This document shows, one piece after another, positions 1-52,349 of a DNA stretch of 52,349 nt. A program made the translations under genes and the position numbers. The notes below the pieces were generated by a model. The model had not been told where the DNA came from and did no database searches. It saw only the letters and a list, made by a program, of their open reading frames with translations. This stretch comes from Gemmatimonadales bacterium (GTDB taxonomy: Bacteria > Gemmatimonadota > Gemmatimonadetes > Gemmatimonadales > JACORV01), in assembly GCA_030697825.1 (NCBI GenBank), contig JAUYOW010000067.1, positions 1 through 52,349 of the forward strand, given 5' to 3'. Each line of letters begins with the position of its first letter. Positions within the stretch are counted from its first letter, which is position 1.

Positions 1-782
1 GCGGCCGCCGGCGCCAGCGCCACCCACGGCGCGATCACCAAAGCGTCCCGTCCCGCGGCGATCATGTTGCCCCACGAGGCCGCCGGCGGCTGGACCCCAA
101 GGCCGAGGAACGAAAGCCCCGCCTCGAGCATGATGGCGTTGCCGACGCCGAGCGCCGCAGCCACCAGCGCCGGAGTCAGCGCGTGCGGCAGCACGTGCCG
201 GGCCAGCACCCGCGCCGGCGGAACGCCCAGCGCGCGCGCCGCCTCCACGAACGGCCGCCGGCGCACCGACCGCACCTCGGCGCGCACCAGCCTCGTCACC
301 GTCATCCAGCCGGTGAGGCCGAGCGCCGCGATGGTGATCGTGAGGCCCGGCTGGAAGAGCGCGACCAGCAACAGGAGGAAAGGCACCCGCGGGATCGCGA
401 GCGCCGCATCCGTCAGCGCCATGATGGCACGATCCACCGCGCCGCCGGCATAGCCCGCGACCGCTCCCAACAACACGCCGATGCCGAGCGACGCCATCGC
501 CGCCAGCACGCCCACGGCCAGGGAGATCCGCGCGCCCAGGAGCAGCCGCGCGAGAAGGTCGCGCCCGAAGCGGTCGGTGCCCAGCAGGTGCAGCGCGCCG
601 TCGGGCGTCCGGGCGAGCGGCGACAGGAACCGCCGCGCCACCACCTCGCGCATCTCGATCGTCTGATGGCCGAAGACCAACGGGCCGATCGCGGCGGCCA
701 GGGCGATCACGACGATCACCAGTCCGCCAACCAGCGCCCGACGGTCGCGGCCCAGCGCCCCGAGCCGGTGCGCCCCCGTCAC
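1..782 (-). CDS. ABC transporter permease, DppC/OppC type (3' end cut by window)
   Basis: Inner-membrane permease of a peptide/nickel/oligosaccharide-type ABC importer. This frame was translated by hand because it runs off the left edge. The product begins MTGAHRLGALGRD, has an N-terminal hydrophobic helix, the family hallmark GTDRFGRDLLARLLLGAR near residue 70, several membrane segments, and the EAA loop (EAARALGVPPARVLARH) that contacts the ATPase. The end GLSFLGLGVQPPAASWG is typical of DppC just before its C-terminus, so only a few tens of residues are missing. The GTG start at 782 overlaps the TGA of the upstream permease (GTGA), showing translational coupling. The ATPase genes are expected beyond the left edge. 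The substrate cannot be read from the permease; the linked genes suggest a glycan product rather than a peptide. Confidence 0.9.
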   Translation of the reverse strand, partial: MTGAHRLGALGRDRRALVGGLVIVVIALAAAIGPLVFGHQTIEMREVVARRFLSPLARTPDGALHLLGTDRFGRDLLARLLLGARISLAVGVLAAMASLGIGVLLGAVAGYAGGAVDRAIMALTDAALAIPRVPFLLLLVALFQPGLTITIAALGLTGWMTVTRLVRAEVRSVRRRPFVEAARALGVPPARVLARHVLPHALTPALVAAALGVGNAIMLEAGLSFLGLGVQPPAASWGNMIAAGRDALVIAPWVALAPAA

Positions 783-1771
783 GATTCGCCCCGCACCCGC
801 GGGTCGGCCAGCGCCGCCAAGCCGTCGGCGAGCAGGTTCCCCACCACGACCAGCGTCGCGAAGACCGCGGTCGCCGCCATCACCACCGGATAGTCGCGCG
901 ACAGCACCGCCTGCACCGTGACCCGGCCCATCCCCGGCCACGCGAAGATCGTCTCGACGAATACCACGCCCGAGAAGAGCGCCGGCAGCTGAAGCCCGAT
1001 CAGCACGATCACCGGCACCAGCGCGTTCCGGAGGGCATGGTGCAGCACGACGGTGCGCTCGGTGAGACCCTTCGCCCGGGCGGCGCGCACGAAAGGCTGA
1101 CGCAGCGCCTCGACCATCGAACCGCGCACGAACCGCGCCGCGCCCGCCGCGCCGACCACCGCGAGGGTCAGCGCCGGCAGGACGAGGTGCCGCACCCGGT
1201 CCGCGAGCCGCGCGCCAGGGTCGAGGAACTCCGCGCCCACGCTCTCGGCGCCGATGGCAGGGAAGCGGAGCACCGCCGGCCAGCCCCAGAGCACCGCGCC
1301 GTACGCGAAGACGAGGACGAGGCCGAGCGCGAGCACGTAGGAGGGAAGTGCGTAGAGGGCGGTCGTCACCGCCGTGATCGCAGCGTCGAGGCGCGAGCGC
1401 CGGCGCGCCGCCTGCACCGCGCCCAGCGCGATGCCGGCCAGATAGCTCAGCAGGAGCGAAAGGCCGGTGAGGACCAGCGTCGGGCCGAGCGCGTCACCCA
1501 GGACGCGCGCGACCGGCCGTTGCTGCGCGATGCTCGTGCCCCAGTCGCCCGTAGGGAATCGCACCAGCCACTCGGCGTACTGCACCGGGATCGGGCGGTC
1601 GAGGCCGAACGCATGTCGGGCGGCTTGCTCCGCCGCCGGGTCGGCGGTGGGGCCGAGGAACAGACGCACCGGATCGCCCGGCGCGAGGTGCAGGCCCACG
1701 AAGCTGAGCGTCAGCACCAGGAACAGGGTCGGCACGGCGAGCACGAGGCGCTTCAGCAAGGACGCGCGCAT
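779..1771 (-). CDS. ABC transporter permease, DppB/OppB type
   Basis: First permease of the same importer, about 330 residues as usual for DppB. The N-terminal helix runs into LHLAPGDPVR, the classic DppB motif after TM1. The BPD_transp_1 region follows, with an EAA-type loop (ARAKGLTERTVVLHHALRN) and a C-terminal VFVETIFAWPGMG block that is highly conserved in DppB. The ATG at 1771 (MRASLLKRL) was chosen over a TTG nine bases upstream. It is divergent from the solute-binding lipoprotein gene, with only 48 bases between the start codons, and coupled by GTGA to the second permease. The two divergent units presumably share a control region in that short gap, but no operator is obvious. Confidence 0.92.
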   Translation of the reverse strand: MRASLLKRLVLAVPTLFLVLTLSFVGLHLAPGDPVRLFLGPTADPAAEQAARHAFGLDRPIPVQYAEWLVRFPTGDWGTSIAQQRPVARVLGDALGPTLVLTGLSLLLSYLAGIALGAVQAARRRSRLDAAITAVTTALYALPSYVLALGLVLVFAYGAVLWGWPAVLRFPAIGAESVGAEFLDPGARLADRVRHLVLPALTLAVVGAAGAARFVRGSMVEALRQPFVRAARAKGLTERTVVLHHALRNALVPVIVLIGLQLPALFSGVVFVETIFAWPGMGRVTVQAVLSRDYPVVMAATAVFATLVVVGNLLADGLAALADPRVRGES

Positions 1772-1819
1772 CGCCGCCAATCTCGCGCCCGGCGCCTCAT
1801 TTCTCTAGTTTCCCCCGTC

Positions 1820-3349
1820 GTGCGAAGGATCCCGCTTCTGTCCGTGCTCGCCCTCGCGGCCTGCGGTCCGGTCTCGCCGCCCGGGACCGTGTTCTACGCG
1901 TCGGGTGCGGACCTCCAGTCCATCAATCCGCTGATCACGACCCATCCGCTCGCCAAACAGGTGCAGCGCTACGCGCTCTTCACGACGCTGGCGCGCTACG
2001 ACACGGCGCTCGTTCCGGAGCCTTACCTCGCCGAGCGGTGGTCGTGGACCGCGGACCGGCACGCGCTGGACCTCACGCTGCGTCGCGACGTGCGCTGGCA
2101 CGACGGCGCGGCGACGACGAGCGCGGACGTGGCGTTCACCTTGGACGCCGCGCGCGACCCCGCGACCGGTTACCCGCGCTCCGGCGACCTCGCCTGCGTG
2201 ACCGGCGTCGCCGCGCCCGACTCGTTCACCGTCCGCGTCAGCTTTTGCCGAGCGCAGGAGCGTTTCCCGGATGTGCTGACCGATCTCGCCATTTTACCGG
2301 AGCATCTCCTCGGCACGACCACGCACCGCGCGCTACGCACCTCTTCCTTCAACGAAGAACCCGTCGGCAACGGCCCGTTCCGTTTCGTCTCGCACCAGCC
2401 GGGACGCCGCTGGGTCTTTGCGGCGAACCCCGACTTCCCGCGCGCCCTCGGCGGTCCGCCCCGATTTCAGCGGCTGGTAGTCGTCGTCGTGGACGAGGCG
2501 ACGACCAAACTCGCGGGCCTCGTCACCGGAGAGCTCGACTTCGCCGGCATCCTGCCGATGCACGCCGGCCTGGTCCGCCGGACCCGGGGCCTCGACGCGC
2601 TCGACTATCCCATCCTCCTCACCTACGCACTGGTGTGGAACACGAGCCGGCCGCCATTCGACGACGTGCGGCTCCGGCGCGCGCTTACCATGGCACTGGA
2701 CCGGGAGCAGCTGGTTCGAGCCTACCTCTACGGTTTCGGTGAAGTCGCGGACGGCCCGGTGCCGCCGTCGCACCCGCTGGCCGTGGCCGTACCGCGCGTA
2801 CCCTTCGACCGCGGGGTCGCGGCCGTGCGGCTCGATTCGCTCGGCTGGCGTCTCGGGCCCGACGGGGTGCGCGCGCGCCAGGGCAGGAGGCTCGCGTTCA
2901 CCCTGAACACCGTGGGATCCGCGGATAACGTCCTCGAGCAGATGATCCAGGCCGACCTCGCCGCGGTCGGCGTGGAGGTCCGCATCCGGCAGCTCGAGCT
3001 GGGCGCGTTCCTCGCCGCTGCCCAGGGCGGCGCACGCGATTATGATGCGCTGGTGACCGGCATCTCCGGCGACCTCGCCCTCGGCTATCTCGGCTCGCTC
3101 TTCGACTCGCGCCGGATGAGCGGCCCGCTTCAGTACGCGCAGTACCGGAGCGATGCCGTGGACCGCGCGCTCGACGCCGGAGATTTCGCCGAAGTGCAGC
3201 GGCTCGCAGCTCGCGACGTTCCCGTGACCTTCCTTTATCACGCGCGCGGCGTGCAGGGCGCGCGGCGGCGAGTGGGCGGTGTGACGATGGACCTGCGCGG
3301 CGAGCTGGCGACGCTGGCCCGCTGGAGGATCGAGGTGGCCACGAGATGA
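1820..3349 (+). CDS. Extracellular solute-binding lipoprotein, family 5 (DppA/OppA type)
   Basis: Periplasm-facing, lipid-anchored binding protein for the adjacent permeases, about 509 residues. The GTG at 1820 gives a short lipoprotein signal (VRRIPLLSVLALAACG) with lipobox LAAC; the open frame continues far upstream but only as antisense to dppB. Family 5 features include the FYASGADLQSINPLI opening, LAERWSWTADRHALDLTLR (the usual LA-x-x-W block), VRWHDGAATTSADVAFT and VRLRRALTMALDREQLV. The gene ends in an ATGA overlap with the GHMP kinase, so it heads the catabolic operon. Family members bind peptides, nickel or oligosaccharides. Context (heparinase, sugar kinase) favours a sugar-containing ligand, which is an inference. 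Confidence 0.9.
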   Translation: MRRIPLLSVLALAACGPVSPPGTVFYASGADLQSINPLITTHPLAKQVQRYALFTTLARYDTALVPEPYLAERWSWTADRHALDLTLRRDVRWHDGAATTSADVAFTLDAARDPATGYPRSGDLACVTGVAAPDSFTVRVSFCRAQERFPDVLTDLAILPEHLLGTTTHRALRTSSFNEEPVGNGPFRFVSHQPGRRWVFAANPDFPRALGGPPRFQRLVVVVVDEATTKLAGLVTGELDFAGILPMHAGLVRRTRGLDALDYPILLTYALVWNTSRPPFDDVRLRRALTMALDREQLVRAYLYGFGEVADGPVPPSHPLAVAVPRVPFDRGVAAVRLDSLGWRLGPDGVRARQGRRLAFTLNTVGSADNVLEQMIQADLAAVGVEVRIRQLELGAFLAAAQGGARDYDALVTGISGDLALGYLGSLFDSRRMSGPLQYAQYRSDAVDRALDAGDFAEVQRLAARDVPVTFLYHARGVQGARRRVGGVTMDLRGELATLARWRIEVATR

Positions 3350-4356
3350 TCGCCCGGGCGCGGGCACCGATGCGCATCGATCTCGCCGGCGGATGGACCG
3401 ACGTGCCGCCGTACGTGGCGCGCCAGGGAGGCGCGGTAGTCAACGTGGCGATCAGTCTCTACGCGCATGCGTTCGTCAGGCCGCAGCGGGACGGCGTCCG
3501 CTTGAGCGCGCTGGAACACGGCGCCGTCGTGACGGCGCGCCGCGCCGATGAGCTGCGCCCCGACGGCGAGCTGGCGCTGCTCAAGGCGGCGGCCCGGCGG
3601 TACGCGCCCCCCGGCGGATTCGAGCTGGTGACCCGTAGTGACGCCCCCGCGGGCTCGGGCCTCGGTGGCTCGGGCGCGCTCGGCGTGGCGCTCGTCGCGG
3701 CGCTCACCGCGGCGCGGGGAGAGCGGCGCATGCCGGCCGAGCTGGCGCAGTCGGCGCACCAGGTGGAGGTGCACGACGCCGGGGTGCGCGGCGGGAAGCA
3801 GGACCAGTACATCGCGGCGCTGGGCGGCGTGCAGTACATGGAGTTCGGCGATCCGGAGGTCTCGTCCACCCGGCTCGAGGTCCCGTTCGCATGCCTCAAG
3901 GAGCTGGAGCAGCACCTCGTGCTCTGCTTCACCGGCTCGCCGCGTTCGTCCGATGCGACGCACGGCGCGGTCTGGGAGCGCATCGAGCGCGGCGACGTCG
4001 AGGTGCTGCGCGCTCTCGACGGCATCAAGGAGTGCGCGAAGCGGATGCGCGACGCGCTGGTGCTGGGCGACGTGGGCAAGGTGGGCGAGCTGCTGGCGGA
4101 GAACTGGCGGCACCAGCAGGCGCTCGCCCCCGGCATGCAGACCGAGACGATGCGGGCGCTCGAGCAGGCGGCCGCGACCGCGGGCGCGGAGGCCGCGAAG
4201 GCGTGCGGGGCGGGCGCCGGCGGGTGCCTGGTGTTCCTCGCGAGGCCCGGTCGCGATTTCGCCGTCGCGGAGGCGTTGCGGGCGGCCGGTGGCACGGTGC
4301 TGCCGTTCACGTTCGATGGGGCGGGGGTCGTAGCGTGGGAGGCGGGGGAACGATGA
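3346..4356 (+). CDS. GHMP-family sugar kinase (HddA/fucokinase-like)
   Basis: Cytoplasmic ATP-dependent small-molecule kinase, 336 residues, a normal length for the HddA (D-glycero-D-manno-heptose 7-phosphate kinase) group. The N-terminus RAPMRIDLAGGWTDVPPYV matches the sugar-recognition start of HddA- and fucokinase-like proteins. APAGSGLGGSGALG is the glycine/serine-rich ATP loop of GHMP kinases, VHDAGVRGGKQDQYIAALGG holds the conserved D/K/Q region, and GAGAGGCLVFLA is the C-terminal motif. It is translationally coupled to the binding protein upstream and to the heparinase downstream (both ATGA). No heptose-pathway genes (hddC, gmhA) are nearby, so a role in phosphorylating a sugar released by the lyase is more likely than LPS heptose synthesis. 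Its substrate is unknown. Confidence 0.85.
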   Translation: MIARARAPMRIDLAGGWTDVPPYVARQGGAVVNVAISLYAHAFVRPQRDGVRLSALEHGAVVTARRADELRPDGELALLKAAARRYAPPGGFELVTRSDAPAGSGLGGSGALGVALVAALTAARGERRMPAELAQSAHQVEVHDAGVRGGKQDQYIAALGGVQYMEFGDPEVSSTRLEVPFACLKELEQHLVLCFTGSPRSSDATHGAVWERIERGDVEVLRALDGIKECAKRMRDALVLGDVGKVGELLAENWRHQQALAPGMQTETMRALEQAAATAGAEAAKACGAGAGGCLVFLARPGRDFAVAEALRAAGGTVLPFTFDGAGVVAWEAGER

Positions 4357-7103
4357 GTCTGTTGATAGGAGCGAAAGACCTGGAACGGCGGAGCGGGGAG
4401 ATCGCCGGGTCGGCGGACCTTGCGGCGGCCCGCCGGCGTCTGCGCGATGGTCTCGCCGGGTTCCTCGAGCGGCCGCTCTACGTGCCGGAGGCTAAGGCGC
4501 TGCTGTCCCGCTGGGGCAGTCTCTGCCAGGACGAGGGCGCGGAGCTGGGGTTCGACCCGGCGTCGCCGCACGCGCAGCGCTGCACCACCTGCGGCCGCAT
4601 CTGGTCCACCGAACAGGCGCATCGCTGGTGGGTCTACTGGTACCAGCTCTGGCTCGCCGAGCGCATCTGGCACTGCGCGTTGCTCTCGGGGCTCGGCGAC
4701 GACGCCCGCGCGGAGTCACGAGCGCTCGAAGCGCTGGAGGCGCTCGTCGCGCGCTACGAGAAGTATCCCAACGCCGACAACGTCCTCGGCCCGGGCCGTC
4801 CCTTTTTTTCGACCTACCTCGAGTCCATCTGGGTGCTGCACCTCGCGGCCTCGGCTTCGCTCCTCGAAGGTCGCAGCCGGATTCCGACCACCCTCGCCCG
4901 CGACCTGCGCGACCGGTTGTTCGCGCCGAGCGCCGCGATCATCGCCGACTTCGACGAAGGCCGGTCCAACCGCCAGGTCTGGAATTCCGCGGCGCTCTTC
5001 GCGCTCGGCCGGGTCCTGGGCGACGAGGTGATGTCGCGGACCGCGGCGCACGGTCCGTCGGGCATCCTCTCCTCGCTCGACGGCGGCCTCCTTGCCGACG
5101 GGCTCTGGTACGAGGGCGAGAACTACCACTGGTTCGCGCTGCGAGGCCTGGCCTGGGGCGCCGAGATGCTGCGTGCCGCCGGCGACCTGGACTTGTGGTC
5201 CGACGCGGGCCGTCACGGCGCGAAGTTCCGCGCGGCGTTCCGCGCGCCGGTGCTCACGGCGCTGCCGGACTTCACTTTTCCCGCGCGGCGGGACTCCAAG
5301 TTCGGGGTGTCGCTCAGGCAGAGGAGAATGGCTGAGTTGTGGGAGCTCGCGCTGGCGCGCACGCCCCCCGGTGGGCCAACGCGCGACGCGGACCAGCTGG
5401 CGTCGTTGCTCGCGCATGTTTACGACCAGGCCCTGGCGCCCCGCGACGGCGCCGAGGGCGAGGTCACCGAGGTCGAGCGCGCGGAGCCGGCGGCCGGGAT
5501 ACGCCGGGACAGGCTCGGATGGAAGGCCTTGCTCTGGATGGCGCCGGAGCTGCCGGCGGCGGCCCCCGACGAATGGAAGCCCGCCACGGTGCACCTCGAG
5601 GCAACGGGCCTCGCCATCTTCCGAGGCAACGGCGACGCGCGCTACGTGAGCCTCGACTACGGCGAGCCGGGCGGCGGGCACGGCCATCCCGACCGGCTCA
5701 ACCTCACGGTGCACGCGAACGGGATCCCGTGGCTGGTGGACTTCGGCACCGGCTCCTACGTCTCGCCGGACCTCGCGTGGTACCGCGCCACCGCGGCCCA
5801 CAACGCGCCGCTGCTCGACGGCTTGTCGCAGGCGGTGGCGCACGGCGAGTGCCTCGCTTTCGACCAGCTGGTTGACTTCGGCTGGGTGTGCGCGCAACTG
5901 CCCGACGGCACGGCGTACGACGGTGCGACGATCCAGCGCACCCTCGTCGTCACACCGTGGTACGTGCTCGACGTGGTGCAGATGGGCAGCGAGGCCGGAG
6001 AGCGGACGCTCGCGCTCCCGTGGCACGGACTGGGTCGCGTCCGCGCCGACGAGCACGGCATGGTCTTCGAGCGGCCTGAAGGAACGCTGCGCGTGCTCCT
6101 CTCCGGTCGTCAGCCGATACAGATCCAGATGTCCAAGGCGCCCGGACCTCCGGCCGGAACGTCGGGCGGCACGGCGTCCGACCTGGAGTTCCCGGTGGTC
6201 GTGAGCACGGGGGAGGAGGTCACGCTGGTCGCGTGTGTGGACCTGTCCGGGGAGGGGCTGGAGGTCGAGTGCGTTGAGACCGATTACTTCGTGCGCCTCA
6301 CCGGCGATCGGGTGCACACCCATCGGCCGACGGAGACGGGATGGGTGATCGAGCTCGGGCACGGTGATCCGATCGAGCTGGGCGGGCTGCGCGAGGCGGT
6401 GGAGAGCGACGCGCCGGCGCCCGAACGGGCCGCCGGGCCGGCCGGCAGCGCGGCGCCGCAACCCGCGTACGCCGCGACCTGCCATCGCGTCGAGGAGCCG
6501 CCCGCGCTCGACGGCACGCTCGACGGGTTCCTCATCGAGCCTCCGCTCGCGCTCGACCAGCCACACCAGTTCCGGCGCGCCGAGGACGGGTGGGCCGGCC
6601 CGGACGATTTCTCGGCGCGCGCGTACCTTGCGACCGATGGCGGCCGGGTCTACCTCGGCGTGGACGTCGCGGCGCCCGACCCGCTCTTCCGTCCGAGGGA
6701 CGCGGCGGACCCGGAGCTGGACAACGAGAACCCGGACGCCCACAGCGACGGGTTCCAGGTCTACCTCGAGACGACGATGTTCTACGGTTGGCTCGTCGTG
6801 CCCGATGCCGATGATCGGTCGCGCATCCGGGTCAGAGCGGTGCGCGGAACGGACGCCGAAGTCGAAATGGTGGTGGAGGGGGCGTGGATGCCGACGGCAC
6901 GCGGCTATCGGGCGACGTTGGCGATCGAGCTCCCGGAGGAAGAGTTGGACGAATTCGGGTTCGACCTGTACGTGAACCGCGCCCGCCCAGGTCGCGAGCG
7001 TCGGGTGGGTCAAATGGTGTGGTCGGGAGCGCGTGGGACACGACTCTATCTTGCGGGCGACCGTCCGATGCCGGGACCGCTGCCACGCGTGAGGGTGCAG
7101 TGA
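4353..7103 (+). CDS. Heparinase II/III-family protein with C-terminal CBM9-like domain
   Basis: Probable polysaccharide lyase of 916 residues. The first ~390 residues form the alpha/alpha toroid; SLLADGLWYEGENYHWFALRG resembles the toroid core of the family. The heparinase II/III beta domain follows at about 420-640: GGGHGHPDRLNLTVHANG, then WLVDFGTGSYVSP and RATAAHNAPLLDG, the usual H-G-H-x-D, D-x-G-x-x-x-Y and HN blocks. Residues ~710-910 look like a family 9 carbohydrate-binding/DOMON fold (PALDGTLDGF, HSDGFQVYLET, FGFDLYVNRARPG). No signal peptide is visible, so it would act in the cytoplasm on imported oligosaccharides unless exported unconventionally. The CTTCGRIW motif near residue 75 is unusual. 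The lyase/CBM9 fusion inside a transporter operon is the best clue to glycan use. Confidence 0.85.
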   Translation: MSLLIGAKDLERRSGEIAGSADLAAARRRLRDGLAGFLERPLYVPEAKALLSRWGSLCQDEGAELGFDPASPHAQRCTTCGRIWSTEQAHRWWVYWYQLWLAERIWHCALLSGLGDDARAESRALEALEALVARYEKYPNADNVLGPGRPFFSTYLESIWVLHLAASASLLEGRSRIPTTLARDLRDRLFAPSAAIIADFDEGRSNRQVWNSAALFALGRVLGDEVMSRTAAHGPSGILSSLDGGLLADGLWYEGENYHWFALRGLAWGAEMLRAAGDLDLWSDAGRHGAKFRAAFRAPVLTALPDFTFPARRDSKFGVSLRQRRMAELWELALARTPPGGPTRDADQLASLLAHVYDQALAPRDGAEGEVTEVERAEPAAGIRRDRLGWKALLWMAPELPAAAPDEWKPATVHLEATGLAIFRGNGDARYVSLDYGEPGGGHGHPDRLNLTVHANGIPWLVDFGTGSYVSPDLAWYRATAAHNAPLLDGLSQAVAHGECLAFDQLVDFGWVCAQLPDGTAYDGATIQRTLVVTPWYVLDVVQMGSEAGERTLALPWHGLGRVRADEHGMVFERPEGTLRVLLSGRQPIQIQMSKAPGPPAGTSGGTASDLEFPVVVSTGEEVTLVACVDLSGEGLEVECVETDYFVRLTGDRVHTHRPTETGWVIELGHGDPIELGGLREAVESDAPAPERAAGPAGSAAPQPAYAATCHRVEEPPALDGTLDGFLIEPPLALDQPHQFRRAEDGWAGPDDFSARAYLATDGGRVYLGVDVAAPDPLFRPRDAADPELDNENPDAHSDGFQVYLETTMFYGWLVVPDADDRSRIRVRAVRGTDAEVEMVVEGAWMPTARGYRATLAIELPEEELDEFGFDLYVNRARPGRERRVGQMVWSGARGTRLYLAGDRPMPGPLPRVRVQ

Positions 7104-7166
7104 GGCGGTGCGCAGTAGGGTGCAGACGCCACCGACGCCGCAGTGGTTGGCAGGTGACGGTGTCCA

Positions 7167-8330
7167 GTGGGTGACTGGGCGCTTCGAGCTGCGGACGCGG
7201 TGGCGGGGTTCACTTCCACCCGCTCGAAGGGACCCGACGCGCTGTTCGGGGGTCCAGGTGGGCCGACGCACATGGTGCGATCCGAAGGCGCGCGCGGGTG
7301 GGCGGCGGACGGCCGCGTGCTCCTCGACTGGACGATGGCGTTGGGCGCGGTCGGACTGGGCTACGGGCATCCCGCGGTGGTCGAGGCGGTAGCGCGCGCG
7401 GCGCGTGACGGTGGCGTCGGACCGTTGCCGCCGGTGCTCGAGGTCGAGATCGCGGAGCGGCTGTGCTCGGCGTATCCCGGTGCCGAGCAGGCGCGCTTCC
7501 TGAAGACGGGCGCCGAGGCGGTGCAGGCAGCCGTGCGTATCGCGCGGGTCGCCACGGGCCGAGAGCGCGTCGTGTACTGCGGCTATCACGGCTGGCTCGA
7601 CGGACCCACCGCGGGCTCCGGTGTGCCGGCGGCGGTCGCGCGACTCTGGACCTCGGTTCCTTTCGACGACGTCGCCGCGCTGGAGCGGGAGAGCACCGGC
7701 GATGATCCGCCCGCCGCGATCGTACTGGAGCCGGTGATCGAATACGCGCCGTCCCTGGCCTGGCTCGAGGCCGCGCGAGCGCTGGCGACGGAGCGACGCA
7801 TCGTGCTGGTGTTCGACGAGGTCAAGACGGCGTTTCGCCTCGCGAAGGGCGGCGCCGCCGAACGCTGGGGCGTGCAGCCCGATCTTGCGGTGCTCGGCAA
7901 GGCGCTGGCGAACGGTTTCCCGCTGGCGGCGGTTGTGGGCCGCGCGGACCTCATGGCGCGTTTCCGCGAAACGTGGGTATCCTCGACCCTCGCCACCGAA
8001 TCCGTTTCGCTGGCCGCGGCCGGTGCGGTGCTGGACGTGTGGGAGCGGGAGGACGTGGCGGGACACCTGGCGCGTATCGGCACGATGATGATGGAAGGAT
8101 TGAGAAGGGGAGCGGGAAGCGGGGAGCGGGACCTTCTGGGCCTCCCCGAGATGTGGTTGCTGCGCTTCAGGGATGCGGAACGGGAGCGGCGGTTCCTGCT
8201 CGGGTGCGTCGAGCGCGGGGTACTCCTGAAGCGCGGCGCGTACAACTTCCCGAGCCTGGCTCATGGAGAGAACGAGGTGAAGGCGACGCTGGACGCGATT
8301 CGCGGCGCGGTGGCGGAGGTGAGCGCATGA
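7167..8330 (+). CDS. Class III aminotransferase, glutamate-1-semialdehyde aminomutase-like
   Basis: PLP-dependent enzyme of 387 residues, some 40 shorter than typical GSA aminomutase because the N-terminus is short. Class III features: GARGWAADGRVLLDWTMALGA near the start, FLKTGAEAVQAAVRIAR (phosphate-binding region), YHGWLDG, VFDEVKTAFR (D and V of the PLP pocket) and VLGKALANGFPLAAV, in which K245 is the predicted Schiff-base lysine. The GTG at 7167 was chosen because an in-frame stop lies four codons upstream; the SD is weak. The gene follows the heparinase by 63 bases and overlaps the next gene by ATGA. A dedicated haem role is unlikely in this context; it more probably acts on an amino or keto sugar acid, which is an inference. 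It contains a GGGGAGCGGG word repeat at 8107-8130. Confidence 0.85.
   Translation: MGDWALRAADAVAGFTSTRSKGPDALFGGPGGPTHMVRSEGARGWAADGRVLLDWTMALGAVGLGYGHPAVVEAVARAARDGGVGPLPPVLEVEIAERLCSAYPGAEQARFLKTGAEAVQAAVRIARVATGRERVVYCGYHGWLDGPTAGSGVPAAVARLWTSVPFDDVAALERESTGDDPPAAIVLEPVIEYAPSLAWLEAARALATERRIVLVFDEVKTAFRLAKGGAAERWGVQPDLAVLGKALANGFPLAAVVGRADLMARFRETWVSSTLATESVSLAAAGAVLDVWEREDVAGHLARIGTMMMEGLRRGAGSGERDLLGLPEMWLLRFRDAERERRFLLGCVERGVLLKRGAYNFPSLAHGENEVKATLDAIRGAVAEVSA
8107..8130 (+). repeat. Two GGGGAGCGGG words inside the aminotransferase gene
   Basis: The decamer GGGGAGCGGG occurs at 8107-8116 and 8121-8130, separated by AAGC. It codes for the low-complexity stretch RRGAGSGERD between conserved parts of the aminotransferase. 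The same GGGGAGCGG word recurs in the spacer after actA (from 14994) and near the end of actF (about 21932), suggesting one repeat family that can also sit in coding DNA. Confidence 0.6.
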
Positions 8331-9223
8331 GTGGCGCGCGGGCGAAGTCCTCGCCGCTGGTGGACGTGCACGTCCACTTCCTACACGACCGCTGCGGCCG
8401 CGCTGACTGGGAGGCCCTGAACGCGCGCCGCCTCGAGGTCGGCGAGCGCATGGGGATCACGACGCATGTCGCCTCGATCCTCGGGACCTGGGGCCACACC
8501 TCGCCCACCTACTTCCCTTCGCCGGACGACGTGGCGTACGGCAACGGCGCGATGGCCCGCCTGATGGAGGCGCATCCCGACCGCATCCGGGGCTACGTCA
8601 CCGTGAACCCCAACTTCACCGACCACGCGCTAAGCCAGATCGAGAGGTGGCTCGACACGGGCATGATCGGCGTGAAGCTGGCCGCGAGCCGCCGTGCTTC
8701 AGACCCGCTGCTCGATCCTATCGCCGAGCTGGCCGCGGACCGGCGCGCCCCCGTGCTCCAACACATCTGGCAGCATCGGCGCGGCGAGGTGTCGAACCAG
8801 GAGATCTCCGACGCGCTGGACCTGCTGCAGCTGGCCGACCGTCATCCGAAGACCCAGTTCATCCTGGCGCACCTCGGCGGGGGAGGGGATTGGACGCATT
8901 CGGTGCGGGCACTCGTCGGCGTCACGAACATCTGGGTGGATCTGTCGGGGAGCGGTGTGGACCGGGGGATGCTCGAGCTGTGCCTGGAGTGCCTGGGCGT
9001 TTCACGCCTGTTGTGGGGGACCGACCTCACCATGGAGACGGGTTTGGCGAAGTTGCGCGCGCTCGAGGCGATGGGGTTGGCGAGGGAGGATATGGAGAGT
9101 GTGCGGTGGAGGAATGCTGAACGCCTATTTGGGGAGAAGGTGATTGGGGGAGTAAGGGGAGTAAGGGGAGTAAGGGGAGTAAGGGGAGTAAAGGGAGTAA
9201 GGGGAGAGAGGGGAGACAAGTGA
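8327..9223 (+). CDS. Amidohydrolase-2 family metal-dependent hydrolase
   Basis: TIM-barrel hydrolase/decarboxylase-type protein of about 298 residues. The metal ligands of the family are present: VDVHVHFLHD (HxH on strand 1), VLQHIWQHR (His, strand 5), ILAHLGGGG (His, strand 6) and LLWGTDLTMETG (Asp, strand 8). The start ATG overlaps the aminotransferase stop (ATGA). The last ~25 residues are a repetitive tail (VRG units, one VKG) encoded by a 9-base tandem repeat and unlikely to belong to the barrel. The family includes lactonases and decarboxylases of sugar-acid pathways, which would fit this operon, but the substrate cannot be inferred. Confidence 0.85.
   Translation: MSGARAKSSPLVDVHVHFLHDRCGRADWEALNARRLEVGERMGITTHVASILGTWGHTSPTYFPSPDDVAYGNGAMARLMEAHPDRIRGYVTVNPNFTDHALSQIERWLDTGMIGVKLAASRRASDPLLDPIAELAADRRAPVLQHIWQHRRGEVSNQEISDALDLLQLADRHPKTQFILAHLGGGGDWTHSVRALVGVTNIWVDLSGSGVDRGMLELCLECLGVSRLLWGTDLTMETGLAKLRALEAMGLAREDMESVRWRNAERLFGEKVIGGVRGVRGVRGVRGVKGVRGERGDK
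9148..9220 (+). repeat. Eight 9-base tandem units (GGGAGTAAG) at an operon junction
   Basis: Six near-perfect copies of GGGAGTAAG (one ends AAA) are followed by two degenerate copies, GGGAGAGAG and GGGAGACAAG. The array lies in frame at the end of the amidohydrolase gene and reads as Val-Arg-Gly repeats. It runs right up to the GTGA start overlap of the next gene, so every unit supplies a GGGAG Shine-Dalgarno-like core. Copy number could vary by slippage without breaking the frame. Confidence 0.9.
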
Positions 9224-9942
9224 GTGCGCTGGTAGACCACAACGCGATGATCGGGGCGTATCCGTTCCGCGCGCTGCCGGAGCCGACGCCGGCGCGGCTG
9301 CTCGCCGACATGGACCGGCTCGGCATCGCGCGGGCGTGGGTGGGGCACCTGCCGAGTCTCTGGTACCGCGACGTCGCGGCGGGGAACGACGAGCTGTTCG
9401 CAGCCCTCGCGCAGCATCGCGGCCGCCTGTTTCCGGTCCCCGCGATCAACCCTGTCCATCCGGGATGGGACCGCGAAGTGACGCGCGCCAGGAAGGAAGG
9501 GTGCCCCGCGGTGCGCACCTATCCGGCGCACTACGGCTTCGACGCGGGCGGTGACGCGATGCGGGACCTCGCATCGGCGTGCGCGGAGGCCGGACTGGAG
9601 CTGGTCCTCACGATGCGGATCGAGGACGGACGCCAGCGGCACCCGCTCGACGTGGCGCGCGACCTCATCGGCGCGGACGTGCGCGCCACGGTGCGCGCGC
9701 ACCCGAGGGTGAAGCTGCTCGTCACCTGCGCGGACCGCGGCGTGGTGGAGGAAGTGCACTTCGGCTCGACGCCGCCGGAGTCGGCGCGCATCAGGTGGGA
9801 CGTGAGCTGGATCTGGGGCCCGCCGGAGGATCACCTCGCGCACCTCTACCGTACGGTGGGCCGGGAACGCTTCGTCCTCGGCACCCACTTCCCGTTCCGG
9901 CTGCCCGAGGCGGCGCTGGCGAGGCTCGAGCTCTCCGGGTGA
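9220..9942 (+). CDS. Amidohydrolase-like TIM-barrel protein with altered metal ligands
   Basis: Second amidohydrolase-2-type protein, 240 residues, starting with GTG inside the previous stop (GTGA). The opening VDHNAMIGAYPFR replaces the usual HxH with H-N-A, and the strand-8 region reads FVLGTHFPFRLPE, without the usual catalytic Asp after LGT. RTYPAHYGFD and LLVTCADRG mark other barrel strands. This divergent 'D/H-N-x-x-x-G-x-x-P-F-R' opening recurs in a group of small amidohydrolase-like proteins of unknown activity. It may be a paralog or partner of the upstream enzyme. Its coupling to the operon suggests a shared pathway, but hydrolase activity should not be assumed. Confidence 0.75.
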   Translation: MSALVDHNAMIGAYPFRALPEPTPARLLADMDRLGIARAWVGHLPSLWYRDVAAGNDELFAALAQHRGRLFPVPAINPVHPGWDREVTRARKEGCPAVRTYPAHYGFDAGGDAMRDLASACAEAGLELVLTMRIEDGRQRHPLDVARDLIGADVRATVRAHPRVKLLVTCADRGVVEEVHFGSTPPESARIRWDVSWIWGPPEDHLAHLYRTVGRERFVLGTHFPFRLPEAALARLELSG

Positions 9943-10213
9943 GCACGCCGCGGTCAATGTGCTCGAAACCCGAGTCGGCGTCTCGGAAATGAAACAACCC
10001 TCGTGACGCGCATCACCTGATGACCGTACGCTCTGCCCGCGAACCGCCGCACAACGACGGACATGTGATTGGGTCACGCCGCCGCGCGTGATTCGTCGCA
10101 CTGCGACGACCCTCCCCGGCGGCTAGATTGTTCAGACTTCAAGCAACATCTGGGCGCCGCCCGGGTGTCGCCGAACGTGGACCAGGTGTCCACACACATT
10201 AGACGGAGGTCAG
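9943..10213 (+). promoter_or_regulatory. Intergenic region with candidate promoter for the lipoprotein gene
   Basis: Spacer of 271 bases between the glycan operon and the next lipoprotein gene. A TAGATT at 10124-10129 preceded by GGC resembles the -10 boxes seen upstream of other genes here, but the -35 position 17 bases upstream reads CTGCGA, a weak match. GAGCAC/GTGCTC at 9952-9975 could form a short hairpin but has no T-tract. A good Shine-Dalgarno (GGAGGT) lies at 10204-10209 just before the ATG at 10214. Confidence 0.35.
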
Positions 10214-11002
10214 ATGAAGCTCCAAGCGAAGCGGATGGTGTTGGCGGGAATGCTCGTGACCATCGGGACCGTTGCCGCGTGCAGCGACTCCACCAGCCCG
10301 GCGGCCAGCGGGCAGACCGTGGGCCTGTCGTTCTCCGGCGTGAAGCCGCCGGGTGTGGGCGGGGCGATGTCGGTCGGCGGCGTGCTCGCCGACTCGATGA
10401 CCCTGACCGACGGCACGAACACGCTCGTCATCACTAGTGTCGAGGTCCTGCTGCGCGAGATCGAGCTGAAGCGCGCGAACACGGCGGACTGCGATTCCAC
10501 GGCGAACAGCGACGCCTGCGAGGAGTTCGAGGTGGGCGCGACCCTGGTGACCGTGCCGCTCGCGGCGGGAGCCGCCACAGAGGTCACGGTGGCGATCGAC
10601 TCGGGTACCTACACGGAGATCGAGTTCGACATCCACAAGCTCGGCGGCGACGCCGTTGACAACGCCTTCCTGGCCGCCAACCCGACGTGGCCGGCGAACA
10701 CGAGTATCCGCGTGACCGGGTCGTACAATGGGACGGCCTTCACGTTCACGACGTCGCTCGACATCGAACAGGAGATCCAGTTCGTGCCGCCGCTGGTGAT
10801 TGACGCGACCGGCTCGGCCACCAACGTGACCATCCGACTCGACGTCTCGACGTGGTTCCGCAACGGCGTGGGCGGGCCGCTGGTAGGCCCCGCCACGGCC
10901 AACCAGGGGGGAGCGAACCAAAGCCTGGTCGAGAACAACATCAAAAACTCGATCAAGGGGTTCGAAGATTCGGACAAGGACGGCGACGAGAGCGACGGCT
11001 AG
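10214..11002 (+). CDS. Lipoprotein of unknown function
   Basis: Predicted lipoprotein of 262 residues; I do not recognise the family. The signal peptide MKLQAKRMVLAGMLVTIG ends in TVAAC|SDS, a clear lipobox. The mature part is Ser/Thr/Val-rich with alternating hydrophobics, suggesting a beta-sandwich; TEIEFDIHKLGGD and SATNVTIRLDVSTWF are the most distinctive stretches. Two cysteines (CDSTANSDAC) may form a small disulfide loop. The tail ends in an acidic DSDKDGDESDG. The start is supported by GGAGGT eight bases upstream. It stands alone as a monocistronic unit, followed by a strong terminator. Confidence 0.8.
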   Translation: MKLQAKRMVLAGMLVTIGTVAACSDSTSPAASGQTVGLSFSGVKPPGVGGAMSVGGVLADSMTLTDGTNTLVITSVEVLLREIELKRANTADCDSTANSDACEEFEVGATLVTVPLAAGAATEVTVAIDSGTYTEIEFDIHKLGGDAVDNAFLAANPTWPANTSIRVTGSYNGTAFTFTTSLDIEQEIQFVPPLVIDATGSATNVTIRLDVSTWFRNGVGGPLVGPATANQGGANQSLVENNIKNSIKGFEDSDKDGDESDG

Positions 11003-11032
11003 CGCCGCCGCGTAGGCCCTCATAGCTTGCGG

Positions 11033-11069
11033 GCGCGCGTCCTCTTTCGGGACGCGCGCTTCGCTTTTT
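11033..11069 (+). terminator. Rho-independent terminator
   Basis: A perfect 10-bp stem (GCGCGCGTCC at 11033-11042 with GGACGCGCGC at 11050-11059), a 7-base loop, then TTCGCTTTTT. It lies 31 bases after the lipoprotein stop and should end that transcript. Confidence 0.9.
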
Positions 11070-11103
11070 CCGGTCAGAGAGCCCTAGCCACGCCCCGGCC
11101 CGC

Positions 11104-11133
11104 TTGGCGCCGCCGGCCGGTGCCCTGTACCTT
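11104..11133 (+). promoter_or_regulatory. Candidate promoter giving a leaderless transcript
   Basis: TTGGCG (11104-11109), an 18-base spacer and TACCTT (11128-11133). Transcription would start around 11140, at or just before the ATG at 11142, where no Shine-Dalgarno exists. This points to leaderless translation. Confidence 0.5.
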
Positions 11134-11141
11134 CCGCGCCC

Positions 11142-13190
11142 ATGATTGCCGGCGCGCTGCGCGTGCCCGCTTCCCGAGCCAATGCTTTCCGCTTGGCTGG
11201 TACCAGCGGTCTGGTCCTCTTCCTCGAGCTGGCGTTCATCCGGTACGTGGCGGCCGAGGTCAAGTTCTTCTCGTACTACACGAACTTCGTAATCCTCGGC
11301 GCCTTCCTCGGCAGCGGGATCGGGCTGCTCGCGTGGCGACGGCTGCGCCACCTCGCGTCGGCGTGGCCGGCCTTCGCGGTCGCGCTGTTCGCCGCCGTGT
11401 CATTGCTCCGGGACGTGACGGTGAAAGTCCCGCGCGGTGAGTTTCTGTGGGGCATCTATGGCCAGCCCTCGCCGACGGCGGTGGCGCTGGGGCTCGCGCC
11501 CACCGTGCTCCTGGTCTTCACGGTGCTGGCGGCCGTCTTCGTCCCGCTCGGCGCGCGCCTGGGTCGCCTCTTCGGCGAGTTCCGGCCGCTGACCGCGTAC
11601 AGCCTGGACATCGGCGGGGCGCTCACTGGCGTCGCCGTCTTCGCCCTGATGAGCCGGGTCAGCCTGCCGCCCGTCGTGTGGTTCGGTGCGGCGTTCGCCG
11701 CCGAGTTTCTGCTGGGCGGGTCCGGGTGGCGGGGGCGCCTCGGAGCGTTGGCCGCGGCGGGCTTTGGCCTCGGCGTCGTGCTGGCTGGCGCCCGCCCCGA
11801 CGAGCGCTGGTCGCCGTACTACCGGATCGACGTGTACCCGGGCCCGGAGCCGGGCTACGAAATCGTCAACGTCAACGGCTCGCTGCACCAGTTCATCGTC
11901 GATTTCGCCGACAGCAGCCGCAGCCCGACGGTGCGCCGCGTGCTGCACGACTACCGGCTGCCCTATGACTTCGTCGAGCGCCTCGACACGGTGCTCGTCG
12001 TCGGGGCGGGGACGGGCAACGACATCGCGCTACTGCTCGCCATGGGGGCGAAGGCAATCGACGCCGTCGAGATCGACCCCGCGATCCTGACGCTCGGCCG
12101 CGCGCGCCACCGCGCCAGCCCGTACGCGGACCCGCGGGTGCGCGTGTTCGTCGACGACGCCAGGGCGTTCCTTCGAAAGACGCGGCGGCACTACTCGCTG
12201 ATCGTCTTCGGTACGTTGGACAGCCAGACATTGCTGTCGGGGCTCTCGTCGCTGCGCCTCGACAACTACGTCTACACCATGGAGGCAATGCAGGACGCCC
12301 GCGCGCGCCTGGAGCCCGGCGGCCGCTTGATCATGTACCAGATGGCCGGCTTCCGCTACATCGCCGCTCGGGTGTACCAGAACCTGTACTGGGCGTTCGG
12401 GGCACCGGCGCTGGCGATCCGTATCGAGCCGCCTGTTCTGTTCAACACGGTCTTCGTGGGGGGAATGCCGCGCGAGCACATCGCGGATTACAGGGTACCC
12501 AGCTGGCTGCTTGGTGAGACTCGCCTGCCCACCGACAACTGGCCGTACCTCTACCTCCGGCACCCGTCGGTCCCGGGCCACTACCTCTGGGCACTCGGCG
12601 GGGTGCTGGCCCTCGCGCTGGTGGGTGTGGCTGGCGCCGTCGGCGGGTGGCGCGGCGCGGGCAGCTTCGACGCGACGATGTTCTGCTTCGGGGCCGGCTT
12701 CCTGCTCCTGGAGACCAAGAGCGTCACCGAGATGGCGCTGTTGTTCGGCTCCACGTGGACGGTGAACGTGCTGGTATTCGCGTCGATCCTGTCAGTGGTC
12801 CTGGCGGCCAATGTCGCCGTGGCGCGAGGGTTCAGGCCTCAGCCGCGGGTCCTCTTCGCCGGACTGCTCGCCGCGCTGGCGCTCGGCGCTGTCCTCCCTG
12901 TGCGCTCGCTCGCCGGCCTGGGGCTGGTCGCCCAGTGGACGCTGGGGAGCCTGGTGGTGGCGCTCCCGATCCTCTTCGCCGCGCTGTTGTTCCCGCGGTT
13001 CTTCGCCCTGCGCCCCGACCCCGCCAGGGCCTTGGGCTGGAACGTCCTCGGGGCCATCGTGGGCGGGGTGCTGGAATACGGGTCCATGGTCGCCGGTATC
13101 AAGGTGCTCTACCTGCTGGCTGCGCTGACGTACGCGCTCGCGATCGTCGCGTCGCGGCGCGAAGGCGGGCGCGCGGCGGTGGCCGCCTGA
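11142..13190 (+). CDS. Multi-pass membrane protein with spermidine-synthase-like methyltransferase domain
   Basis: Protein of 682 residues with three parts. Residues ~15-230 form about six membrane helices (LVLFLELAFIRYVAAEVKFF is the characteristic first block of this fused family). Residues ~260-430 are a spermidine synthase-like Rossmann domain: VLVVGAGTGNDIALLLAMGA (SAM/dcSAM loop), AVEIDPAILTLGRAR (acidic ribose-binding residue) and DDARAFLRKT. About six further helices follow, with FGAGFLLLETKSVTEMALLFG near the start of the C-terminal block. The canonical aminopropyltransferase aspartates are not evident: the loop reads IVFGTLDSQTL rather than D-x-x-D-P, so polyamine synthesis is doubtful. 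No SD precedes the ATG. It is followed by lgt in the same direction. Confidence 0.8.
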   Translation: MIAGALRVPASRANAFRLAGTSGLVLFLELAFIRYVAAEVKFFSYYTNFVILGAFLGSGIGLLAWRRLRHLASAWPAFAVALFAAVSLLRDVTVKVPRGEFLWGIYGQPSPTAVALGLAPTVLLVFTVLAAVFVPLGARLGRLFGEFRPLTAYSLDIGGALTGVAVFALMSRVSLPPVVWFGAAFAAEFLLGGSGWRGRLGALAAAGFGLGVVLAGARPDERWSPYYRIDVYPGPEPGYEIVNVNGSLHQFIVDFADSSRSPTVRRVLHDYRLPYDFVERLDTVLVVGAGTGNDIALLLAMGAKAIDAVEIDPAILTLGRARHRASPYADPRVRVFVDDARAFLRKTRRHYSLIVFGTLDSQTLLSGLSSLRLDNYVYTMEAMQDARARLEPGGRLIMYQMAGFRYIAARVYQNLYWAFGAPALAIRIEPPVLFNTVFVGGMPREHIADYRVPSWLLGETRLPTDNWPYLYLRHPSVPGHYLWALGGVLALALVGVAGAVGGWRGAGSFDATMFCFGAGFLLLETKSVTEMALLFGSTWTVNVLVFASILSVVLAANVAVARGFRPQPRVLFAGLLAALALGAVLPVRSLAGLGLVAQWTLGSLVVALPILFAALLFPRFFALRPDPARALGWNVLGAIVGGVLEYGSMVAGIKVLYLLAALTYALAIVASRREGGRAAVAA

Positions 13191-13293
13191 GTACGATGGC
13201 GTCGACCGGCCTCACCGCCCGCCCTCGGGTAGCTCGCGCACACGCCTCCCCGGCACCGGGGGTGCGCGTCCGCGTTGGGAGGGTGCCTCGCGC

Positions 13294-14253
13294 GTGCTGT
13301 TCGCCGAACTGACGTTCCCCGGCTGGGACCCCGTCGCGCTGCACCTGGGTCCGGTGCAGGTCCGCTGGTACGGGCTCGGATACCTCGGCGGCTTCCTCCT
13401 CGGCGGGCTCGTACTCGACAAGCTCGCCCGCGACCGGTTCATCGCCCTAACCAAGAGCCACGTCAGCGACCTCATCGGCTGGCTGGTCGCCGGCGTGCTG
13501 CTCGGCGGGCGCATTGGTTACGCGCTCTTCTACGAACAGCGGTTGCTGACGCACCCCCTCGAGCTGCTGCGGATCTGGGAGGGCGGCCTCTCGTTCCACG
13601 GCGGGCTGCTCGGAGTGGTCGTGAGCTCGGCGCTCTTCGCGCGGCGCCGGGCCCACTCGTGGCGGCGTCTCGCCGACGCGCTCTGCCTCGCCGTCCCCTT
13701 CGGCATCTTCCTGGTGCGCTGCGCGAACTTCGTGAACGGGGAGCTGTACGGAAGGGTCGTGTCCGGGGCCGTTCCCTGGGCGATGCGCTTCCCGACCGAT
13801 CCCGTTGCCCTCGTCCTCTCGCCCGAGCTGGCGGCCGCGGGCTCGCTCCATTGGTACGATGCCTACGCCGCCCTGCGCGCGGGCGGCGGATGGGCGGCGC
13901 TCGCCTCAGACGTGCCGTTGCGGCACCCGTCGCAGTTGTACGAGGCGTTGCTCGAGGGGGTGCTGATCGGCATGGTCCTGTGGTCGATCTATCGGTGGCG
14001 CCGCGCCTGGACTCGGCGGCCCGGCGCCGTCACGGCCGTGTTCCTCTTCCTCTATGCGGCGGCCCGGTTCGCGGCCGAGTTCACTCGCCAGCCCGACGCG
14101 CAGTTCGCCAGCGCATCGAATCCGATGGGGCTCGTCCTTGGCCCGTTCTCGATGGGCCAGGTGCTCAGCCTCTTCGTCGCGCTGGGAGGCGCGCTGGTGC
14201 TCGGGTGGCCACGGCCCGTGGAACCCGCGACGCCGACTCCTCCGCCCTTGTGA
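13294..14253 (+). CDS. lgt: Prolipoprotein diacylglyceryl transferase Lgt
   Basis: Inner-membrane enzyme that moves diacylglyceryl from phosphatidylglycerol to the lipobox cysteine of prolipoproteins. At 319 residues with about seven helices it has the usual size. Diagnostic blocks: VRWYGLGYLGGF, IWEGGLSFHGGLLG (catalytic-region His), VRCANFVNGELYGR (Lgt signature; the usual G-R is V-R) and RHPSQLYEA. The GTG at 13294 is preceded by GGGAGGG at suitable spacing. A roughly 55-residue insertion after the signature (SPELAAAGSLHWYDAYAALRA) is larger than in E. coli. Many lipoproteins in this window are its likely substrates. Confidence 0.95.
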   Translation: MLFAELTFPGWDPVALHLGPVQVRWYGLGYLGGFLLGGLVLDKLARDRFIALTKSHVSDLIGWLVAGVLLGGRIGYALFYEQRLLTHPLELLRIWEGGLSFHGGLLGVVVSSALFARRRAHSWRRLADALCLAVPFGIFLVRCANFVNGELYGRVVSGAVPWAMRFPTDPVALVLSPELAAAGSLHWYDAYAALRAGGGWAALASDVPLRHPSQLYEALLEGVLIGMVLWSIYRWRRAWTRRPGAVTAVFLFLYAAARFAAEFTRQPDAQFASASNPMGLVLGPFSMGQVLSLFVALGGALVLGWPRPVEPATPTPPPL

Positions 14254-14276
14254 TTGCCCTGTGCCGCGGCTAGAAT
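14248..14276 (+). promoter_or_regulatory. Candidate sigma70-type promoter of the act operon
   Basis: TTGTGA (14248-14253), a spacer of exactly 17 bases, then TAGAAT (14271-14276). The -35 overlaps the lgt stop codon. It lies about 50 bases upstream of actA, which has an AGGGA Shine-Dalgarno. Confidence 0.6.
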
Positions 14277-14334
14277 TTTGCGGCTCCCCTGATCAACTGC
14301 GTCGCATGCACCAACCTCTCTGCGTAGGGATTGG

Positions 14335-14988
14335 ATGAAGCGTACTACAGCCATCATCGCCGGCGGGACGCTGCTCGGGATCGGGGCCGCTCTTGCCGGC
14401 GTTTCGATGGCCGGGGGTCAGGGCTCCCAGCAGACTGCGACACCAGCGCCGGGCTGGAGTTTCCCGCTCCTGCCCACTCACGGCAGCGGCTATTCCAGTC
14501 TCGACAGCGCGCAACCCGGCGGGCCCTGGCCGACGCTGCCCGGCCGGCTCCGCGGGCCGGAGCAGCCCCTCTTCTACCGCCACGACGTTCACGCCGGACA
14601 GTATCGCATCCCCTGCCTCTATTGCCACAACAACGCCGCCAACTCCTGGACGGCGAACATCCCGACGGTGAGCACCTGCATGGGGTGCCACCTCGTGATG
14701 TCCGCGCCCGACACCGCCGGCAACCCGAACGCCGACATCGCCAAGCTGCGCGACTTCGCCGGGCGCGGCGAACCGATACCGTGGGTGCGCGTCAACAAGA
14801 TCGCCGAGCACGCGCACTTCCCGCACATGCGTCACGTCAACGCCGGGCTGGCCTGCCAGTCCTGTCACGGTAACATCCAGCAGATGCCGCGGGTCTTCGC
14901 GGCCCAGAACGTGAACCAGATGGGGTGGTGCACGAACTGTCACATGCGGCGCGGCATCACGCGGGACTGTACGACATGCCACTTCTAG
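14335..14988 (+). CDS. actA: Alternative complex III pentahaem cytochrome c subunit ActA
   Basis: Membrane-anchored pentahaem cytochrome c, 217 residues. Alternative complex III oxidises quinol and reduces a periplasmic cytochrome c in place of bc1. An N-terminal helix (IIAGGTLLGIGAALAG) anchors or exports it. Five c-type haem sites are visible: CLYCH, CMGCH, CQSCH, CTNCH and CTTCH, the last two close to the C-terminus, as in known ActA. It is the first gene of an act operon that continues with actB after a repeat-rich spacer. Confidence 0.93.
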   Translation: MKRTTAIIAGGTLLGIGAALAGVSMAGGQGSQQTATPAPGWSFPLLPTHGSGYSSLDSAQPGGPWPTLPGRLRGPEQPLFYRHDVHAGQYRIPCLYCHNNAANSWTANIPTVSTCMGCHLVMSAPDTAGNPNADIAKLRDFAGRGEPIPWVRVNKIAEHAHFPHMRHVNAGLACQSCHGNIQQMPRVFAAQNVNQMGWCTNCHMRRGITRDCTTCHF

Positions 14989-14990
14989 GC

Positions 14991-15128
14991 CTTGGGGAGC
15001 GGTACCCGGGGGAGCGGTACCCATCCGTGCGGACGGCGGTCGCGGTGCGCTTCCAGCGCCACCCAGCGGCTCCCAAGGTACCGCTCCCCAAGGTACCGCT
15101 CCCTCTTCACCCAAAGGTACCGCTCCCC
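14991..15128 (+). repeat. Inverted GGGGAGCGGTACC word repeats between actA and actB
   Basis: The word CTTGGGGAGCGGTACC at 14991-15006, with a second copy of its core at 15010-15021, faces three inverse copies at 15077-15092, 15092-15103 and 15116-15128. The 14991 and 15077 copies are perfect 16-base inverted repeats with a 70-base loop. In mRNA the forward and reverse copies could pair in several alternative registers. The array fills most of the 183-base actA-actB spacer. Confidence 0.9.
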
Positions 15129-15171
15129 GCTCCCCGCTCCCTCTCCGTTCACACTCCGACGCGCGGCCGCG

Positions 15172-18159
15172 ATGAAGCGTAGACGTTTCCTCCAAGTCGC
15201 CGGCGTGACGGGCGCCGGTCTCGCGGCCGGCTGCGGATCCGAAAGCCCGGACCACTTGCTGCCGTATCTGGTCCCGTCCGACGACCTCATCCCGGGCATC
15301 GCGACCGTATACGCCAGCACCTGCCGGGAGTGTCCGGCGGGGTGCGGCATCCGCGTCAAGACGCGCGAGGGACGCGCGATAAAGGTAGAGGGCAACCCGA
15401 AGCATCCGGTGAACCGCGGCCGGCTCTGCTCGCGCGGTCACGCCGCGCTCCAGGGGTTGTACGACCCCGACCGCATCACCCAGCCGAGGAAACACGAAGG
15501 GAACGTCTGGCGGCGGATCACTTGGGACCAGGCGATCGCCGACCTCGCTTCGGCGCTGGGCGCCGCGGCCACTTCCGGCACCGACCGCGTGGCGTTGGTC
15601 ACCGGCGCCGAGAGCGGCACGCTCGACCGGTTCTACGACACCTTCCTCGCGGCGTTCCGTTCCACCCGCCGCCTGCGCCACGAAGCGTTCGCCTTCGAGC
15701 CGCTGCGCGAGGCCAACCGCCTGACCTTCGGCCTCGCGTCGGTCCCGCAGTACGACTTCGCGGGGGCGCGCTACATCCTCTCGTTCGGCGCCGACTTCCT
15801 GGAGACGTGGCTGTCGCCGGTGGAGTTCGCGCGCGGCTTCGCCGAGTCGCACGGCTACCACGAAGGACGGATGGCGAAGTTCGTCGCGGTGGAGCCGCGG
15901 CGGGGGATGACCGGCTTCAGCGCCGACGAGTGGGTCGCCCCGAAGCCGGGCACCGAGGGCCTGCTCGCGCTCGGCATCGCCTATTCGATGATGCGGCAGG
16001 GCAAGTCCCGCGTGACCGGCGTGGACGCCGACCGTCTCCGCGCGATACTCGCGCGGTTCGAGCCTCGCACCGTTGCCGAAGCGACCGGCGTCGAGGAAAC
16101 GGTGATCGAGCGTCTCGCCCTTGAGTTCGGCGACGCGCAGCCTTCCCTCGCCGTGGCCGGCGGAGTCGCCAACCAGCACCGCGCCGCCACGCAGACCGCG
16201 GTCGCCGTCAACGTCCTCAACTACTTGGCCGGCAACCTGGGACGCACGGTGCGTTTCCAGGCGTCATCGCCGTGGGAGCGGGTCTCGCGTTACTCGGACA
16301 TGCGCGCCCTCATCGCCGCGATGAACGCCGGCGCCGTGGACGTGGCCCTGGTGCACGGCTCCAACCCCGCGTTCACGCTGCCGGCCTCGGCCGGCTTCGC
16401 GGAGGCGTTCGCGAAGGTGCGTCTCAAGGTGGCGTTCGCGAGCCACCCGGATGAGACAGCGGAGCTGGCGGACATCATCCTGCCCGACCACACGCCGTTG
16501 GAGCAGTGGGGCGCCCTGGAGCCGATGCCCGGCGTCAGGAGCCTGGTGCAGCCGGTGATGACACCGGTGCACGACACCAGGCAGGCCGCCGACGTGCTGC
16601 TCGCCGTGGCGCAGCAGGCCGGCCGGAACGTCGCACCCCCCGGCGCCACGACCGCGCGCGACCTCGTCGCGGCCGGCATCGCGCCCCGGACGTTCGACGG
16701 GATGCTCGCCGCCGGCGGCGGGTTCGCGGAATCCGCCCCGAAGCCGGTGCGCCTCGCCATGGACTTCGCGCGCCTCTCGTGGGCTCTCCCGACGTTCGAC
16801 GGTCCGGCGGACGGGCCGGTGCTGCTCGTGGTGCCCTCCGCCGCGCTCTACGATGGCCGCGGCGCCAACAAGGGCTGGCTCCAGGAGCTGCCCGACCCGA
16901 CGACCAAGATCGCCTGGCAGACGTGGGTGGAATTGCATCCGGAGACGGCGAAGGACCTCGGCGTGCGCAACGGCGACGTCGTCACCGTCTCGTCCGGGGC
17001 GCGGCAGGTGGAAGCGGTCGTTTACGTCTTCCCCGGAGTGCGCCGGGACGTGGTCGCCATGCCGATCGGCCAGGGCCACACGGCGTACGGCCGGCTCGCG
17101 AAGGACCGTGGCGCCAGTCCGCTCGCCCTGCTCGCGGCCGACGCGACCGACCAGTCGGGCGCACTCGCCTTCTGCCAGACCCGCGTCACCCTGACGAAGA
17201 CCGGTGAGCGGCGGCCCCTCGCCACCACTGAGGGCAGCGCGCGGCAGCACGACCGCGGCATCGCGCGCACGGTGACCTTCGGAGCGCTCGCGGCCGGCCA
17301 CGCCGGAGAGCACGGGCACGAGGCGATCACCGAGGCGGAGCAGGCCGCCATCGACACGGCGGCGGCGTCGCAGTCGCTGCGCACGAATCTCGGCGTTTAC
17401 GGCAAGGACAACCCGAAGTGGGAGATGACCATCGACCTCTCCCGTTGCACCGGCTGCTCCGCCTGCGTCACGGCGTGCTACGCGGAGAACAACATCCCGG
17501 TGGTGGGGGAGTCGCAGGTGGTGAGGAGTCGCGAGATGGCGTGGATCCGCCTCGAGCGCTACTACGACGGGTTCGAGGGCGGCCAGACCGACCTTCCCAC
17601 CGGCACCGATTTCGAGGTGCGGCAGGTCCCGATGCTGTGCCAGCAGTGCGCCAACGCGCCCTGCGAGCCGGTCTGCCCGGTGTACGCGGCGTACCACACT
17701 CCCGACGGGCTCAACGGCCAGGTCTACAACCGCTGCGTCGGCACCCGCTACTGCGCCAACAACTGCCCCTACAAGGTCCGCTACTTCAACTGGTGGGACT
17801 ACGGCAATCCGGTGAGCGAGCAGTACTCGTTCCCGGGAGCGCTGAGCTGGCAGCTCAACCCGGACGTAACGGTCCGCACCAAGGGCGTGATGGAGAAGTG
17901 CACCTTCTGCGTGCAGCGCATCCGCTTCGCGCAGAACGACGCCCGGGTGAGCGGCCGCACCCTTCGGGATGGCGACATCACCACCGCCTGCCAGCAGACC
18001 TGCCCGGCCGGCGCGATCATCTTTGGGGACGCGCACGACCCGAACAGCCGCGTGAGCCGAAAGAAGCAGGACGAGCGCGGGTACCACGTCTTCGAGCAGC
18101 TCAACACGAAACCGGGGATCACCTACTTGAGTCGCGTCATCCACGCGGAGGAGGCGTAA
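15172..18159 (+). CDS. actB: Alternative complex III iron-sulfur/molybdopterin-oxidoreductase-like subunit ActB
   Basis: Periplasmic subunit of 995 residues fusing an inactive molybdopterin-oxidoreductase-like domain to a ferredoxin-type Fe-S domain. KRRRFLQVAGVTGAG resembles a twin-arginine signal and runs into LAAGC, a possible lipobox, so the subunit may be both Tat-exported and lipidated. Residues ~40-700 are the large domain (CRECPAGCGIRVKTREGR, then NRGRLCSRGHAALQ). The C-terminal third carries cysteine clusters CTGCSACVTAC, CQQCANAPCEPVCP, CVGTRYCANNCPYKVRYFNW, CTFCVQR and CQQTCPAG, fitting several Fe-S centres. The ATG at 15172 was chosen because the upstream open frame is repeat DNA. 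It is followed after 3 bases by actC. Confidence 0.93.
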   Translation: MKRRRFLQVAGVTGAGLAAGCGSESPDHLLPYLVPSDDLIPGIATVYASTCRECPAGCGIRVKTREGRAIKVEGNPKHPVNRGRLCSRGHAALQGLYDPDRITQPRKHEGNVWRRITWDQAIADLASALGAAATSGTDRVALVTGAESGTLDRFYDTFLAAFRSTRRLRHEAFAFEPLREANRLTFGLASVPQYDFAGARYILSFGADFLETWLSPVEFARGFAESHGYHEGRMAKFVAVEPRRGMTGFSADEWVAPKPGTEGLLALGIAYSMMRQGKSRVTGVDADRLRAILARFEPRTVAEATGVEETVIERLALEFGDAQPSLAVAGGVANQHRAATQTAVAVNVLNYLAGNLGRTVRFQASSPWERVSRYSDMRALIAAMNAGAVDVALVHGSNPAFTLPASAGFAEAFAKVRLKVAFASHPDETAELADIILPDHTPLEQWGALEPMPGVRSLVQPVMTPVHDTRQAADVLLAVAQQAGRNVAPPGATTARDLVAAGIAPRTFDGMLAAGGGFAESAPKPVRLAMDFARLSWALPTFDGPADGPVLLVVPSAALYDGRGANKGWLQELPDPTTKIAWQTWVELHPETAKDLGVRNGDVVTVSSGARQVEAVVYVFPGVRRDVVAMPIGQGHTAYGRLAKDRGASPLALLAADATDQSGALAFCQTRVTLTKTGERRPLATTEGSARQHDRGIARTVTFGALAAGHAGEHGHEAITEAEQAAIDTAAASQSLRTNLGVYGKDNPKWEMTIDLSRCTGCSACVTACYAENNIPVVGESQVVRSREMAWIRLERYYDGFEGGQTDLPTGTDFEVRQVPMLCQQCANAPCEPVCPVYAAYHTPDGLNGQVYNRCVGTRYCANNCPYKVRYFNWWDYGNPVSEQYSFPGALSWQLNPDVTVRTKGVMEKCTFCVQRIRFAQNDARVSGRTLRDGDITTACQQTCPAGAIIFGDAHDPNSRVSRKKQDERGYHVFEQLNTKPGITYLSRVIHAEEA

Positions 18160-18162
18160 GCC

Positions 18163-19527
18163 ATGACAGCCTCCGCCCCCGCGCTGCACGGCACGCCCGC
18201 CGCCGAGCCCACGTACGCCGACGTGAACCGGGACGTCATCCGGACGATCGAGCCGCCGGGCCGGGGCTGGTTCATGGCGATGGGCGTGATCCTCAGCGGC
18301 CTGGCGTTCGGCGCGTTCTGCTGGATGCGCCAGATAAGGCTGGGCCTCGGCGTCACCGGGTACACGCCGCCCATCTTCTGGGGCACCTACATCACCACGT
18401 TCGTCTTCTGGGTTGGCATCGCGCACTCGGGCACGCTGATCAGCGCGATCCTCTTCCTGTTCCGATCGGGGTGGCGGAGCGCGGTGTACCGCGCCGCCGA
18501 GGCCATGACCGTGTTCGCGGTCTTGACCGCGGGCTTGTTCCCGGTGCTCCACCTCGGGCGGGCCTGGTTCGCGTACTGGGTCTTCCCGTACCCGAACACC
18601 CGCGGCCTCTGGGCGAACTTCAAGTCGCCGCTGGTGTGGGATGTCTTCGCCATCTCGACGTACCTCACCGTGTCGGCCACGTTCCTGTTCATGGGACTCA
18701 TCCCCGACATCGCGGCGATCCGTGACCAGTCGGTCGGGTGGCGGCGGAAGCTCTACGGTGTGCTGTCGTTCGGGTGGCGCAACTCGGACCGCGAATGGCA
18801 GCACTTCATGCGGATGTACCTGTTCCTCGCCGCGCTCTCCACTCCGCTGGTGCTATCGGTGCACAGCGTGGTGTCGTGGGACTTCGCGATGGCCATCGTG
18901 CCGGGCTGGCACGCCACGATCTTCGCGCCGTACTTCGTGGCGGGCGCCATCTTCTCCGGCTGCGGCATGGTCATCACCATCCTGGTGCCGCTCCGCAAGG
19001 CGTTCAGCCTCGAGCGGTATCTCCAGGTCCGGCACTTCGAGAACCTCGCCAAGCTTTGCCTGCTGACCTCGATGATCATCTCCTACGCCTACGGCACCGA
19101 GTACTTCGTCGCCTGGTACAGCGGGAACGCGATCGAGCGCGAGACGTTCTACCACCGGGCGTTCGGGGCGTACTGGTGGGCCACCTGGACGATGATCACC
19201 TGCAACGCCTTCATCCCGCAGCTGCTCTGGTTCAAGAAGATCCGGACCAGCATCCCGACGCTGTTCGTCATCTCGATCTTCATCAACATCGGGATGTGGT
19301 TCGAGCGCTTCGTCATCATCGTCTCGAGCCTTGCCCACGAGTTCGAGCCGTGGCAGTGGGCGTACTACATACCGAACTGGAACGAGATGGGCATCCTGAT
19401 CGGCAGCTTCTGCTGGTTCTCGATGTGGTTCATGCTGTTCATCAAGTTCTTCCCGTCGATGGCCATCTGCGAGATCAAGGAGTCCTTGCCGCCGCCGGGC
19501 CGGAAGCACGCGCGAGGGGGGCACTGA
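18163..19527 (+). CDS. actC: Alternative complex III membrane subunit ActC (NrfD/PsrC-like)
   Basis: Polytopic quinol-binding subunit of 454 residues with about ten membrane helices, NrfD family. Typical blocks are FWVGIAHSGTLISAILFLFR (conserved His on an early helix), GWRNSDREWQHF, ILVPLRKAFSLERYL and MWFERFVIIV. The region YAYGTEYFVAWYSGN is characteristic of ActC. The start follows the actB stop by three bases, with a GGAGG Shine-Dalgarno inside the end of actB; the stop overlaps the actD start by one base. Confidence 0.93.
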   Translation: MTASAPALHGTPAAEPTYADVNRDVIRTIEPPGRGWFMAMGVILSGLAFGAFCWMRQIRLGLGVTGYTPPIFWGTYITTFVFWVGIAHSGTLISAILFLFRSGWRSAVYRAAEAMTVFAVLTAGLFPVLHLGRAWFAYWVFPYPNTRGLWANFKSPLVWDVFAISTYLTVSATFLFMGLIPDIAAIRDQSVGWRRKLYGVLSFGWRNSDREWQHFMRMYLFLAALSTPLVLSVHSVVSWDFAMAIVPGWHATIFAPYFVAGAIFSGCGMVITILVPLRKAFSLERYLQVRHFENLAKLCLLTSMIISYAYGTEYFVAWYSGNAIERETFYHRAFGAYWWATWTMITCNAFIPQLLWFKKIRTSIPTLFVISIFINIGMWFERFVIIVSSLAHEFEPWQWAYYIPNWNEMGILIGSFCWFSMWFMLFIKFFPSMAICEIKESLPPPGRKHARGGH

Positions 19528-20051
19528 TGGCCACGCTTCCGGTGTCTGTCACGCGCCCCGGCGTCGTGGGCGTCTTCGGCACCCTCGACGGATGCCTGCT
19601 CGCCTTGCGCGAGCTCAAGGCCCACGGCTACGCGGGCCTCACCGTGTACTCGCCGGTGCCGAACCACGAGCTCGACGACGTGCTCGCGAAGAAGGAGAGC
19701 CCGGTCCGCGTGTTCACGCTGGTGGGCGGGCTCACCGGTTGCGCGCTCGGGTTCGCCTACGCGATATCGACGTCGTTGGACTGGGAGCTGGTCACCGGCG
19801 GCAAGCCGATCGTGTCCCTCCCGCCGTTCGTGATCATCGGCTTCGAGTGCACCATCCTGTTCGGCGCGCTGGTCACCGTCGCCGGCATGTTCATCAACGC
19901 GCAGCTGCCCAAGCTGCGCATGGCGGCGGGATACGATCCGCGCTTCAGCAACGACAAGTTCGGCATCGTGGCCTTCGGCGGGCCGGCGCAGGTCGCTACC
20001 GCCGAGGAGATCATGCGCGCCGCGGGCGCCGAAGAGGTGAACGATGTCTGA
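19527..20051 (+). CDS. actD: Alternative complex III subunit ActD (DUF3341)
   Basis: Small membrane subunit of 174 residues with two central hydrophobic hairpins (FTLVGGLTGCALGFAYA and FVIIGFECTILFGALV), the DUF3341 arrangement. The N-terminal soluble part begins GVVGVFGTLDGCLLALRELK and has a ferredoxin-like alpha/beta pattern; KFGIVAFGG is in the C-terminal part. The ATG shares its A with the actC TGA. It overlaps actE by eight bases. Confidence 0.9.
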   Translation: MATLPVSVTRPGVVGVFGTLDGCLLALRELKAHGYAGLTVYSPVPNHELDDVLAKKESPVRVFTLVGGLTGCALGFAYAISTSLDWELVTGGKPIVSLPPFVIIGFECTILFGALVTVAGMFINAQLPKLRMAAGYDPRFSNDKFGIVAFGGPAQVATAEEIMRAAGAEEVNDV

Positions 20052-20625
20052 GCCGGCGCACCGCCGCATAGCCGCACCGACGAACCGGCCGGCCCGACGC
20101 GCGCTCGCGGCCGCGGTGCTTGCCGTCGCCGCTGTAGGTTGCACTACGCTCGACAACGCGGTGGGCAAGATTCCGTGGTTCACCACCATGCGTGACCAGG
20201 CGGTGACGAGGCCGTTCGAGGCGCTCCCCGGCGAGGCGGCGCCGCGCGGGGTACCGCCCGGCTCCGTGCCGGTGACCGGGCACGAGGACTCGCTCGACCT
20301 GTTGACCGACCTGCATGAGGTCGCCAACCCCGCCGCGCGGACCGAGGCGTCGCTGACGCGCGGCGGCCGTATCTACGACACCTACTGCACCGTTTGCCAC
20401 GGTGCCCAGGGCGGCGGCGACGGCCCGGTGGCGGGGAAGATGGGCTACGTCCCGCCGCTCGTCACCGACATGACGAAGCAGCGGACCGACGGCTACATCT
20501 ACGCGGTCATCCGCCAGGGCCGAGGTATCATGCCGCGGTACGGGGACAAGATCCGCGGTGCCGACCGCTGGCACGTCGTGAACTACGTCCGGCAGCTACA
20601 GGGGGCGGCAAACAGTGGGCCGTAG
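20044..20625 (+). CDS. actE: Alternative complex III monohaem cytochrome c lipoprotein ActE
   Basis: Monohaem cytochrome c of 193 residues. The signal peptide ends in AAVGC, a lipobox, consistent with the triacylated cytochrome subunits seen in characterised complexes. The haem site is CTVCHGAQGGGDGPVA, with a likely axial Met in GIMPRYGDKI. YVRQLQGAANSGP closes the protein. The start lies inside actD (8-base overlap). Its role is to pass electrons from ActA/ActB toward an oxidase. Confidence 0.92.
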   Translation: MSEPAHRRIAAPTNRPARRALAAAVLAVAAVGCTTLDNAVGKIPWFTTMRDQAVTRPFEALPGEAAPRGVPPGSVPVTGHEDSLDLLTDLHEVANPAARTEASLTRGGRIYDTYCTVCHGAQGGGDGPVAGKMGYVPPLVTDMTKQRTDGYIYAVIRQGRGIMPRYGDKIRGADRWHVVNYVRQLQGAANSGP

Positions 20626-20648
20626 AGTTGCAGAGTTGCAGAGTTGCA
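20625..20648 (+). repeat. Three perfect 8-base tandem units (GAGTTGCA) after actE
   Basis: GAGTTGCA occurs three times head to tail at 20625-20632, 20633-20640 and 20641-20648, starting at the actE stop codon and filling much of the actE-actF gap. It is one of several short word repeats in spacers of this window. Confidence 0.9.
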
Positions 20649-20682
20649 GCGGTGGACAGGTGCCGGTGGGCAGGAGCGGAGC

Positions 20683-21969
20683 GTGACCGACCACTCGCGG
20701 CGCGACGCGGTCCTGCGCAAGCTGGATCGGCCCCTGCCTGGTTGGGTGAAGCCGCTGCTACTGGCGTCCACGGCCGTCGGCGCGCTCACGTTCATCCTGC
20801 TGGCGCTCGGCGCCGACTCGGCGAGGGCTTGGCGCGCCTACCACATCAACTGGCTCTACTGGACCGGGCTCGCGCAGGCCGGCCTCCTGTTCAGCGCCGT
20901 GGTCAAGGTGGCCAAGGGGCGGTGGAGCTACCCCATCCGCCGCATCGCCGAGGCTTCGGCGGCGTTCCTGCCGGTCTCGTTCGCGCTGTTCCTGGTGCTC
21001 TGGATAGGCCGGGCCCAGATCTTCCCGTGGATCGCCGCGCCGATCACCGAGCCGCACGTGAAGGCCTTCTGGCTCCGCGACGGCTTCATGTTCGGCCGCG
21101 ACATCGCGGCCCTGCTGGTGCTCTACGGGCTCGACTTCTGGTTCCTCTACCACTCGCTGAGGCCCGACGCGGCGCTGCTCCAGGCGGGCGCTCCCGAAAG
21201 AGTCAAGCAGCTCTACGCGTGGCTGGCGAAGGGCTTCGACCAGCCCGGCCGCGGAGCCGACTTCTCCGAGGAGCGGCAGAACTACATCGCCCCAGGGCTC
21301 ATCTTCGCGTACGCGGTCGTGATGAGCCTGCTCGCGTTCGACCTGATCATGTCGCTGGCGCCGCACTGGATCTCGAACCTCCTCGGCGGCTTCTTCTTCA
21401 TGGGAGCCTGGCTGACAGGGCTGATGTCGCTCGGGCTGCTCACGATGTTCTGGCGTCGGCACCTCCAGCTCGAAGACCTGATTACCACCACAACGCTCCA
21501 CGACCTCGGCAAGCTGTGCTTCGGATTCACGGTCTTCTGGGCGTACCTCTTCTTCTCGCAGTTCCTGGTGATCTGGTATGGCAACATGCCGGAGGAGACG
21601 AGCTTCCTGTTCCTCCGCATGGCGTCGCCCACCTGGCGCAACATCTCGACGCTGATGGTCGTGATGGTCTTCCTGATCCCGTTCTGGGGCCTGATCGGCG
21701 CGAAACCGAAGCAGACGCCGGCGGTCTTCGCCACCTTCGCCACCATCTCGCTGTGCGGCGTCTGGATCGACCGCTACGTCCTGACGGTGCCGTCCATCGT
21801 GCCGAGCGCTCCGAAGCTGCCGCTGGGCTGGCAGGAGCTGCTGGTCACGGTCGGGTTCTTCGGATTGTGGGGTCTGGCGTACGCGTGGTTCGCGGACCGG
21901 TTCCCGATCGTGAGTCCTACGTATCTGGAGCGGGGGGAGCGGCGGAAGCATGCGCATGCGTCGTTCTGA
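20683..21969 (+). CDS. actF: Alternative complex III membrane subunit ActF (NrfD-like)
   Basis: Second large polytopic subunit, 428 residues and about ten helices, distantly related to ActC. Blocks such as HINWLYWTGLAQAGLLFSA, RRIAEASAAFLPVSF, FAYAVVMSLLAFDLIMSL, LLTMFWRRHLQL and TVFWAYLFFSQFLVIWYGN are characteristic of ActF. The GTG at 20683, with GGAG 8-11 bases upstream, was preferred to an upstream ATG that would add repeat-derived sequence. It is the last act gene; no actG or cytochrome oxidase genes follow, since the next gene is on the other strand. Confidence 0.92.
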   Translation: MTDHSRRDAVLRKLDRPLPGWVKPLLLASTAVGALTFILLALGADSARAWRAYHINWLYWTGLAQAGLLFSAVVKVAKGRWSYPIRRIAEASAAFLPVSFALFLVLWIGRAQIFPWIAAPITEPHVKAFWLRDGFMFGRDIAALLVLYGLDFWFLYHSLRPDAALLQAGAPERVKQLYAWLAKGFDQPGRGADFSEERQNYIAPGLIFAYAVVMSLLAFDLIMSLAPHWISNLLGGFFFMGAWLTGLMSLGLLTMFWRRHLQLEDLITTTTLHDLGKLCFGFTVFWAYLFFSQFLVIWYGNMPEETSFLFLRMASPTWRNISTLMVVMVFLIPFWGLIGAKPKQTPAVFATFATISLCGVWIDRYVLTVPSIVPSAPKLPLGWQELLVTVGFFGLWGLAYAWFADRFPIVSPTYLERGERRKHAHASF

Positions 21970-21986
21970 AGAAAGGCGGCAGGTAG

Positions 21987-22028
21987 GCCGTTAGCCGGTG
22001 GCCGTTGGAAGCTAGCCGTTAGTCATTG
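21987..22028 (+). repeat. Six heptamer words based on GCCGTTA downstream of actF
   Basis: The stretch divides exactly into 7-base words: GCCGTTA, GCCGGTG, GCCGTTG, GAAGCTA, GCCGTTA, GTCATTG. It fills the 80-base gap between the convergent ends of actF and the propeller gene. The heptamer period recalls short tandemly repeated repetitive sequences of other bacteria. No terminator with a T-tract is visible here. Confidence 0.8.
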
Positions 22029-22049
22029 GCTCCACAGGGTACTGCTCGC

Positions 22050-25000
22050 CTACGGCCTCCGGACCGGCCGCCGACCCGGCCGGGCGGGGAGCCGTACGGT
22101 GACGGTCGCTGTGCCGCTCATCTGCCCTACCGTCGCCCGGATCGTCGCGGTCCCGCCGGCTAGCCCCATCACCAGCCCCGCCGCCGTCACCTGTGCCACC
22201 GCGGTGTCGCTGCTAGTCCAGGTTGCCGGCTGCGGCAGGGTCATCGGAGCGCCGCCGGAGTCGCGCGCGGTGGCGACGAGCTGGCGCGTGGCGCCGGCCT
22301 GGTCGATGGTGATCGTGTGGGGCGCGACCGTTACCCCCGCGAGAATCGGTGCGGGCAGCAGCACGTTGTCGTACCACCCGTCGAAGTCGGTGCCGACTCC
22401 TCCCAGAGAGACCTGGATGATGGAGTCGGCGCGGGGCAGGGCCTCGCGGATCACGAACCGCTGGTTCCGCAGCCACTGGTTGGCCGGGGCGTCGCTACGC
22501 GCCACGATCACGACGTTGCCGAGATTCTGGCTGCGCCCGCCGTCGTCGTTGAAGGCGTACCAGACCTCGGACTCGGTCTGGTTGTTGTTGCGCACGCGGA
22601 CCCGCACCGTGGCAGGGAAGGCCGCGCAGTTGAGGCCGCAGCCGTCCGGCACGCCGCTCGCACCCACCTTGACGTCGAACTGGATCGCCGTCGTGGGCGT
22701 GACGCGGGCCGGCAGCGGAAGGGAGATCCCCGCCGTTCCCACGACGCCGCGCGAGCCGCTCCTGGCCACGTGTGCCTCGCCGCCCGCGACCTCGAGCCGA
22801 ACGCCCGCGCCGGCGCTGTCGGTGGTCCACGCCGGGCCGCCGCTGTAGTTGCCGTCCTCGAAGTCTTCGCGCAGCGCCGCGATCGTCACGGATGCGACTT
22901 CTCTCGTCCCGCGGAGGATCGTGCCCGCGTCACCCGATGCGTACACCGACCCGTCCGCCCTCGCCGCCACGCTCCACAGCGTCTGCGTGCTCCCGCTCGT
23001 CATCGGGCTCCACGATGACCCGTTGAAGCGCAGGACGGCGCCACCGGCGCCGACCGCGTACGCGTCGGTCGCCGACGTGCCGGCGACGCCGAGGAGGCTT
23101 TGGGTCGTCACGCCCGGCATGGCGCCCCACGCGCCGCCGCTGAGGCGCACTACCGTCCCGCCGTCCCCCACCGCTAGGACGTTGGTGGCCGACGTGCCCC
23201 AGACCGCCTCCAGCAACTGGGTGGTTCCGCTGGGCATTGCCCGCGCCGCCGTGCCGTCGATCCGGAGGATCGTCCCGCCCGTGCCCACCGCGAAGACGTC
23301 GTTGCACGAGGCGCCCCACACGCTCCAGAGGTCCTGCGTCGTGCCGGACGGGATCGGGCGCCATCTCGAGCCGTCGAACTTGACGACCAGACCGCGCCGG
23401 CCGACGCCGTACACGCATGTGGCTTCCGTGCCCCACAACTCGTAGATCGCCTCGCCGGCATCTCCGGTGCGCACCGGGGTCCACGCGCGCCCGTCGAACC
23501 GCAGCACCGTCCCGCTCTCGCCCGCCGCGAAGACGTCCGTTGCCGACGCGCCCCAGACGCTCCACAGCGGCAGGCTCGAGCCGCTCGACATCGGCGTCCA
23601 GGTCGTCCCGTCCGTGGAGCGCAGGATCGTGCCGCGCTCGCCCACCGCGAAGAGGTCTCCGGAGGGAGCGGCCCAGACCCGCTCGAGGCGCACGGGCGAC
23701 GGGATGCGCTGCGCCGTCCACGCGCTGACCGGGGCCGCCGTGCGCCCCGCCACCTGTGCCGCCGGCCGCGTGAGGACCGGCACCGCAGCGACGCTCGTCC
23801 GGCCCGCGGCGGCGCCGAGCTGCGACGACGCGTTGTCGCCCCAGCAGTAGACCACGCCTTCGGCGGTCGCGCCGCAGGTGTGCGCCGTCGCCGCCGCTAG
23901 CGCCGCGAAAGTGAGGCCGCCCACCACCAGCACCGGACGTTGGCTGTCGGCCGTCTGCCCGTTGCCGAGTTGGGCCGAGCGGTTCGCGCCCCAGCAGTAG
24001 GTCGCGCCGCTCGTGGTGATGCCGCAAGTGTGTGACTCGCCAGCCTGGAGGCTCTGGAACACCAACCCGTCGGTTACCGCGACCGGCCTCGGGCTCGACG
24101 GCGTCGCGCCGGCTCCGAGCTGCCCGCTCGCGTTCGAGCCCCAGCAGTGCGCCGCGCCCTCGCGCGTGAGTCCGCACGTGTGGCTCGCGCCGGCGGTGAG
24201 CGCCTTGAACACAACTCCGCCGATGACAGCGGCCGGGGCGCCGGCGTTCGCCGTGGTGCCGGTGCCCAACTCGCCGGCGGTGTTCGATCCCCAGCACCAG
24301 GCTGCGCCGGCCGCGGTGAGCGCGCAGGTGTGGGAGCCGCCTGCCACGATGGAACGGAAGGTGACGCCGGCCGGCAGCGCCGCCGCAAACGGCACGTTGC
24401 GGCCGGTGGCGGCGCGGTTGCCGAGCTGTCCGGCGCCGTGGGCGCCCCAGCACGACACGGCCCCCGCGGGTGTGAGACCACAGCTGTGCGATGCGCCGAC
24501 CGCGATGGCCTGGAAGGCTTGGGGGCCGGAGACCTGCACCGGCGACGCGCTGCCGGCCGTCTGCCCGTTGCCGAGCTGCCCGGATGCGTTGGTCCCCCAG
24601 CAGAACGCGGTCCCAGTGCGGGTCAGCCCGCAGGCGTGCGACGGTCCGATGCTCACGGTCACGAAGAGCTGGCCGGCCACGAGCGCGGGCGTGCCTATGA
24701 TGTCGGTGATTCCCGCGCCGAGGAGGCCGGCGGCGTTGGAGCCCCAGCAGAACGTCGCTCCGCTCGGGGAGGCCGAGCAGGTCGTCGCGCCGCCGGCGCT
24801 CAAACTTGGACCGCCCACGGTGCCCGCGGGGGCCACCGGCGTCGTGGCCGTCACGGCCGGGCCGGGGGGCGAGAGCCGCACCCGCACGATGGTCGTGACG
24901 CCGGGCAGGACCTCACGCGCGAAGCGCACCGACCGGTAGCCGTCGGCGTTCACGCGGACGGTGTGGATGCCGGCGGCGAGCGTCATCCGTTCGTCGGGCA

Positions 25001-25511
25001 GCACCGTGGCCGTGGTGTCGATCACGGCGAGGAAGTTCACGGTGCCGCGCTGGACCCTGAGCGCCCCGCGGCCGGGCGATGTCTCACCGGTGAATTGGTA
25101 GGTGGTCTCGACCAGACTGTCGTCGGGCACGGCACGGATCGCGGCGCGCGCCGCCAGGATGGCGGAGGTCACGCGCGGCGTGAAGTTGTTCGAGTCCACG
25201 GGGAAGCCGGGCGCCACGCGGTTGGCCCAGCGGAGCCAGAGTCCCGACAGCGTGTCGCGTTGGAGCTCGAGGAGGGCGTCCGTCAGCTTGTGGACCCCGC
25301 TGATCCAAACGGTGTCGCGCGGGCCCGCCGCGGGGTCGAGCCCGACGGCGAGAAGGTGCGCGGCGCTGGCGAAATCGGCGCGGTCGTAGGCGGCGTGGCC
25401 GGCCCGAAGGGAATCACGCGCGCGCTGGGCGCGCAGGTTCCTCGCTTGAGTGAGGAGGAGAAGACCGAGAATGAGGACTGCGGGCAGCGCGCGCGCGTGC
25501 CTCAGCCTCAC
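22050..25511 (-). CDS. Secreted protein with two seven-repeat propellers (RCC1, Ycf48/BNR-like) and a Big2 domain
   Basis: Protein of 1153 residues with a hydrophobic signal (AVLILGLLLLTQARNLRAQ). A short helical N-terminal region and a PEGA-like domain (GIHTVRVNADGYRSVRF) come first. Then follow exactly seven RCC1-type repeats, each with a CWG-x-N...LG core (CWGSNAAGLLG to CWGDNASSQLG), and seven repeats of the form LWSVWGASATDVFAAGESGT. Next comes a lectin-like sandwich (EDFEDGNYSGGPAW, FDGWYDNVLLP), and a C-terminal bacterial Ig-like domain (WTSSDTAVAQVTAAGLVMGLAG). The GTG at 25511 overlaps the TGA of the kinase gene. Many cysteines, about two per RCC1 repeat, suggest disulfides and an extracytoplasmic site. 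It could sense or bind ligands for the kinase partner; this is an inference. Confidence 0.85.
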   Translation of the reverse strand: MRLRHARALPAVLILGLLLLTQARNLRAQRARDSLRAGHAAYDRADFASAAHLLAVGLDPAAGPRDTVWISGVHKLTDALLELQRDTLSGLWLRWANRVAPGFPVDSNNFTPRVTSAILAARAAIRAVPDDSLVETTYQFTGETSPGRGALRVQRGTVNFLAVIDTTATVLPDERMTLAAGIHTVRVNADGYRSVRFAREVLPGVTTIVRVRLSPPGPAVTATTPVAPAGTVGGPSLSAGGATTCSASPSGATFCWGSNAAGLLGAGITDIIGTPALVAGQLFVTVSIGPSHACGLTRTGTAFCWGTNASGQLGNGQTAGSASPVQVSGPQAFQAIAVGASHSCGLTPAGAVSCWGAHGAGQLGNRAATGRNVPFAAALPAGVTFRSIVAGGSHTCALTAAGAAWCWGSNTAGELGTGTTANAGAPAAVIGGVVFKALTAGASHTCGLTREGAAHCWGSNASGQLGAGATPSSPRPVAVTDGLVFQSLQAGESHTCGITTSGATYCWGANRSAQLGNGQTADSQRPVLVVGGLTFAALAAATAHTCGATAEGVVYCWGDNASSQLGAAAGRTSVAAVPVLTRPAAQVAGRTAAPVSAWTAQRIPSPVRLERVWAAPSGDLFAVGERGTILRSTDGTTWTPMSSGSSLPLWSVWGASATDVFAAGESGTVLRFDGRAWTPVRTGDAGEAIYELWGTEATCVYGVGRRGLVVKFDGSRWRPIPSGTTQDLWSVWGASCNDVFAVGTGGTILRIDGTAARAMPSGTTQLLEAVWGTSATNVLAVGDGGTVVRLSGGAWGAMPGVTTQSLLGVAGTSATDAYAVGAGGAVLRFNGSSWSPMTSGSTQTLWSVAARADGSVYASGDAGTILRGTREVASVTIAALREDFEDGNYSGGPAWTTDSAGAGVRLEVAGGEAHVARSGSRGVVGTAGISLPLPARVTPTTAIQFDVKVGASGVPDGCGLNCAAFPATVRVRVRNNNQTESEVWYAFNDDGGRSQNLGNVVIVARSDAPANQWLRNQRFVIREALPRADSIIQVSLGGVGTDFDGWYDNVLLPAPILAGVTVAPHTITIDQAGATRQLVATARDSGGAPMTLPQPATWTSSDTAVAQVTAAGLVMGLAGGTATIRATVGQMSGTATVTVRLPARPGRRPVRRP

Positions 25512-27496
25512 GGGGTGCTCCGTGGACGGATGGCGAAGGTGACGGCCCGCTCCTGCCCGGCGCGCACCGTGATCGAGCGGGAGGCCGGCTCGGCGGTGAA
25601 GCCGTCGCGCAGCACGGTGATGACATGCCGTCCCGCCGGGAGCGAGTCCGCCCATGACGTCCCCTGGCGCCGCGGCGTGCCGTCCACGAGGATACTGGCC
25701 CAGCCGCCCGCCACCGTCACGCGCACGAAGCCCATGCCTGCGCCCGCCGCCGGGCTCGCCGCCGGCGTGTCGCGCGTCGCGGGAGCTGTTCGAGCGGTCG
25801 TGTCACGTGCCGGGCGTCGAGCGGTCGCAGCAGCGGCGGTGACCCGTGCGATCGAGTCACGGCTCGCCCGCGAGACCACGCGGGCCAGCGAGTCGCGCGT
25901 GTTGTTGGCCCTCCTCACCGAGTCAGAGCGCGCCGAGGCAGCCAGGCGGTTCGCCCTCGTGACCGAGTCGAGGCGCGCCTTGTCCAGCCGACGGCGCTCG
26001 GCCGCGGCGCTGGTCGCTGCGGCTGTAGGCGGGGCCGGAAGACGCCGGGCCGCGAACCGCACCCGGTTCGTGTCGCCCGCCGCCACGGTCAACGAGTCAA
26101 CCATGGGCTCGAAACCCGTTGCCGCGAGCCGCACGACGTGCGGCCCCGGCAGCATCAGGAAGCTCGTGCCCGTCGTGTCGCGGTCGTCGATGGCTACGGA
26201 GCCCCCGGTGGGCAGGCCATCGATGACCAGCTGTCCCGTTGTGGGCGCGGCCGGCACGGGCGGCGAAGCCACCGCGAGGGTGTCTCGGGGCGGAGTGGGA
26301 ACGACCGTCGACGGGCTGCCATCCTGGCCACCCGTGATGAGCTTCGTAGCGAACCAAACGCTCCCCGCCACCAGTCCGCCCACCGCGACGACGCCCACCG
26401 CGATCCCGCCGAGTTTCTTCAGCGTCGACGGCTTGGCGTGGCCACCCGTCACCAGCGTGTTGAGCCGCTCCTTCATCGACTGACGTCGACGCATGATCAG
26501 CGTCGCCTCGTCGCCGCTCGGCGCGCCCTTCATCGCGTTGATGAACGCAGTCACGGTCGGGAACCGCTCGTCGGCCTTCTTGGAGACGGCGCGATTCACC
26601 GCTTCGATCACGTGCTTCGGCAGCGACGGCAGCAGGGCCTCCAACGGCGGCGGCGGCTCCATGCAATGCTTGTGCAGGAGGTCGATGGCCGACTCCGCCT
26701 CGAACGGGAGGTGCCCGCTCAGCATCTGGTAGGCCATGATGCCGAGCGAGTACTGGTCCGCGGCGCCCGTAAGAGTTGCGCTGCCGCGGCACTGCTCCGG
26801 CGACATGTAATAAGGGGTCCCGAGGATCGCGCCCGACCCAGTGAGAGCGCCGCTATGGAGCTCTTTCGCGATCCCGAAGTCCGTGACGATCACCCGGCCG
26901 CGGGCGTCGAGCATCACGTTGCCGGGTTTCACGTCGCGGTGGATCACGCTGCGCTGGTGCGCGTAGTCGAGGGCTTCCGCGACCTGCTCGAGGATGCCGA
27001 CCGTCTCGGTGACCGTCAGCAGGCCCTTGGTCTCGAGGATGTCCGCGAGGGAGCGCCCCTCGAGGAACTTCATGGCGTACCAGAACAGCCGGCCGCCCGG
27101 GGTGATGCGGTAAATGGGGATGATGTTCGGGTGATCGAGCGCGGCGGCGGTCTTCGCCTCGCGCTTGAACCGCTCGATGGCGCCCTTTCCGAACGTCAAC
27201 TCTGGTGGCAGCACCTTGATGGCGACATCGCGCGCAAGGTGCACTTCGTGCGCCTTGTAGACTACCGCCATCCCCCCGCGGCCCAGCTCATCCGCGATCT
27301 CGTACTCGCCCTTGGTCTCCTCCAGAAGGAGGACTTTGAGCTGGATGGCTCCCGAGTCGCTGAGACGGTCGCCGGGCCCGCTCGCGCCGGGATCCGTGAC
27401 CGCCGCCCCACAGGTCGAGCAGAATAGGCTCGTCTCGGGCACGGGCGTGCTGCACTTCGGACACTTCAGATCAGTCGGCATACGGGGGTCGTTCAT
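25508..27496 (-). CDS. Transmembrane Ser/Thr protein kinase with zinc ribbon and PEGA domain
   Basis: Hanks-type kinase of 662 residues. A zinc ribbon (C12, C15, C26, C29: CPKC...CSTC) precedes the kinase domain at ~60-330. The kinase shows ELGRGGMAVVYKA (P-loop), VAIKVL (ATP Lys), VIHRDVKPGNVML (catalytic loop), VTDFGIAKE (DFG) and GTPYYMSPEQC. One membrane helix (GGIAVGVVAVGGLVAGSVWF) leads to an outside part with a PEGA domain (GQLVIDGLPTGGSVAIDD), a long Arg/Ala-rich region with a repeated DSVTRA/DSVRRA pattern and a second PEGA-like end. All catalytic residues are present. The ATG at 27496 was chosen; 27481 is an alternative. It is coupled by GTGA to the secreted propeller protein. Confidence 0.92.
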   Translation of the reverse strand: MNDPRMPTDLKCPKCSTPVPETSLFCSTCGAAVTDPGASGPGDRLSDSGAIQLKVLLLEETKGEYEIADELGRGGMAVVYKAHEVHLARDVAIKVLPPELTFGKGAIERFKREAKTAAALDHPNIIPIYRITPGGRLFWYAMKFLEGRSLADILETKGLLTVTETVGILEQVAEALDYAHQRSVIHRDVKPGNVMLDARGRVIVTDFGIAKELHSGALTGSGAILGTPYYMSPEQCRGSATLTGAADQYSLGIMAYQMLSGHLPFEAESAIDLLHKHCMEPPPPLEALLPSLPKHVIEAVNRAVSKKADERFPTVTAFINAMKGAPSGDEATLIMRRRQSMKERLNTLVTGGHAKPSTLKKLGGIAVGVVAVGGLVAGSVWFATKLITGGQDGSPSTVVPTPPRDTLAVASPPVPAAPTTGQLVIDGLPTGGSVAIDDRDTTGTSFLMLPGPHVVRLAATGFEPMVDSLTVAAGDTNRVRFAARRLPAPPTAAATSAAAERRRLDKARLDSVTRANRLAASARSDSVRRANNTRDSLARVVSRASRDSIARVTAAAATARRPARDTTARTAPATRDTPAASPAAGAGMGFVRVTVAGGWASILVDGTPRRQGTSWADSLPAGRHVITVLRDGFTAEPASRSITVRAGQERAVTFAIRPRSTP

Positions 27497-27593
27497 TCTA
27501 CAGCCCGCTGGGGGGTCAGGGAAGGGCGCCGTCACAGTGCGATACGGTGACACGGGTCACCGGAATTGGGGGCGCGAGGGTCCACAGCCCGTC

Positions 27594-27622
27594 TTGGCTA
27601 TCCGTGGGCTCCATCGTAGCTT
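27594..27622 (+). promoter_or_regulatory. Candidate promoter of the flavoprotein gene
   Basis: TTGGCT (27594-27599), a 17-base spacer and TAGCTT (27617-27622), about 30 bases before the ATG at 27653. It lies in the 156-base gap between the divergent kinase and flavoprotein genes. Confidence 0.5.
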
Positions 27623-27652
27623 GGAGCACCTTTTCCGGGCGGTTCAGCGGTC

Positions 27653-28855
27653 ATGGCGGAAACGCAGTACGTGATCGTGGGGGGTGGCCTCGCAGCCGCG
27701 AGCGCCATCGAAGGCATCCGCGAGCTCGACAAGGAGGGGCCGATCACGCTCCTCACGTCCGAGCGCGAGCTGCCCTATCACCGGCCCCCGCTCTCCAAGA
27801 CCTTCCTCGCCGGGAAGGACCAGGTGGAGAAAGTCCGCGTCCACGAGGCGGCCTGGTACCCGAAGAACAAGGTGACCGTGCGGATGGGCCAGACGGCCAA
27901 GTCCGTCCACCTCGGCAAGCAGGGCGTGACGCTCGAAACGGGCGACCGCGTCCCCTACGACCGGCTATTGGTCGCGACCGGCTGCCGGGCCCGCAAGCTC
28001 AACGCGCCCGGCGCGGACACGCCGGGGCTGCTGTACCTGCGCACGTTGCAGGACTGCTACGCTCTGCGTAACGCCATCAAGCCGGGCACCAAGGTCGTGG
28101 CGGTCGGCGGCTCGTTCATCGGCATGGAGGTCGCGGCCACCGCGCGCCATCTCGGCGCCGAGGTCACGGTCCTGGAGATCGGGCCGACCGTCTACCCGCG
28201 CTTCTCAGACCCCACGCTGTCCGCGTTCTTCCAGAAACTCCTCGAGAGCCAGGGGATCACGGTCCGCACCCAAACCCGCGTCTCCCGGTTCCGGGCGCAG
28301 GACGGCAAGCTGGCCGCGGTGGTCGCCGACGACGGCGAGCAGATCCCGGCCGACGTCGCGGTCGTCGGCGTGGGAGCCGAGCCCAACACCGACTGGCTCG
28401 CGACCTCCGGCTTCTCCATCGAACGGGGCGCGGTGATCGTGAACGTGCGGCTCGAGACGGCGGGCAAGAACGTATGGGCCGCCGGCGACATCACGCGGTT
28501 CCCCGACCCGGTGACGAAGCAGCCGCGACGGCTCGAGCACTGGGACAACGCGTTCGCCCAGGGGAAGCAGGCGGGGCGGAACATGGCAGGCGCGGCCGAG
28601 CCGTACACGCACCAGTCGGCGTTCTTCTCCGACCTGCTCGACATCACCATCAACGTGCTGGGCGAGACGGACCACCCGGACAGTGTGCAGATCCGCGGCT
28701 CGACCGACGTCAACGCTCCGAGCCTGACGGCACTCTATGTGCGCGGGTTCCGGCTGACGGGTGCCGTGATGGTGAATCTGAATTCGGAGGACAGGGCGGC
28801 CGATTTCGAGAAGCTGCAGAAGCACATCACCGCCGGAACGGTGCCGGAGAGTTAG
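27653..28855 (+). CDS. FAD-dependent pyridine nucleotide-disulfide oxidoreductase (ferredoxin reductase-like)
   Basis: Cytoplasmic flavoprotein of 400 residues. FAD binding: YVIVGGGLAAASAIEGIRE at the N-terminus and NVWAAGDITRFPDP in the second FAD motif. NAD(P)H binding: VVAVGGSFIGMEVAATARHLG. LPYHRPPLSKTFLAGK is the ferredoxin/putidaredoxin-reductase signature, and the C-terminal 80 residues match the reductase C-terminal domain. No redox-active CxxC is present, which argues against a disulfide reductase. It stands alone and is convergent with the anti-sigma gene, 20 bases away. Its electron acceptor, probably a ferredoxin or Rieske protein, is not encoded here. Confidence 0.9.
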   Translation: MAETQYVIVGGGLAAASAIEGIRELDKEGPITLLTSERELPYHRPPLSKTFLAGKDQVEKVRVHEAAWYPKNKVTVRMGQTAKSVHLGKQGVTLETGDRVPYDRLLVATGCRARKLNAPGADTPGLLYLRTLQDCYALRNAIKPGTKVVAVGGSFIGMEVAATARHLGAEVTVLEIGPTVYPRFSDPTLSAFFQKLLESQGITVRTQTRVSRFRAQDGKLAAVVADDGEQIPADVAVVGVGAEPNTDWLATSGFSIERGAVIVNVRLETAGKNVWAAGDITRFPDPVTKQPRRLEHWDNAFAQGKQAGRNMAGAAEPYTHQSAFFSDLLDITINVLGETDHPDSVQIRGSTDVNAPSLTALYVRGFRLTGAVMVNLNSEDRAADFEKLQKHITAGTVPES

Positions 28856-28875
28856 CGGGAAGGCAGCGTTTCCTG

Positions 28876-30282
28876 TCACCTCACGCGATTGACCAATAGT
28901 CTGAGCTCATCCACGTCCATCGTCCCCGCCAGACTCAGCCAGAAGAACTTCCGATCCAGCCACCTGATCCTCGTGAGTCCGGCAGGCGTCGTAGTGACGA
29001 GTGTATCGCCGGGCGCCATGGCGAGCGCCTCCACTGCCGCGCCGCGCGTCTCCGTGCTCGTATCGGCCGGGGCGGGGATCCGCTGCTGGTCGAGCGTGAG
29101 CGGTCGGCCACGGTCGTCGAAGTAGAAGACGCGGACCACGTCGCGCTCCTGGTCCGCTCCGGCGACGAGCCGGCCCGGCCCCACTTCCACGTGGTCCCAC
29201 GGGCGTCCATCGATGAGGCGGATGGCGCCGGAAAGCCGCCGGGCGGCCTGATCGAGGCTGACGCGCCTGAATGTCGTGATCGCCACCTCGGAACGCCCGG
29301 CTTCGGCCGGGCGCAGCGCGCGGGTCGGTGATCGCGCTGCGGCTTCCGCGCCGGGGGACGGCGAGGGGCTGACGTATCGTGCCAGGGGCGCTCCTGCGGA
29401 GGGAGCGGCAGGAGCGGCCGGCGCCTGCCGCCTGGCCGCGGGCGGAGTTGCCGGGCCCGTACCCGCGCCCGCGGCGCCGGACAGGTCGCTGCGTTCCCGC
29501 GTGGCGAGATCGCCGCTGTTACTCCGGCCGCCGATGGCCCCAGCGGCGCCGGCGGCGCCGGCGGGGCCGGGGCGGTCGAGCGGCATCGCGTCGAGGGCTG
29601 CTTCAGCGGCGCGGTTTGGCGGCAGGGGCTTGTTCCCGCGCGCGGTAGGCGGCTTGACGGCGCCCCGCAAGCGCTCGACGCCGCTCGCGACCGAGCCGGT
29701 AGCCGCCGGCTCGCGCGAGGCCGTCGCGGGCGACGCGCCATCGCTCACCGCGACCTGGGCGGTGCCGGCCGGCGCGCCGCCGGCGTGCTTCAGCTCGTTC
29801 AACATCCAGGTGACGCCCATCGCGAGGACGACCGTCGCCGCCCACGCGAGTTGCGACCAGTCCACCTGCCGCCGCGGCGCAGCCGGTTTGAGGGGCTCGT
29901 CGGCGACCCGCGTCACCCGCTCGACGTCGCGCGGGAAGATCGGCCGGATCGCCGGGCTCTTCTGGGTGCTCCCATCAATGTCCAGCGCCACTTCCTTTGC
30001 CGTCTTGGAGACCCTTCGCTCCGAGGCGGACGGCGTGGCCGGCGGCAGCCCGGCCGACACCCCGGCGAGCGGCACCGCAGCTTCGGGCCGGTCGGCGGGC
30101 CGTTCCGGCGGCACCAGCACGTCCAGCAGGCTGGCGGACTCCGCGAGGAACTGCTTCGCCTCCTCCAACCGGTTCCCGCAGAGAGGGCAGGAGGCCAGGT
30201 GGGCCTCGACCTCCCGGGCGTCGGCGGGCGCGAGCTCGCCGTCCAGGAGCGCGTTCAGCTGTCCGTCGTCAACGTGCGGCAT
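28876..30282 (-). CDS. Zinc-finger anti-sigma factor, membrane-anchored
   Basis: Anti-sigma factor of 468 residues for the adjacent ECF sigma factor. The N-terminal ZAS domain has the Hx3Cx2C motif (H28, C32, C35 in AHLASCPLC). A basic linker leads to one membrane helix at ~144-161 (LAWAATVVLAMGVTWML). Beyond it lies a long low-complexity Ala/Pro/Gly region and a C-terminal ~150-residue folded part (AARRLSGAIRLIDGRPWDHVEVG). The start overlaps the end of the sigma gene by 14 bases. The large extracytoplasmic part suggests control by an envelope signal, possibly by regulated proteolysis; this is inferred from the topology. Confidence 0.88.
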   Translation of the reverse strand: MPHVDDGQLNALLDGELAPADAREVEAHLASCPLCGNRLEEAKQFLAESASLLDVLVPPERPADRPEAAVPLAGVSAGLPPATPSASERRVSKTAKEVALDIDGSTQKSPAIRPIFPRDVERVTRVADEPLKPAAPRRQVDWSQLAWAATVVLAMGVTWMLNELKHAGGAPAGTAQVAVSDGASPATASREPAATGSVASGVERLRGAVKPPTARGNKPLPPNRAAEAALDAMPLDRPGPAGAAGAAGAIGGRSNSGDLATRERSDLSGAAGAGTGPATPPAARRQAPAAPAAPSAGAPLARYVSPSPSPGAEAAARSPTRALRPAEAGRSEVAITTFRRVSLDQAARRLSGAIRLIDGRPWDHVEVGPGRLVAGADQERDVVRVFYFDDRGRPLTLDQQRIPAPADTSTETRGAAVEALAMAPGDTLVTTTPAGLTRIRWLDRKFFWLSLAGTMDVDELRLLVNRVR

Positions 30283-30742
30283 CCTTCATCCTTCCCTTCG
30301 CGCGGTACGCCTCCACCAACCGGCGGCGCGCGCGCGCCAGCGTCGTGCCGATCGCGCCCTTGCTGAGGCCGAGGGCCGACGCGATCTCATCGTAGTTGAA
30401 ACCTTCCGCCTTGAGCAAGAGGGCCTCGCGGTCGTTCTCCGATAGCTGGGCCAGCGCGGCCCGCACCGCCTCGATCTTCTCGCCCCGCTCGATGTCATGG
30501 TCCGCGGCCGGGGCCGAGGCGCCATCCTGTTCGCCCTTCAGCAGCTCGAGCTTCCGCTCCTGGCGTATCGCGCGGCGGCCGTCGTCGCGCACCAGGTTCA
30601 AAGCCACCGCGAAGAGCCACGGCTTCGGGTTCTGGGGCGGCGACTCCATCGCCCGCACGAACACTTCCTGCGCCAGGTCTTCCGCCTGGTCACGGTCGCC
30701 CGTCCGGCGATACAGCAGCCGGACGAGCGAACCGTGATACAT
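30269..30742 (-). CDS. ECF-type RNA polymerase sigma factor (short N-terminus)
   Basis: Sigma-70 family ECF factor of 157 residues. Region 2 is DQAEDLAQEVFVRAM, with NPKPWLFAVALNLVRDDGRR as the usual region 2.4 block. Region 4 is ENDREALLLKAEGFNYDEIA plus the helix-turn-helix GLSKGAIGTTLARARRRL. The protein starts unusually close to region 2: MYHGSLVRLLYRRTGD aligns with the middle of the first ECF helix. Upstream in-frame codons (read as GELYK) would complete that helix, but no conventional start lies between the TAA of the upstream gene and this ATG. A non-standard start there is possible. It is flanked by the VIT/vWA gene (27-base gap) and overlaps the anti-sigma gene. Confidence 0.88.
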   Translation of the reverse strand: MYHGSLVRLLYRRTGDRDQAEDLAQEVFVRAMESPPQNPKPWLFAVALNLVRDDGRRAIRQERKLELLKGEQDGASAPAADHDIERGEKIEAVRAALAQLSENDREALLLKAEGFNYDEIASALGLSKGAIGTTLARARRRLVEAYRAKGRMKDAAR

Positions 30743-30769
30743 CTTGTACAGCTCGCCTATGTCGCTCGT

Positions 30770-33016
30770 TTACGCCCCCCGGAACGCCCTCACCACGGCG
30801 TCCAGTTGGCCGGGCCGCCAAGTCGTGGCTCCGGTCGCGGTCAGCTTCACGCTGGCGCGACGGCCGGCGATCAGGACCTCGTCACCGATGCTCAGGAACG
30901 GGGCGATCTGCGGCAACGCGCGCACCAGCTGGAAGTATGCCTCGCTGAACGGGGCCACTTCCACCACCCTCAAGCTGTCCTGGTGCGTCGCGTCCGTCCA
31001 GACGTTGCCGATCCGCACGAACAGCTTGCCACCCACGCGCCGCACGTTCCCTCGTGCGCCGGCGGGGCCTGCCAGCTCGTCCATTCGCGCCTCGGCGGCC
31101 TGGTCAGCGGCGGCCAGGGAGCCGGCGCCCATCATCGACGAGCTCGCCCGCGCCCGGCGGAACGCCTCGCCGCCGGTCTGCGACCGGGCCTGGCCGGCGC
31201 CGCCCTGGAGGGACGGGGCCGAGGGCGCCTGGTTGGGCATCACCGGCCGCGTCGAGATATCGCGGATGGAGGTGACCGGTTCCTGCACCAGGTACGAGGT
31301 GTACTCGGTGAGGATGCCGTACCTGAGGCCGAGGTCGCGCACTTCCTGGACCAGCGCAGGGGTGGAGCCCTCGATCCGGATCTGGCGCGTCACCTCGCCG
31401 ATCCGCCGCGACGCCCAGAGTCGCGGGATGAACGCGTTGTCGGCCTCGCTCGCCGGGAAGGCGGCGTCGGTGGTGAAGCGTTCGGTGCGGCCGTTGCGCT
31501 GGCCGATCACCGTTATCTGGCCGTTGGCCTGGCCACGGTAACGTCCGAAGATCACCAGCTCCTCGCCGAAGAAGACGTCGGGGAGGCGCGAGGGGTAAGT
31601 CTGCGTCAGCTCGACCGGCGCGCCGTCGATGCGCAGGTTGGTGAGCGCCGGACGCGAGATCTTGTTCATGAGCCCGCCCATCGCCACTTCGACGTTGGCG
31701 TCGGGGGCCACGTACTCGGCGGTGCCGCGTCCCTCGTTCGCCAGGCGGTCAAGCAGGTACGTGTTGACGTCGCTGCCTACGCCCACCGTGAAGATGCGTG
31801 CCCGGCCGATGCGGCCGCCCGCCGCCTGCGCGATGCGCTCCGGCGCCTGCTCGCCTACCGACGGGATGCCGTCGGTGATGAAGACGACGATCGGCAGCCG
31901 TTCCTCGGCAACGGTCGCGCCAAGGGCGGATTCGAGCGCGCCGGCGATGTTGGTGCCGCCGTCCGCGGCCAGCTGGTCCACGAAGGACCGCGCCGCCGCT
32001 ACGTTGTCCGGCGTCGCGGGGGTGAAGCCGTCGCGGAAGTTGGTGACGCGGTTCGAGAAGCTGATCACCCGGAACCGGTCCGCCGGGCGAAGCGTGCCCA
32101 GGGCCTGTCGGAGCGCGGCTCGGGCCTGCTCGATCTTGTCACCGGACATGGAGCCCGAGACGTCCACGACCAGCGTGAGGTCGCGCGGCAGGACCGCGCC
32201 GTCGTCGCTCTGCGCGGGAGAGACGAGCAGCATGAAGAAGCCGTCCTCTCCGCCCGGGGCGTGCGCGACCAGACTCGTGCCGACGAGCCCGCGACGGATC
32301 GGGATGAAGAGCTCGAGGTCGCCGGTGGCGTTGGAGTCGAGGGTGACGAGCAGGTCGTCGCCCGAACGGCGCGACGTGATCCCGTGCGTAGGCGAATACG
32401 GGGTGCCGTACGTGTCGGCGTTGGGCAGCGTGACACGGAAGCGGAAGTTGTCCCTGAGGCCGGCGGGCTCGTTCAGCAGCCCGCGTCCCGAGCCGGCGTC
32501 CCGGCTGCCCACGGCGTAGCGCATCCGGAGCGCGTCGCCGCTGCGCTGGAGGAGTTGGGTGTAGCGGAGCACGACGCGGCGCGTCTCGCCCGGCTGGATC
32601 GGGAAGACGCGGGCGCGGATGAGCCCGTGCCCTTCGAGCGTGAGCAGCGCTGGGTCGCGCACCCGCCGGACGATCTCCTCGTACACGGCGCGCGCCTGCT
32701 CGGCGTTCATCATCTCGCCGCGGACCTCGTTCTCACCCATCCAGAGCGAGAAGTTCTGGAACACGGCCTCGCCAGGCATCGGGTACAGGTAGGTACCTTC
32801 GGCTATCCCGCCGCCGGTATTACGGAATTGCTCCTCGACCTCGATGCTCGCGACGCGGCCCACGATGCGCGCGCGAACGTTGGAGCTGATGCGCACGACG
32901 GAGCCCGAGACGATCCCCGGCCTGATCGGCCGCTCGATCTCGATCCAGCCCTGTGCGTTGAGGGCGCCGGCGGTACCTGCGGCCAGCGCGGTGGTGAGCA
33001 GCAGACGTCGGAACAT
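30770..33016 (-). CDS. VIT and von Willebrand A domain protein
   Basis: Secreted protein of 748 residues. Signal peptide MFRRLLLTTALAAGTAGA with cleavage near LNAQ. The VIT domain lies at ~30-160 (VEEQFRNTGGGIAEGTYLYP; PMPGEAVFQNFSLWMGE), and a vWA domain at ~280-450 contains the metal-binding motif VVDVSGSMSGDK and a TDGIPSVGE strand. The order VIT then vWA is that of inter-alpha-trypsin-inhibitor heavy-chain-like proteins. The C-terminal region includes LRYGILTEYTSYLV, common in bacterial VIT proteins. The ATG at 33016 has GAGAGG as Shine-Dalgarno; the longer frame to 33106 is spacer. It directly precedes the ECF sigma gene, so it may be co-transcribed and serve as a target or input of that system. 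Confidence 0.9.
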   Translation of the reverse strand: MFRRLLLTTALAAGTAGALNAQGWIEIERPIRPGIVSGSVVRISSNVRARIVGRVASIEVEEQFRNTGGGIAEGTYLYPMPGEAVFQNFSLWMGENEVRGEMMNAEQARAVYEEIVRRVRDPALLTLEGHGLIRARVFPIQPGETRRVVLRYTQLLQRSGDALRMRYAVGSRDAGSGRGLLNEPAGLRDNFRFRVTLPNADTYGTPYSPTHGITSRRSGDDLLVTLDSNATGDLELFIPIRRGLVGTSLVAHAPGGEDGFFMLLVSPAQSDDGAVLPRDLTLVVDVSGSMSGDKIEQARAALRQALGTLRPADRFRVISFSNRVTNFRDGFTPATPDNVAAARSFVDQLAADGGTNIAGALESALGATVAEERLPIVVFITDGIPSVGEQAPERIAQAAGGRIGRARIFTVGVGSDVNTYLLDRLANEGRGTAEYVAPDANVEVAMGGLMNKISRPALTNLRIDGAPVELTQTYPSRLPDVFFGEELVIFGRYRGQANGQITVIGQRNGRTERFTTDAAFPASEADNAFIPRLWASRRIGEVTRQIRIEGSTPALVQEVRDLGLRYGILTEYTSYLVQEPVTSIRDISTRPVMPNQAPSAPSLQGGAGQARSQTGGEAFRRARASSSMMGAGSLAAADQAAEARMDELAGPAGARGNVRRVGGKLFVRIGNVWTDATHQDSLRVVEVAPFSEAYFQLVRALPQIAPFLSIGDEVLIAGRRASVKLTATGATTWRPGQLDAVVRAFRGA

Positions 33017-33046
33017 GCAAGACCTCTCGGTTGGGGTTCTGAGAGG
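33017..33046 (-). promoter_or_regulatory. Possible hairpin hiding the ribosome-binding site of the VIT/vWA gene
   Basis: On the minus strand, CCTCTC (33046-33041) is complementary to the Shine-Dalgarno GAGAGG (33028-33023) six bases before the ATG, with a 12-base loop. The pairing would block ribosome access. The stem is short (6 bp), so this is tentative. Confidence 0.35.
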
Positions 33047-33077
33047 GGGACGTTCGGGGGGGAAGAACTTGCACAAC

Positions 33078-33124
33078 GTGATGGGTGATGGGTGATCACC
33101 CATCACTCATCGCTCATCACTCAC
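33078..33124 (-). repeat. Heptamer array with a 22-base perfect palindrome
   Basis: Two GATGGGT-type heptamers run into four inverse heptamers (CACCCAT, CACTCAT, CGCTCAT, CACTCAC). The centre at 33085-33106 is a perfect 22-base palindrome. It lies between the paralogous membrane gene and the VIT/vWA gene, both on the minus strand, and could form a hairpin in their transcript. No T-tract follows. The 12-mer ATCACCCATCAC here recurs at 51642-51653. Confidence 0.9.
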
Positions 33125-33132
33125 AACATCAT

Positions 33133-35004
33133 TCAGTAGTTCACCGTCACCGCCCCCACATCCACCGTCTTCCTGGCGGGATCGAGCCGGAACACGCCGG
33201 GATCCCCACGGACCTGGAGGTTCGTCAGGTCGGCGACGGCGGTGCCCTCGGGTGAGAGCAGCGCGAGCATGTAGTAGCCGTCGCGCAGGCCGGTGAAAGC
33301 GAATCGCCCGTCGTTCCCGACGTCGGCGGCAGTCACCATGTTCGCGAGCACCGAGCCCTCGGTGCGCGGCGCGAGCGTGGAGGGATCGAACCCCGTGCTC
33401 GGATCGTCGGCGACGATGAGCCCCACCCGCCACCCGCTGCGCACCGAGACGATGCGGCCGCTGACCGTGCCGTCGGTGTAGGCCGGCCGAGCGCGGAGCG
33501 TTGAGAGGTCGGACGGCTGGATCACCCGCTGCCGCCAGGCCGCTTCGGACGCGGTGTCGCCGGCGAGCCGTGCGTAGTTGGCGAATCGCGTCGCGGCCTC
33601 GCTTCCGTGCTGGAAACGCGTGGTGTCCGCCAGCGCCGCGAGGATGCGGCTCAGGGTCGCCGGCTTGGGGCTGCCGAGGCCGGACATCGCGAATTGGTAG
33701 GTGATCGGGCCGATACGCTCGGGACGGTCGAACAGGAAGACGCCCGCGCGGGCCGCCTCGGGGTCCCAGCGCAGCGCCAGGAGCGCGACGCGGCAGCTCG
33801 CGACGCGGATGGACGTTCCGGTCACCTCGCCGCGATGCGCGTCCAGCCACGCGGTCAGTTTCTGCACGTTGGCCAGGGTGGCCGCCGGCAGCACGCGGTC
33901 GTCGCCCGCGCTATGGGCGCAGTCGTCCGCGGTGGTCGTCGGGGAGGACTGGGTGCGCGTCACCAACCGCCGCGACTCTGGAAGGTCCTGACCAGCCAGT
34001 ATGATCGGGGTGCGGGTGGGCGCCGTGCGGTCGAGCCCCAGCACCTCGACGACGCTCACCGCCACGTCCTGGGCCCGGCGCGTGGACGTGTTGTAGGTGG
34101 TGAGCGCGACGACTGCGAGGAACGCGCCCAGGATCCCACCTACCATGGTGCTGCCGCGGCGGTTGCCCGGACCGAGCGACTGCGGCGCCGTCACGACGAG
34201 GAGCGCGCCGGCCACCGCCATCGCGACGCCCGCCGTCAGCACGTCCGACGAGACGGACCATCCAGCGGTCGCACCGGGGCTGCCGCCCGCCGCGTCGATC
34301 GTGAAGAGAGTGTAGAAGGTGTCGGCCGAGCTGGAGAGAAAGCTCCGGGGCTCGCTGGAGAGGAGCGTGGCGAAGGCGACCGCGGCCCAGACGGCGATGC
34401 CGCCCAGGGCGCCGTGCGAGATGCGCAGCGGGATGCGTCGCCCGAAATCCTTGGGCCCGACGAACGACCAGATTCCGCCGAAGAGCACTGCCGAGATCGC
34501 GCCCATTCCCACCAGCTGGCGGCGCGCCTTGTCGGGGTCCTGGGCCAGGTCGGTGGAGAAGAGGCCGTCGATGTCGAGCGTGCCCCGGTAGAGCAGGAAC
34601 GCGAGGGCGAACGCGATCGCAACGGTCGTGATTCGCCGTGCGGGCGAGACGTACTGCGGCCCCTGGCGCGAGAGGATGTCGGGGTGCATCACCACCACGA
34701 GGGCGATCGCCATGATCACCGTGGCCGTCACCGCCAGTGTCGTCTCGAGCCCCGCCGCCGCGAGGCGTCCCGGCCACGCCGCCGGACCGCTCCAGAACGC
34801 CGGAGCGATGCCCCATCCACGCGGGAACGCGAAGCCGAAGACCACTTCCGTGGAAGCGGAGAGGTCTGGCGGCACCGCGGCCGCGGCGCGCGCGAGCGCG
34901 TAGAGGACGCCGAACACGAGGAAGAGCGCCGCGACGATGGCGGCACGCTTGGCCTCTCGGCCCGGGGTAGAGGGGTTGAGGACGGGAAGATCGGCAAGGG
35001 TCAT
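33133..35004 (-). CDS. Polytopic membrane protein of unknown family, paralog of the gene upstream
   Basis: Protein of 623 residues that I do not recognise. The first ~350 residues hold about seven to nine hydrophobic segments (IVAALFLVFGVLYALARA; VTATVIMAIALVVVMHPDIL). The rest is soluble, with two cysteines (ADDCAHS and ASCRVALL), and ends in a transthyretin/carboxypeptidase-regulatory-like strand pattern (FTGLRDGYYMLALLSPEG). It is a tandem paralog of the next gene: both begin LPxLNPSTPxREAxRAA, share APQSLGP, both cysteines and a C-terminal GDPG block. The ATG at 35004 has GGAG at good spacing, and the longer open frame upstream is not supported. The gap to its paralog is 31 bases. Confidence 0.8.
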   Translation of the reverse strand: MTLADLPVLNPSTPGREAKRAAIVAALFLVFGVLYALARAAAAVPPDLSASTEVVFGFAFPRGWGIAPAFWSGPAAWPGRLAAAGLETTLAVTATVIMAIALVVVMHPDILSRQGPQYVSPARRITTVAIAFALAFLLYRGTLDIDGLFSTDLAQDPDKARRQLVGMGAISAVLFGGIWSFVGPKDFGRRIPLRISHGALGGIAVWAAVAFATLLSSEPRSFLSSSADTFYTLFTIDAAGGSPGATAGWSVSSDVLTAGVAMAVAGALLVVTAPQSLGPGNRRGSTMVGGILGAFLAVVALTTYNTSTRRAQDVAVSVVEVLGLDRTAPTRTPIILAGQDLPESRRLVTRTQSSPTTTADDCAHSAGDDRVLPAATLANVQKLTAWLDAHRGEVTGTSIRVASCRVALLALRWDPEAARAGVFLFDRPERIGPITYQFAMSGLGSPKPATLSRILAALADTTRFQHGSEAATRFANYARLAGDTASEAAWRQRVIQPSDLSTLRARPAYTDGTVSGRIVSVRSGWRVGLIVADDPSTGFDPSTLAPRTEGSVLANMVTAADVGNDGRFAFTGLRDGYYMLALLSPEGTAVADLTNLQVRGDPGVFRLDPARKTVDVGAVTVNY

Positions 35005-35035
35005 GGCGACTCCGGTGGAAAGCCCTGGTGACGGC

Positions 35036-36829
35036 TCAGTAGCTGATGCGTATGGTGCCGAGATCGCGGCGGCTCGCCGCGGCGACAATAAACTGGCCAG
35101 GATCGCCCGCCACCGAAAGGCCCCGAAGGCGTTCGGGCGCTGTCCCTTCCGGCGCGAGCAGTGCGAGCTGGAACCGCCCCGCGGGCACGTCGCGGAACGT
35201 GAAGTCCCCCAAGGCGCTCGGCGTGGCCGTGCGAACGATGTTCTGGAGGGCGAGGCCGTCGGTTCGCGGGGCGAGCAGCCAGGGGTCGGTGCCCGGCTCT
35301 GCCCCGGTGACGAGTGCGACGCGCCAGGCCGCGGGGTCGGGCGCGGCGAGGCGGCCCCGCACCTCGGGGGCGGTCACGGCAGGTGGTCCGGCGGCGAGAC
35401 GCTCGAGCTTCTCGCGCCAGTCCGCGGTCGCGGCGTAGCGGGCCGTGTCGCGGAGTGCGCGGACCCAGGCCGCGGCGGCCGGATCTCCTGAGAACGTCTC
35501 GATGCCCTTCAGCCCCAGGCGGAAAGCGAAGGCGCCGACCAGGGCGGGCGCCGCGTCGCCGAAGATCTGCGTTCGCGCGTCTTCGGTCCGAAACAGGCGA
35601 GCCAGGATGGCGACGCGGCAGCCCACGGCCCGCGCGGCCAGTGCGGATACCTCGTCATGGTGCGCGCCGAGCCAGCGGTCGAGCGCGGCGAGGTTGGCCT
35701 CCGAGGCGGCCGGCAGCGGTCGGTCGGCGTACGCGGGTGATGGGGCGCAGTCGGCGGCGAGGGAGCGCGGGAGCAGCGCCTGTCTCGCCGGCACTCGGCG
35801 GCGCGCGTCTTCCGCCCCCATCAGCAGCACGATGGGCCGCGCGGGGCCGCTCACCGAGAGGCCGAGGGACTCCACCACGTCGGGCGCGGCCTCGGAGACC
35901 CGCTGGCGCGAGCCGGCCGAGGTCCGCCACCCAGCGAGCAGGACCCGCCCCAGAACGGCAGCGGCGGCGGCGCCGGCGCCGCCGCGGCTCTTCGGGCCCA
36001 GGCTCTGCGGCGCGCCAACGACCGCGAGGGCTCCGGCCATCCCCATCGCCAGCCCATAGGTCAGGATGGTGGAGAGGAGGATCCAGCCGTACGTCCCGCC
36101 GGGCGCACCTCGGCTCGCGTCCAGCGTGGCGAGGACGTTGCCCACGGCCGCGAGCTCGCCCAGCGCGCGCAGCGGCTCGGCGAGCAGCACACCCAGGCAG
36201 CACGCGCCCCACATCGAGAGTCCGGCGACCGCGCCGTGCCCGAACCGCAGGTAGGCGCGGATGTTGAGCACCCCCGGGCCCGCGATCAGCCACAGGGACG
36301 CGCAGAAGACGACGAACACGGCGCCGATCCGGAGCGCGGCACCGATGTCCACGTTCGTATTGAACGTGATGTCGGGGGTGAGAGCGGCGCCGAGACGGGA
36401 CATCGCCTCCGGCGCGCCGACGCCGATGATCACCGCCGAGGCGTAGGCCACCACCCGGCGCAGCGGCGGCAGGAAGTACTGGCGGGGCCTCTGGAGGACG
36501 CCGGGGTGGATCACGGCGAGCGCCGCCGCGGATATCAGGACCACGCCGAGAATCCGGATCGCCGCGTAAGCGCCCACCGACGGTACCAGCCGGCTCGGAA
36601 TGGCCGCGAGGCCGTGCCAGTCCGAAGGGTCCATCCCCCAGGCCCTGGGGCCGATCCCCGGGACCCCGTAGGTGAAAACCGTGAGGGGGCCGTCGCGCAA
36701 CGGCAACGCGGCCTCGGCGAGGGCCCAACCCACCATGCCGAGGAACGCGAGGCTGGCGACCAGCGCGGCGCGCATCGCTTCGCGTCGCGGGGTCGAGGGG
36801 TTCAGGATAGGAAGGCCGACGATCGTCAC
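35036..36829 (-). CDS. Polytopic membrane protein of unknown family, paralog of the gene downstream
   Basis: Protein of 597 residues, also unrecognised. Same architecture as its neighbour: N-terminal VGLPILNPSTPRREAMRAALV, about eight hydrophobic segments including IRILGVVLISAAALAVIHPG, then ALAVVGAPQSLGPKSRGG. The soluble region carries the two conserved cysteines (ADCAPS, VGCRVAIL), and a beta-rich C-terminus reads FRDVPAGRFQLALLAPEG and GDPGQF. The GTG at 36829 was chosen because it aligns with the paralog's start; a TTG at 36865 is the alternative. It is divergent from the potassium channel gene and first in a minus-strand series leading toward the VIT/ECF genes. Confidence 0.8.
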   Translation of the reverse strand: MTIVGLPILNPSTPRREAMRAALVASLAFLGMVGWALAEAALPLRDGPLTVFTYGVPGIGPRAWGMDPSDWHGLAAIPSRLVPSVGAYAAIRILGVVLISAAALAVIHPGVLQRPRQYFLPPLRRVVAYASAVIIGVGAPEAMSRLGAALTPDITFNTNVDIGAALRIGAVFVVFCASLWLIAGPGVLNIRAYLRFGHGAVAGLSMWGACCLGVLLAEPLRALGELAAVGNVLATLDASRGAPGGTYGWILLSTILTYGLAMGMAGALAVVGAPQSLGPKSRGGAGAAAAAVLGRVLLAGWRTSAGSRQRVSEAAPDVVESLGLSVSGPARPIVLLMGAEDARRRVPARQALLPRSLAADCAPSPAYADRPLPAASEANLAALDRWLGAHHDEVSALAARAVGCRVAILARLFRTEDARTQIFGDAAPALVGAFAFRLGLKGIETFSGDPAAAAWVRALRDTARYAATADWREKLERLAAGPPAVTAPEVRGRLAAPDPAAWRVALVTGAEPGTDPWLLAPRTDGLALQNIVRTATPSALGDFTFRDVPAGRFQLALLAPEGTAPERLRGLSVAGDPGQFIVAAASRRDLGTIRISY

Positions 36830-36846
36830 GCGCCGGAGAATGGGGT

Positions 36847-36874
36847 TTGCCGGGCCGGACGTCAACCGTATAGC
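36847..36874 (+). promoter_or_regulatory. Candidate promoter of the potassium channel gene
   Basis: TTGCCG (36847-36852), a 16-base spacer and TATAGC (36869-36874); TAGCTT two bases further with an 18-base spacer is an equal option. It lies in the 71-base gap between divergent genes, about 27 bases before the ATG. Confidence 0.4.
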
Positions 36875-36900
36875 TTCACGCGAACCGAGGCTACTCGTTC

Positions 36901-38004
36901 ATGCCAGCACTAACCAAAGCCGACGAACAGCTCGCCGAAGTCCGCCGCCGCCTCCTCAGCGCCGCGGCCGGCACCCTCATCGTGTTCGTGGTGGGGGTGG
37001 TCGGGTACATGATCATCGGGCGCGGCGAGCACCGGTTCCTCGACAGCCTGTACATGACCGTGATCACGCTGACCACGGTGGGCTACGGCGAGATCATCCC
37101 GATGGACAACAACCCCGCGGGCCGGATCTTCACGATGATTCTGCTGGTCTTCGGGATGGGGATCCTGGTCTACTTCGCTTCGACGGTCACGGCATTCTTC
37201 GTCGAAGGTCAGCTCGAGCAGGTGTTCTGGAGGAAGCGCATGCGCAAGGCGATCAGCGAACTCAAGGAGCACGTCATCGTGTGCGGTGACCGCGTGGTGG
37301 CCGGCCACGTGATAGACGAGATGCGGCGGGTGCGCCGCTCCGTCGTCTCGGTGCATCCGGCCGGGACCCCGCATCCGCTCATCACTACCGAGGGTGAGCT
37401 GCTCCACGTCGAAGGAGACCCCTCGGATGAAGAGGTGCTGCGCGAGGCAGGCATCATGCGCGCGGCGGGCTTGGTGGCGGCGATGGAGTCGGACCGCGAG
37501 AACGTGCTGTGCGCGCTCACCGCCCGGCAGACCAACCCGATCATGCGGATCGTCTCCATGCTGGTCGAGCCGCGCAACGAGTCCAAGCTGCGGCGCGCGG
37601 GCGCCGACAGCGTGGTCTCGCCGTTCTCCATCGGCGGGCTGCGCATGGCGTCGGAGATGATCCGGCCGGCCGTCGTGACCTTCCTCGACTCCATGCTGCG
37701 CGACCGCGACCGCAACCTGCGTATCGAGGAGATCCTGGTCGGACGGGGCTCGCCGGCCATCGGCAAGTCGCTGCGCGAGCTGCACGTCAACGCGATCCCC
37801 GGACTGTTGCTGCTCGCCCTCGTCGAAGGCAAGGATGGGCGCTACCACTTCAAGCCGAAGGACGATCTCGTGGTGGCCGAAGCCGCGACGCTGATCGTGA
37901 TGGGAGACCCCGCCGCCGTGGGCCAGCTGCGCGAGAAGTACGGAGGACAGACCTACGCGGAAATGGCCGCTACCACGGAGCGGCCGGCCGCAGGGCGTTC
38001 CTGA
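36901..38004 (+). CDS. Two-helix potassium channel with RCK (TrkA-N/TrkA-C) domains
   Basis: Inner-membrane K+ channel subunit of 367 residues. TM1 at ~24-40, a pore loop with the selectivity filter TLTTVGYGE (TVGYGE at 59-64), then TM2 (FTMILLVFGMGILVYFAS). The RCK/TrkA-N domain follows from ~120 (HVIVCGDRVVAGHVIDEM), but the usual GxGxxG dinucleotide loop reads CGDRVVAG. A TrkA-C domain occupies the last ~90 residues (LVGRGSPAIGKSLRELHV; GRYHFKPKDDLVV). This is the Kch/MthK arrangement. The altered glycine loop is common in ligand-gated bacterial RCKs. Its 3' end overlaps the convergent PAP2 gene by 35 bases. Confidence 0.92.
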   Translation: MPALTKADEQLAEVRRRLLSAAAGTLIVFVVGVVGYMIIGRGEHRFLDSLYMTVITLTTVGYGEIIPMDNNPAGRIFTMILLVFGMGILVYFASTVTAFFVEGQLEQVFWRKRMRKAISELKEHVIVCGDRVVAGHVIDEMRRVRRSVVSVHPAGTPHPLITTEGELLHVEGDPSDEEVLREAGIMRAAGLVAAMESDRENVLCALTARQTNPIMRIVSMLVEPRNESKLRRAGADSVVSPFSIGGLRMASEMIRPAVVTFLDSMLRDRDRNLRIEEILVGRGSPAIGKSLRELHVNAIPGLLLLALVEGKDGRYHFKPKDDLVVAEAATLIVMGDPAAVGQLREKYGGQTYAEMAATTERPAAGRS

Positions 38005-38791
38005 CCCGGTCACCCACCGCGAAGAGCGCCACCGCGAGGATCGCTCCCGCGATCGCGTCGACCCCATAGTGGATCTGGCCGTACACCGTTCCGAGCGCGA
38101 GCCCGAACGACACCGGGGCGAGCACCAGGGCCAGCCGCCGCGCGTCCCGCCAGGATGCCATCACCGCCATCCACGACGCAGCCACGTGCGATGACGGGAA
38201 CGCCGTCCCCCACGCCGAACCAACCTCGAGCACCCGGTGAACGAATCGCGCCGGCAGTACGGTGGTGATGGGTCCGGTGGCGTCACCGAAGAACTCGCGC
38301 GGCCCCGTCACCGGCAGGAACGCGAAGATGAGGTAGCAGGTGTAGAAGGCGAGCGTGATGAGGAACATCCCGCGCTCGTAGGCTTCCCGGGGAGTGCGGA
38401 AGTAGAGCCAGAGCCCGGTCCCCGTGACGATCCAGTAGTACGACCCGTAGCAGAAGTGCATGATCCACGACAACACCAGGCTCGGCACGCGCTGGTTCCA
38501 GATCACGCTCACCTGGCCGCCGAACACCGCCTCCTCCCAGCGCAGCACGAGGGCATCGTAGACGTGGGCCGTGTCGAGCGCGATCACCCCGAGCTGAGTG
38601 TAGTACACGATGGACAGCAGAACGCCGTAGCCACCGCCGATGAAGGCAACCAGGCCCGTCACCGGGGCGCGCGCCAGCAGGGCGACCAGCGTCAGCGTGA
38701 GCGCGTTGCCGAGCAGGAGCCACCGCCAGGCGCCGACGACCGGAGCATGCCATACGACCACCGCGGTGTTCACGAGCAGGAAGCCGATCAT
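37970..38791 (-). CDS. Aur1/PAP2-type membrane enzyme, candidate sphingolipid head-group transferase
   Basis: Membrane protein of about 273 residues with some six helices, PAP2 superfamily (inositolphosphotransferase Aur1/Ipt-like branch). Catalytic-type motifs are TAFPSSHVAASW (C2, His) and GQIHYGVDAIAG (C3, His and Asp); the first motif K-x6-RP of classical phosphatases is not evident. FCYGSYYWIVTGTGLWLYF resembles the Aur1-like branch. The ATG at 38791 was chosen, 35 bases after the reductase stop; its SD is weak. As last gene of the ceramide cluster it may attach a phospho-head-group to ceramide or dephosphorylate an intermediate; this is inferred. Its 3' end overlaps the convergent channel gene. 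Confidence 0.75.
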   Translation of the reverse strand: MIGFLLVNTAVVVWHAPVVGAWRWLLLGNALTLTLVALLARAPVTGLVAFIGGGYGVLLSIVYYTQLGVIALDTAHVYDALVLRWEEAVFGGQVSVIWNQRVPSLVLSWIMHFCYGSYYWIVTGTGLWLYFRTPREAYERGMFLITLAFYTCYLIFAFLPVTGPREFFGDATGPITTVLPARFVHRVLEVGSAWGTAFPSSHVAASWMAVMASWRDARRLALVLAPVSFGLALGTVYGQIHYGVDAIAGAILAVALFAVGDRVRNALRPAAPW

Positions 38792-38826
38792 CAGGCGGTC
38801 GGTCGCGGTGACGCCCCGGCGCCCGG

Positions 38827-39801
38827 TCAGGCGAGGAGTCTCTGCGTCCGGTACCACGCCGCAGTCTCGCGCGTGCCGGCGTCGATGTCGTGCGCGGCGC
38901 GCCACCCCAGCTCGCGCTCGGCCTTGTCCACGGCGATCAGCCACGCGGGTGCTCGGAACTCATCGAGGCGGTCGACGCTGACGACCGACCGCTGTCCGGC
39001 CGCGCCGGCGGCGCGCTCCATCGCCCAGACGATCGCCGCCGCCACCGGAATGGGCACCGGAACGGTGTGTGGCGTGCGGCCGAGGGCCCGACCGATGGCG
39101 AGACCGAGGCAGCGGTAGCTGACCCCCTGCGCGTGGGCCGCGTGATAGACCTGGCCTGTGGCCCTGTCCACCGTGCCGGCGCGCACGATCGCCTCCGCGA
39201 GATCCGGCGCGTAGACGATAGAGATCTCCTGGTCACCGCGGCCGAACACCGGGTTGAGGCCTCGGCGCACCAGGCGGAACAGCCTGAGAAACTCCCGGTC
39301 GCGCGGGCCGTAGACCACCGGCGGCCGGACGATGACCCACGGCTCGTCGCTCCCGAGGACCACGGCCTCCCCTGCGAGCTTGCTGCGTCCGTACGCGCTG
39401 AGGGGATGACACGGGGCGTTCTCCCGGAGGTACTGACCGGGCTGCGAGGGTCCGAGGGCGGCCTGCGTCGACACGTACACGAAGCGGCAGCCGGGAGCCG
39501 TACGCCGGACCGCCTGCAGGAGCCGCCGTGTCCCTTCCTCGTTCACCGCGAAGAACTCGGCCTCGGAGAAGGCCGCGGTCAGCCCCGCCACGTGATAGAC
39601 GACCTCGACGCCTGCGACGGCGCGCTCGAGGCTGGCGGTGTCGTGGAGGGAGCCGGGGATCACCTGCGCCCCGCGCGCGGCGAGCGCGGCGGCGCGATCG
39701 GGCTTGCGGGCGAGGCAGAGGACCGTGTCGCCGCGCGCCAGGAGCGCTTCGGCCACGTGGCTGCCGATGAAGCCGGTGCCGCCGGTGAGGAACGCTCTCA
39801 C
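38827..39801 (-). CDS. cerR: NAD-dependent epimerase/dehydratase-family reductase, candidate ceramide reductase
   Basis: Extended short-chain dehydrogenase of 324 residues. AFLTGGTGFIGSHVAEALLAR is the Rossmann start, VYHVAGLTAAF and FVYVSTQAALG hold the NAD-site strands and Ser, and SAYGRSKLAGEA contains the catalytic YxxxK. In Caulobacter an epimerase-like enzyme of this kind (CerR) reduces the 3-keto group of ceramide. The GTG at 39801 overlaps the stop of the GNAT gene. By sequence alone it could also be a dihydroflavonol-reductase or HpnA-like protein; the assignment rests on its place between the ceramide synthase and Aur1-like genes. Confidence 0.75.
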   Translation of the reverse strand: MRAFLTGGTGFIGSHVAEALLARGDTVLCLARKPDRAAALAARGAQVIPGSLHDTASLERAVAGVEVVYHVAGLTAAFSEAEFFAVNEEGTRRLLQAVRRTAPGCRFVYVSTQAALGPSQPGQYLRENAPCHPLSAYGRSKLAGEAVVLGSDEPWVIVRPPVVYGPRDREFLRLFRLVRRGLNPVFGRGDQEISIVYAPDLAEAIVRAGTVDRATGQVYHAAHAQGVSYRCLGLAIGRALGRTPHTVPVPIPVAAAIVWAMERAAGAAGQRSVVSVDRLDEFRAPAWLIAVDKAERELGWRAAHDIDAGTRETAAWYRTQRLLA

Positions 39802-40925
39802 ACGGCCCGGTCGTACATCCGGTAGGTCTTGTAGGGCCGAAAGCCAAGCCGCTCCATTCCGTTGCGGATGGCGTGGTTGGTTTCGAGGAGCCAGCTCGCC
39901 TCGCACCAGAAGAGGCCGTGCGCGTTCCCGTGCCGCCAAGTCCACTCGTACAGCAGCGCGTCGGTGCCGGTCCGGCGGTACTTCGGCAGCACGCCCAGGG
40001 TGAGCGTGCGGGCCCGGCTGATCTTCCGCTTGTGCCAGAGGATCTTGAGGAGTCCGAACGGGAACAGCCGCCCCGAAGGGTTGTGCTTCAGCGCCTGGTT
40101 GAAGTCGGGTAGCGTGATGGCGAACCCGATCAGCTCGCCCTTCATCTCCGCGAAGACGACGAGATCGGGTACGACCACCGGCTTGAGCTGCTTCGCCAGG
40201 TGGTCCATCTCCGCGTCCGTGAAGGGGATGAAGCCCCAGTTCTTCTCCCACGCGAAGTTGTACAGCTTCTTCACCAGCGCCACCTCTTCCCAGTACCTCC
40301 GCATGTCGATCGGACGCAGCGTGATCCGGTACCGCTGCGCGAGCTTCCTGGCGCCCTCGACGAGCCGCGCGGGAGGCGCGTCGCCGGAGCCCTGGTACGC
40401 GAGCAGGTCCATCGCCTTCGTGAACCCGGCGCGCTCGACCAGCTCCGGGTAGTAGGGCGGGTTGTGCGGCATCAGGATCGTGGGCGGCGTGTCGAAGCCC
40501 TGCACCAGCAGGCCGCACTCGTCGTTGGTGGAGAAGCTGGCCGGCCCGCGCATCACCGTCAGGCCGCGCGCGCGGAGCCAACCGCCTGCCGCCGCGAAGA
40601 GCGCGTCCGCCACCGCCTGGTCGTTCACGCTCTCGAAGAAGCCGAAGAACCCCACCTGCTTCTCCTCCTCGTGGACCGCGCCGTGCGCGTCGTTCCTGAT
40701 CGCGGCGATGCGGCCTGCGATCGCACCGTCCCGTTCGGCCAGGAAGTAGTCCGCTTCCGCGTGCTGGAAGAAGGGGTTCTTGGACCGTGAGAGCAGCGTC
40801 CTCACGTCCCTGCGCAGCGGGGCGACCCATGTGGGATCGCCCCGGTGCAGCCGATACGGGAAGTCGATGAAGCGGTCGAGGTCGGCCGGCGATACCACCC
40901 GCCGGACGGCGACGGTCTCCGTCAG
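39798..40925 (-). CDS. bcerS: GNAT-fold acyltransferase, candidate bacterial ceramide synthase
   Basis: Protein of about 375 residues. VSPADLDRFIDFPYRLHRGD and WVAPLRRDVRTLLSRSKNPF are the opening of the GNAT-like group that includes bacterial ceramide synthase, which N-acylates 3-ketosphinganine. Further blocks: GRIAAIRNDAHG, GFFGFFESVNDQ, MRGPASFSTNDECGLLVQGF, LTLGVLPKYRRTGTDALLYE (acyl-CoA site) and ETNHAIRNGMERLGFRPYKT. No ATG or TTG precedes the first strand. A GTG at 40898 would remove it, so the likely start is CTG at 40925 overlapping the spt stop as CTGA. The gene overlaps the reductase start at its other end. Caulobacter uses the same enzyme set without this compact order. Confidence 0.75.
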   Translation of the reverse strand: MTETVAVRRVVSPADLDRFIDFPYRLHRGDPTWVAPLRRDVRTLLSRSKNPFFQHAEADYFLAERDGAIAGRIAAIRNDAHGAVHEEEKQVGFFGFFESVNDQAVADALFAAAGGWLRARGLTVMRGPASFSTNDECGLLVQGFDTPPTILMPHNPPYYPELVERAGFTKAMDLLAYQGSGDAPPARLVEGARKLAQRYRITLRPIDMRRYWEEVALVKKLYNFAWEKNWGFIPFTDAEMDHLAKQLKPVVVPDLVVFAEMKGELIGFAITLPDFNQALKHNPSGRLFPFGLLKILWHKRKISRARTLTLGVLPKYRRTGTDALLYEWTWRHGNAHGLFWCEASWLLETNHAIRNGMERLGFRPYKTYRMYDRAV

Positions 40926-42133
40926 GCTATCACTCCCAACTCGCGGCCGATGGCCGCGAACGCGTCGAGCGCGAAGTCCACCTGGTCCGCGGTGTGCGTA
41001 GCCATGACGCTGGTACGAAGGCGGCACTGTGACGGCGGCACCGCCGGTGGCACCACGGGGTTCGTGAACACGCCGGCGTCGAACAGCTTCCGCCAGAATA
41101 CGAGCGTCCCTTCGAGCGGGCCGATGAGCACCGGCACGATCGGCGTCTGGGTGTGCCCGATGTCGAACTTGAGGTTGCGCAGCCCCTCCTGCAGGCGACG
41201 CGTGTTCTCCCACAGCGCGGCGCGTCGCTCGGGCTCGCTCCTCAGGATATCGAGCGCCGCGAGCACGCCCGCGGTGTTCGACGCCGGGAGCGCCGCGGTG
41301 AAGATGAGCGGCCGCGCATGGTGCTTGAGGTAGTGGATGATGTAGTCGGCGCCCGCCACGAAGCCGCCGATGGACGCGAGCGACTTCGAGAAGGTGCCCG
41401 CGATGAGGTCCACTTCGTCCGTCATGCCGAAGTGGTCGGCGGTGCCGGCGCCCGTGGGCCCGAGGACGCCGACCGAGTGCGCGTCGTCCACCGCGAGCGC
41501 CACGCCGTAGCGCTGCGCGATGGGCGCGAGGTGCGGCAGGTCGGCGATGTCGCCTTCCATGGAGTAGACGCCGTCCACGATGATCATCGCGCCCCGCGGC
41601 CGGTCGTCGCGGGCCAGCTTGCGTTCCAGCGCGGCGAGGTCGCCGTGGTTGAATCGCACCACGTCGCCCTGGGAGAGCTTGGCGCCGTCCAGGATGGAAG
41701 CATGGTCGAGCTTGTCGAGGTAGACGTTCTCGCCGCGGCCGACCAGGCCGGAGACGACGCCGAGGTTGGCCTGATAGCCGGTGGAGAAGACGAGGCAGGC
41801 TTCCTTGCCGAGGAACTCGGCGAGCCGGGCCTCCAGGATCTCGTGCAGGTCAAGGTTGCCGTTGAGGAAGCGGCTCCCGGTGCACCCGGAGCCGTACTTG
41901 TTGAGCGCTTCCCGCGCCGCTTCCAGCACTTTGGGGTGATGGGTGAGGCCGAGGTAGTTGTTCGACCCCATCATGACCTTTGTCTTGCCGTCGATCTTGA
42001 CGACAGTATCTTCCGACTCGGTGATCGGGGTGAAGTACGGGTAGAGCCCCATCGCCTGGACTTCGCGCGCCCGGGTGAAACTCTTGCACTTCTCGAACAG
42101 CGCGACTTCCCGCGCGACTTGTATCGTGGCCAC
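40922..42133 (-). CDS. spt: Serine palmitoyltransferase-like alpha-oxoamine synthase
   Basis: PLP enzyme of 403 residues that condenses serine with an acyl thioester to 3-ketosphinganine, the first sphingolipid step. The N-terminus LFEKCKSFTRAREVQAMGLY and PYFTPITESEDTVVKIDGK resemble bacterial serine palmitoyltransferases more than BioF or Kbl. Catalytic features: GSNNYLGLTHHPKV, GSRFLNGNLDLHEILE, LDHASILDG (His), VDDAHSVGVLG (Asp/His) and IAGTFSKSLASIGG with the PLP lysine. The GTG start at 42133 is preceded by a strong GGGGAGGA Shine-Dalgarno. It heads a four-gene minus-strand cluster. No dedicated acyl carrier protein or acyl-CoA ligase is present in the window. Confidence 0.85.
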   Translation of the reverse strand: MATIQVAREVALFEKCKSFTRAREVQAMGLYPYFTPITESEDTVVKIDGKTKVMMGSNNYLGLTHHPKVLEAAREALNKYGSGCTGSRFLNGNLDLHEILEARLAEFLGKEACLVFSTGYQANLGVVSGLVGRGENVYLDKLDHASILDGAKLSQGDVVRFNHGDLAALERKLARDDRPRGAMIIVDGVYSMEGDIADLPHLAPIAQRYGVALAVDDAHSVGVLGPTGAGTADHFGMTDEVDLIAGTFSKSLASIGGFVAGADYIIHYLKHHARPLIFTAALPASNTAGVLAALDILRSEPERRAALWENTRRLQEGLRNLKFDIGHTQTPIVPVLIGPLEGTLVFWRKLFDAGVFTNPVVPPAVPPSQCRLRTSVMATHTADQVDFALDAFAAIGRELGVIA

Positions 42134-42172
42134 TGGGTCCTCCCCTATAAACGAACTGGGCTGATTGTACCG

Positions 42173-42928
42173 ATGATCATGCGGTTAATCAAGTTACGGC
42201 GCTCGCTGGCGGGCGGTTTCGTCGGCGCTCTGGTTGCCATTCAACCCGCTCGGGCACAGCAGGTTCCGTCGCCGCTGCGGTACGAGGTCCGGGCCTGGCC
42301 GGATGCGGCCATCCTGACCGGCGCCGCGGCCGCGACGCTGGTCCCCCAACTCCTCAAGGGAAGTCTGCCCCATGCCACCTGCGCGCCCTGCGATCCGTCG
42401 GGGCTGTGGCGGATAGATCGGGGCGCGGTCGGGCCGCTCCGCGGCGCGCCGGCCCGCGTCAGCGACGTACTGGTCCTCGGGACCACGCTGGGCGGCGCGG
42501 TGCTGCTCGCTACGACCCGGAGCGGGGAGGGAGGAGACGCGCGGCGTGAGGACTTCGCCGTGTTCACTGAGGCCGTGGGTCTCACTTCGGCGGCGACCGA
42601 CTGGATGAAGGTGCTCTTCCACCGGCCGAGGCCGGTCCGCTATAGCGCCGACGCGCTGGACTACCCGTCGGCCAACTACGGGCTGTCGTTCCCGTCCGGG
42701 CACACTAGCCAGGCGTTCGCCGCTGCGGCCGCGTACGCGTCCATCCTTCACCGGCGCGGCGTCGCGGGCCGGCACCGCACCGAGATCGCCGTTCTCTTCA
42801 CGACGGCCGCGGCTACGGGGGTGATGCGAGTCGCATCGCGCAAGCACTTCCCGACCGACGTCATCGCGGGCGCGCTGCTCGGCACCGCCATCGGCTGGAC
42901 CATCCCCGCCTTGCACGCGATCCGATAG
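42173..42928 (+). CDS. PAP2-superfamily phosphatase, secreted/membrane
   Basis: Protein of 251 residues with a signal or anchor helix (LAGGFVGALVAIQPARAQ). All three classical PAP2 motifs are present: KVLFHRPRP (K-x6-RP), FPSGHTSQAFA (PSGH) and ASRKHFPTDVIAG (SR-x5-H-x3-D). This is a lipid phosphatase or related acid phosphatase acting at the envelope. It is divergent from spt with only 39 bases between the starts, so the pair may share control; TATAAA lies in that gap. ATG at 42173 or 42179. Unlike the Aur1-like PAP2 gene of the cluster, it keeps the full phosphatase signature. It could process sphingolipid phosphates, which is an inference. Confidence 0.88.
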   Translation: MIMRLIKLRRSLAGGFVGALVAIQPARAQQVPSPLRYEVRAWPDAAILTGAAAATLVPQLLKGSLPHATCAPCDPSGLWRIDRGAVGPLRGAPARVSDVLVLGTTLGGAVLLATTRSGEGGDARREDFAVFTEAVGLTSAATDWMKVLFHRPRPVRYSADALDYPSANYGLSFPSGHTSQAFAAAAAYASILHRRGVAGRHRTEIAVLFTTAAATGVMRVASRKHFPTDVIAGALLGTAIGWTIPALHAIR

Positions 42929-43020
42929 CGCGCGGCCACGGCGCACCCGGCGCCCGTGACCGCCGTTACGGAGGGGCGGCTCCCGGACCCCCACATTCGC
43001 TTTTCGAGGCGACGCGCGCC

Positions 43021-43050
43021 TTGTTGGGCGAGCGCCGCTTCCGCTAAGTT
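43021..43050 (+). promoter_or_regulatory. Candidate promoter of the M6 protease operon
   Basis: TTGTTG (43021-43026), an 18-base spacer and TAAGTT (43045-43050), 33 bases before the GTG start. The 155-base spacer (42929-43083) holds nothing else evident except GGGAGA as Shine-Dalgarno. Confidence 0.5.
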
Positions 43051-43083
43051 GCAGCGCAGAACGCCTTTTTCGCGGGAGATTGG

Positions 43084-45309
43084 GTGGGTCGTCGGCCGGT
43101 CCTGATGCTCCTTCTTGCTGCGCTGGCGATGCCGGCGCAAGGCGCACTCTCCCAGGGTGTCGACGGACGCCCACGCGAGCCGTTCGGGTTCGATTTCAAG
43201 CCCGACGCCGTGTGGCGCGTCCGCGCGCGGCGGGTTCGCCTCGCTCGGGCGCGCGCGCTGGCCCTTGGCGACTTTCGCTCCCTCAACTCAGCCCTCGCGT
43301 TCCGCGCACCGGTGGCGCTGCGCGCCCAGGCAGCCCCGTCACCCACGGCGGTCTCCGGCGTACTGAAGGTTCCGTACTTCCTGGTCAGCTTCCGCAACAC
43401 CGATCCGACCGCGCTGCTCCCGGTCGCGGCATACGACACGGCCCTCACGTTCGCGACGGCCCCGCCGGGGCGGCCCTACACCGTGCGCACCTATTACGAG
43501 GAGATGTCGAACGGGTTGCTGAGCCTCCAGGGCCAGGTGCTCGCGCGGGTCGCGCTCGACAGCAATGACACCTGGTACGAAGGGAACTGCAACGCGCTGT
43601 GCTCCTCCGGCGCCAGCCCCGGGCGCATGGCGCAGCTCATGCGCGAGGCGATCCTGGGCGTGGACTCGACGGTCAACTTCGGTCTGTTCGACAACGATGG
43701 GCCGGACGGGATCCCCAACTCGGACGACGACGATGGCGAGGTGGACATCGCCGGGTTCATACAGCCGGAGCTGGGCGGGGAGTGCGTGGCCAAGGCTCCG
43801 TCATCCGCGAACAACATTTGGTCACACCGCTATTACTACAGCGCCTGGACCGGACAGCCTTACACGACCAACGATCCGCGCACGGGGGGCGGGCCGATCA
43901 GGATCGACAACTACACGATCCAGTCGGGCGTCGGAGGCAGCGACGCCTGCACCGGCGCCCAGATCATGGGCATCGGGACCATCGCCCACGAGATGGGACA
44001 CGGCCTCGGCCTCGACGACCTTTACGACACGAATCCCGACGACGGCGACGACTCGGAGGGGGTGGGCCATTGGGGGCTAATGGGCTCGGGCGGCTTCGCG
44101 ACGCCGTTGAGCCCCGCCAGCATGGAGGCCTTCTCGCGCGCCGAGCTGGGTTGGATCGCGGTCCGCGCGCTCACGCTTCCCGGCTCGTATCAACTTGGTC
44201 CCACCGCCGTCGGGGATACCGCGTTCCTGATCCGCCCGACCGTCGCGAACCTGCGCGGGGAGTACTTCCTGCTCGAGAACCGGCAGGCGGCGCTCTCGGA
44301 CACGGCGTTGATCCGGTCGAAGGGCCCGGGACTGCTGATCTGGCACGTGGACTCGACCAAGTACGCGCAGAGCTTTTTCTTGAACGAGGTGAATTCGGGC
44401 CCGATCCACGCCGTGTGGCTGAGGCAGGCCGACGGGTTGAACCACCTGCGCAGCAGCACCCCGGACGTCCGGAACCGCGGCGACGCCGGTGACCCGTTCC
44501 CGGGCACCACGAACAACACCGTCTTCGGTGCGGCTACGAACCCGTCATCGAACCTCAACACCGGCCTGCCGTCGGGCATCCAGATCGATTCCATCCGCCA
44601 GGTGACCCCCGGAGGCGCAGTCGCCTTTCACCTGCTGGCGGGGAGCGAGGTCCGGGCGAGCGACACGGCGGCGGTTGTGCGGGTGAACGGGGTCGCGTAC
44701 AGTGTGTTCCGCCGGCTCGTGACTTCGGGCGCGGAAACGCTGCTGGTGGACATCGACTCCGTGCAGACGACCGGCGGGGGCGTGACGCGCTTCGAGTTCC
44801 GCGGCTGGAGCGACAGCGGGGCGCGCTCGCACACCGTCATTGTCACGCCGGCGAACCCGCTCTCACTGGTGGCGCAACTCGCCGTGTTCCACCGGGTCAC
44901 GGTGTCGAAGAGCGGCAACGGCACGATCACCATCTCGCCGAGTCTCGGCGCGGGCGGGAGCGCTATGCTCCCCGCGACCGACACCTTGCGCGTCACCGCG
45001 AGCCCCTCACCGCAGAACATCTTCGTGGCGTGGGATGGGGACACGACCAGCCTCGATCCGTCCCTGGCGCTGCTGGTCAGGCGCCCGCTGACCCTGACGG
45101 CGTCGTTCACTCCACTGCTGCTGGATAGCGTAGTGGCTCAGCTGCTGAGAGGCTCGGGGCTCACCGATGCGCAGCAGAGCCTGATGGACCTCCAGGCCAA
45201 CAACAACGGCGTCTTCGACCTCGGCGACTTCGTGGCGTGGCTCGACCGGTCGGGCACGACCGTGAGCGCGCAGGTGATGGCCCGCGTGCTGGGGAGGCTG
45301 CGGCGATGA
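43084..45309 (+). CDS. Secreted M6-family metalloprotease with C-terminal dockerin-like region
   Basis: Protein of 741 residues. Signal peptide VLMLLLAALAMPAQGALS. The peptidase M6 (immune inhibitor A-like) domain occupies ~95-400 with VPYFLVSFRNTDPTALLP, YYEEMSNGLLSLQGQV and the zinc site IAHEMGHGLGLDDLYD, then GHWGLMGSGG. A beta-rich region and an InlB-type repeat domain (VTVSKSGNGTITISPS) follow. The last ~65 residues (GLTDAQQSLMDLQANNNGVF, then DLGDFVAWLDRSG) resemble one dockerin module with a D/N-rich calcium-loop-like segment. The GTG at 43084 has GGGAGA upstream. It overlaps the lipoprotein gene by ATGA. The role is probably extracellular protein breakdown. Confidence 0.9.
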   Translation: MGRRPVLMLLLAALAMPAQGALSQGVDGRPREPFGFDFKPDAVWRVRARRVRLARARALALGDFRSLNSALAFRAPVALRAQAAPSPTAVSGVLKVPYFLVSFRNTDPTALLPVAAYDTALTFATAPPGRPYTVRTYYEEMSNGLLSLQGQVLARVALDSNDTWYEGNCNALCSSGASPGRMAQLMREAILGVDSTVNFGLFDNDGPDGIPNSDDDDGEVDIAGFIQPELGGECVAKAPSSANNIWSHRYYYSAWTGQPYTTNDPRTGGGPIRIDNYTIQSGVGGSDACTGAQIMGIGTIAHEMGHGLGLDDLYDTNPDDGDDSEGVGHWGLMGSGGFATPLSPASMEAFSRAELGWIAVRALTLPGSYQLGPTAVGDTAFLIRPTVANLRGEYFLLENRQAALSDTALIRSKGPGLLIWHVDSTKYAQSFFLNEVNSGPIHAVWLRQADGLNHLRSSTPDVRNRGDAGDPFPGTTNNTVFGAATNPSSNLNTGLPSGIQIDSIRQVTPGGAVAFHLLAGSEVRASDTAAVVRVNGVAYSVFRRLVTSGAETLLVDIDSVQTTGGGVTRFEFRGWSDSGARSHTVIVTPANPLSLVAQLAVFHRVTVSKSGNGTITISPSLGAGGSAMLPATDTLRVTASPSPQNIFVAWDGDTTSLDPSLALLVRRPLTLTASFTPLLLDSVVAQLLRGSGLTDAQQSLMDLQANNNGVFDLGDFVAWLDRSGTTVSAQVMARVLGRLRR

Positions 45310-45701
45310 ACGTCCGACGGACAGTGATGGCCGCGGCGGCGGTCGCGCTCGCGGCGTGCAGCGACGGCCCGACCGCGGGAGAGCTGTCGGTGCGGCTCAC
45401 CACCCCCAACACCGGTGCCGACCGTGCGATCCTGTTCACTGTGAAGGGACGGCTCAGCGGCGCGGTGGCGCCCTCCGGCGCGAGCTACGGCGTCGTCTCG
45501 ACCACGTTCCCCGGTGACAGCACGCACATCGCGGTGATCGCGGCGTCGGGCCAGACGCTGGCGCCCGGCGCGGTAGCCCTCATCCGGGTGAACGACATCG
45601 ACCGCTTCGCATCCTACACGGCCTTCGTCACGCAGGTCGTCGCCCGGGACTACACCCAACTCGATACCACGGGTTACGTTCTCTCCGTCGTCAAGCCTTA
45701 G
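45306..45701 (+). CDS. Small lipoprotein of unknown function, coupled to the M6 protease
   Basis: Protein of 131 residues. Signal MNVRRTVMAAAAVALAAC with lipobox ALAAC. The mature ~110 residues are beta-rich (ELSVRLTTPNTGADRAILFT; HIAVIAASGQTLAPGAVALI), about the size of a cohesin or Ig-like fold. The start overlaps the protease stop (ATGA) and the next gene follows after 15 bases. Since the protease ends in a dockerin-like region, this lipoprotein could be a surface receptor for it; that is speculative and based only on coupling and size. I do not recognise the family. Confidence 0.75.
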   Translation: MNVRRTVMAAAAVALAACSDGPTAGELSVRLTTPNTGADRAILFTVKGRLSGAVAPSGASYGVVSTTFPGDSTHIAVIAASGQTLAPGAVALIRVNDIDRFASYTAFVTQVVARDYTQLDTTGYVLSVVKP

Positions 45702-45716
45702 ACAACGGAGTCACCC

Positions 45717-48068
45717 ATGAGCCGTACGCTCGCACTCCTGGCGATCACCTTCGCCGGGGGGTTCGTCGCGCCGCTCCAGGCGCAGCGTTCCGGACCCGCC
45801 TCGCCCGCACCGGCATCACCTTCGTCCCCCGCTTTCGACCTCACCATAGACAACATCATGCGCGGCCCCGACCTCTACGGCACGCCGCCACGCCTGGTCC
45901 GGTTCTCGGACGACTCGCGCTACGTCTACTTCCGTTGGAAGAAGCCGGACGTGGACACCGCGGAAGCGTCGTACCGCGTGGCTGTGACCGGGGGCGAGCC
46001 GGAGAGGATGGCGTCGCCGGCAGACAGCGGGTATCCGCAGAACGGCGTCTGGTCGCGGGACCGGCGCGCGAAGGCCTATCTCTTCCGCGGCGACGTGTAC
46101 CGGTTCGACGCGGTGCGCGGCCAGCGCCGACGCCTCACCGACACGCCCGGAGCGGAGGGCAACGTCCAGCCCCCGGGGACGGGCGCACCGTGTACTTCGT
46201 CCGCGACAACAACGTCTACGGCATCTCGCTCGACGGCGGTCCGCTGCGCCAGGTGACCGACATCCGCCGCGGCCCGGAGCCCGCGGGCGCGGCGCGCGAC
46301 ACGACCGGCCAGCGCGCTTTCCTCCGGGCCCAGCAGCGGCGGCTCTTCGAGTTCGTGCGCCGGCCTCCGCGAGCGGACCCCGATCCCTTCGCGATCCGCG
46401 GCGATTCCGACACCACCGGTCCGCGCCCCTTCTATCTCGCCGAGGGACAGAACATCCAGTCGTGGGACGTCTCGCCGGACGGGCGCTACCTGCTCCTGAC
46501 GGTGAGCGACCGCGCCGCGGGCGCGCGGTGCAGACACTGCCCATCTGGGTGAGCGCGACCGGCTACGTCGAGACCCAGCCCAACCGCACCAAAGTGGGCG
46601 ACGAACAGTCGCGCACCCGCGCCGCCATCCTGGAACTGGCCACCGGCGCGGTGAACTGGGTGGACCCGGGCCTCGGCCGGCGCCAGCTGAGCGTGCGCGG
46701 AGTGGGCTGGTCCGCGAGCGGCAGCCGCGCGCTGGTGCGCGGCATGGCGGCGGACTTCAACGACCGCTGGCTCTGGGTGGTGGACGTGCCCGGCTTCGCG
46801 GTGCGCCAGGTGGACGTACTGCACGACAGCGCGTGGGTCGCTCAGCTCTCGTACAGGCCGGATGGCTACCTGACGGCGAGACGATCTGGTTCACGTCGGA
46901 AGTTTCCGGGTGGGCGCACGCCTATACCGTCCCGGCCTCGGGTGGAACGCGGCGCGCCTTGACCAGCGGCCCGTGGGAGGTGCAGGGAGTGGAGCTGTCC
47001 CCCGACGGACGACGCTTCTATTTCCACTCCAGCGAGGTTCACTGGGGCGAGCACCATTTCTACGCGATGGGAACGGACGGCGCCGGCAAGACGCAGCTCA
47101 CGCGAGGCGAGGGCCGGCACGACGGGGTGGTGAGTCCGGACGACCGCTGGCTCGCCATCATGTATTCGCAGGCCAATCATCCGCCGGAGCTGTACATCCA
47201 GGCCAACCGCCCCGGCGCGCCGTGGCGGCAAGTGACGGAGTCCACCACCGAGGAATTCCGTAGCTTCGCATGGCGCGTGCCGGAGCTGGTGATGGTCCCG
47301 GCGCGCGACGGGGTGCAGGTGCCGGCGCGATTGTACCGGCCCACGGGCCGGTCCAACGGCGCGGGCGTGATCTTCGTGCACGGCGCCGGCTACACCCAGA
47401 ACGTGCACAAGTGGTGGTCGTCATATTCGCGGGAGTACCTGTTCCACCACCTGCTGGCGGAGCGAGGCTACACGGTGCTCGACCTGGACTACCGTGCGAG
47501 CGCCGGCCACGGGCGCGACTGGCGGGCCGCGATCTACCGGCACATGGGCGGCCCCGACCTCGAGGACAACGTGGACGGCGCGCGGTGGATGTCTCGCACG
47601 CTGGGCGTGGACTCCACGCGGATCGGGATCTACGGTGGCTCGTACGGCGGCTTCATCACTCTCATGGCCATGTTCACTACTCCGGGTGTCTTCCGGGCCG
47701 GTGCCGCGCTCCGGCCGGTGACCGATTGGGCGCACTACAACCACGGCTACACGGCCGCGATCCTCAACGAGCCGCAGGAGGACAGCACCGCGTATCTCAG
47801 GTCTTCCCCGATCTATTTCGCGGAGGGACTGAGCGGCGCCCTGCTGATCTGCCATGGCATGGTTGACGACAATGTCAATTTTCAAGACGCCGTCCGACTA
47901 TCGCAGCGGCTCATCGAGCTGCGCAAGGAGAACTGGGAGATCGCCATTTATCCCGTCGAGCCGCACGGCTTTCGGCAGGCATCCAGCTGGGCGGACGAAT
48001 ACCGGCGCATTCTCCGGCTGTTCGACACCAACCTGCGGGAGCGGGAGACGGTGCGCACGGGGAATTAG
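45717..48068 (+). pseudogene. S9 prolyl oligopeptidase/DPP IV-like peptidase, broken by three frameshifts
   Basis: A DPP IV-type peptidase of about 784 residues spread over three frames, in four segments. Segment 1 (from ATG 45717, signal LALLAITFAGGFVAPLQAQ) holds the start of the propeller. The frame changes near 46170-46180 (a CCCCCGGGG run), near 46520-46532 and near 46850-46862. Each change equals the loss of one base. The last segment carries the alpha/beta hydrolase: GVIFVHGAGYTQNVHKWW, nucleophile GIYGGSYGGF, the Asp region HGMVDDNVNF and the His in PVEPHGF. All catalytic parts are therefore intact across the breaks. Either it is a young pseudogene or these are assembly errors in GC runs. 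GGAG precedes the ATG. Confidence 0.85.
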
Positions 48069-48149
48069 ACGCCGCATTCTGCGTGCTCGCCGCGCCGATC
48101 GGGCTCGCCGATCAAGAGCGGCGCATCCTCGCGCGGCCCGCGTAGGCGT

Positions 48150-48179
48150 TTGCCCGCGTCGCGGCCCCGCCGCTACATT
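48150..48179 (+). promoter_or_regulatory. Candidate promoter of tRNA-Ala
   Basis: TTGCCC (48150-48155), an 18-base spacer and TACATT (48174-48179). Transcription would start around 48186, about eight bases before the mature tRNA. The complex-I-like genes may be read from the same promoter. Confidence 0.55.
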
Positions 48180-48193
48180 CCGGCCGCCGGCAC

Positions 48194-48266
48194 GGGGCGG
48201 TAGCTCAGCTGGGAGAGCACCTGGTTTGCAACCAGGGGGTCACGGGTTCGAATCCCGTCCGCTCCA
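48194..48266 (+). tRNA. tRNA-Ala (anticodon TGC)
   Basis: A 73-base cloverleaf. Acceptor GGGGCGG pairs with CCGCTCC (one G-U), D-arm AGCTCAGCTGGGAGAGC, anticodon arm CCTGGTTTGCAACCAGG with anticodon TGC, T-arm CGGGTTCGAATCCCG, discriminator A. The 3' CCA is not encoded. G3-U70 in the acceptor is the identity element of tRNA-Ala. Confidence 0.97.
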
Positions 48267-48275
48267 TCCTTGTTA

Positions 48276-48612
48276 ATGGACGCCTCGACGCTCCATCAGT
48301 ACCGAATCGTCAAGCTTTTCCTCGGTGCCGGCTTGGTGGCGGCGATGCTTGCGGTCGCGCTGCTCCGGACCGCCGGCAGGGCGACGGGCGGCCCCGCGGA
48401 GCCGGCGCGCGACGAGACCCGCGTCGGCCCCTGGCGCGATGTGCTCGGCCTACTGGTCGCCATCGCGACCTCCGGGACCCTCCTCTATCTCCTTTCCCAT
48501 CGGCCTCGTCTTCCGGTTCTTCCAGACCTGGCAGTCCGTCGCCCTCCTGGTCGCGTTCGTGATCGTGGCGGCAGCGCCGGGGGTCTACGCGGTGAGGACG
48601 CGCGCCCTGTGA
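48276..48612 (+). pseudogene. Complex I subunit A-like membrane protein with a one-base frameshift
   Basis: A protein of about 111 residues with three hydrophobic segments starts at ATG 48276, ten bases after the tRNA. The frame shifts by one extra base at about 48489-48493 (CTCCTTTCCC); removing one C joins DVLGLLVAIATSGTLLYL to FPIGLVFRFFQTWQS. Size, three helices, the LYLFP block and the ending VYAVRTRAL resemble NuoA. The conserved D-V-E before that block reads T-S-G, however, and the YECG loop is missing. So it is either a decayed nuoA relative or an intact gene with a sequencing error. It precedes H-, J-, K- and N-like genes, in nuo order. Confidence 0.55.
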
Positions 48613-48625
48613 CGCTGGCCGACCG

Positions 48626-49327
48626 GTGAAGGCGACCGACGACCTGTCGGAGAGCGTCGGCCTTTCGATCGCCGCGCTGGTCCTCGCCTCGGTGATCCCG
48701 ATGGCCACCACCGGGCCGTTCGCCGACCTTCCGTACGGTCTCTTCGTCCTAGTGGCCGGCTACGCCGGTGTCGCGCTCACGCTGGCGGTCACGGGCACGG
48801 CCGGCGACGACTGGATGGCGGCGGCGGAGCGACCGGGTGGGGCGATCGTCTGGGCGGGATGCTGGGTGGCGATGGTGCTGGCGATCGCCGCGGTCGTCGT
48901 GACGGCACAAACGATGGATCTGCGCAACGGGGTGCTGGCCCAGGAGAACACGCTGCCCTATCTGCTGCTGCAACCGGTCGCCGCGCTCGGGTTCGTACTC
49001 GCGCTGGCGGTCGCGGTGAGTCACGGCGTGCGCCCGCCCATGGGGGACGCCCCCGGCGCGCGCCGCCTAGCTGAAGGACTGCACCTCCTGGTCGGATGCG
49101 CGGTCGGAGGCACGCTGTTCCTCGGAGGCTACTCGGGCCCGTTCCTCTCCGGACCCGTCTGGCTGCTCGCGAAGGCCGGCGCTCTCATGCTCGCGGTGCT
49201 GGCGCTGAGCCGCCGGCTTAGCGGACTGCCGGACGAGCGGCGGCGGGGCCTGGCCTGGCGCGTGCTGGCCCCGGCCGCGCTGCTCAACCTGATCGCCACG
49301 TTCGTCGCGGTCGGTCGGCCCCGGTGA
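48626..49327 (+). CDS. nuoH: Shortened complex I subunit H-like membrane protein
   Basis: Membrane protein of 233 residues resembling the C-terminal two-thirds of NuoH. TGPFADLPYGLFVLVAGYAG matches the NuoH block after TM2, EGLHLLVGCAVGGTLFLGGY and WLLAKAGALMLAVLALSRRL match its last helices, and WRVLAPAALLNLIATFVAV its end. The first ~80 residues of normal NuoH, including the RVGPNR quinone-site motif, are absent. The acidic loop PFDLxEAExE is replaced by SHGVRPPMGDAPGA. Since the upstream stop lies 14 bases before the GTG, the missing start is real unless the gene is rearranged. A normal quinone-reducing role is unlikely. It overlaps the J-like gene by GTGA. Confidence 0.7.
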   Translation: MKATDDLSESVGLSIAALVLASVIPMATTGPFADLPYGLFVLVAGYAGVALTLAVTGTAGDDWMAAAERPGGAIVWAGCWVAMVLAIAAVVVTAQTMDLRNGVLAQENTLPYLLLQPVAALGFVLALAVAVSHGVRPPMGDAPGARRLAEGLHLLVGCAVGGTLFLGGYSGPFLSGPVWLLAKAGALMLAVLALSRRLSGLPDERRRGLAWRVLAPAALLNLIATFVAVGRPR

Positions 49328-49845
49328 ACTGGGCCGGCTTCGGGTTCGGCGCGTCTGCGACCATCGCGGTGCTCGGCGCGGCCGTGGTAGCCCTGGCGCG
49401 CGGCGCCGCGCCCGCGATCGCGGGCTTCGCCCTCTCGATGCTCGGAGTAGCGGGCGTCTGCCTGACGCTGGGCGACGACTTCCTGGCCATCCTCATCGTC
49501 CTCGTCATGTCGGCGGCGCTGCCGGCAGGACTGCTCGCGGCCGCGAAGATCGCCCCCGCCGCCGCGCGGCCGCCGCGCCGGTCCCGCGTCTCCGTCGCGA
49601 TCGTCATCGGCCTCGCGGCGTTCGCCGGGCTGACGGCGCTCGTACTCGGCACCGAATGGCCGCCCGCGGGTGGCCAGCGGGAGACGGCCGCGGTCTGGGT
49701 CGGCTGGGGGCTGCTCACCGACTCGGTCGCGGCCTTGGAGCTCGTCGGGGCGCTGCTCGCCGTCGCCGCCATCGCGGCACTGGTCCTCGCGAGGGCGGCT
49801 ACGGGGCCGCGAGAAGAAGTGGAGGATCGGTCGCCGAGACCCTGA
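49324..49845 (+). CDS. nuoJ: Complex I subunit J-like membrane protein
   Basis: Membrane protein of 173 residues with about five helices. AAPAIAGFALSMLGVAGVCL and TLGDDFLAILIVLVMSAA match the NuoJ blocks around TM2-TM3, where NuoJ usually reads FLAxxQxxVYVGAI; here the Y-V-G-A part is M-S-A-A. WVGWGLLTDSVAALELVGAL fits the late NuoJ helix (LVGxLLLVAxVGA). The GTG start overlaps the H-like stop (GTGA). The stop overlaps a CTG that probably starts the K-like gene. The TM3 pi-bulge region used in proton transfer is therefore changed. Confidence 0.72.
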   Translation: MNWAGFGFGASATIAVLGAAVVALARGAAPAIAGFALSMLGVAGVCLTLGDDFLAILIVLVMSAALPAGLLAAAKIAPAAARPPRRSRVSVAIVIGLAAFAGLTALVLGTEWPPAGGQRETAAVWVGWGLLTDSVAALELVGALLAVAAIAALVLARAATGPREEVEDRSPRP

Positions 49846-50159
49846 CCTACACGCTGGTGGCGGCCGCGGCTGTCTTCTCGCTCGGCCTGGGCTCGCTGAT
49901 CTGCCGGCGCAGCTTGCTGGGAGCGCTCCTCGCGTTCGAGCTGATGCTGGCCGCCGCGATCCTGACGACGGCCGCCACGACCACTCTCTCGGGATCGCAG
50001 AGCGCGCTGGGCCAGGTGGTAGCGGTCGTGCTCGTCGGGGCGGGCGCGGCGGTCGGCGTGCTCGTGATCGGCGCTCATCTGGCGAGCGCGGCCGGCGCGG
50101 CCGGTGGGGCCGGGGGGGGCGGCGGCGCGGGTCGGGTGGGCGGAGCGCCGAAGGCGTGA
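49842..50159 (+). CDS. nuoK: Complex I subunit K-like membrane protein
   Basis: Protein of about 105 residues with three helices. TYTLVAAAAVFSLGLGSLI, then CRRSLLGALLAFELMLAA, match NuoK, keeping the helix-2 glutamate (FELM). The second key glutamate, in the usual AAAEAAIG block, is replaced: VVAVVLVGAGAAVGVLVIG. A Gly/Ala-rich tail (GGAGGGGGAGRVGG) is unusual. The start is probably CTG at 49842 inside the J stop (CTGA), giving near-normal NuoK length; the only alternative is GTG at 49857, which cuts into helix 1. The stop overlaps the N-like GTG start (GTGA). Confidence 0.75.
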   Translation: MTYTLVAAAAVFSLGLGSLICRRSLLGALLAFELMLAAAILTTAATTTLSGSQSALGQVVAVVLVGAGAAVGVLVIGAHLASAAGAAGGAGGGGGAGRVGGAPKA

Positions 50160-51568
50160 GCCGGCTGGTCGCGCTCGCGCCGGAGTTGGCGCTCGTCTGG
50201 ACCTCCGTCACGTTGTTCGCCATGATGCCGGGCCGGAGGCGGCGCGCTTCGGGTGTCGTGCTCGTCGGCGGCGGGATCGCGGCGCTTGCGGCCGCGATAG
50301 GCACCATCGGCGTGAGCGACGAGTTCCTCTATCTCGCGTACCGGGTCGATGCCTACTCCCAGGCCGCGAAGGGGATAGTCATCGCCGGCCTGGTGCTCGC
50401 AGGCACCACCCGCGGCGCGACGGGGCACCCCGAGCCGGCCGCGGAGGACCAGTTCTTCCTGGTGGTCGCGGCGATGGGTCTCGTCGTCGCCGCCAGCCTG
50501 GTCGATGTGCTCGCGCTCTTCCTAGCCCTGGAGATCACGTCAGTAGCGATGATCGCGCTCGCCGGGCTAGGCAGCCTCGCCGACGGGCATCGCGGCTGGG
50601 GGCGGCTGACCAGCACGAGCCTCACGCCGTCGGCGCTCGGCGCGCTCGGCCTCGCGCTGCTCGTCGGAGCGACGGGGGCCACGCGGCTCGCCGACATCAC
50701 GTCCGCGCTCGGCGCCGATGCCGCGCAGCCGGCCGGGTTCGCGGGCGCAGCGCTCTTCCTTTGCGGGTTCCTGGTGCGGTGGGGTGCGGCGCCGTTCTAC
50801 GCCTGGCTGCCCCACCTGCTGCGCGACCCTTCGCCGCGCGCCGCGCTGTTCGCCGGTACCTCCATCTGGATGGGACTCGGCGTGGTCATCGTGCGTCTGG
50901 TCGCCGCGCTCGCGCCGCTCGGCCATTCCCTCGCCGTGCTCCTCGCGCTCGTGGCGGTAGTGGCCTTCCTGTTCGGGACCTCCAACCTGCGGCCACGAAG
51001 GGACGCGAGGTGCCTGCTGTCGTACCTGCTCGTGGCGCAGTCGGGCTTCGTGATCGCGGCGCTTGCGACGCCGGGCCCGCGGGCCGTTTCGGCGGCGCTC
51101 GCCGCCACGCTGGTGGTGGCTGCAGCCAACGCCGCGATCCTGCTCGTCCTCACCGACTCGACGGCCCGCGGGCCGGTCACCGGACCCGGCGACTTCCGCG
51201 CGATCGTTGGGCGCTCACCCTTCGTGGCCGTGCCGCTCGTCACCGGTCTCCTGGCGCTCGCCGCGCTCCCGCCGACCGCGGGGTTCCTGGCCCGGTGGCG
51301 CCTCCTCGACGCCGCCTGGCGCGAGGGATGGTGGGCACCGGCGCTGGCCGGGTTGGCCGCCAGCACCGTTCTCGCGTTCCTCGCGCTCGCCCTGGTGCGT
51401 CAGCTGCTGGTACGCGGGGACAGCGGGCGCGGGGCCGCCGCCGCTCCTCCGCCCGCGCGCGTTGCGCTGAAGGTGGCCTGGGCGCTCGCGATCCTGCTGC
51501 TCGTCCTGGCGCTGGCTCCGGGGCCGCTCCATCGCGGCGCCGACTTCCTGTCCCACTTCGTGATCTGA
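50156..51568 (+). CDS. nuoN: Complex I subunit N-like antiporter-type membrane protein
   Basis: Protein of 470 residues with about thirteen to fourteen helices, the size of NuoN. LVALAPELALVW is the NuoN start. LALFLALEITSVAMIALAGL keeps the TM5 glutamate. GFLVRWGAAPFYAWLPHLLR corresponds to the FKxxxxPFHxWxPD block with Lys changed to Arg, and LPPTAGFLARWRLLDAAWRE to the PPTxGFxxK block, again Lys to Arg. The TM7 lysine region (GRLTSTSLTPSALGALGLAL) lacks Lys. The GTG start overlaps the K-like stop. NuoL and NuoM homologs are missing, so this is the only antiporter-like subunit in the cluster. Confidence 0.85.
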   Translation: MSRLVALAPELALVWTSVTLFAMMPGRRRRASGVVLVGGGIAALAAAIGTIGVSDEFLYLAYRVDAYSQAAKGIVIAGLVLAGTTRGATGHPEPAAEDQFFLVVAAMGLVVAASLVDVLALFLALEITSVAMIALAGLGSLADGHRGWGRLTSTSLTPSALGALGLALLVGATGATRLADITSALGADAAQPAGFAGAALFLCGFLVRWGAAPFYAWLPHLLRDPSPRAALFAGTSIWMGLGVVIVRLVAALAPLGHSLAVLLALVAVVAFLFGTSNLRPRRDARCLLSYLLVAQSGFVIAALATPGPRAVSAALAATLVVAAANAAILLVLTDSTARGPVTGPGDFRAIVGRSPFVAVPLVTGLLALAALPPTAGFLARWRLLDAAWREGWWAPALAGLAASTVLAFLALALVRQLLVRGDSGRGAAAAPPPARVALKVAWALAILLLVLALAPGPLHRGADFLSHFVI

Positions 51569-51579
51569 CCTGACGGGCT

Positions 51580-51608
51580 TTGCTCCGCGGCACGCGCGCC
51601 GGTAGATT
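51580..51608 (+). promoter_or_regulatory. Candidate promoter of the peroxiredoxin gene
   Basis: TTGCTC (51580-51585), a 17-base spacer and TAGATT (51603-51608). It lies just after the N-like gene and about 65 bases before the peroxiredoxin start. Confidence 0.55.
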
Positions 51609-51640
51609 GACTCGTACATCGCATCAGGCATCGGTCTCCC

Positions 51641-51654
51641 TATCACCCATCACC
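51641..51654 (+). repeat. Two heptamers (TATCACC CATCACC) before the peroxiredoxin gene
   Basis: A short heptamer pair in the 5' untranslated region. The 12-mer ATCACCCATCAC at 51642-51653 is identical to part of the palindromic array at 33095-33106, linking the two sites as members of one repeat family. Confidence 0.6.
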
Positions 51655-51672
51655 TTTCGAAAGGCCTGCGCC

Positions 51673-52128
51673 GTGGCCCCCGTCATCGGCCAACCCGCTC
51701 CCGATTTCTCGCTGCCCTCGACCGCAGGGAAGGATGTCACGCTGTCGTCGTTCCGCGGAGACTCCAGCGCCCTGCTCGCTTTCTTCCCGCTCGCTTTCAC
51801 CAGCACCTGCACCGCGGAACTGGGCTCGTTCTCCGCGGATTACCCGCAATTCGAGGCGCTCGGCACCCGCGTGCTCCCGGTCAGCGTGGACTCGATCCCG
51901 TCGCTCCGAAAGTTCAAGGCGAAGGAACGGCTCTCGATTGACCTGCTGTCGGACTTCAACCGGGACGTCTGCCGTCTTTACGACACCCTGCTCGCGGACA
52001 AGTTCTTCTCGCGACGCGCGTACTTCCTGGTCGACAAGGCGGGAACTCTGCGCTGGGCGCACACCGAGACCGAATTGGGGCACCGGCGACAGGACGAGGA
52101 GCTGATCGCCCAGATCAGGGCGTTATAG
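51673..52128 (+). CDS. Peroxiredoxin, AhpE-like
   Basis: Thiol peroxidase of 151 residues reducing hydrogen peroxide and organic peroxides in the cytoplasm. PVIGQPAPDFSLPSTAGKDV is the thioredoxin-fold start, and FFPLAFTSTCTAELGSF holds the peroxidatic cysteine in P-x3-T-x2-C. The later Arg lies in YFLVDKAGTLRWAH. A second Cys (DVCRLYD) sits where 2-Cys Prx lack a resolving residue, so a 1-Cys AhpE type is likely. The GTG at 51673 has GAAAGG about 8-13 bases upstream. The stop lies 14 bases inside the convergent receptor gene. Confidence 0.9.
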   Translation: MAPVIGQPAPDFSLPSTAGKDVTLSSFRGDSSALLAFFPLAFTSTCTAELGSFSADYPQFEALGTRVLPVSVDSIPSLRKFKAKERLSIDLLSDFNRDVCRLYDTLLADKFFSRRAYFLVDKAGTLRWAHTETELGHRRQDEELIAQIRAL

Positions 52129-52349
52129 CGCCGGGGAGCGACAGCACGACGCCCACACGCACCAGGCGCGGGGGGCCGAAGTAGAGGGAGGGATCGGCGG
52201 CATCCAGGAGCGCGGCGCGCCGCCCGGCGAGCTGCTCGGCCGGGCTCCAGAGGCCGTCGTTGTTGAGGTCGAAGATCGGCGTGTAGAGCGGCGACTCCCG
52301 CGGGATCGTTACCGCACCCGCGGTCTCGCGGGAGGCGCGCGCCACCAGC
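52115..52349 (-). CDS. C-terminus of a probable TonB-dependent receptor-like outer-membrane protein (5' end outside window)
   Basis: Only the last ~77 residues are in the window; the frame stays open to the right edge, so the apparent GTG at 52345 need not be a start. TPIFDLNNDGLWSPAEQLAG and YFGPPRLVRVGVVLSLPG resemble the final extracellular loop and last beta-strand of TonB-dependent receptors, where Y-G-P-P-R-x-x-R-x-G-x-x-x-x-F is frequent. Here the final strand runs on to GAITP rather than ending on an aromatic residue. Its 3' end overlaps the convergent peroxiredoxin gene by 14 bases. Moderate confidence because so little is visible. Confidence 0.55.
   Translation of the reverse strand, partial: LVARASRETAGAVTIPRESPLYTPIFDLNNDGLWSPAEQLAGRRAALLDAADPSLYFGPPRLVRVGVVLSLPGAITP

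Follow-up and report, generated by a model that had tools for sequence, protein, structure and literature searches.

A bacterium of the Gemmatimonadota carries a probable operon for ceramide biosynthesis whose dedicated fourth gene encodes a PAP2_3 membrane protein outside the Aur1 family that would transfer a phospho-head group to dihydroceramide. The operon lies in the window, the 52,349-nucleotide stretch of DNA that was analyzed. The host genome is a 3.37 Mb MAG in 333 contigs, and its membership in the Gemmatimonadota, raised as a possibility in a preliminary description of the DNA, was borne out. The host is a soil or groundwater bacterium, and the closest operon outside its own set is found in a groundwater "Gemmatimonadetes bacterium" MAG (73% identity on PAP2_3).

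Five genes were located between 37970 and 42928 (Table 1). Four of them abut or overlap on the minus strand, and a single PAP2 gene runs on the plus strand with its start 42 bp from the spt start. This is the arrangement of four coupled genes and a divergent PAP2 gene first described for this locus. The longest open reading frames of cerS, cerR, and the PAP2_3 gene in the raw listing begin too far upstream. The cerR gene starts with a GTG at 39801 that overlaps the cerS TGA. Two CTG codons within the preceding stops are the likely starts of cerS (40925, overlapping the spt TGA; in-frame GTG at 40898 as the alternative) and of the PAP2_3 gene (38830, overlapping the cerR TGA; ATG at 38791 as the alternative). 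The candidate promoter box just upstream of spt, read from 42192 to 42164, has 9 of 12 consensus matches and is the sole box of this kind in 37000-43200 (6.2 kb); 0.3 were expected in shuffles. Genes for an acyl carrier protein and an acyl-ACP synthetase are absent from the four-gene operon.

Table 1. Features of the ceramide locus in the window.
Feature	Position	Strand	Basis
spt, serine palmitoyltransferase, 403 aa	40922..42133	-	Pfam Aminotran_1_2, NCBIfam scores, PDB match, tree
cerS, GNAT-fold bacterial ceramide synthase, 375 aa	39798..40925	-	Acetyltransf_1, identities, tree
cerR, NAD(P)-dependent epimerase-type SDR, putative (oxo)ceramide reductase, 324 aa	38827..39801	-	Pfam Epimerase, motifs, identities
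PAP2_3 membrane protein, 286 aa, putative ceramide phosphotransferase, CerR-linked non-Aur1 clade	37970..38830	-	Pfam PAP2_3, motifs, tree, co-occurrence
Candidate sigma-70-like operon promoter, TTGATT-17-TACAAT	42164..42192	-	Consensus match alone
Divergent PAP2, 250 aa, full C1-C2-C3 phosphatase motifs, hydrophobic N-terminus	42176..42928	+	Pfam PAP2, motifs

Spt scores 189 bits against Aminotran_1_2 and has the alpha-oxoamine synthase fold with the PLP lysine at K250 in TFSKS. Its NCBIfam scores rank the serine palmitoyltransferase model SerpalmtaseCFB (NF047600) first at 520 bits, ahead of BioF (395), Kbl (369), and HemA (248), all of them below the models' own cut-offs. NF047600 describes the Bacteroidota type of serine palmitoyltransferase; its cut-off is 640 bits, and none of 200 sampled phylum genomes passes it. 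The best PDB match is a serine palmitoyltransferase at 419 bits. In the tree, Spt joins the cluster-linked Spt of Rubrobacter, Streptomyces, Aureispira, and Sphingomonas, and Kbl, BioF, and HemA branch separately; the backbone between Spt and the other alpha-oxoamine synthases has moderate support (82-90 SH-aLRT). The host's own paralogue (at C282) groups with Kbl. The ranking of the NCBIfam scores, the PDB matches, and the tree reject Kbl, BioF, and HemA as the identity of the operon protein. These data place it nearest the serine palmitoyltransferases, as originally proposed, and the grouping with BioF or Kbl that would have spoken against the proposal is not seen in the tree.

The second gene product reaches 21.7 bits against Acetyltransf_1 (cut-off 20.7), and a PDB search returned no useful match for it. 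Cluster-linked genes of Sphingomonas, Roseomonas, and other organisms served as references in place of Caulobacter sequences, among them a Sphingomonas plasmid cluster for CerS. Aligned over 95-100% of its length, CerS shows 37-45% identity with GNAT proteins encoded beside spt in Sphingomonas, Rubrobacter, Streptomyces, and others, with values over 99% of the length of 37.5% for Sphingomonas, 40.6% for Rubrobacter, and 41% for Streptomyces. The tree puts it among ceramide synthases from the spt clusters of other phyla. The assignment as a GNAT-type ceramide synthase thus stands on these comparators, and the protein does not fall outside the cluster-linked CerS. CerR is an extended SDR linked to spt and cerS. 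It scores 127 bits against Pfam Epimerase and carries the GGTGFIG nucleotide motif together with YGRSK, the YxxxK sequence that had been reported for the reductase. CerR is 36-38% identical to the SDR encoded by the third gene, adjoining spt and cerS, in Streptomyces and Rubrobacter, and 25% identical to E. coli RfaD. These identities uphold its description as an epimerase-type ceramide reductase homologous to cluster-linked CerR. Caulobacter CerR is reported to be periplasmic (PMC11087976). The CerR sequence of the window opens directly with the Rossmann motif, and an obvious signal peptide was not seen.

The fourth gene product belongs to a clade of its own in the PAP2_3 superfamily, outside Aur1/BT_1522. 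It scores 61 bits against Pfam PAP2_3 and is the only PAP2_3 protein above the cut-off in the host genome. The motifs first noted in it, PSSH within FPSSH and HYGVD, are present, and FPSSH and HYxxD occur in all 65 of its homologues. NF052609, the NCBIfam model of BT_1522, the Bacteroides phosphoinositol-dihydroceramide synthase, did not match the protein at E values up to 10 and found nothing in the whole host genome at 1e-5. A PDB search that included the AUR1 structures returned no match for the protein. The BT_1522-type protein of Prevotella matches yeast AUR1 at 2e-19; the CerR-linked PAP2_3 protein of B. finegoldii (WP_237923849) has no AUR1 match. The two types also differ in signature. 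The CerR-linked type has PVxGP (PVTGP in the window) and FPSSH, and the BT_1522 type has APPW and PS[LV]H, both absent from the operon protein. The tree splits CerR-linked PAP2_3 from BT_1522-type proteins at 100/99, with a long BT_1522 branch. A profile built from 20 PAP2_3 homologues covers most of AUR1 in an alignment whose E value is only 0.09; the operon protein is therefore a distant PAP2_3 relative of AUR1 and not a member of its family. The missing model and AUR1 matches, the absent motifs, and the tree split reject membership in Aur1/BT_1522. The label of an Aur1-like enzyme consequently fails at the family level, and its PSSH differs from the Aur1 motif.

The genomic distribution ties the fourth gene to the ceramide genes. 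Of 80 PAP2_3 loci taken from public genomes, 58 have spt>cerS>cerR>PAP2_3 in this order on one strand, and conservation of this order across the phylum rules out a chance arrangement. An independent sample of 200 phylum genomes contains CerS in 105. PAP2_3 is present in 82 of these 105 genomes compared to 1 of the 95 CerS-negative genomes (Fisher p 2e-33, shared ancestry not corrected for), which leaves 23 CerS-positive Gemmatimonadota genomes without PAP2_3. When loci were anchored on Spt, 58 of 74 genomes had PAP2_3 no more than 8 kb away, and another 9 had it at a different place in the genome. The co-occurrence with CerS indicates that the fourth gene is part of the pathway. By this association, it is likely that the PAP2_3 protein adds a phosphate-containing head group to ceramide, so the head-group role suggested for the gene in the preliminary description stays likely, with an enzyme of another clade as the putative agent.

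In Prevotella oral taxon 299, B. finegoldii, and a Vicinamibacteria MAG, a CerR-like SDR gene is immediately followed by a member of the same PAP2_3 clade. The Bacteroidales and Vicinamibacteria pairs resemble the window in PVxGP, FPSSH, and HYxxD as well as in gene position, but their spt and cerS genes are elsewhere in the genome, and the Bacteroidales CerR-linked proteins are 22-27% identical to the window PAP2_3. Prevotella oral taxon 299 has both types: its BT_1522-type gene adjoins those for PIP synthase, GtrA, and PgpA, and its CerR-linked PAP2_3 gene lies apart from it. Carriers of the clade that also have CerS include Vicinamibacteria, Rokubacteria, and one Poribacteria genome; in two of the three Poribacteria genomes searched (G200 and G201), PAP2_3 is present and CerS is absent. 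The literature searched contains no description of a function for the CerR-PAP2_3 pair.

Comparison with known systems sets the operon apart in its last gene. The three core enzyme families are those of the Caulobacter/Sphingomonas pathway (Spt, bCerS, and CerR). The alphaproteobacterial clusters carry acyl carrier protein, acyl-ACP synthetase, and LptF/LptG genes, with at least the carrier protein in Sphingomonas and Roseomonas, whereas the window operon is without them. Unlike that system, the window has one tight spt-cerS-cerR operon with PAP2_3 as the putative head-group step, and its Spt is nearer the Sphingobacterium (CFB) type. The likeness to the Bacteroides BT_1522-BT_1526 cluster and fungal AUR1 is a PAP2-superfamily membrane enzyme linked to ceramide. 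The host shares PIP synthase and inositol-phosphate synthase with the Bacteroides system, but its PAP2_3 gene sits with cerR and not with the inositol genes. Rubrobacter and Streptomyces clusters have the same spt-cerS-cerR order; their fourth genes encode an LTA-synthase-family protein and a condensation-domain protein, respectively, where the window has PAP2_3. These differing fourth genes suggest that head-group genes may be interchangeable.

Homology to the Caulobacter-type pathway leads to the following scheme. Spt would form 3-ketosphinganine from a long-chain acyl thioester and serine, the GNAT-type CerS would N-acylate this intermediate, and the SDR CerR would reduce the keto group to yield dihydroceramide, with acylation presumably preceding reduction. 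A glycerophospholipid would then donate a phospho-head group, which PAP2_3 would place on the C1 hydroxyl of dihydroceramide; the product would be a phosphosphingolipid for the envelope. A crude hydropathy plot of the PAP2_3 protein shows basic residues in every other loop and would fit catalytic motifs on the periplasmic side, where FPSSH and HYxxD probably lie.

The genome offers two probable donors for the head group. A PS decarboxylase gene lies beside a CDP-alcohol transferase gene, and the host therefore probably has phosphatidylethanolamine. A PIP-synthase-like CDP-alcohol transferase (NCBIfam PIPSynth 150 bits, pgsA 26) is encoded by a gene overlapping that of myo-inositol-phosphate synthase, and the host therefore probably has phosphatidylinositol as well. 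Inositol-phosphate synthase is present in 184 of the 200 phylum genomes; being near universal and not tracking PAP2_3, it does not discriminate between donors. Phosphoethanolamine dihydroceramide has been reported for every Bacteroides species tested (PMC10191378), BLAST with the animal EPC synthase found no such enzyme in B. thetaiotaomicron (PMC8791184), and deletion of BT_1522 leaves phosphoethanolamine dihydroceramide intact (PMC9246714). The literature searched yielded no relevant report of a bacterial EPC synthase. As of 2022, the Bacteroides enzyme for the phosphoethanolamine step had yet to be identified, and this makes phosphoethanolamine the first guess for the head group, on an argument that is indirect. 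Since the lipid survives the loss of BT_1522 and homology yields no EPC synthase, a second ceramide-linked PAP2_3 is the natural candidate. We rank phosphatidylethanolamine as the most likely donor, at somewhat below an even chance, followed by phosphatidylinositol with a rather low likelihood and then by phosphatidylglycerol or another donor. A more tentative proposal sees in the CerR-linked PAP2_3 clade the bacterial ceramide phosphoethanolamine synthase that is still missing; it would be common to Gemmatimonadota, Bacteroidales, and Acidobacteriota and would have an origin separate from the Aur1/BT_1522 and animal CPE synthase types.

Other activities of the fourth gene product were weighed against a non-Aur1 head-group transferase. 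It might be a true inositol-phosphorylceramide synthase that resembles Aur1/BT_1522 in its action on host phosphatidylinositol while lying outside their clade. The PIP-synthase-like gene next to that of myo-inositol-phosphate synthase is consistent with this idea, as is the reach of the family profile across nearly all of AUR1, though at E 0.09, and the sole CerS-bearing sampled genome without inositol-phosphate synthase (G015) also lacks PAP2_3. However, G015 is a single case set against the near universality of that synthase, and the protein finds neither the BT_1522 model nor AUR1 and has no APPW. Because Prevotella has both types, inositol lipids need not be the product of the CerR-linked one. 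We regard an inositol-phosphorylceramide synthase as unlikely. A lipid phosphatase near the pathway, acting on ceramide-phosphate, sphingoid-phosphate, or a leftover carrier and adding no head group, is a still weaker prospect. It would have the PAP2 superfamily catalytic motifs that are present, and the phosphatases PgpB and LpxE are the best PDB profile matches over the shared C-terminal motif. The genomic linkage would look no different if the protein were a phosphatase or recycled a carrier. The operon protein, however, has no phosphatase C1 motif KxxxxxxRP, nor do 63 of its 65 homologues; the motif is likewise missing in the BT_1522 type, a known transferase.

The divergent gene presents the opposite pattern. 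Its product scores 74 bits against PAP2 and has the C1 motif (KVLFHRPRP, matching KxxxxxxRP), PSGH, and the third motif R-x5-H-x3-D, which confirms the earlier account of a second full-motif PAP2 divergent from spt. In 22 of 51 loci, a homologue is oriented away from spt at a distance of no more than 700 bp, and 24 of 36 have an M6 peptidase gene upstream. The divergent PAP2 is a probable periplasmic phosphatase of lipids or other substrates.

The remaining alternative concerns the core enzymes. The operon could make another N-acylated alpha-oxoamine lipid, such as 1-deoxy sphingoid lipids or those built on other amino acids. As argued in PMC11334938, alanine or other amino acids may serve as substrates of Spt-like enzymes, and the operon Spt is under the curated cut-offs. 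Its closest solved relatives are nevertheless serine palmitoyltransferases, and the co-conserved PAP2_3 would best fit a modifiable C1 hydroxyl, which 1-deoxy lipids lack. We consider this the least probable of the alternatives, and the ceramide operon with a PAP2_3 head-group transferase remains the preferred interpretation.

The core ceramide pathway is already known. PMC11334938 counts 40 potential sphingolipid-producing phyla with Spt-like proteins and does not name Gemmatimonadota in its main text. Our literature search found no report of Gemmatimonadota sphingolipids and no lipid data on these organisms. With CerS in more than half of the sampled genomes and that many potential producer phyla, sphingolipids in this phylum are less noteworthy than first supposed. 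As far as the literature searched shows, the new element is an operon with a CerR-linked, non-Aur1 PAP2_3, and separating this protein from Aur1 averts a misleading annotation. The four-gene ceramide operon is a common trait of the Gemmatimonadota, an abundant soil phylum. A concrete candidate for an EPC synthase is offered by a PAP2_3 clade whose genes adjoin ceramide reductase genes in three phyla and, among the sampled Gemmatimonadota, follow the occurrence of CerS.

An M6-type peptidase gene is conserved upstream of spt in 24 of 36 Gemmatimonadota loci. Elsewhere in the window, a pair of adjacent membrane-protein genes apparently arose by tandem duplication. A further set of open reading frames, identified by eye, encodes a large molybdopterin/iron-sulfur protein along with three membrane proteins, two of them NrfD-like and one small, and its predicted products resemble alternative complex III.

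Features in the window and in sequence records outside it (L-numbers).
Feature	Position	Strand or orientation	Basis
Alternative complex III-like set	14992-21969		ORFs read by eye
Two neighbouring genes, similar multi-spanning membrane proteins (651 and 609 aa)	33133-36865	minus	
M6-type (immune inhibitor A) peptidase	43084-45309	divergent to operon	
Second CerS-like GNAT gene, host contig C89	L039:3043-4170		
PAP2_3 with Aur1/BT_1522 signature, three further Gemmatimonadota genomes	L172:1477-2415, L173:2-925, L174:1450-2397		PPW, PS[LV]H
Poribacteria PAP2_3	L113, L123, L124, L129, L131, L133, L140, L141, L150, L157		
yghO plasmid loci, E. coli and Pseudomonas	L181:1-4122, L182:1-5122		
spt-cerS-cerR operon, Rubrobacter radiotolerans plasmid	L183:2704-8296		

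The host genome encodes a second CerS-like GNAT protein that is 33% identical to the operon CerS and groups with Prevotella CerS, apart from the operon type. Neither spt nor cerR is close to this gene on its short contig.

Poribacteria possess a tightly related family of PAP2_3 proteins, whose match to the operon PAP2_3 is about 34%. Ceramide genes do not adjoin the PAP2_3 genes at the tabulated loci, and CerS is absent from the whole genome in two of the three PAP2_3-carrying Poribacteria genomes searched. The Gemmatimonadota PAP2_3 proteins bearing the Aur1/BT_1522 signature are possible inositol-lipid transferases; one of their three genomes is without CerS.

The CerS homologue YghO (about 36%) is found on E. 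coli and Pseudomonas plasmids, where its gene adjoins fatty acyl-AMP ligase and SDR genes, and the P. veronii cluster has an Spt-like gene in addition. This neighbourhood is a gammaproteobacterial ceramide-type cluster. The Rubrobacter radiotolerans operon is followed by an LTA-synthase-family gene, whose product may be a phosphoglycerol head-group enzyme in a Gram-positive bacterium.

Follow-up and report, generated by a model that had tools for sequence, protein, structure and literature searches.

The window, the whole stretch of 52,349 nucleotides of Gemmatimonadales DNA that was analysed, carries a five-gene membrane module, A-H-J-K-N, which is close to certainly derived from a complete 11-subunit complex I operon lacking NuoEFG. 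Four genomes of the same family hold the complete operon at this site, and the module is therefore a lineage-specific reduction of an ordinary operon and not an ancient arrangement. In the established structure of complex I, A, H, J, K and N make up one contiguous block at the proximal end of the membrane arm, where it adjoins the peripheral arm. Our preferred reading, to which we assign a probability of about 0.55, is that this block is maintained as folded membrane proteins that have neither a redox nor a pumping function, in a residual or new role, and we rank it ahead of late decay.

Gene content, ancestry and distribution

The five genes of the original prediction were confirmed at the coordinates given there (48276-51568): they follow tRNA-Ala(TGC) (48194..48266, + strand; ARAGORN) in nuo order, all on the + strand. 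A profile search of each protein, proposed there as a check, matched H, J and N to Pfam families, K weakly and A not at all. The A-like gene (48276..48612, +), directly 3′ of the tRNA, was delimited by tblastn with the relatives' A proteins and by a coding-frame scan, and is recognisable solely by this comparison, which finds it in two frames. The other four, all on the + strand, are the H-like (48626..49327, 233 amino acids; PF00146, 4e-14), J-like (49324..49845, 173 amino acids; PF00499, 2e-9), K-like (49842..50159, start approximate; NCBIfam NuoK, 5e-6; PF00420, 0.001) and N-like gene (50156..51568, 470 amino acids; PF00361, 3e-26; NCBIfam NuoN, 6e-33), with H, J and K also placed by alignment. 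Pfam and NCBIfam identify these four as complex I subunits, yet their scores lie far under the curated NCBIfam cut-offs. The overlapping starts claimed for the set are present between H and J and between K and N (GTGA in both cases); J and K overlap (CTGA) only if K starts with CTG, and in the NuoA-like frame there is no overlap between A and H. K lacks an ATG, GTG or TTG start, and the sole start at the J stop is CTG, which is the probable start. The C-terminal tail of K is Gly/Ala-rich and unrelated to its homologues. Only 9 bases separate A from the tRNA, the Shine-Dalgarno-bearing leader of 36-55 bases found in the relatives is missing, and the acidic residues of A are lost.

The absence of peripheral-arm and L/M genes was confirmed, as a search of the window detected no remnant of B, C, D, I, L or M. 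The host genome (3.37 Mb, 333 contigs, 98% complete) retains a complete ordinary 14-subunit nuo operon on contig C49, the proteins of which share about 60-86% identity with those of the genus-mate G002. It holds no B, C, D and I set for the 11-subunit isozyme, linked or elsewhere: D, L and M of that operon are missing from the genome, and the only other D-type gene belongs to the C49 operon. L or M counterparts are likewise lacking, the genome-wide PF00361 matches being three copies on C49, the N gene of the module and one truncated match on C61. This last one (G000:C61:270-470, L019) is a Proton_antipo_M match at the contig start and perhaps part of an Mrp or hydrogenase-type antiporter subunit.

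The proposal that the module derives from complex I was borne out by its relatives. G003 (MAG DBS2-1.bin69), G004 (Gemmatimonadales bacterium Chersky.24_23), G005 and G006, all of the host's family, carry the complete operon A-B-C-D-H-I-J-K-L-M-N, without E, F and G, at the same site. In all four, tRNA-Ala(TGC) stands 5′ of nuoA. An M6-type peptidase with an InlB-B-like repeat, the upstream anchor in the window (43084..45309, +), lies upstream of this tRNA in G004, G005 and G006, the three relatives with contigs long enough, and homologues of it were found by search in G001, G002, G004 and G005. The downstream anchor, an AhpC/TSA peroxiredoxin (51580..52128, +), follows the operon in the relatives, on a separate contig in the case of G006, and is 62-67% identical to their copies; both flanks are on one contig in three of the four. 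Proteins of the 11-subunit operon are mostly 65-93% identical among G003-G006, and H, J, K and N of the window are 29-47% identical to their counterparts there. The starts of A (MDASTLHQYR) and J (GTGAACTGGGCCGGC) are nearly identical to those of the relatives. In a tree of concatenated subunits the window clusters with the second operon of the family; its branch measures 3.3 substitutions per site, over ten times the length of its sisters' branches (0.2-0.3). Descent from complex I subunits is thus seen in profile matches, synteny and tree placement alike. An ancient minimal complex is ruled out by the complete operons that four relatives have at this site, and a chimeric contig by the match of both flanks together with the near-identical A and J starts.

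Compared with these operons, three segments have been deleted: B-C-D together with the 5′ part of H (~82 codons), I, and L-M. The GTGA overlaps, which in the relatives lie between I and J and between M and N, lie between H and J and between K and N in the window. The coupling at J and that at N have thus stayed in frame through both internal deletions. The original prediction had named ordinary full operons in relatives and widespread stops in all five genes as observations that would speak against it, and it stands in part: the ancestor was an ordinary operon, and stops are absent from H, J, K and N.

The family's 11-subunit operon (L009-L012) most resembles copies from Phycisphaerales, other Planctomycetota and a Kofleriaceae MAG (compare L075, L080, L120 and L121), with D 58-60% and M 54-58% identical; when D was used to test further genomes of the order, only more distant copies came up. 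From these comparisons, horizontal acquisition of the operon by the family is possible. Separately, a paralogue of the peroxiredoxin has an in-frame TGA at the catalytic cysteine (PGUN motif) in G000:C232:17451-17837 (L029) and in G005:C96 (L028), which suggests a candidate selenocysteine peroxiredoxin in these two genomes; similar one-TGA matches are present in G002:C152, G003:C159 and G006:C270.

The reduced module was not found in a second genome among 288 genomes of the order, 394 of the class and 85,462 species genomes scanned. The search for the same A-H-J-K-N order that had been proposed thus gave one carrier, a single MAG, among several hundred searched genomes, and a pattern scan of viral contigs gave no match. 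At each of the about 38 loci whose upstream sequence is long enough, the operon is full. Genomes of Verrucomicrobia, Planctomycetes, Desulfobacterales and other groups with a related N gene have it in a full operon wherever the contig extends far enough. In the genus-mate G002 the site reads M6 peptidase, S9 peptidase, tRNA-Ala and then an unrelated membrane-protein gene; no nuo gene follows the tRNA, and the operon has been lost there. The contig of G001 ends before the site, and this genome shows ordinary nuo genes only.

Lost and retained residues

The residue losses listed in the original prediction were checked by alignment with 37-40 relatives, and each of them was found. H lacks its first ~82 residues, which include the N-terminal quinone region, and a further 18 internal residues; its acidic loop, ETN-RAPFDIPEAESE in the relatives, reads AVSHGVRPPMGDAPGAR in the window. 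The protein is thus without both the quinone-chamber N-terminus and the acidic PFDLPEAE loop that complex I requires of H. In K the second glutamate is replaced (Glu74 to Val) and Glu36 is retained, and in J the YVGA segment is replaced by MSAA. Three key lysines of N, corresponding to K217, K247 and K395 of Escherichia coli and located in TM7, TM8 and TM12, are Arg, Trp and Arg, respectively, and the TM5 glutamate is retained. Neither the central-axis Lys/Glu set of N nor the two glutamates of K that complex I requires are therefore complete. In E. coli, the exchanges K247A and K395A were shown to abolish most of the NADH oxidase and pumping activity, and K217R reduced the oxidase activity to about 58% (PMC13073174). 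Among columns conserved in at least 95% of the relatives, H retained 4 of 21 aligned polar residues, compared with 31-32 of 32 in control relatives, and N retained 8 of 24, compared with all or all but one in the controls. Because the quinone chamber, the Fe-S relay and an intact proton path are all missing, a redox-driven proton pump of the known type is very likely ruled out and the module would be in a non-pumping state, a strong inference from the lost residues.

Selection, decay and other readings

The original prediction had argued that the open, coupled frames speak against simple decay, and this held in neutral simulations of stop counts, hydrophobicity and residue classes, which were started from the relatives' genes and run under a simple mutation model to an amino acid identity of 0.37-0.50. 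H, J, K and N contain no stop in 992 codons, compared with simulated means of about 4-14 at matched divergence, and no frame-disrupting indel. Runs without a stop made up at most 3%, and this only with a mutational GC of 0.88, which predicts a GC2 of 0.64-0.71, whereas 0.56 was observed. Only 10% of the changed hydrophobic columns went to DEKRHNQP, compared with 33-41% in the simulations (minimum, 27%). Conserved Gly/Pro residues were retained at 74% (neutral, 46-55%) and conserved nonpolar residues at 46% (neutral, 33-34%), whereas conserved polar residues, at 28% (neutral, 25-26%), showed no constraint. Signals of topology and packing are thus kept while polar residues change at the neutral rate, which argues that selection has acted on a folded, packed membrane protein but has ceased for the coupling residues. 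On these statistics, H, J, K and N are shown to be coupled frames under selection for membrane topology and helix packing, and fully neutral decay is disfavoured. Part of the hydrophobicity signal could also arise from selection against toxic products. AlphaFold models of the truncated H (pLDDT, 80.9) and of N (pLDDT, 84.6; pTM, 0.88), both of which lean on functional homologues in the alignment, are confident helical bundles, the first with NuoH of E. coli complex I as best PDB match and the second NuoN-like.

The strongest competing explanation, which we consider doubtful but by a good way the most serious of the three, is a late-decay relic: a second complex I, redundant beside the 14-subunit operon, whose membrane genes are eroding without function and whose frames are open by chance, by high GC or through selection solely against toxic products. 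The neutral rate of change of the conserved polar residues agrees with it, as do the long branch and the rise of GC2 (0.45 to 0.56) with a fall of GC3 (0.98 to 0.90) relative to the relatives, a shift of the kind that relaxed selection produces. Third codon positions are close to saturated. Further support comes from the same-genus G002, with its tRNA-Ala and no nuo gene behind it, and from the frameshift and lost leader of A and the non-standard start of K. Against this stand the simulations, which were almost never free of stops at this divergence, the membrane hydrophobicity and Gly/Pro retention far above the neutral expectation, and the lack of frame-disrupting indels in the four genes. 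Measured as a relic, the module is mixed: A is frameshifted, and H, J, K and N are open and constrained in topology but unconstrained in their conserved polar residues.

The A frameshift was set aside as proof of decay. One extra base near 48492 splits the gene into frame +3 (48276-48498) and frame +1 (48499-48612), with the switch at 48498/48499 in the coding-frame scan. The neighbouring S9 prolyl oligopeptidase-like gene (45717-48068) has three one-base deletions within 2.3 kb, near 46177, 46526 and 46855, relative to the intact copies of G001 and G002, and its codon positions evolve as in an intact gene despite them. All frame breaks of S9 and A in the coding scan fall inside 46.1-48.5 kb. 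The pattern in S9 suggests either a local assembly problem or very recent damage or inactivation. Because a local assembly problem is possible, the A frameshift, which is perhaps an assembly error, cannot safely be counted as decay.

Maintenance is therefore favoured by the sequence statistics and decay by the phylogenetic setting, that is, the empty site in the genus-mate and a single carrier among several hundred genomes. The absence of stops, the hydrophobicity, the Gly/Pro retention, the models of H and N and the surviving GTGA couplings count for a maintained block. Its occurrence in a single MAG, the frameshifted and leaderless A, the K gene without a standard start and the operon loss in G002, which fits progressive loss, count against it. 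In the maintained case, H, J, K and N, left behind by the deletions, would still be made and would assemble into a membrane sub-complex that is not energised and has a non-pumping role, residual or new, for example as a scaffold or in ion permeability. A new job for the module is plausible. More tentatively, we propose an A-H-J-K-N sub-complex freed of the redox and distal pumping modules and maintained in a non-pumping form, in which folds and packing would be selected and the proton path dropped.

An ion transporter of Mrp-like or channel-like type, formed by N, K and J and moving cations or protons passively or by exchange, appears improbable. NuoN, NuoK and NuoJ have their homologues in MrpD, MrpC and the MrpA C-terminus, respectively (PMC7419157), and N has kept its TM5 glutamate and K its Glu36. 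However, the lysines of TM7, TM8 and TM12 of N are replaced, two of them at the positions where alanine abolishes most activity in E. coli (PMC13073174), polar residues as a class are unconstrained, and the stretch holds homologues of A, H, J, K and N only, lacking the L-like N-terminal part of MrpA, MrpB, E, F and G that belong with D and C in an Mrp antiporter. A function within the host's own 14-subunit complex I, for instance as a substitute membrane block or a partner in assembly, is still less probable. In its favour, C49 carries a complete nuo operon, and the retained genes encode the block adjoining the peripheral arm. Against it, H has lost the N-terminal region and the loop, the parts that make up the quinone chamber and touch this arm; the module stems from the other isozyme, that of 11 subunits; and where its proteins (H and N) can be aligned at length with the C49 subunits, identity is only 24-28%.

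Comparison with known systems and significance

Set beside the Desulfitobacterium hafniense system (PMC11238625) and the L009-L012 operons, the module has its direct ancestor in this type by position, gene order and sequence. It shares the start-stop couplings at J and N with the L009-L012-type operons, but differs from them in lacking B, C, D, I, L and M, in its truncated H, in the loss of polar coupling residues and in a sequence that evolves more than tenfold faster. With the 14-subunit complex of C49 it has homologous A, H, J, K and N subunits in common, whereas the C49 enzyme is complete with its catalytic parts and the module is a different paralogue. Mrp antiporters have homologues of J, K and N and, like the module, no redox module; unlike it, they have no counterpart of H or A, possess the MrpA N-domain, B, E, F and G, and retain lysines and histidines that are lost or absent here. 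The chloroplast ndh complex is a dispensable second complex I that was likewise lost stepwise (PMC8621559), whereas the loss seen here has halted, for now at least, at a coherent five-gene membrane block with open frames. Partial nuo sets are common in surveys, with 2,171 species having incomplete sets (PMC12361115). A literature search of open-licence papers found no description of an in-place reduction with loss of the proton path at the residue level.

Complex I is usually viewed as assembled from hydrogenase and antiporter modules. If the module is maintained, it would represent the reverse case, a complete operon cut back at its own site to the proximal block with frames and topology kept; the proximal block could then persist alone, and residues that serve folding could be told apart from those that serve coupling. 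Should it be no more than a relic, it would still be a dated snapshot of the loss of a second complex I. The locus occurs in full, partial and empty states within one bacterial family.
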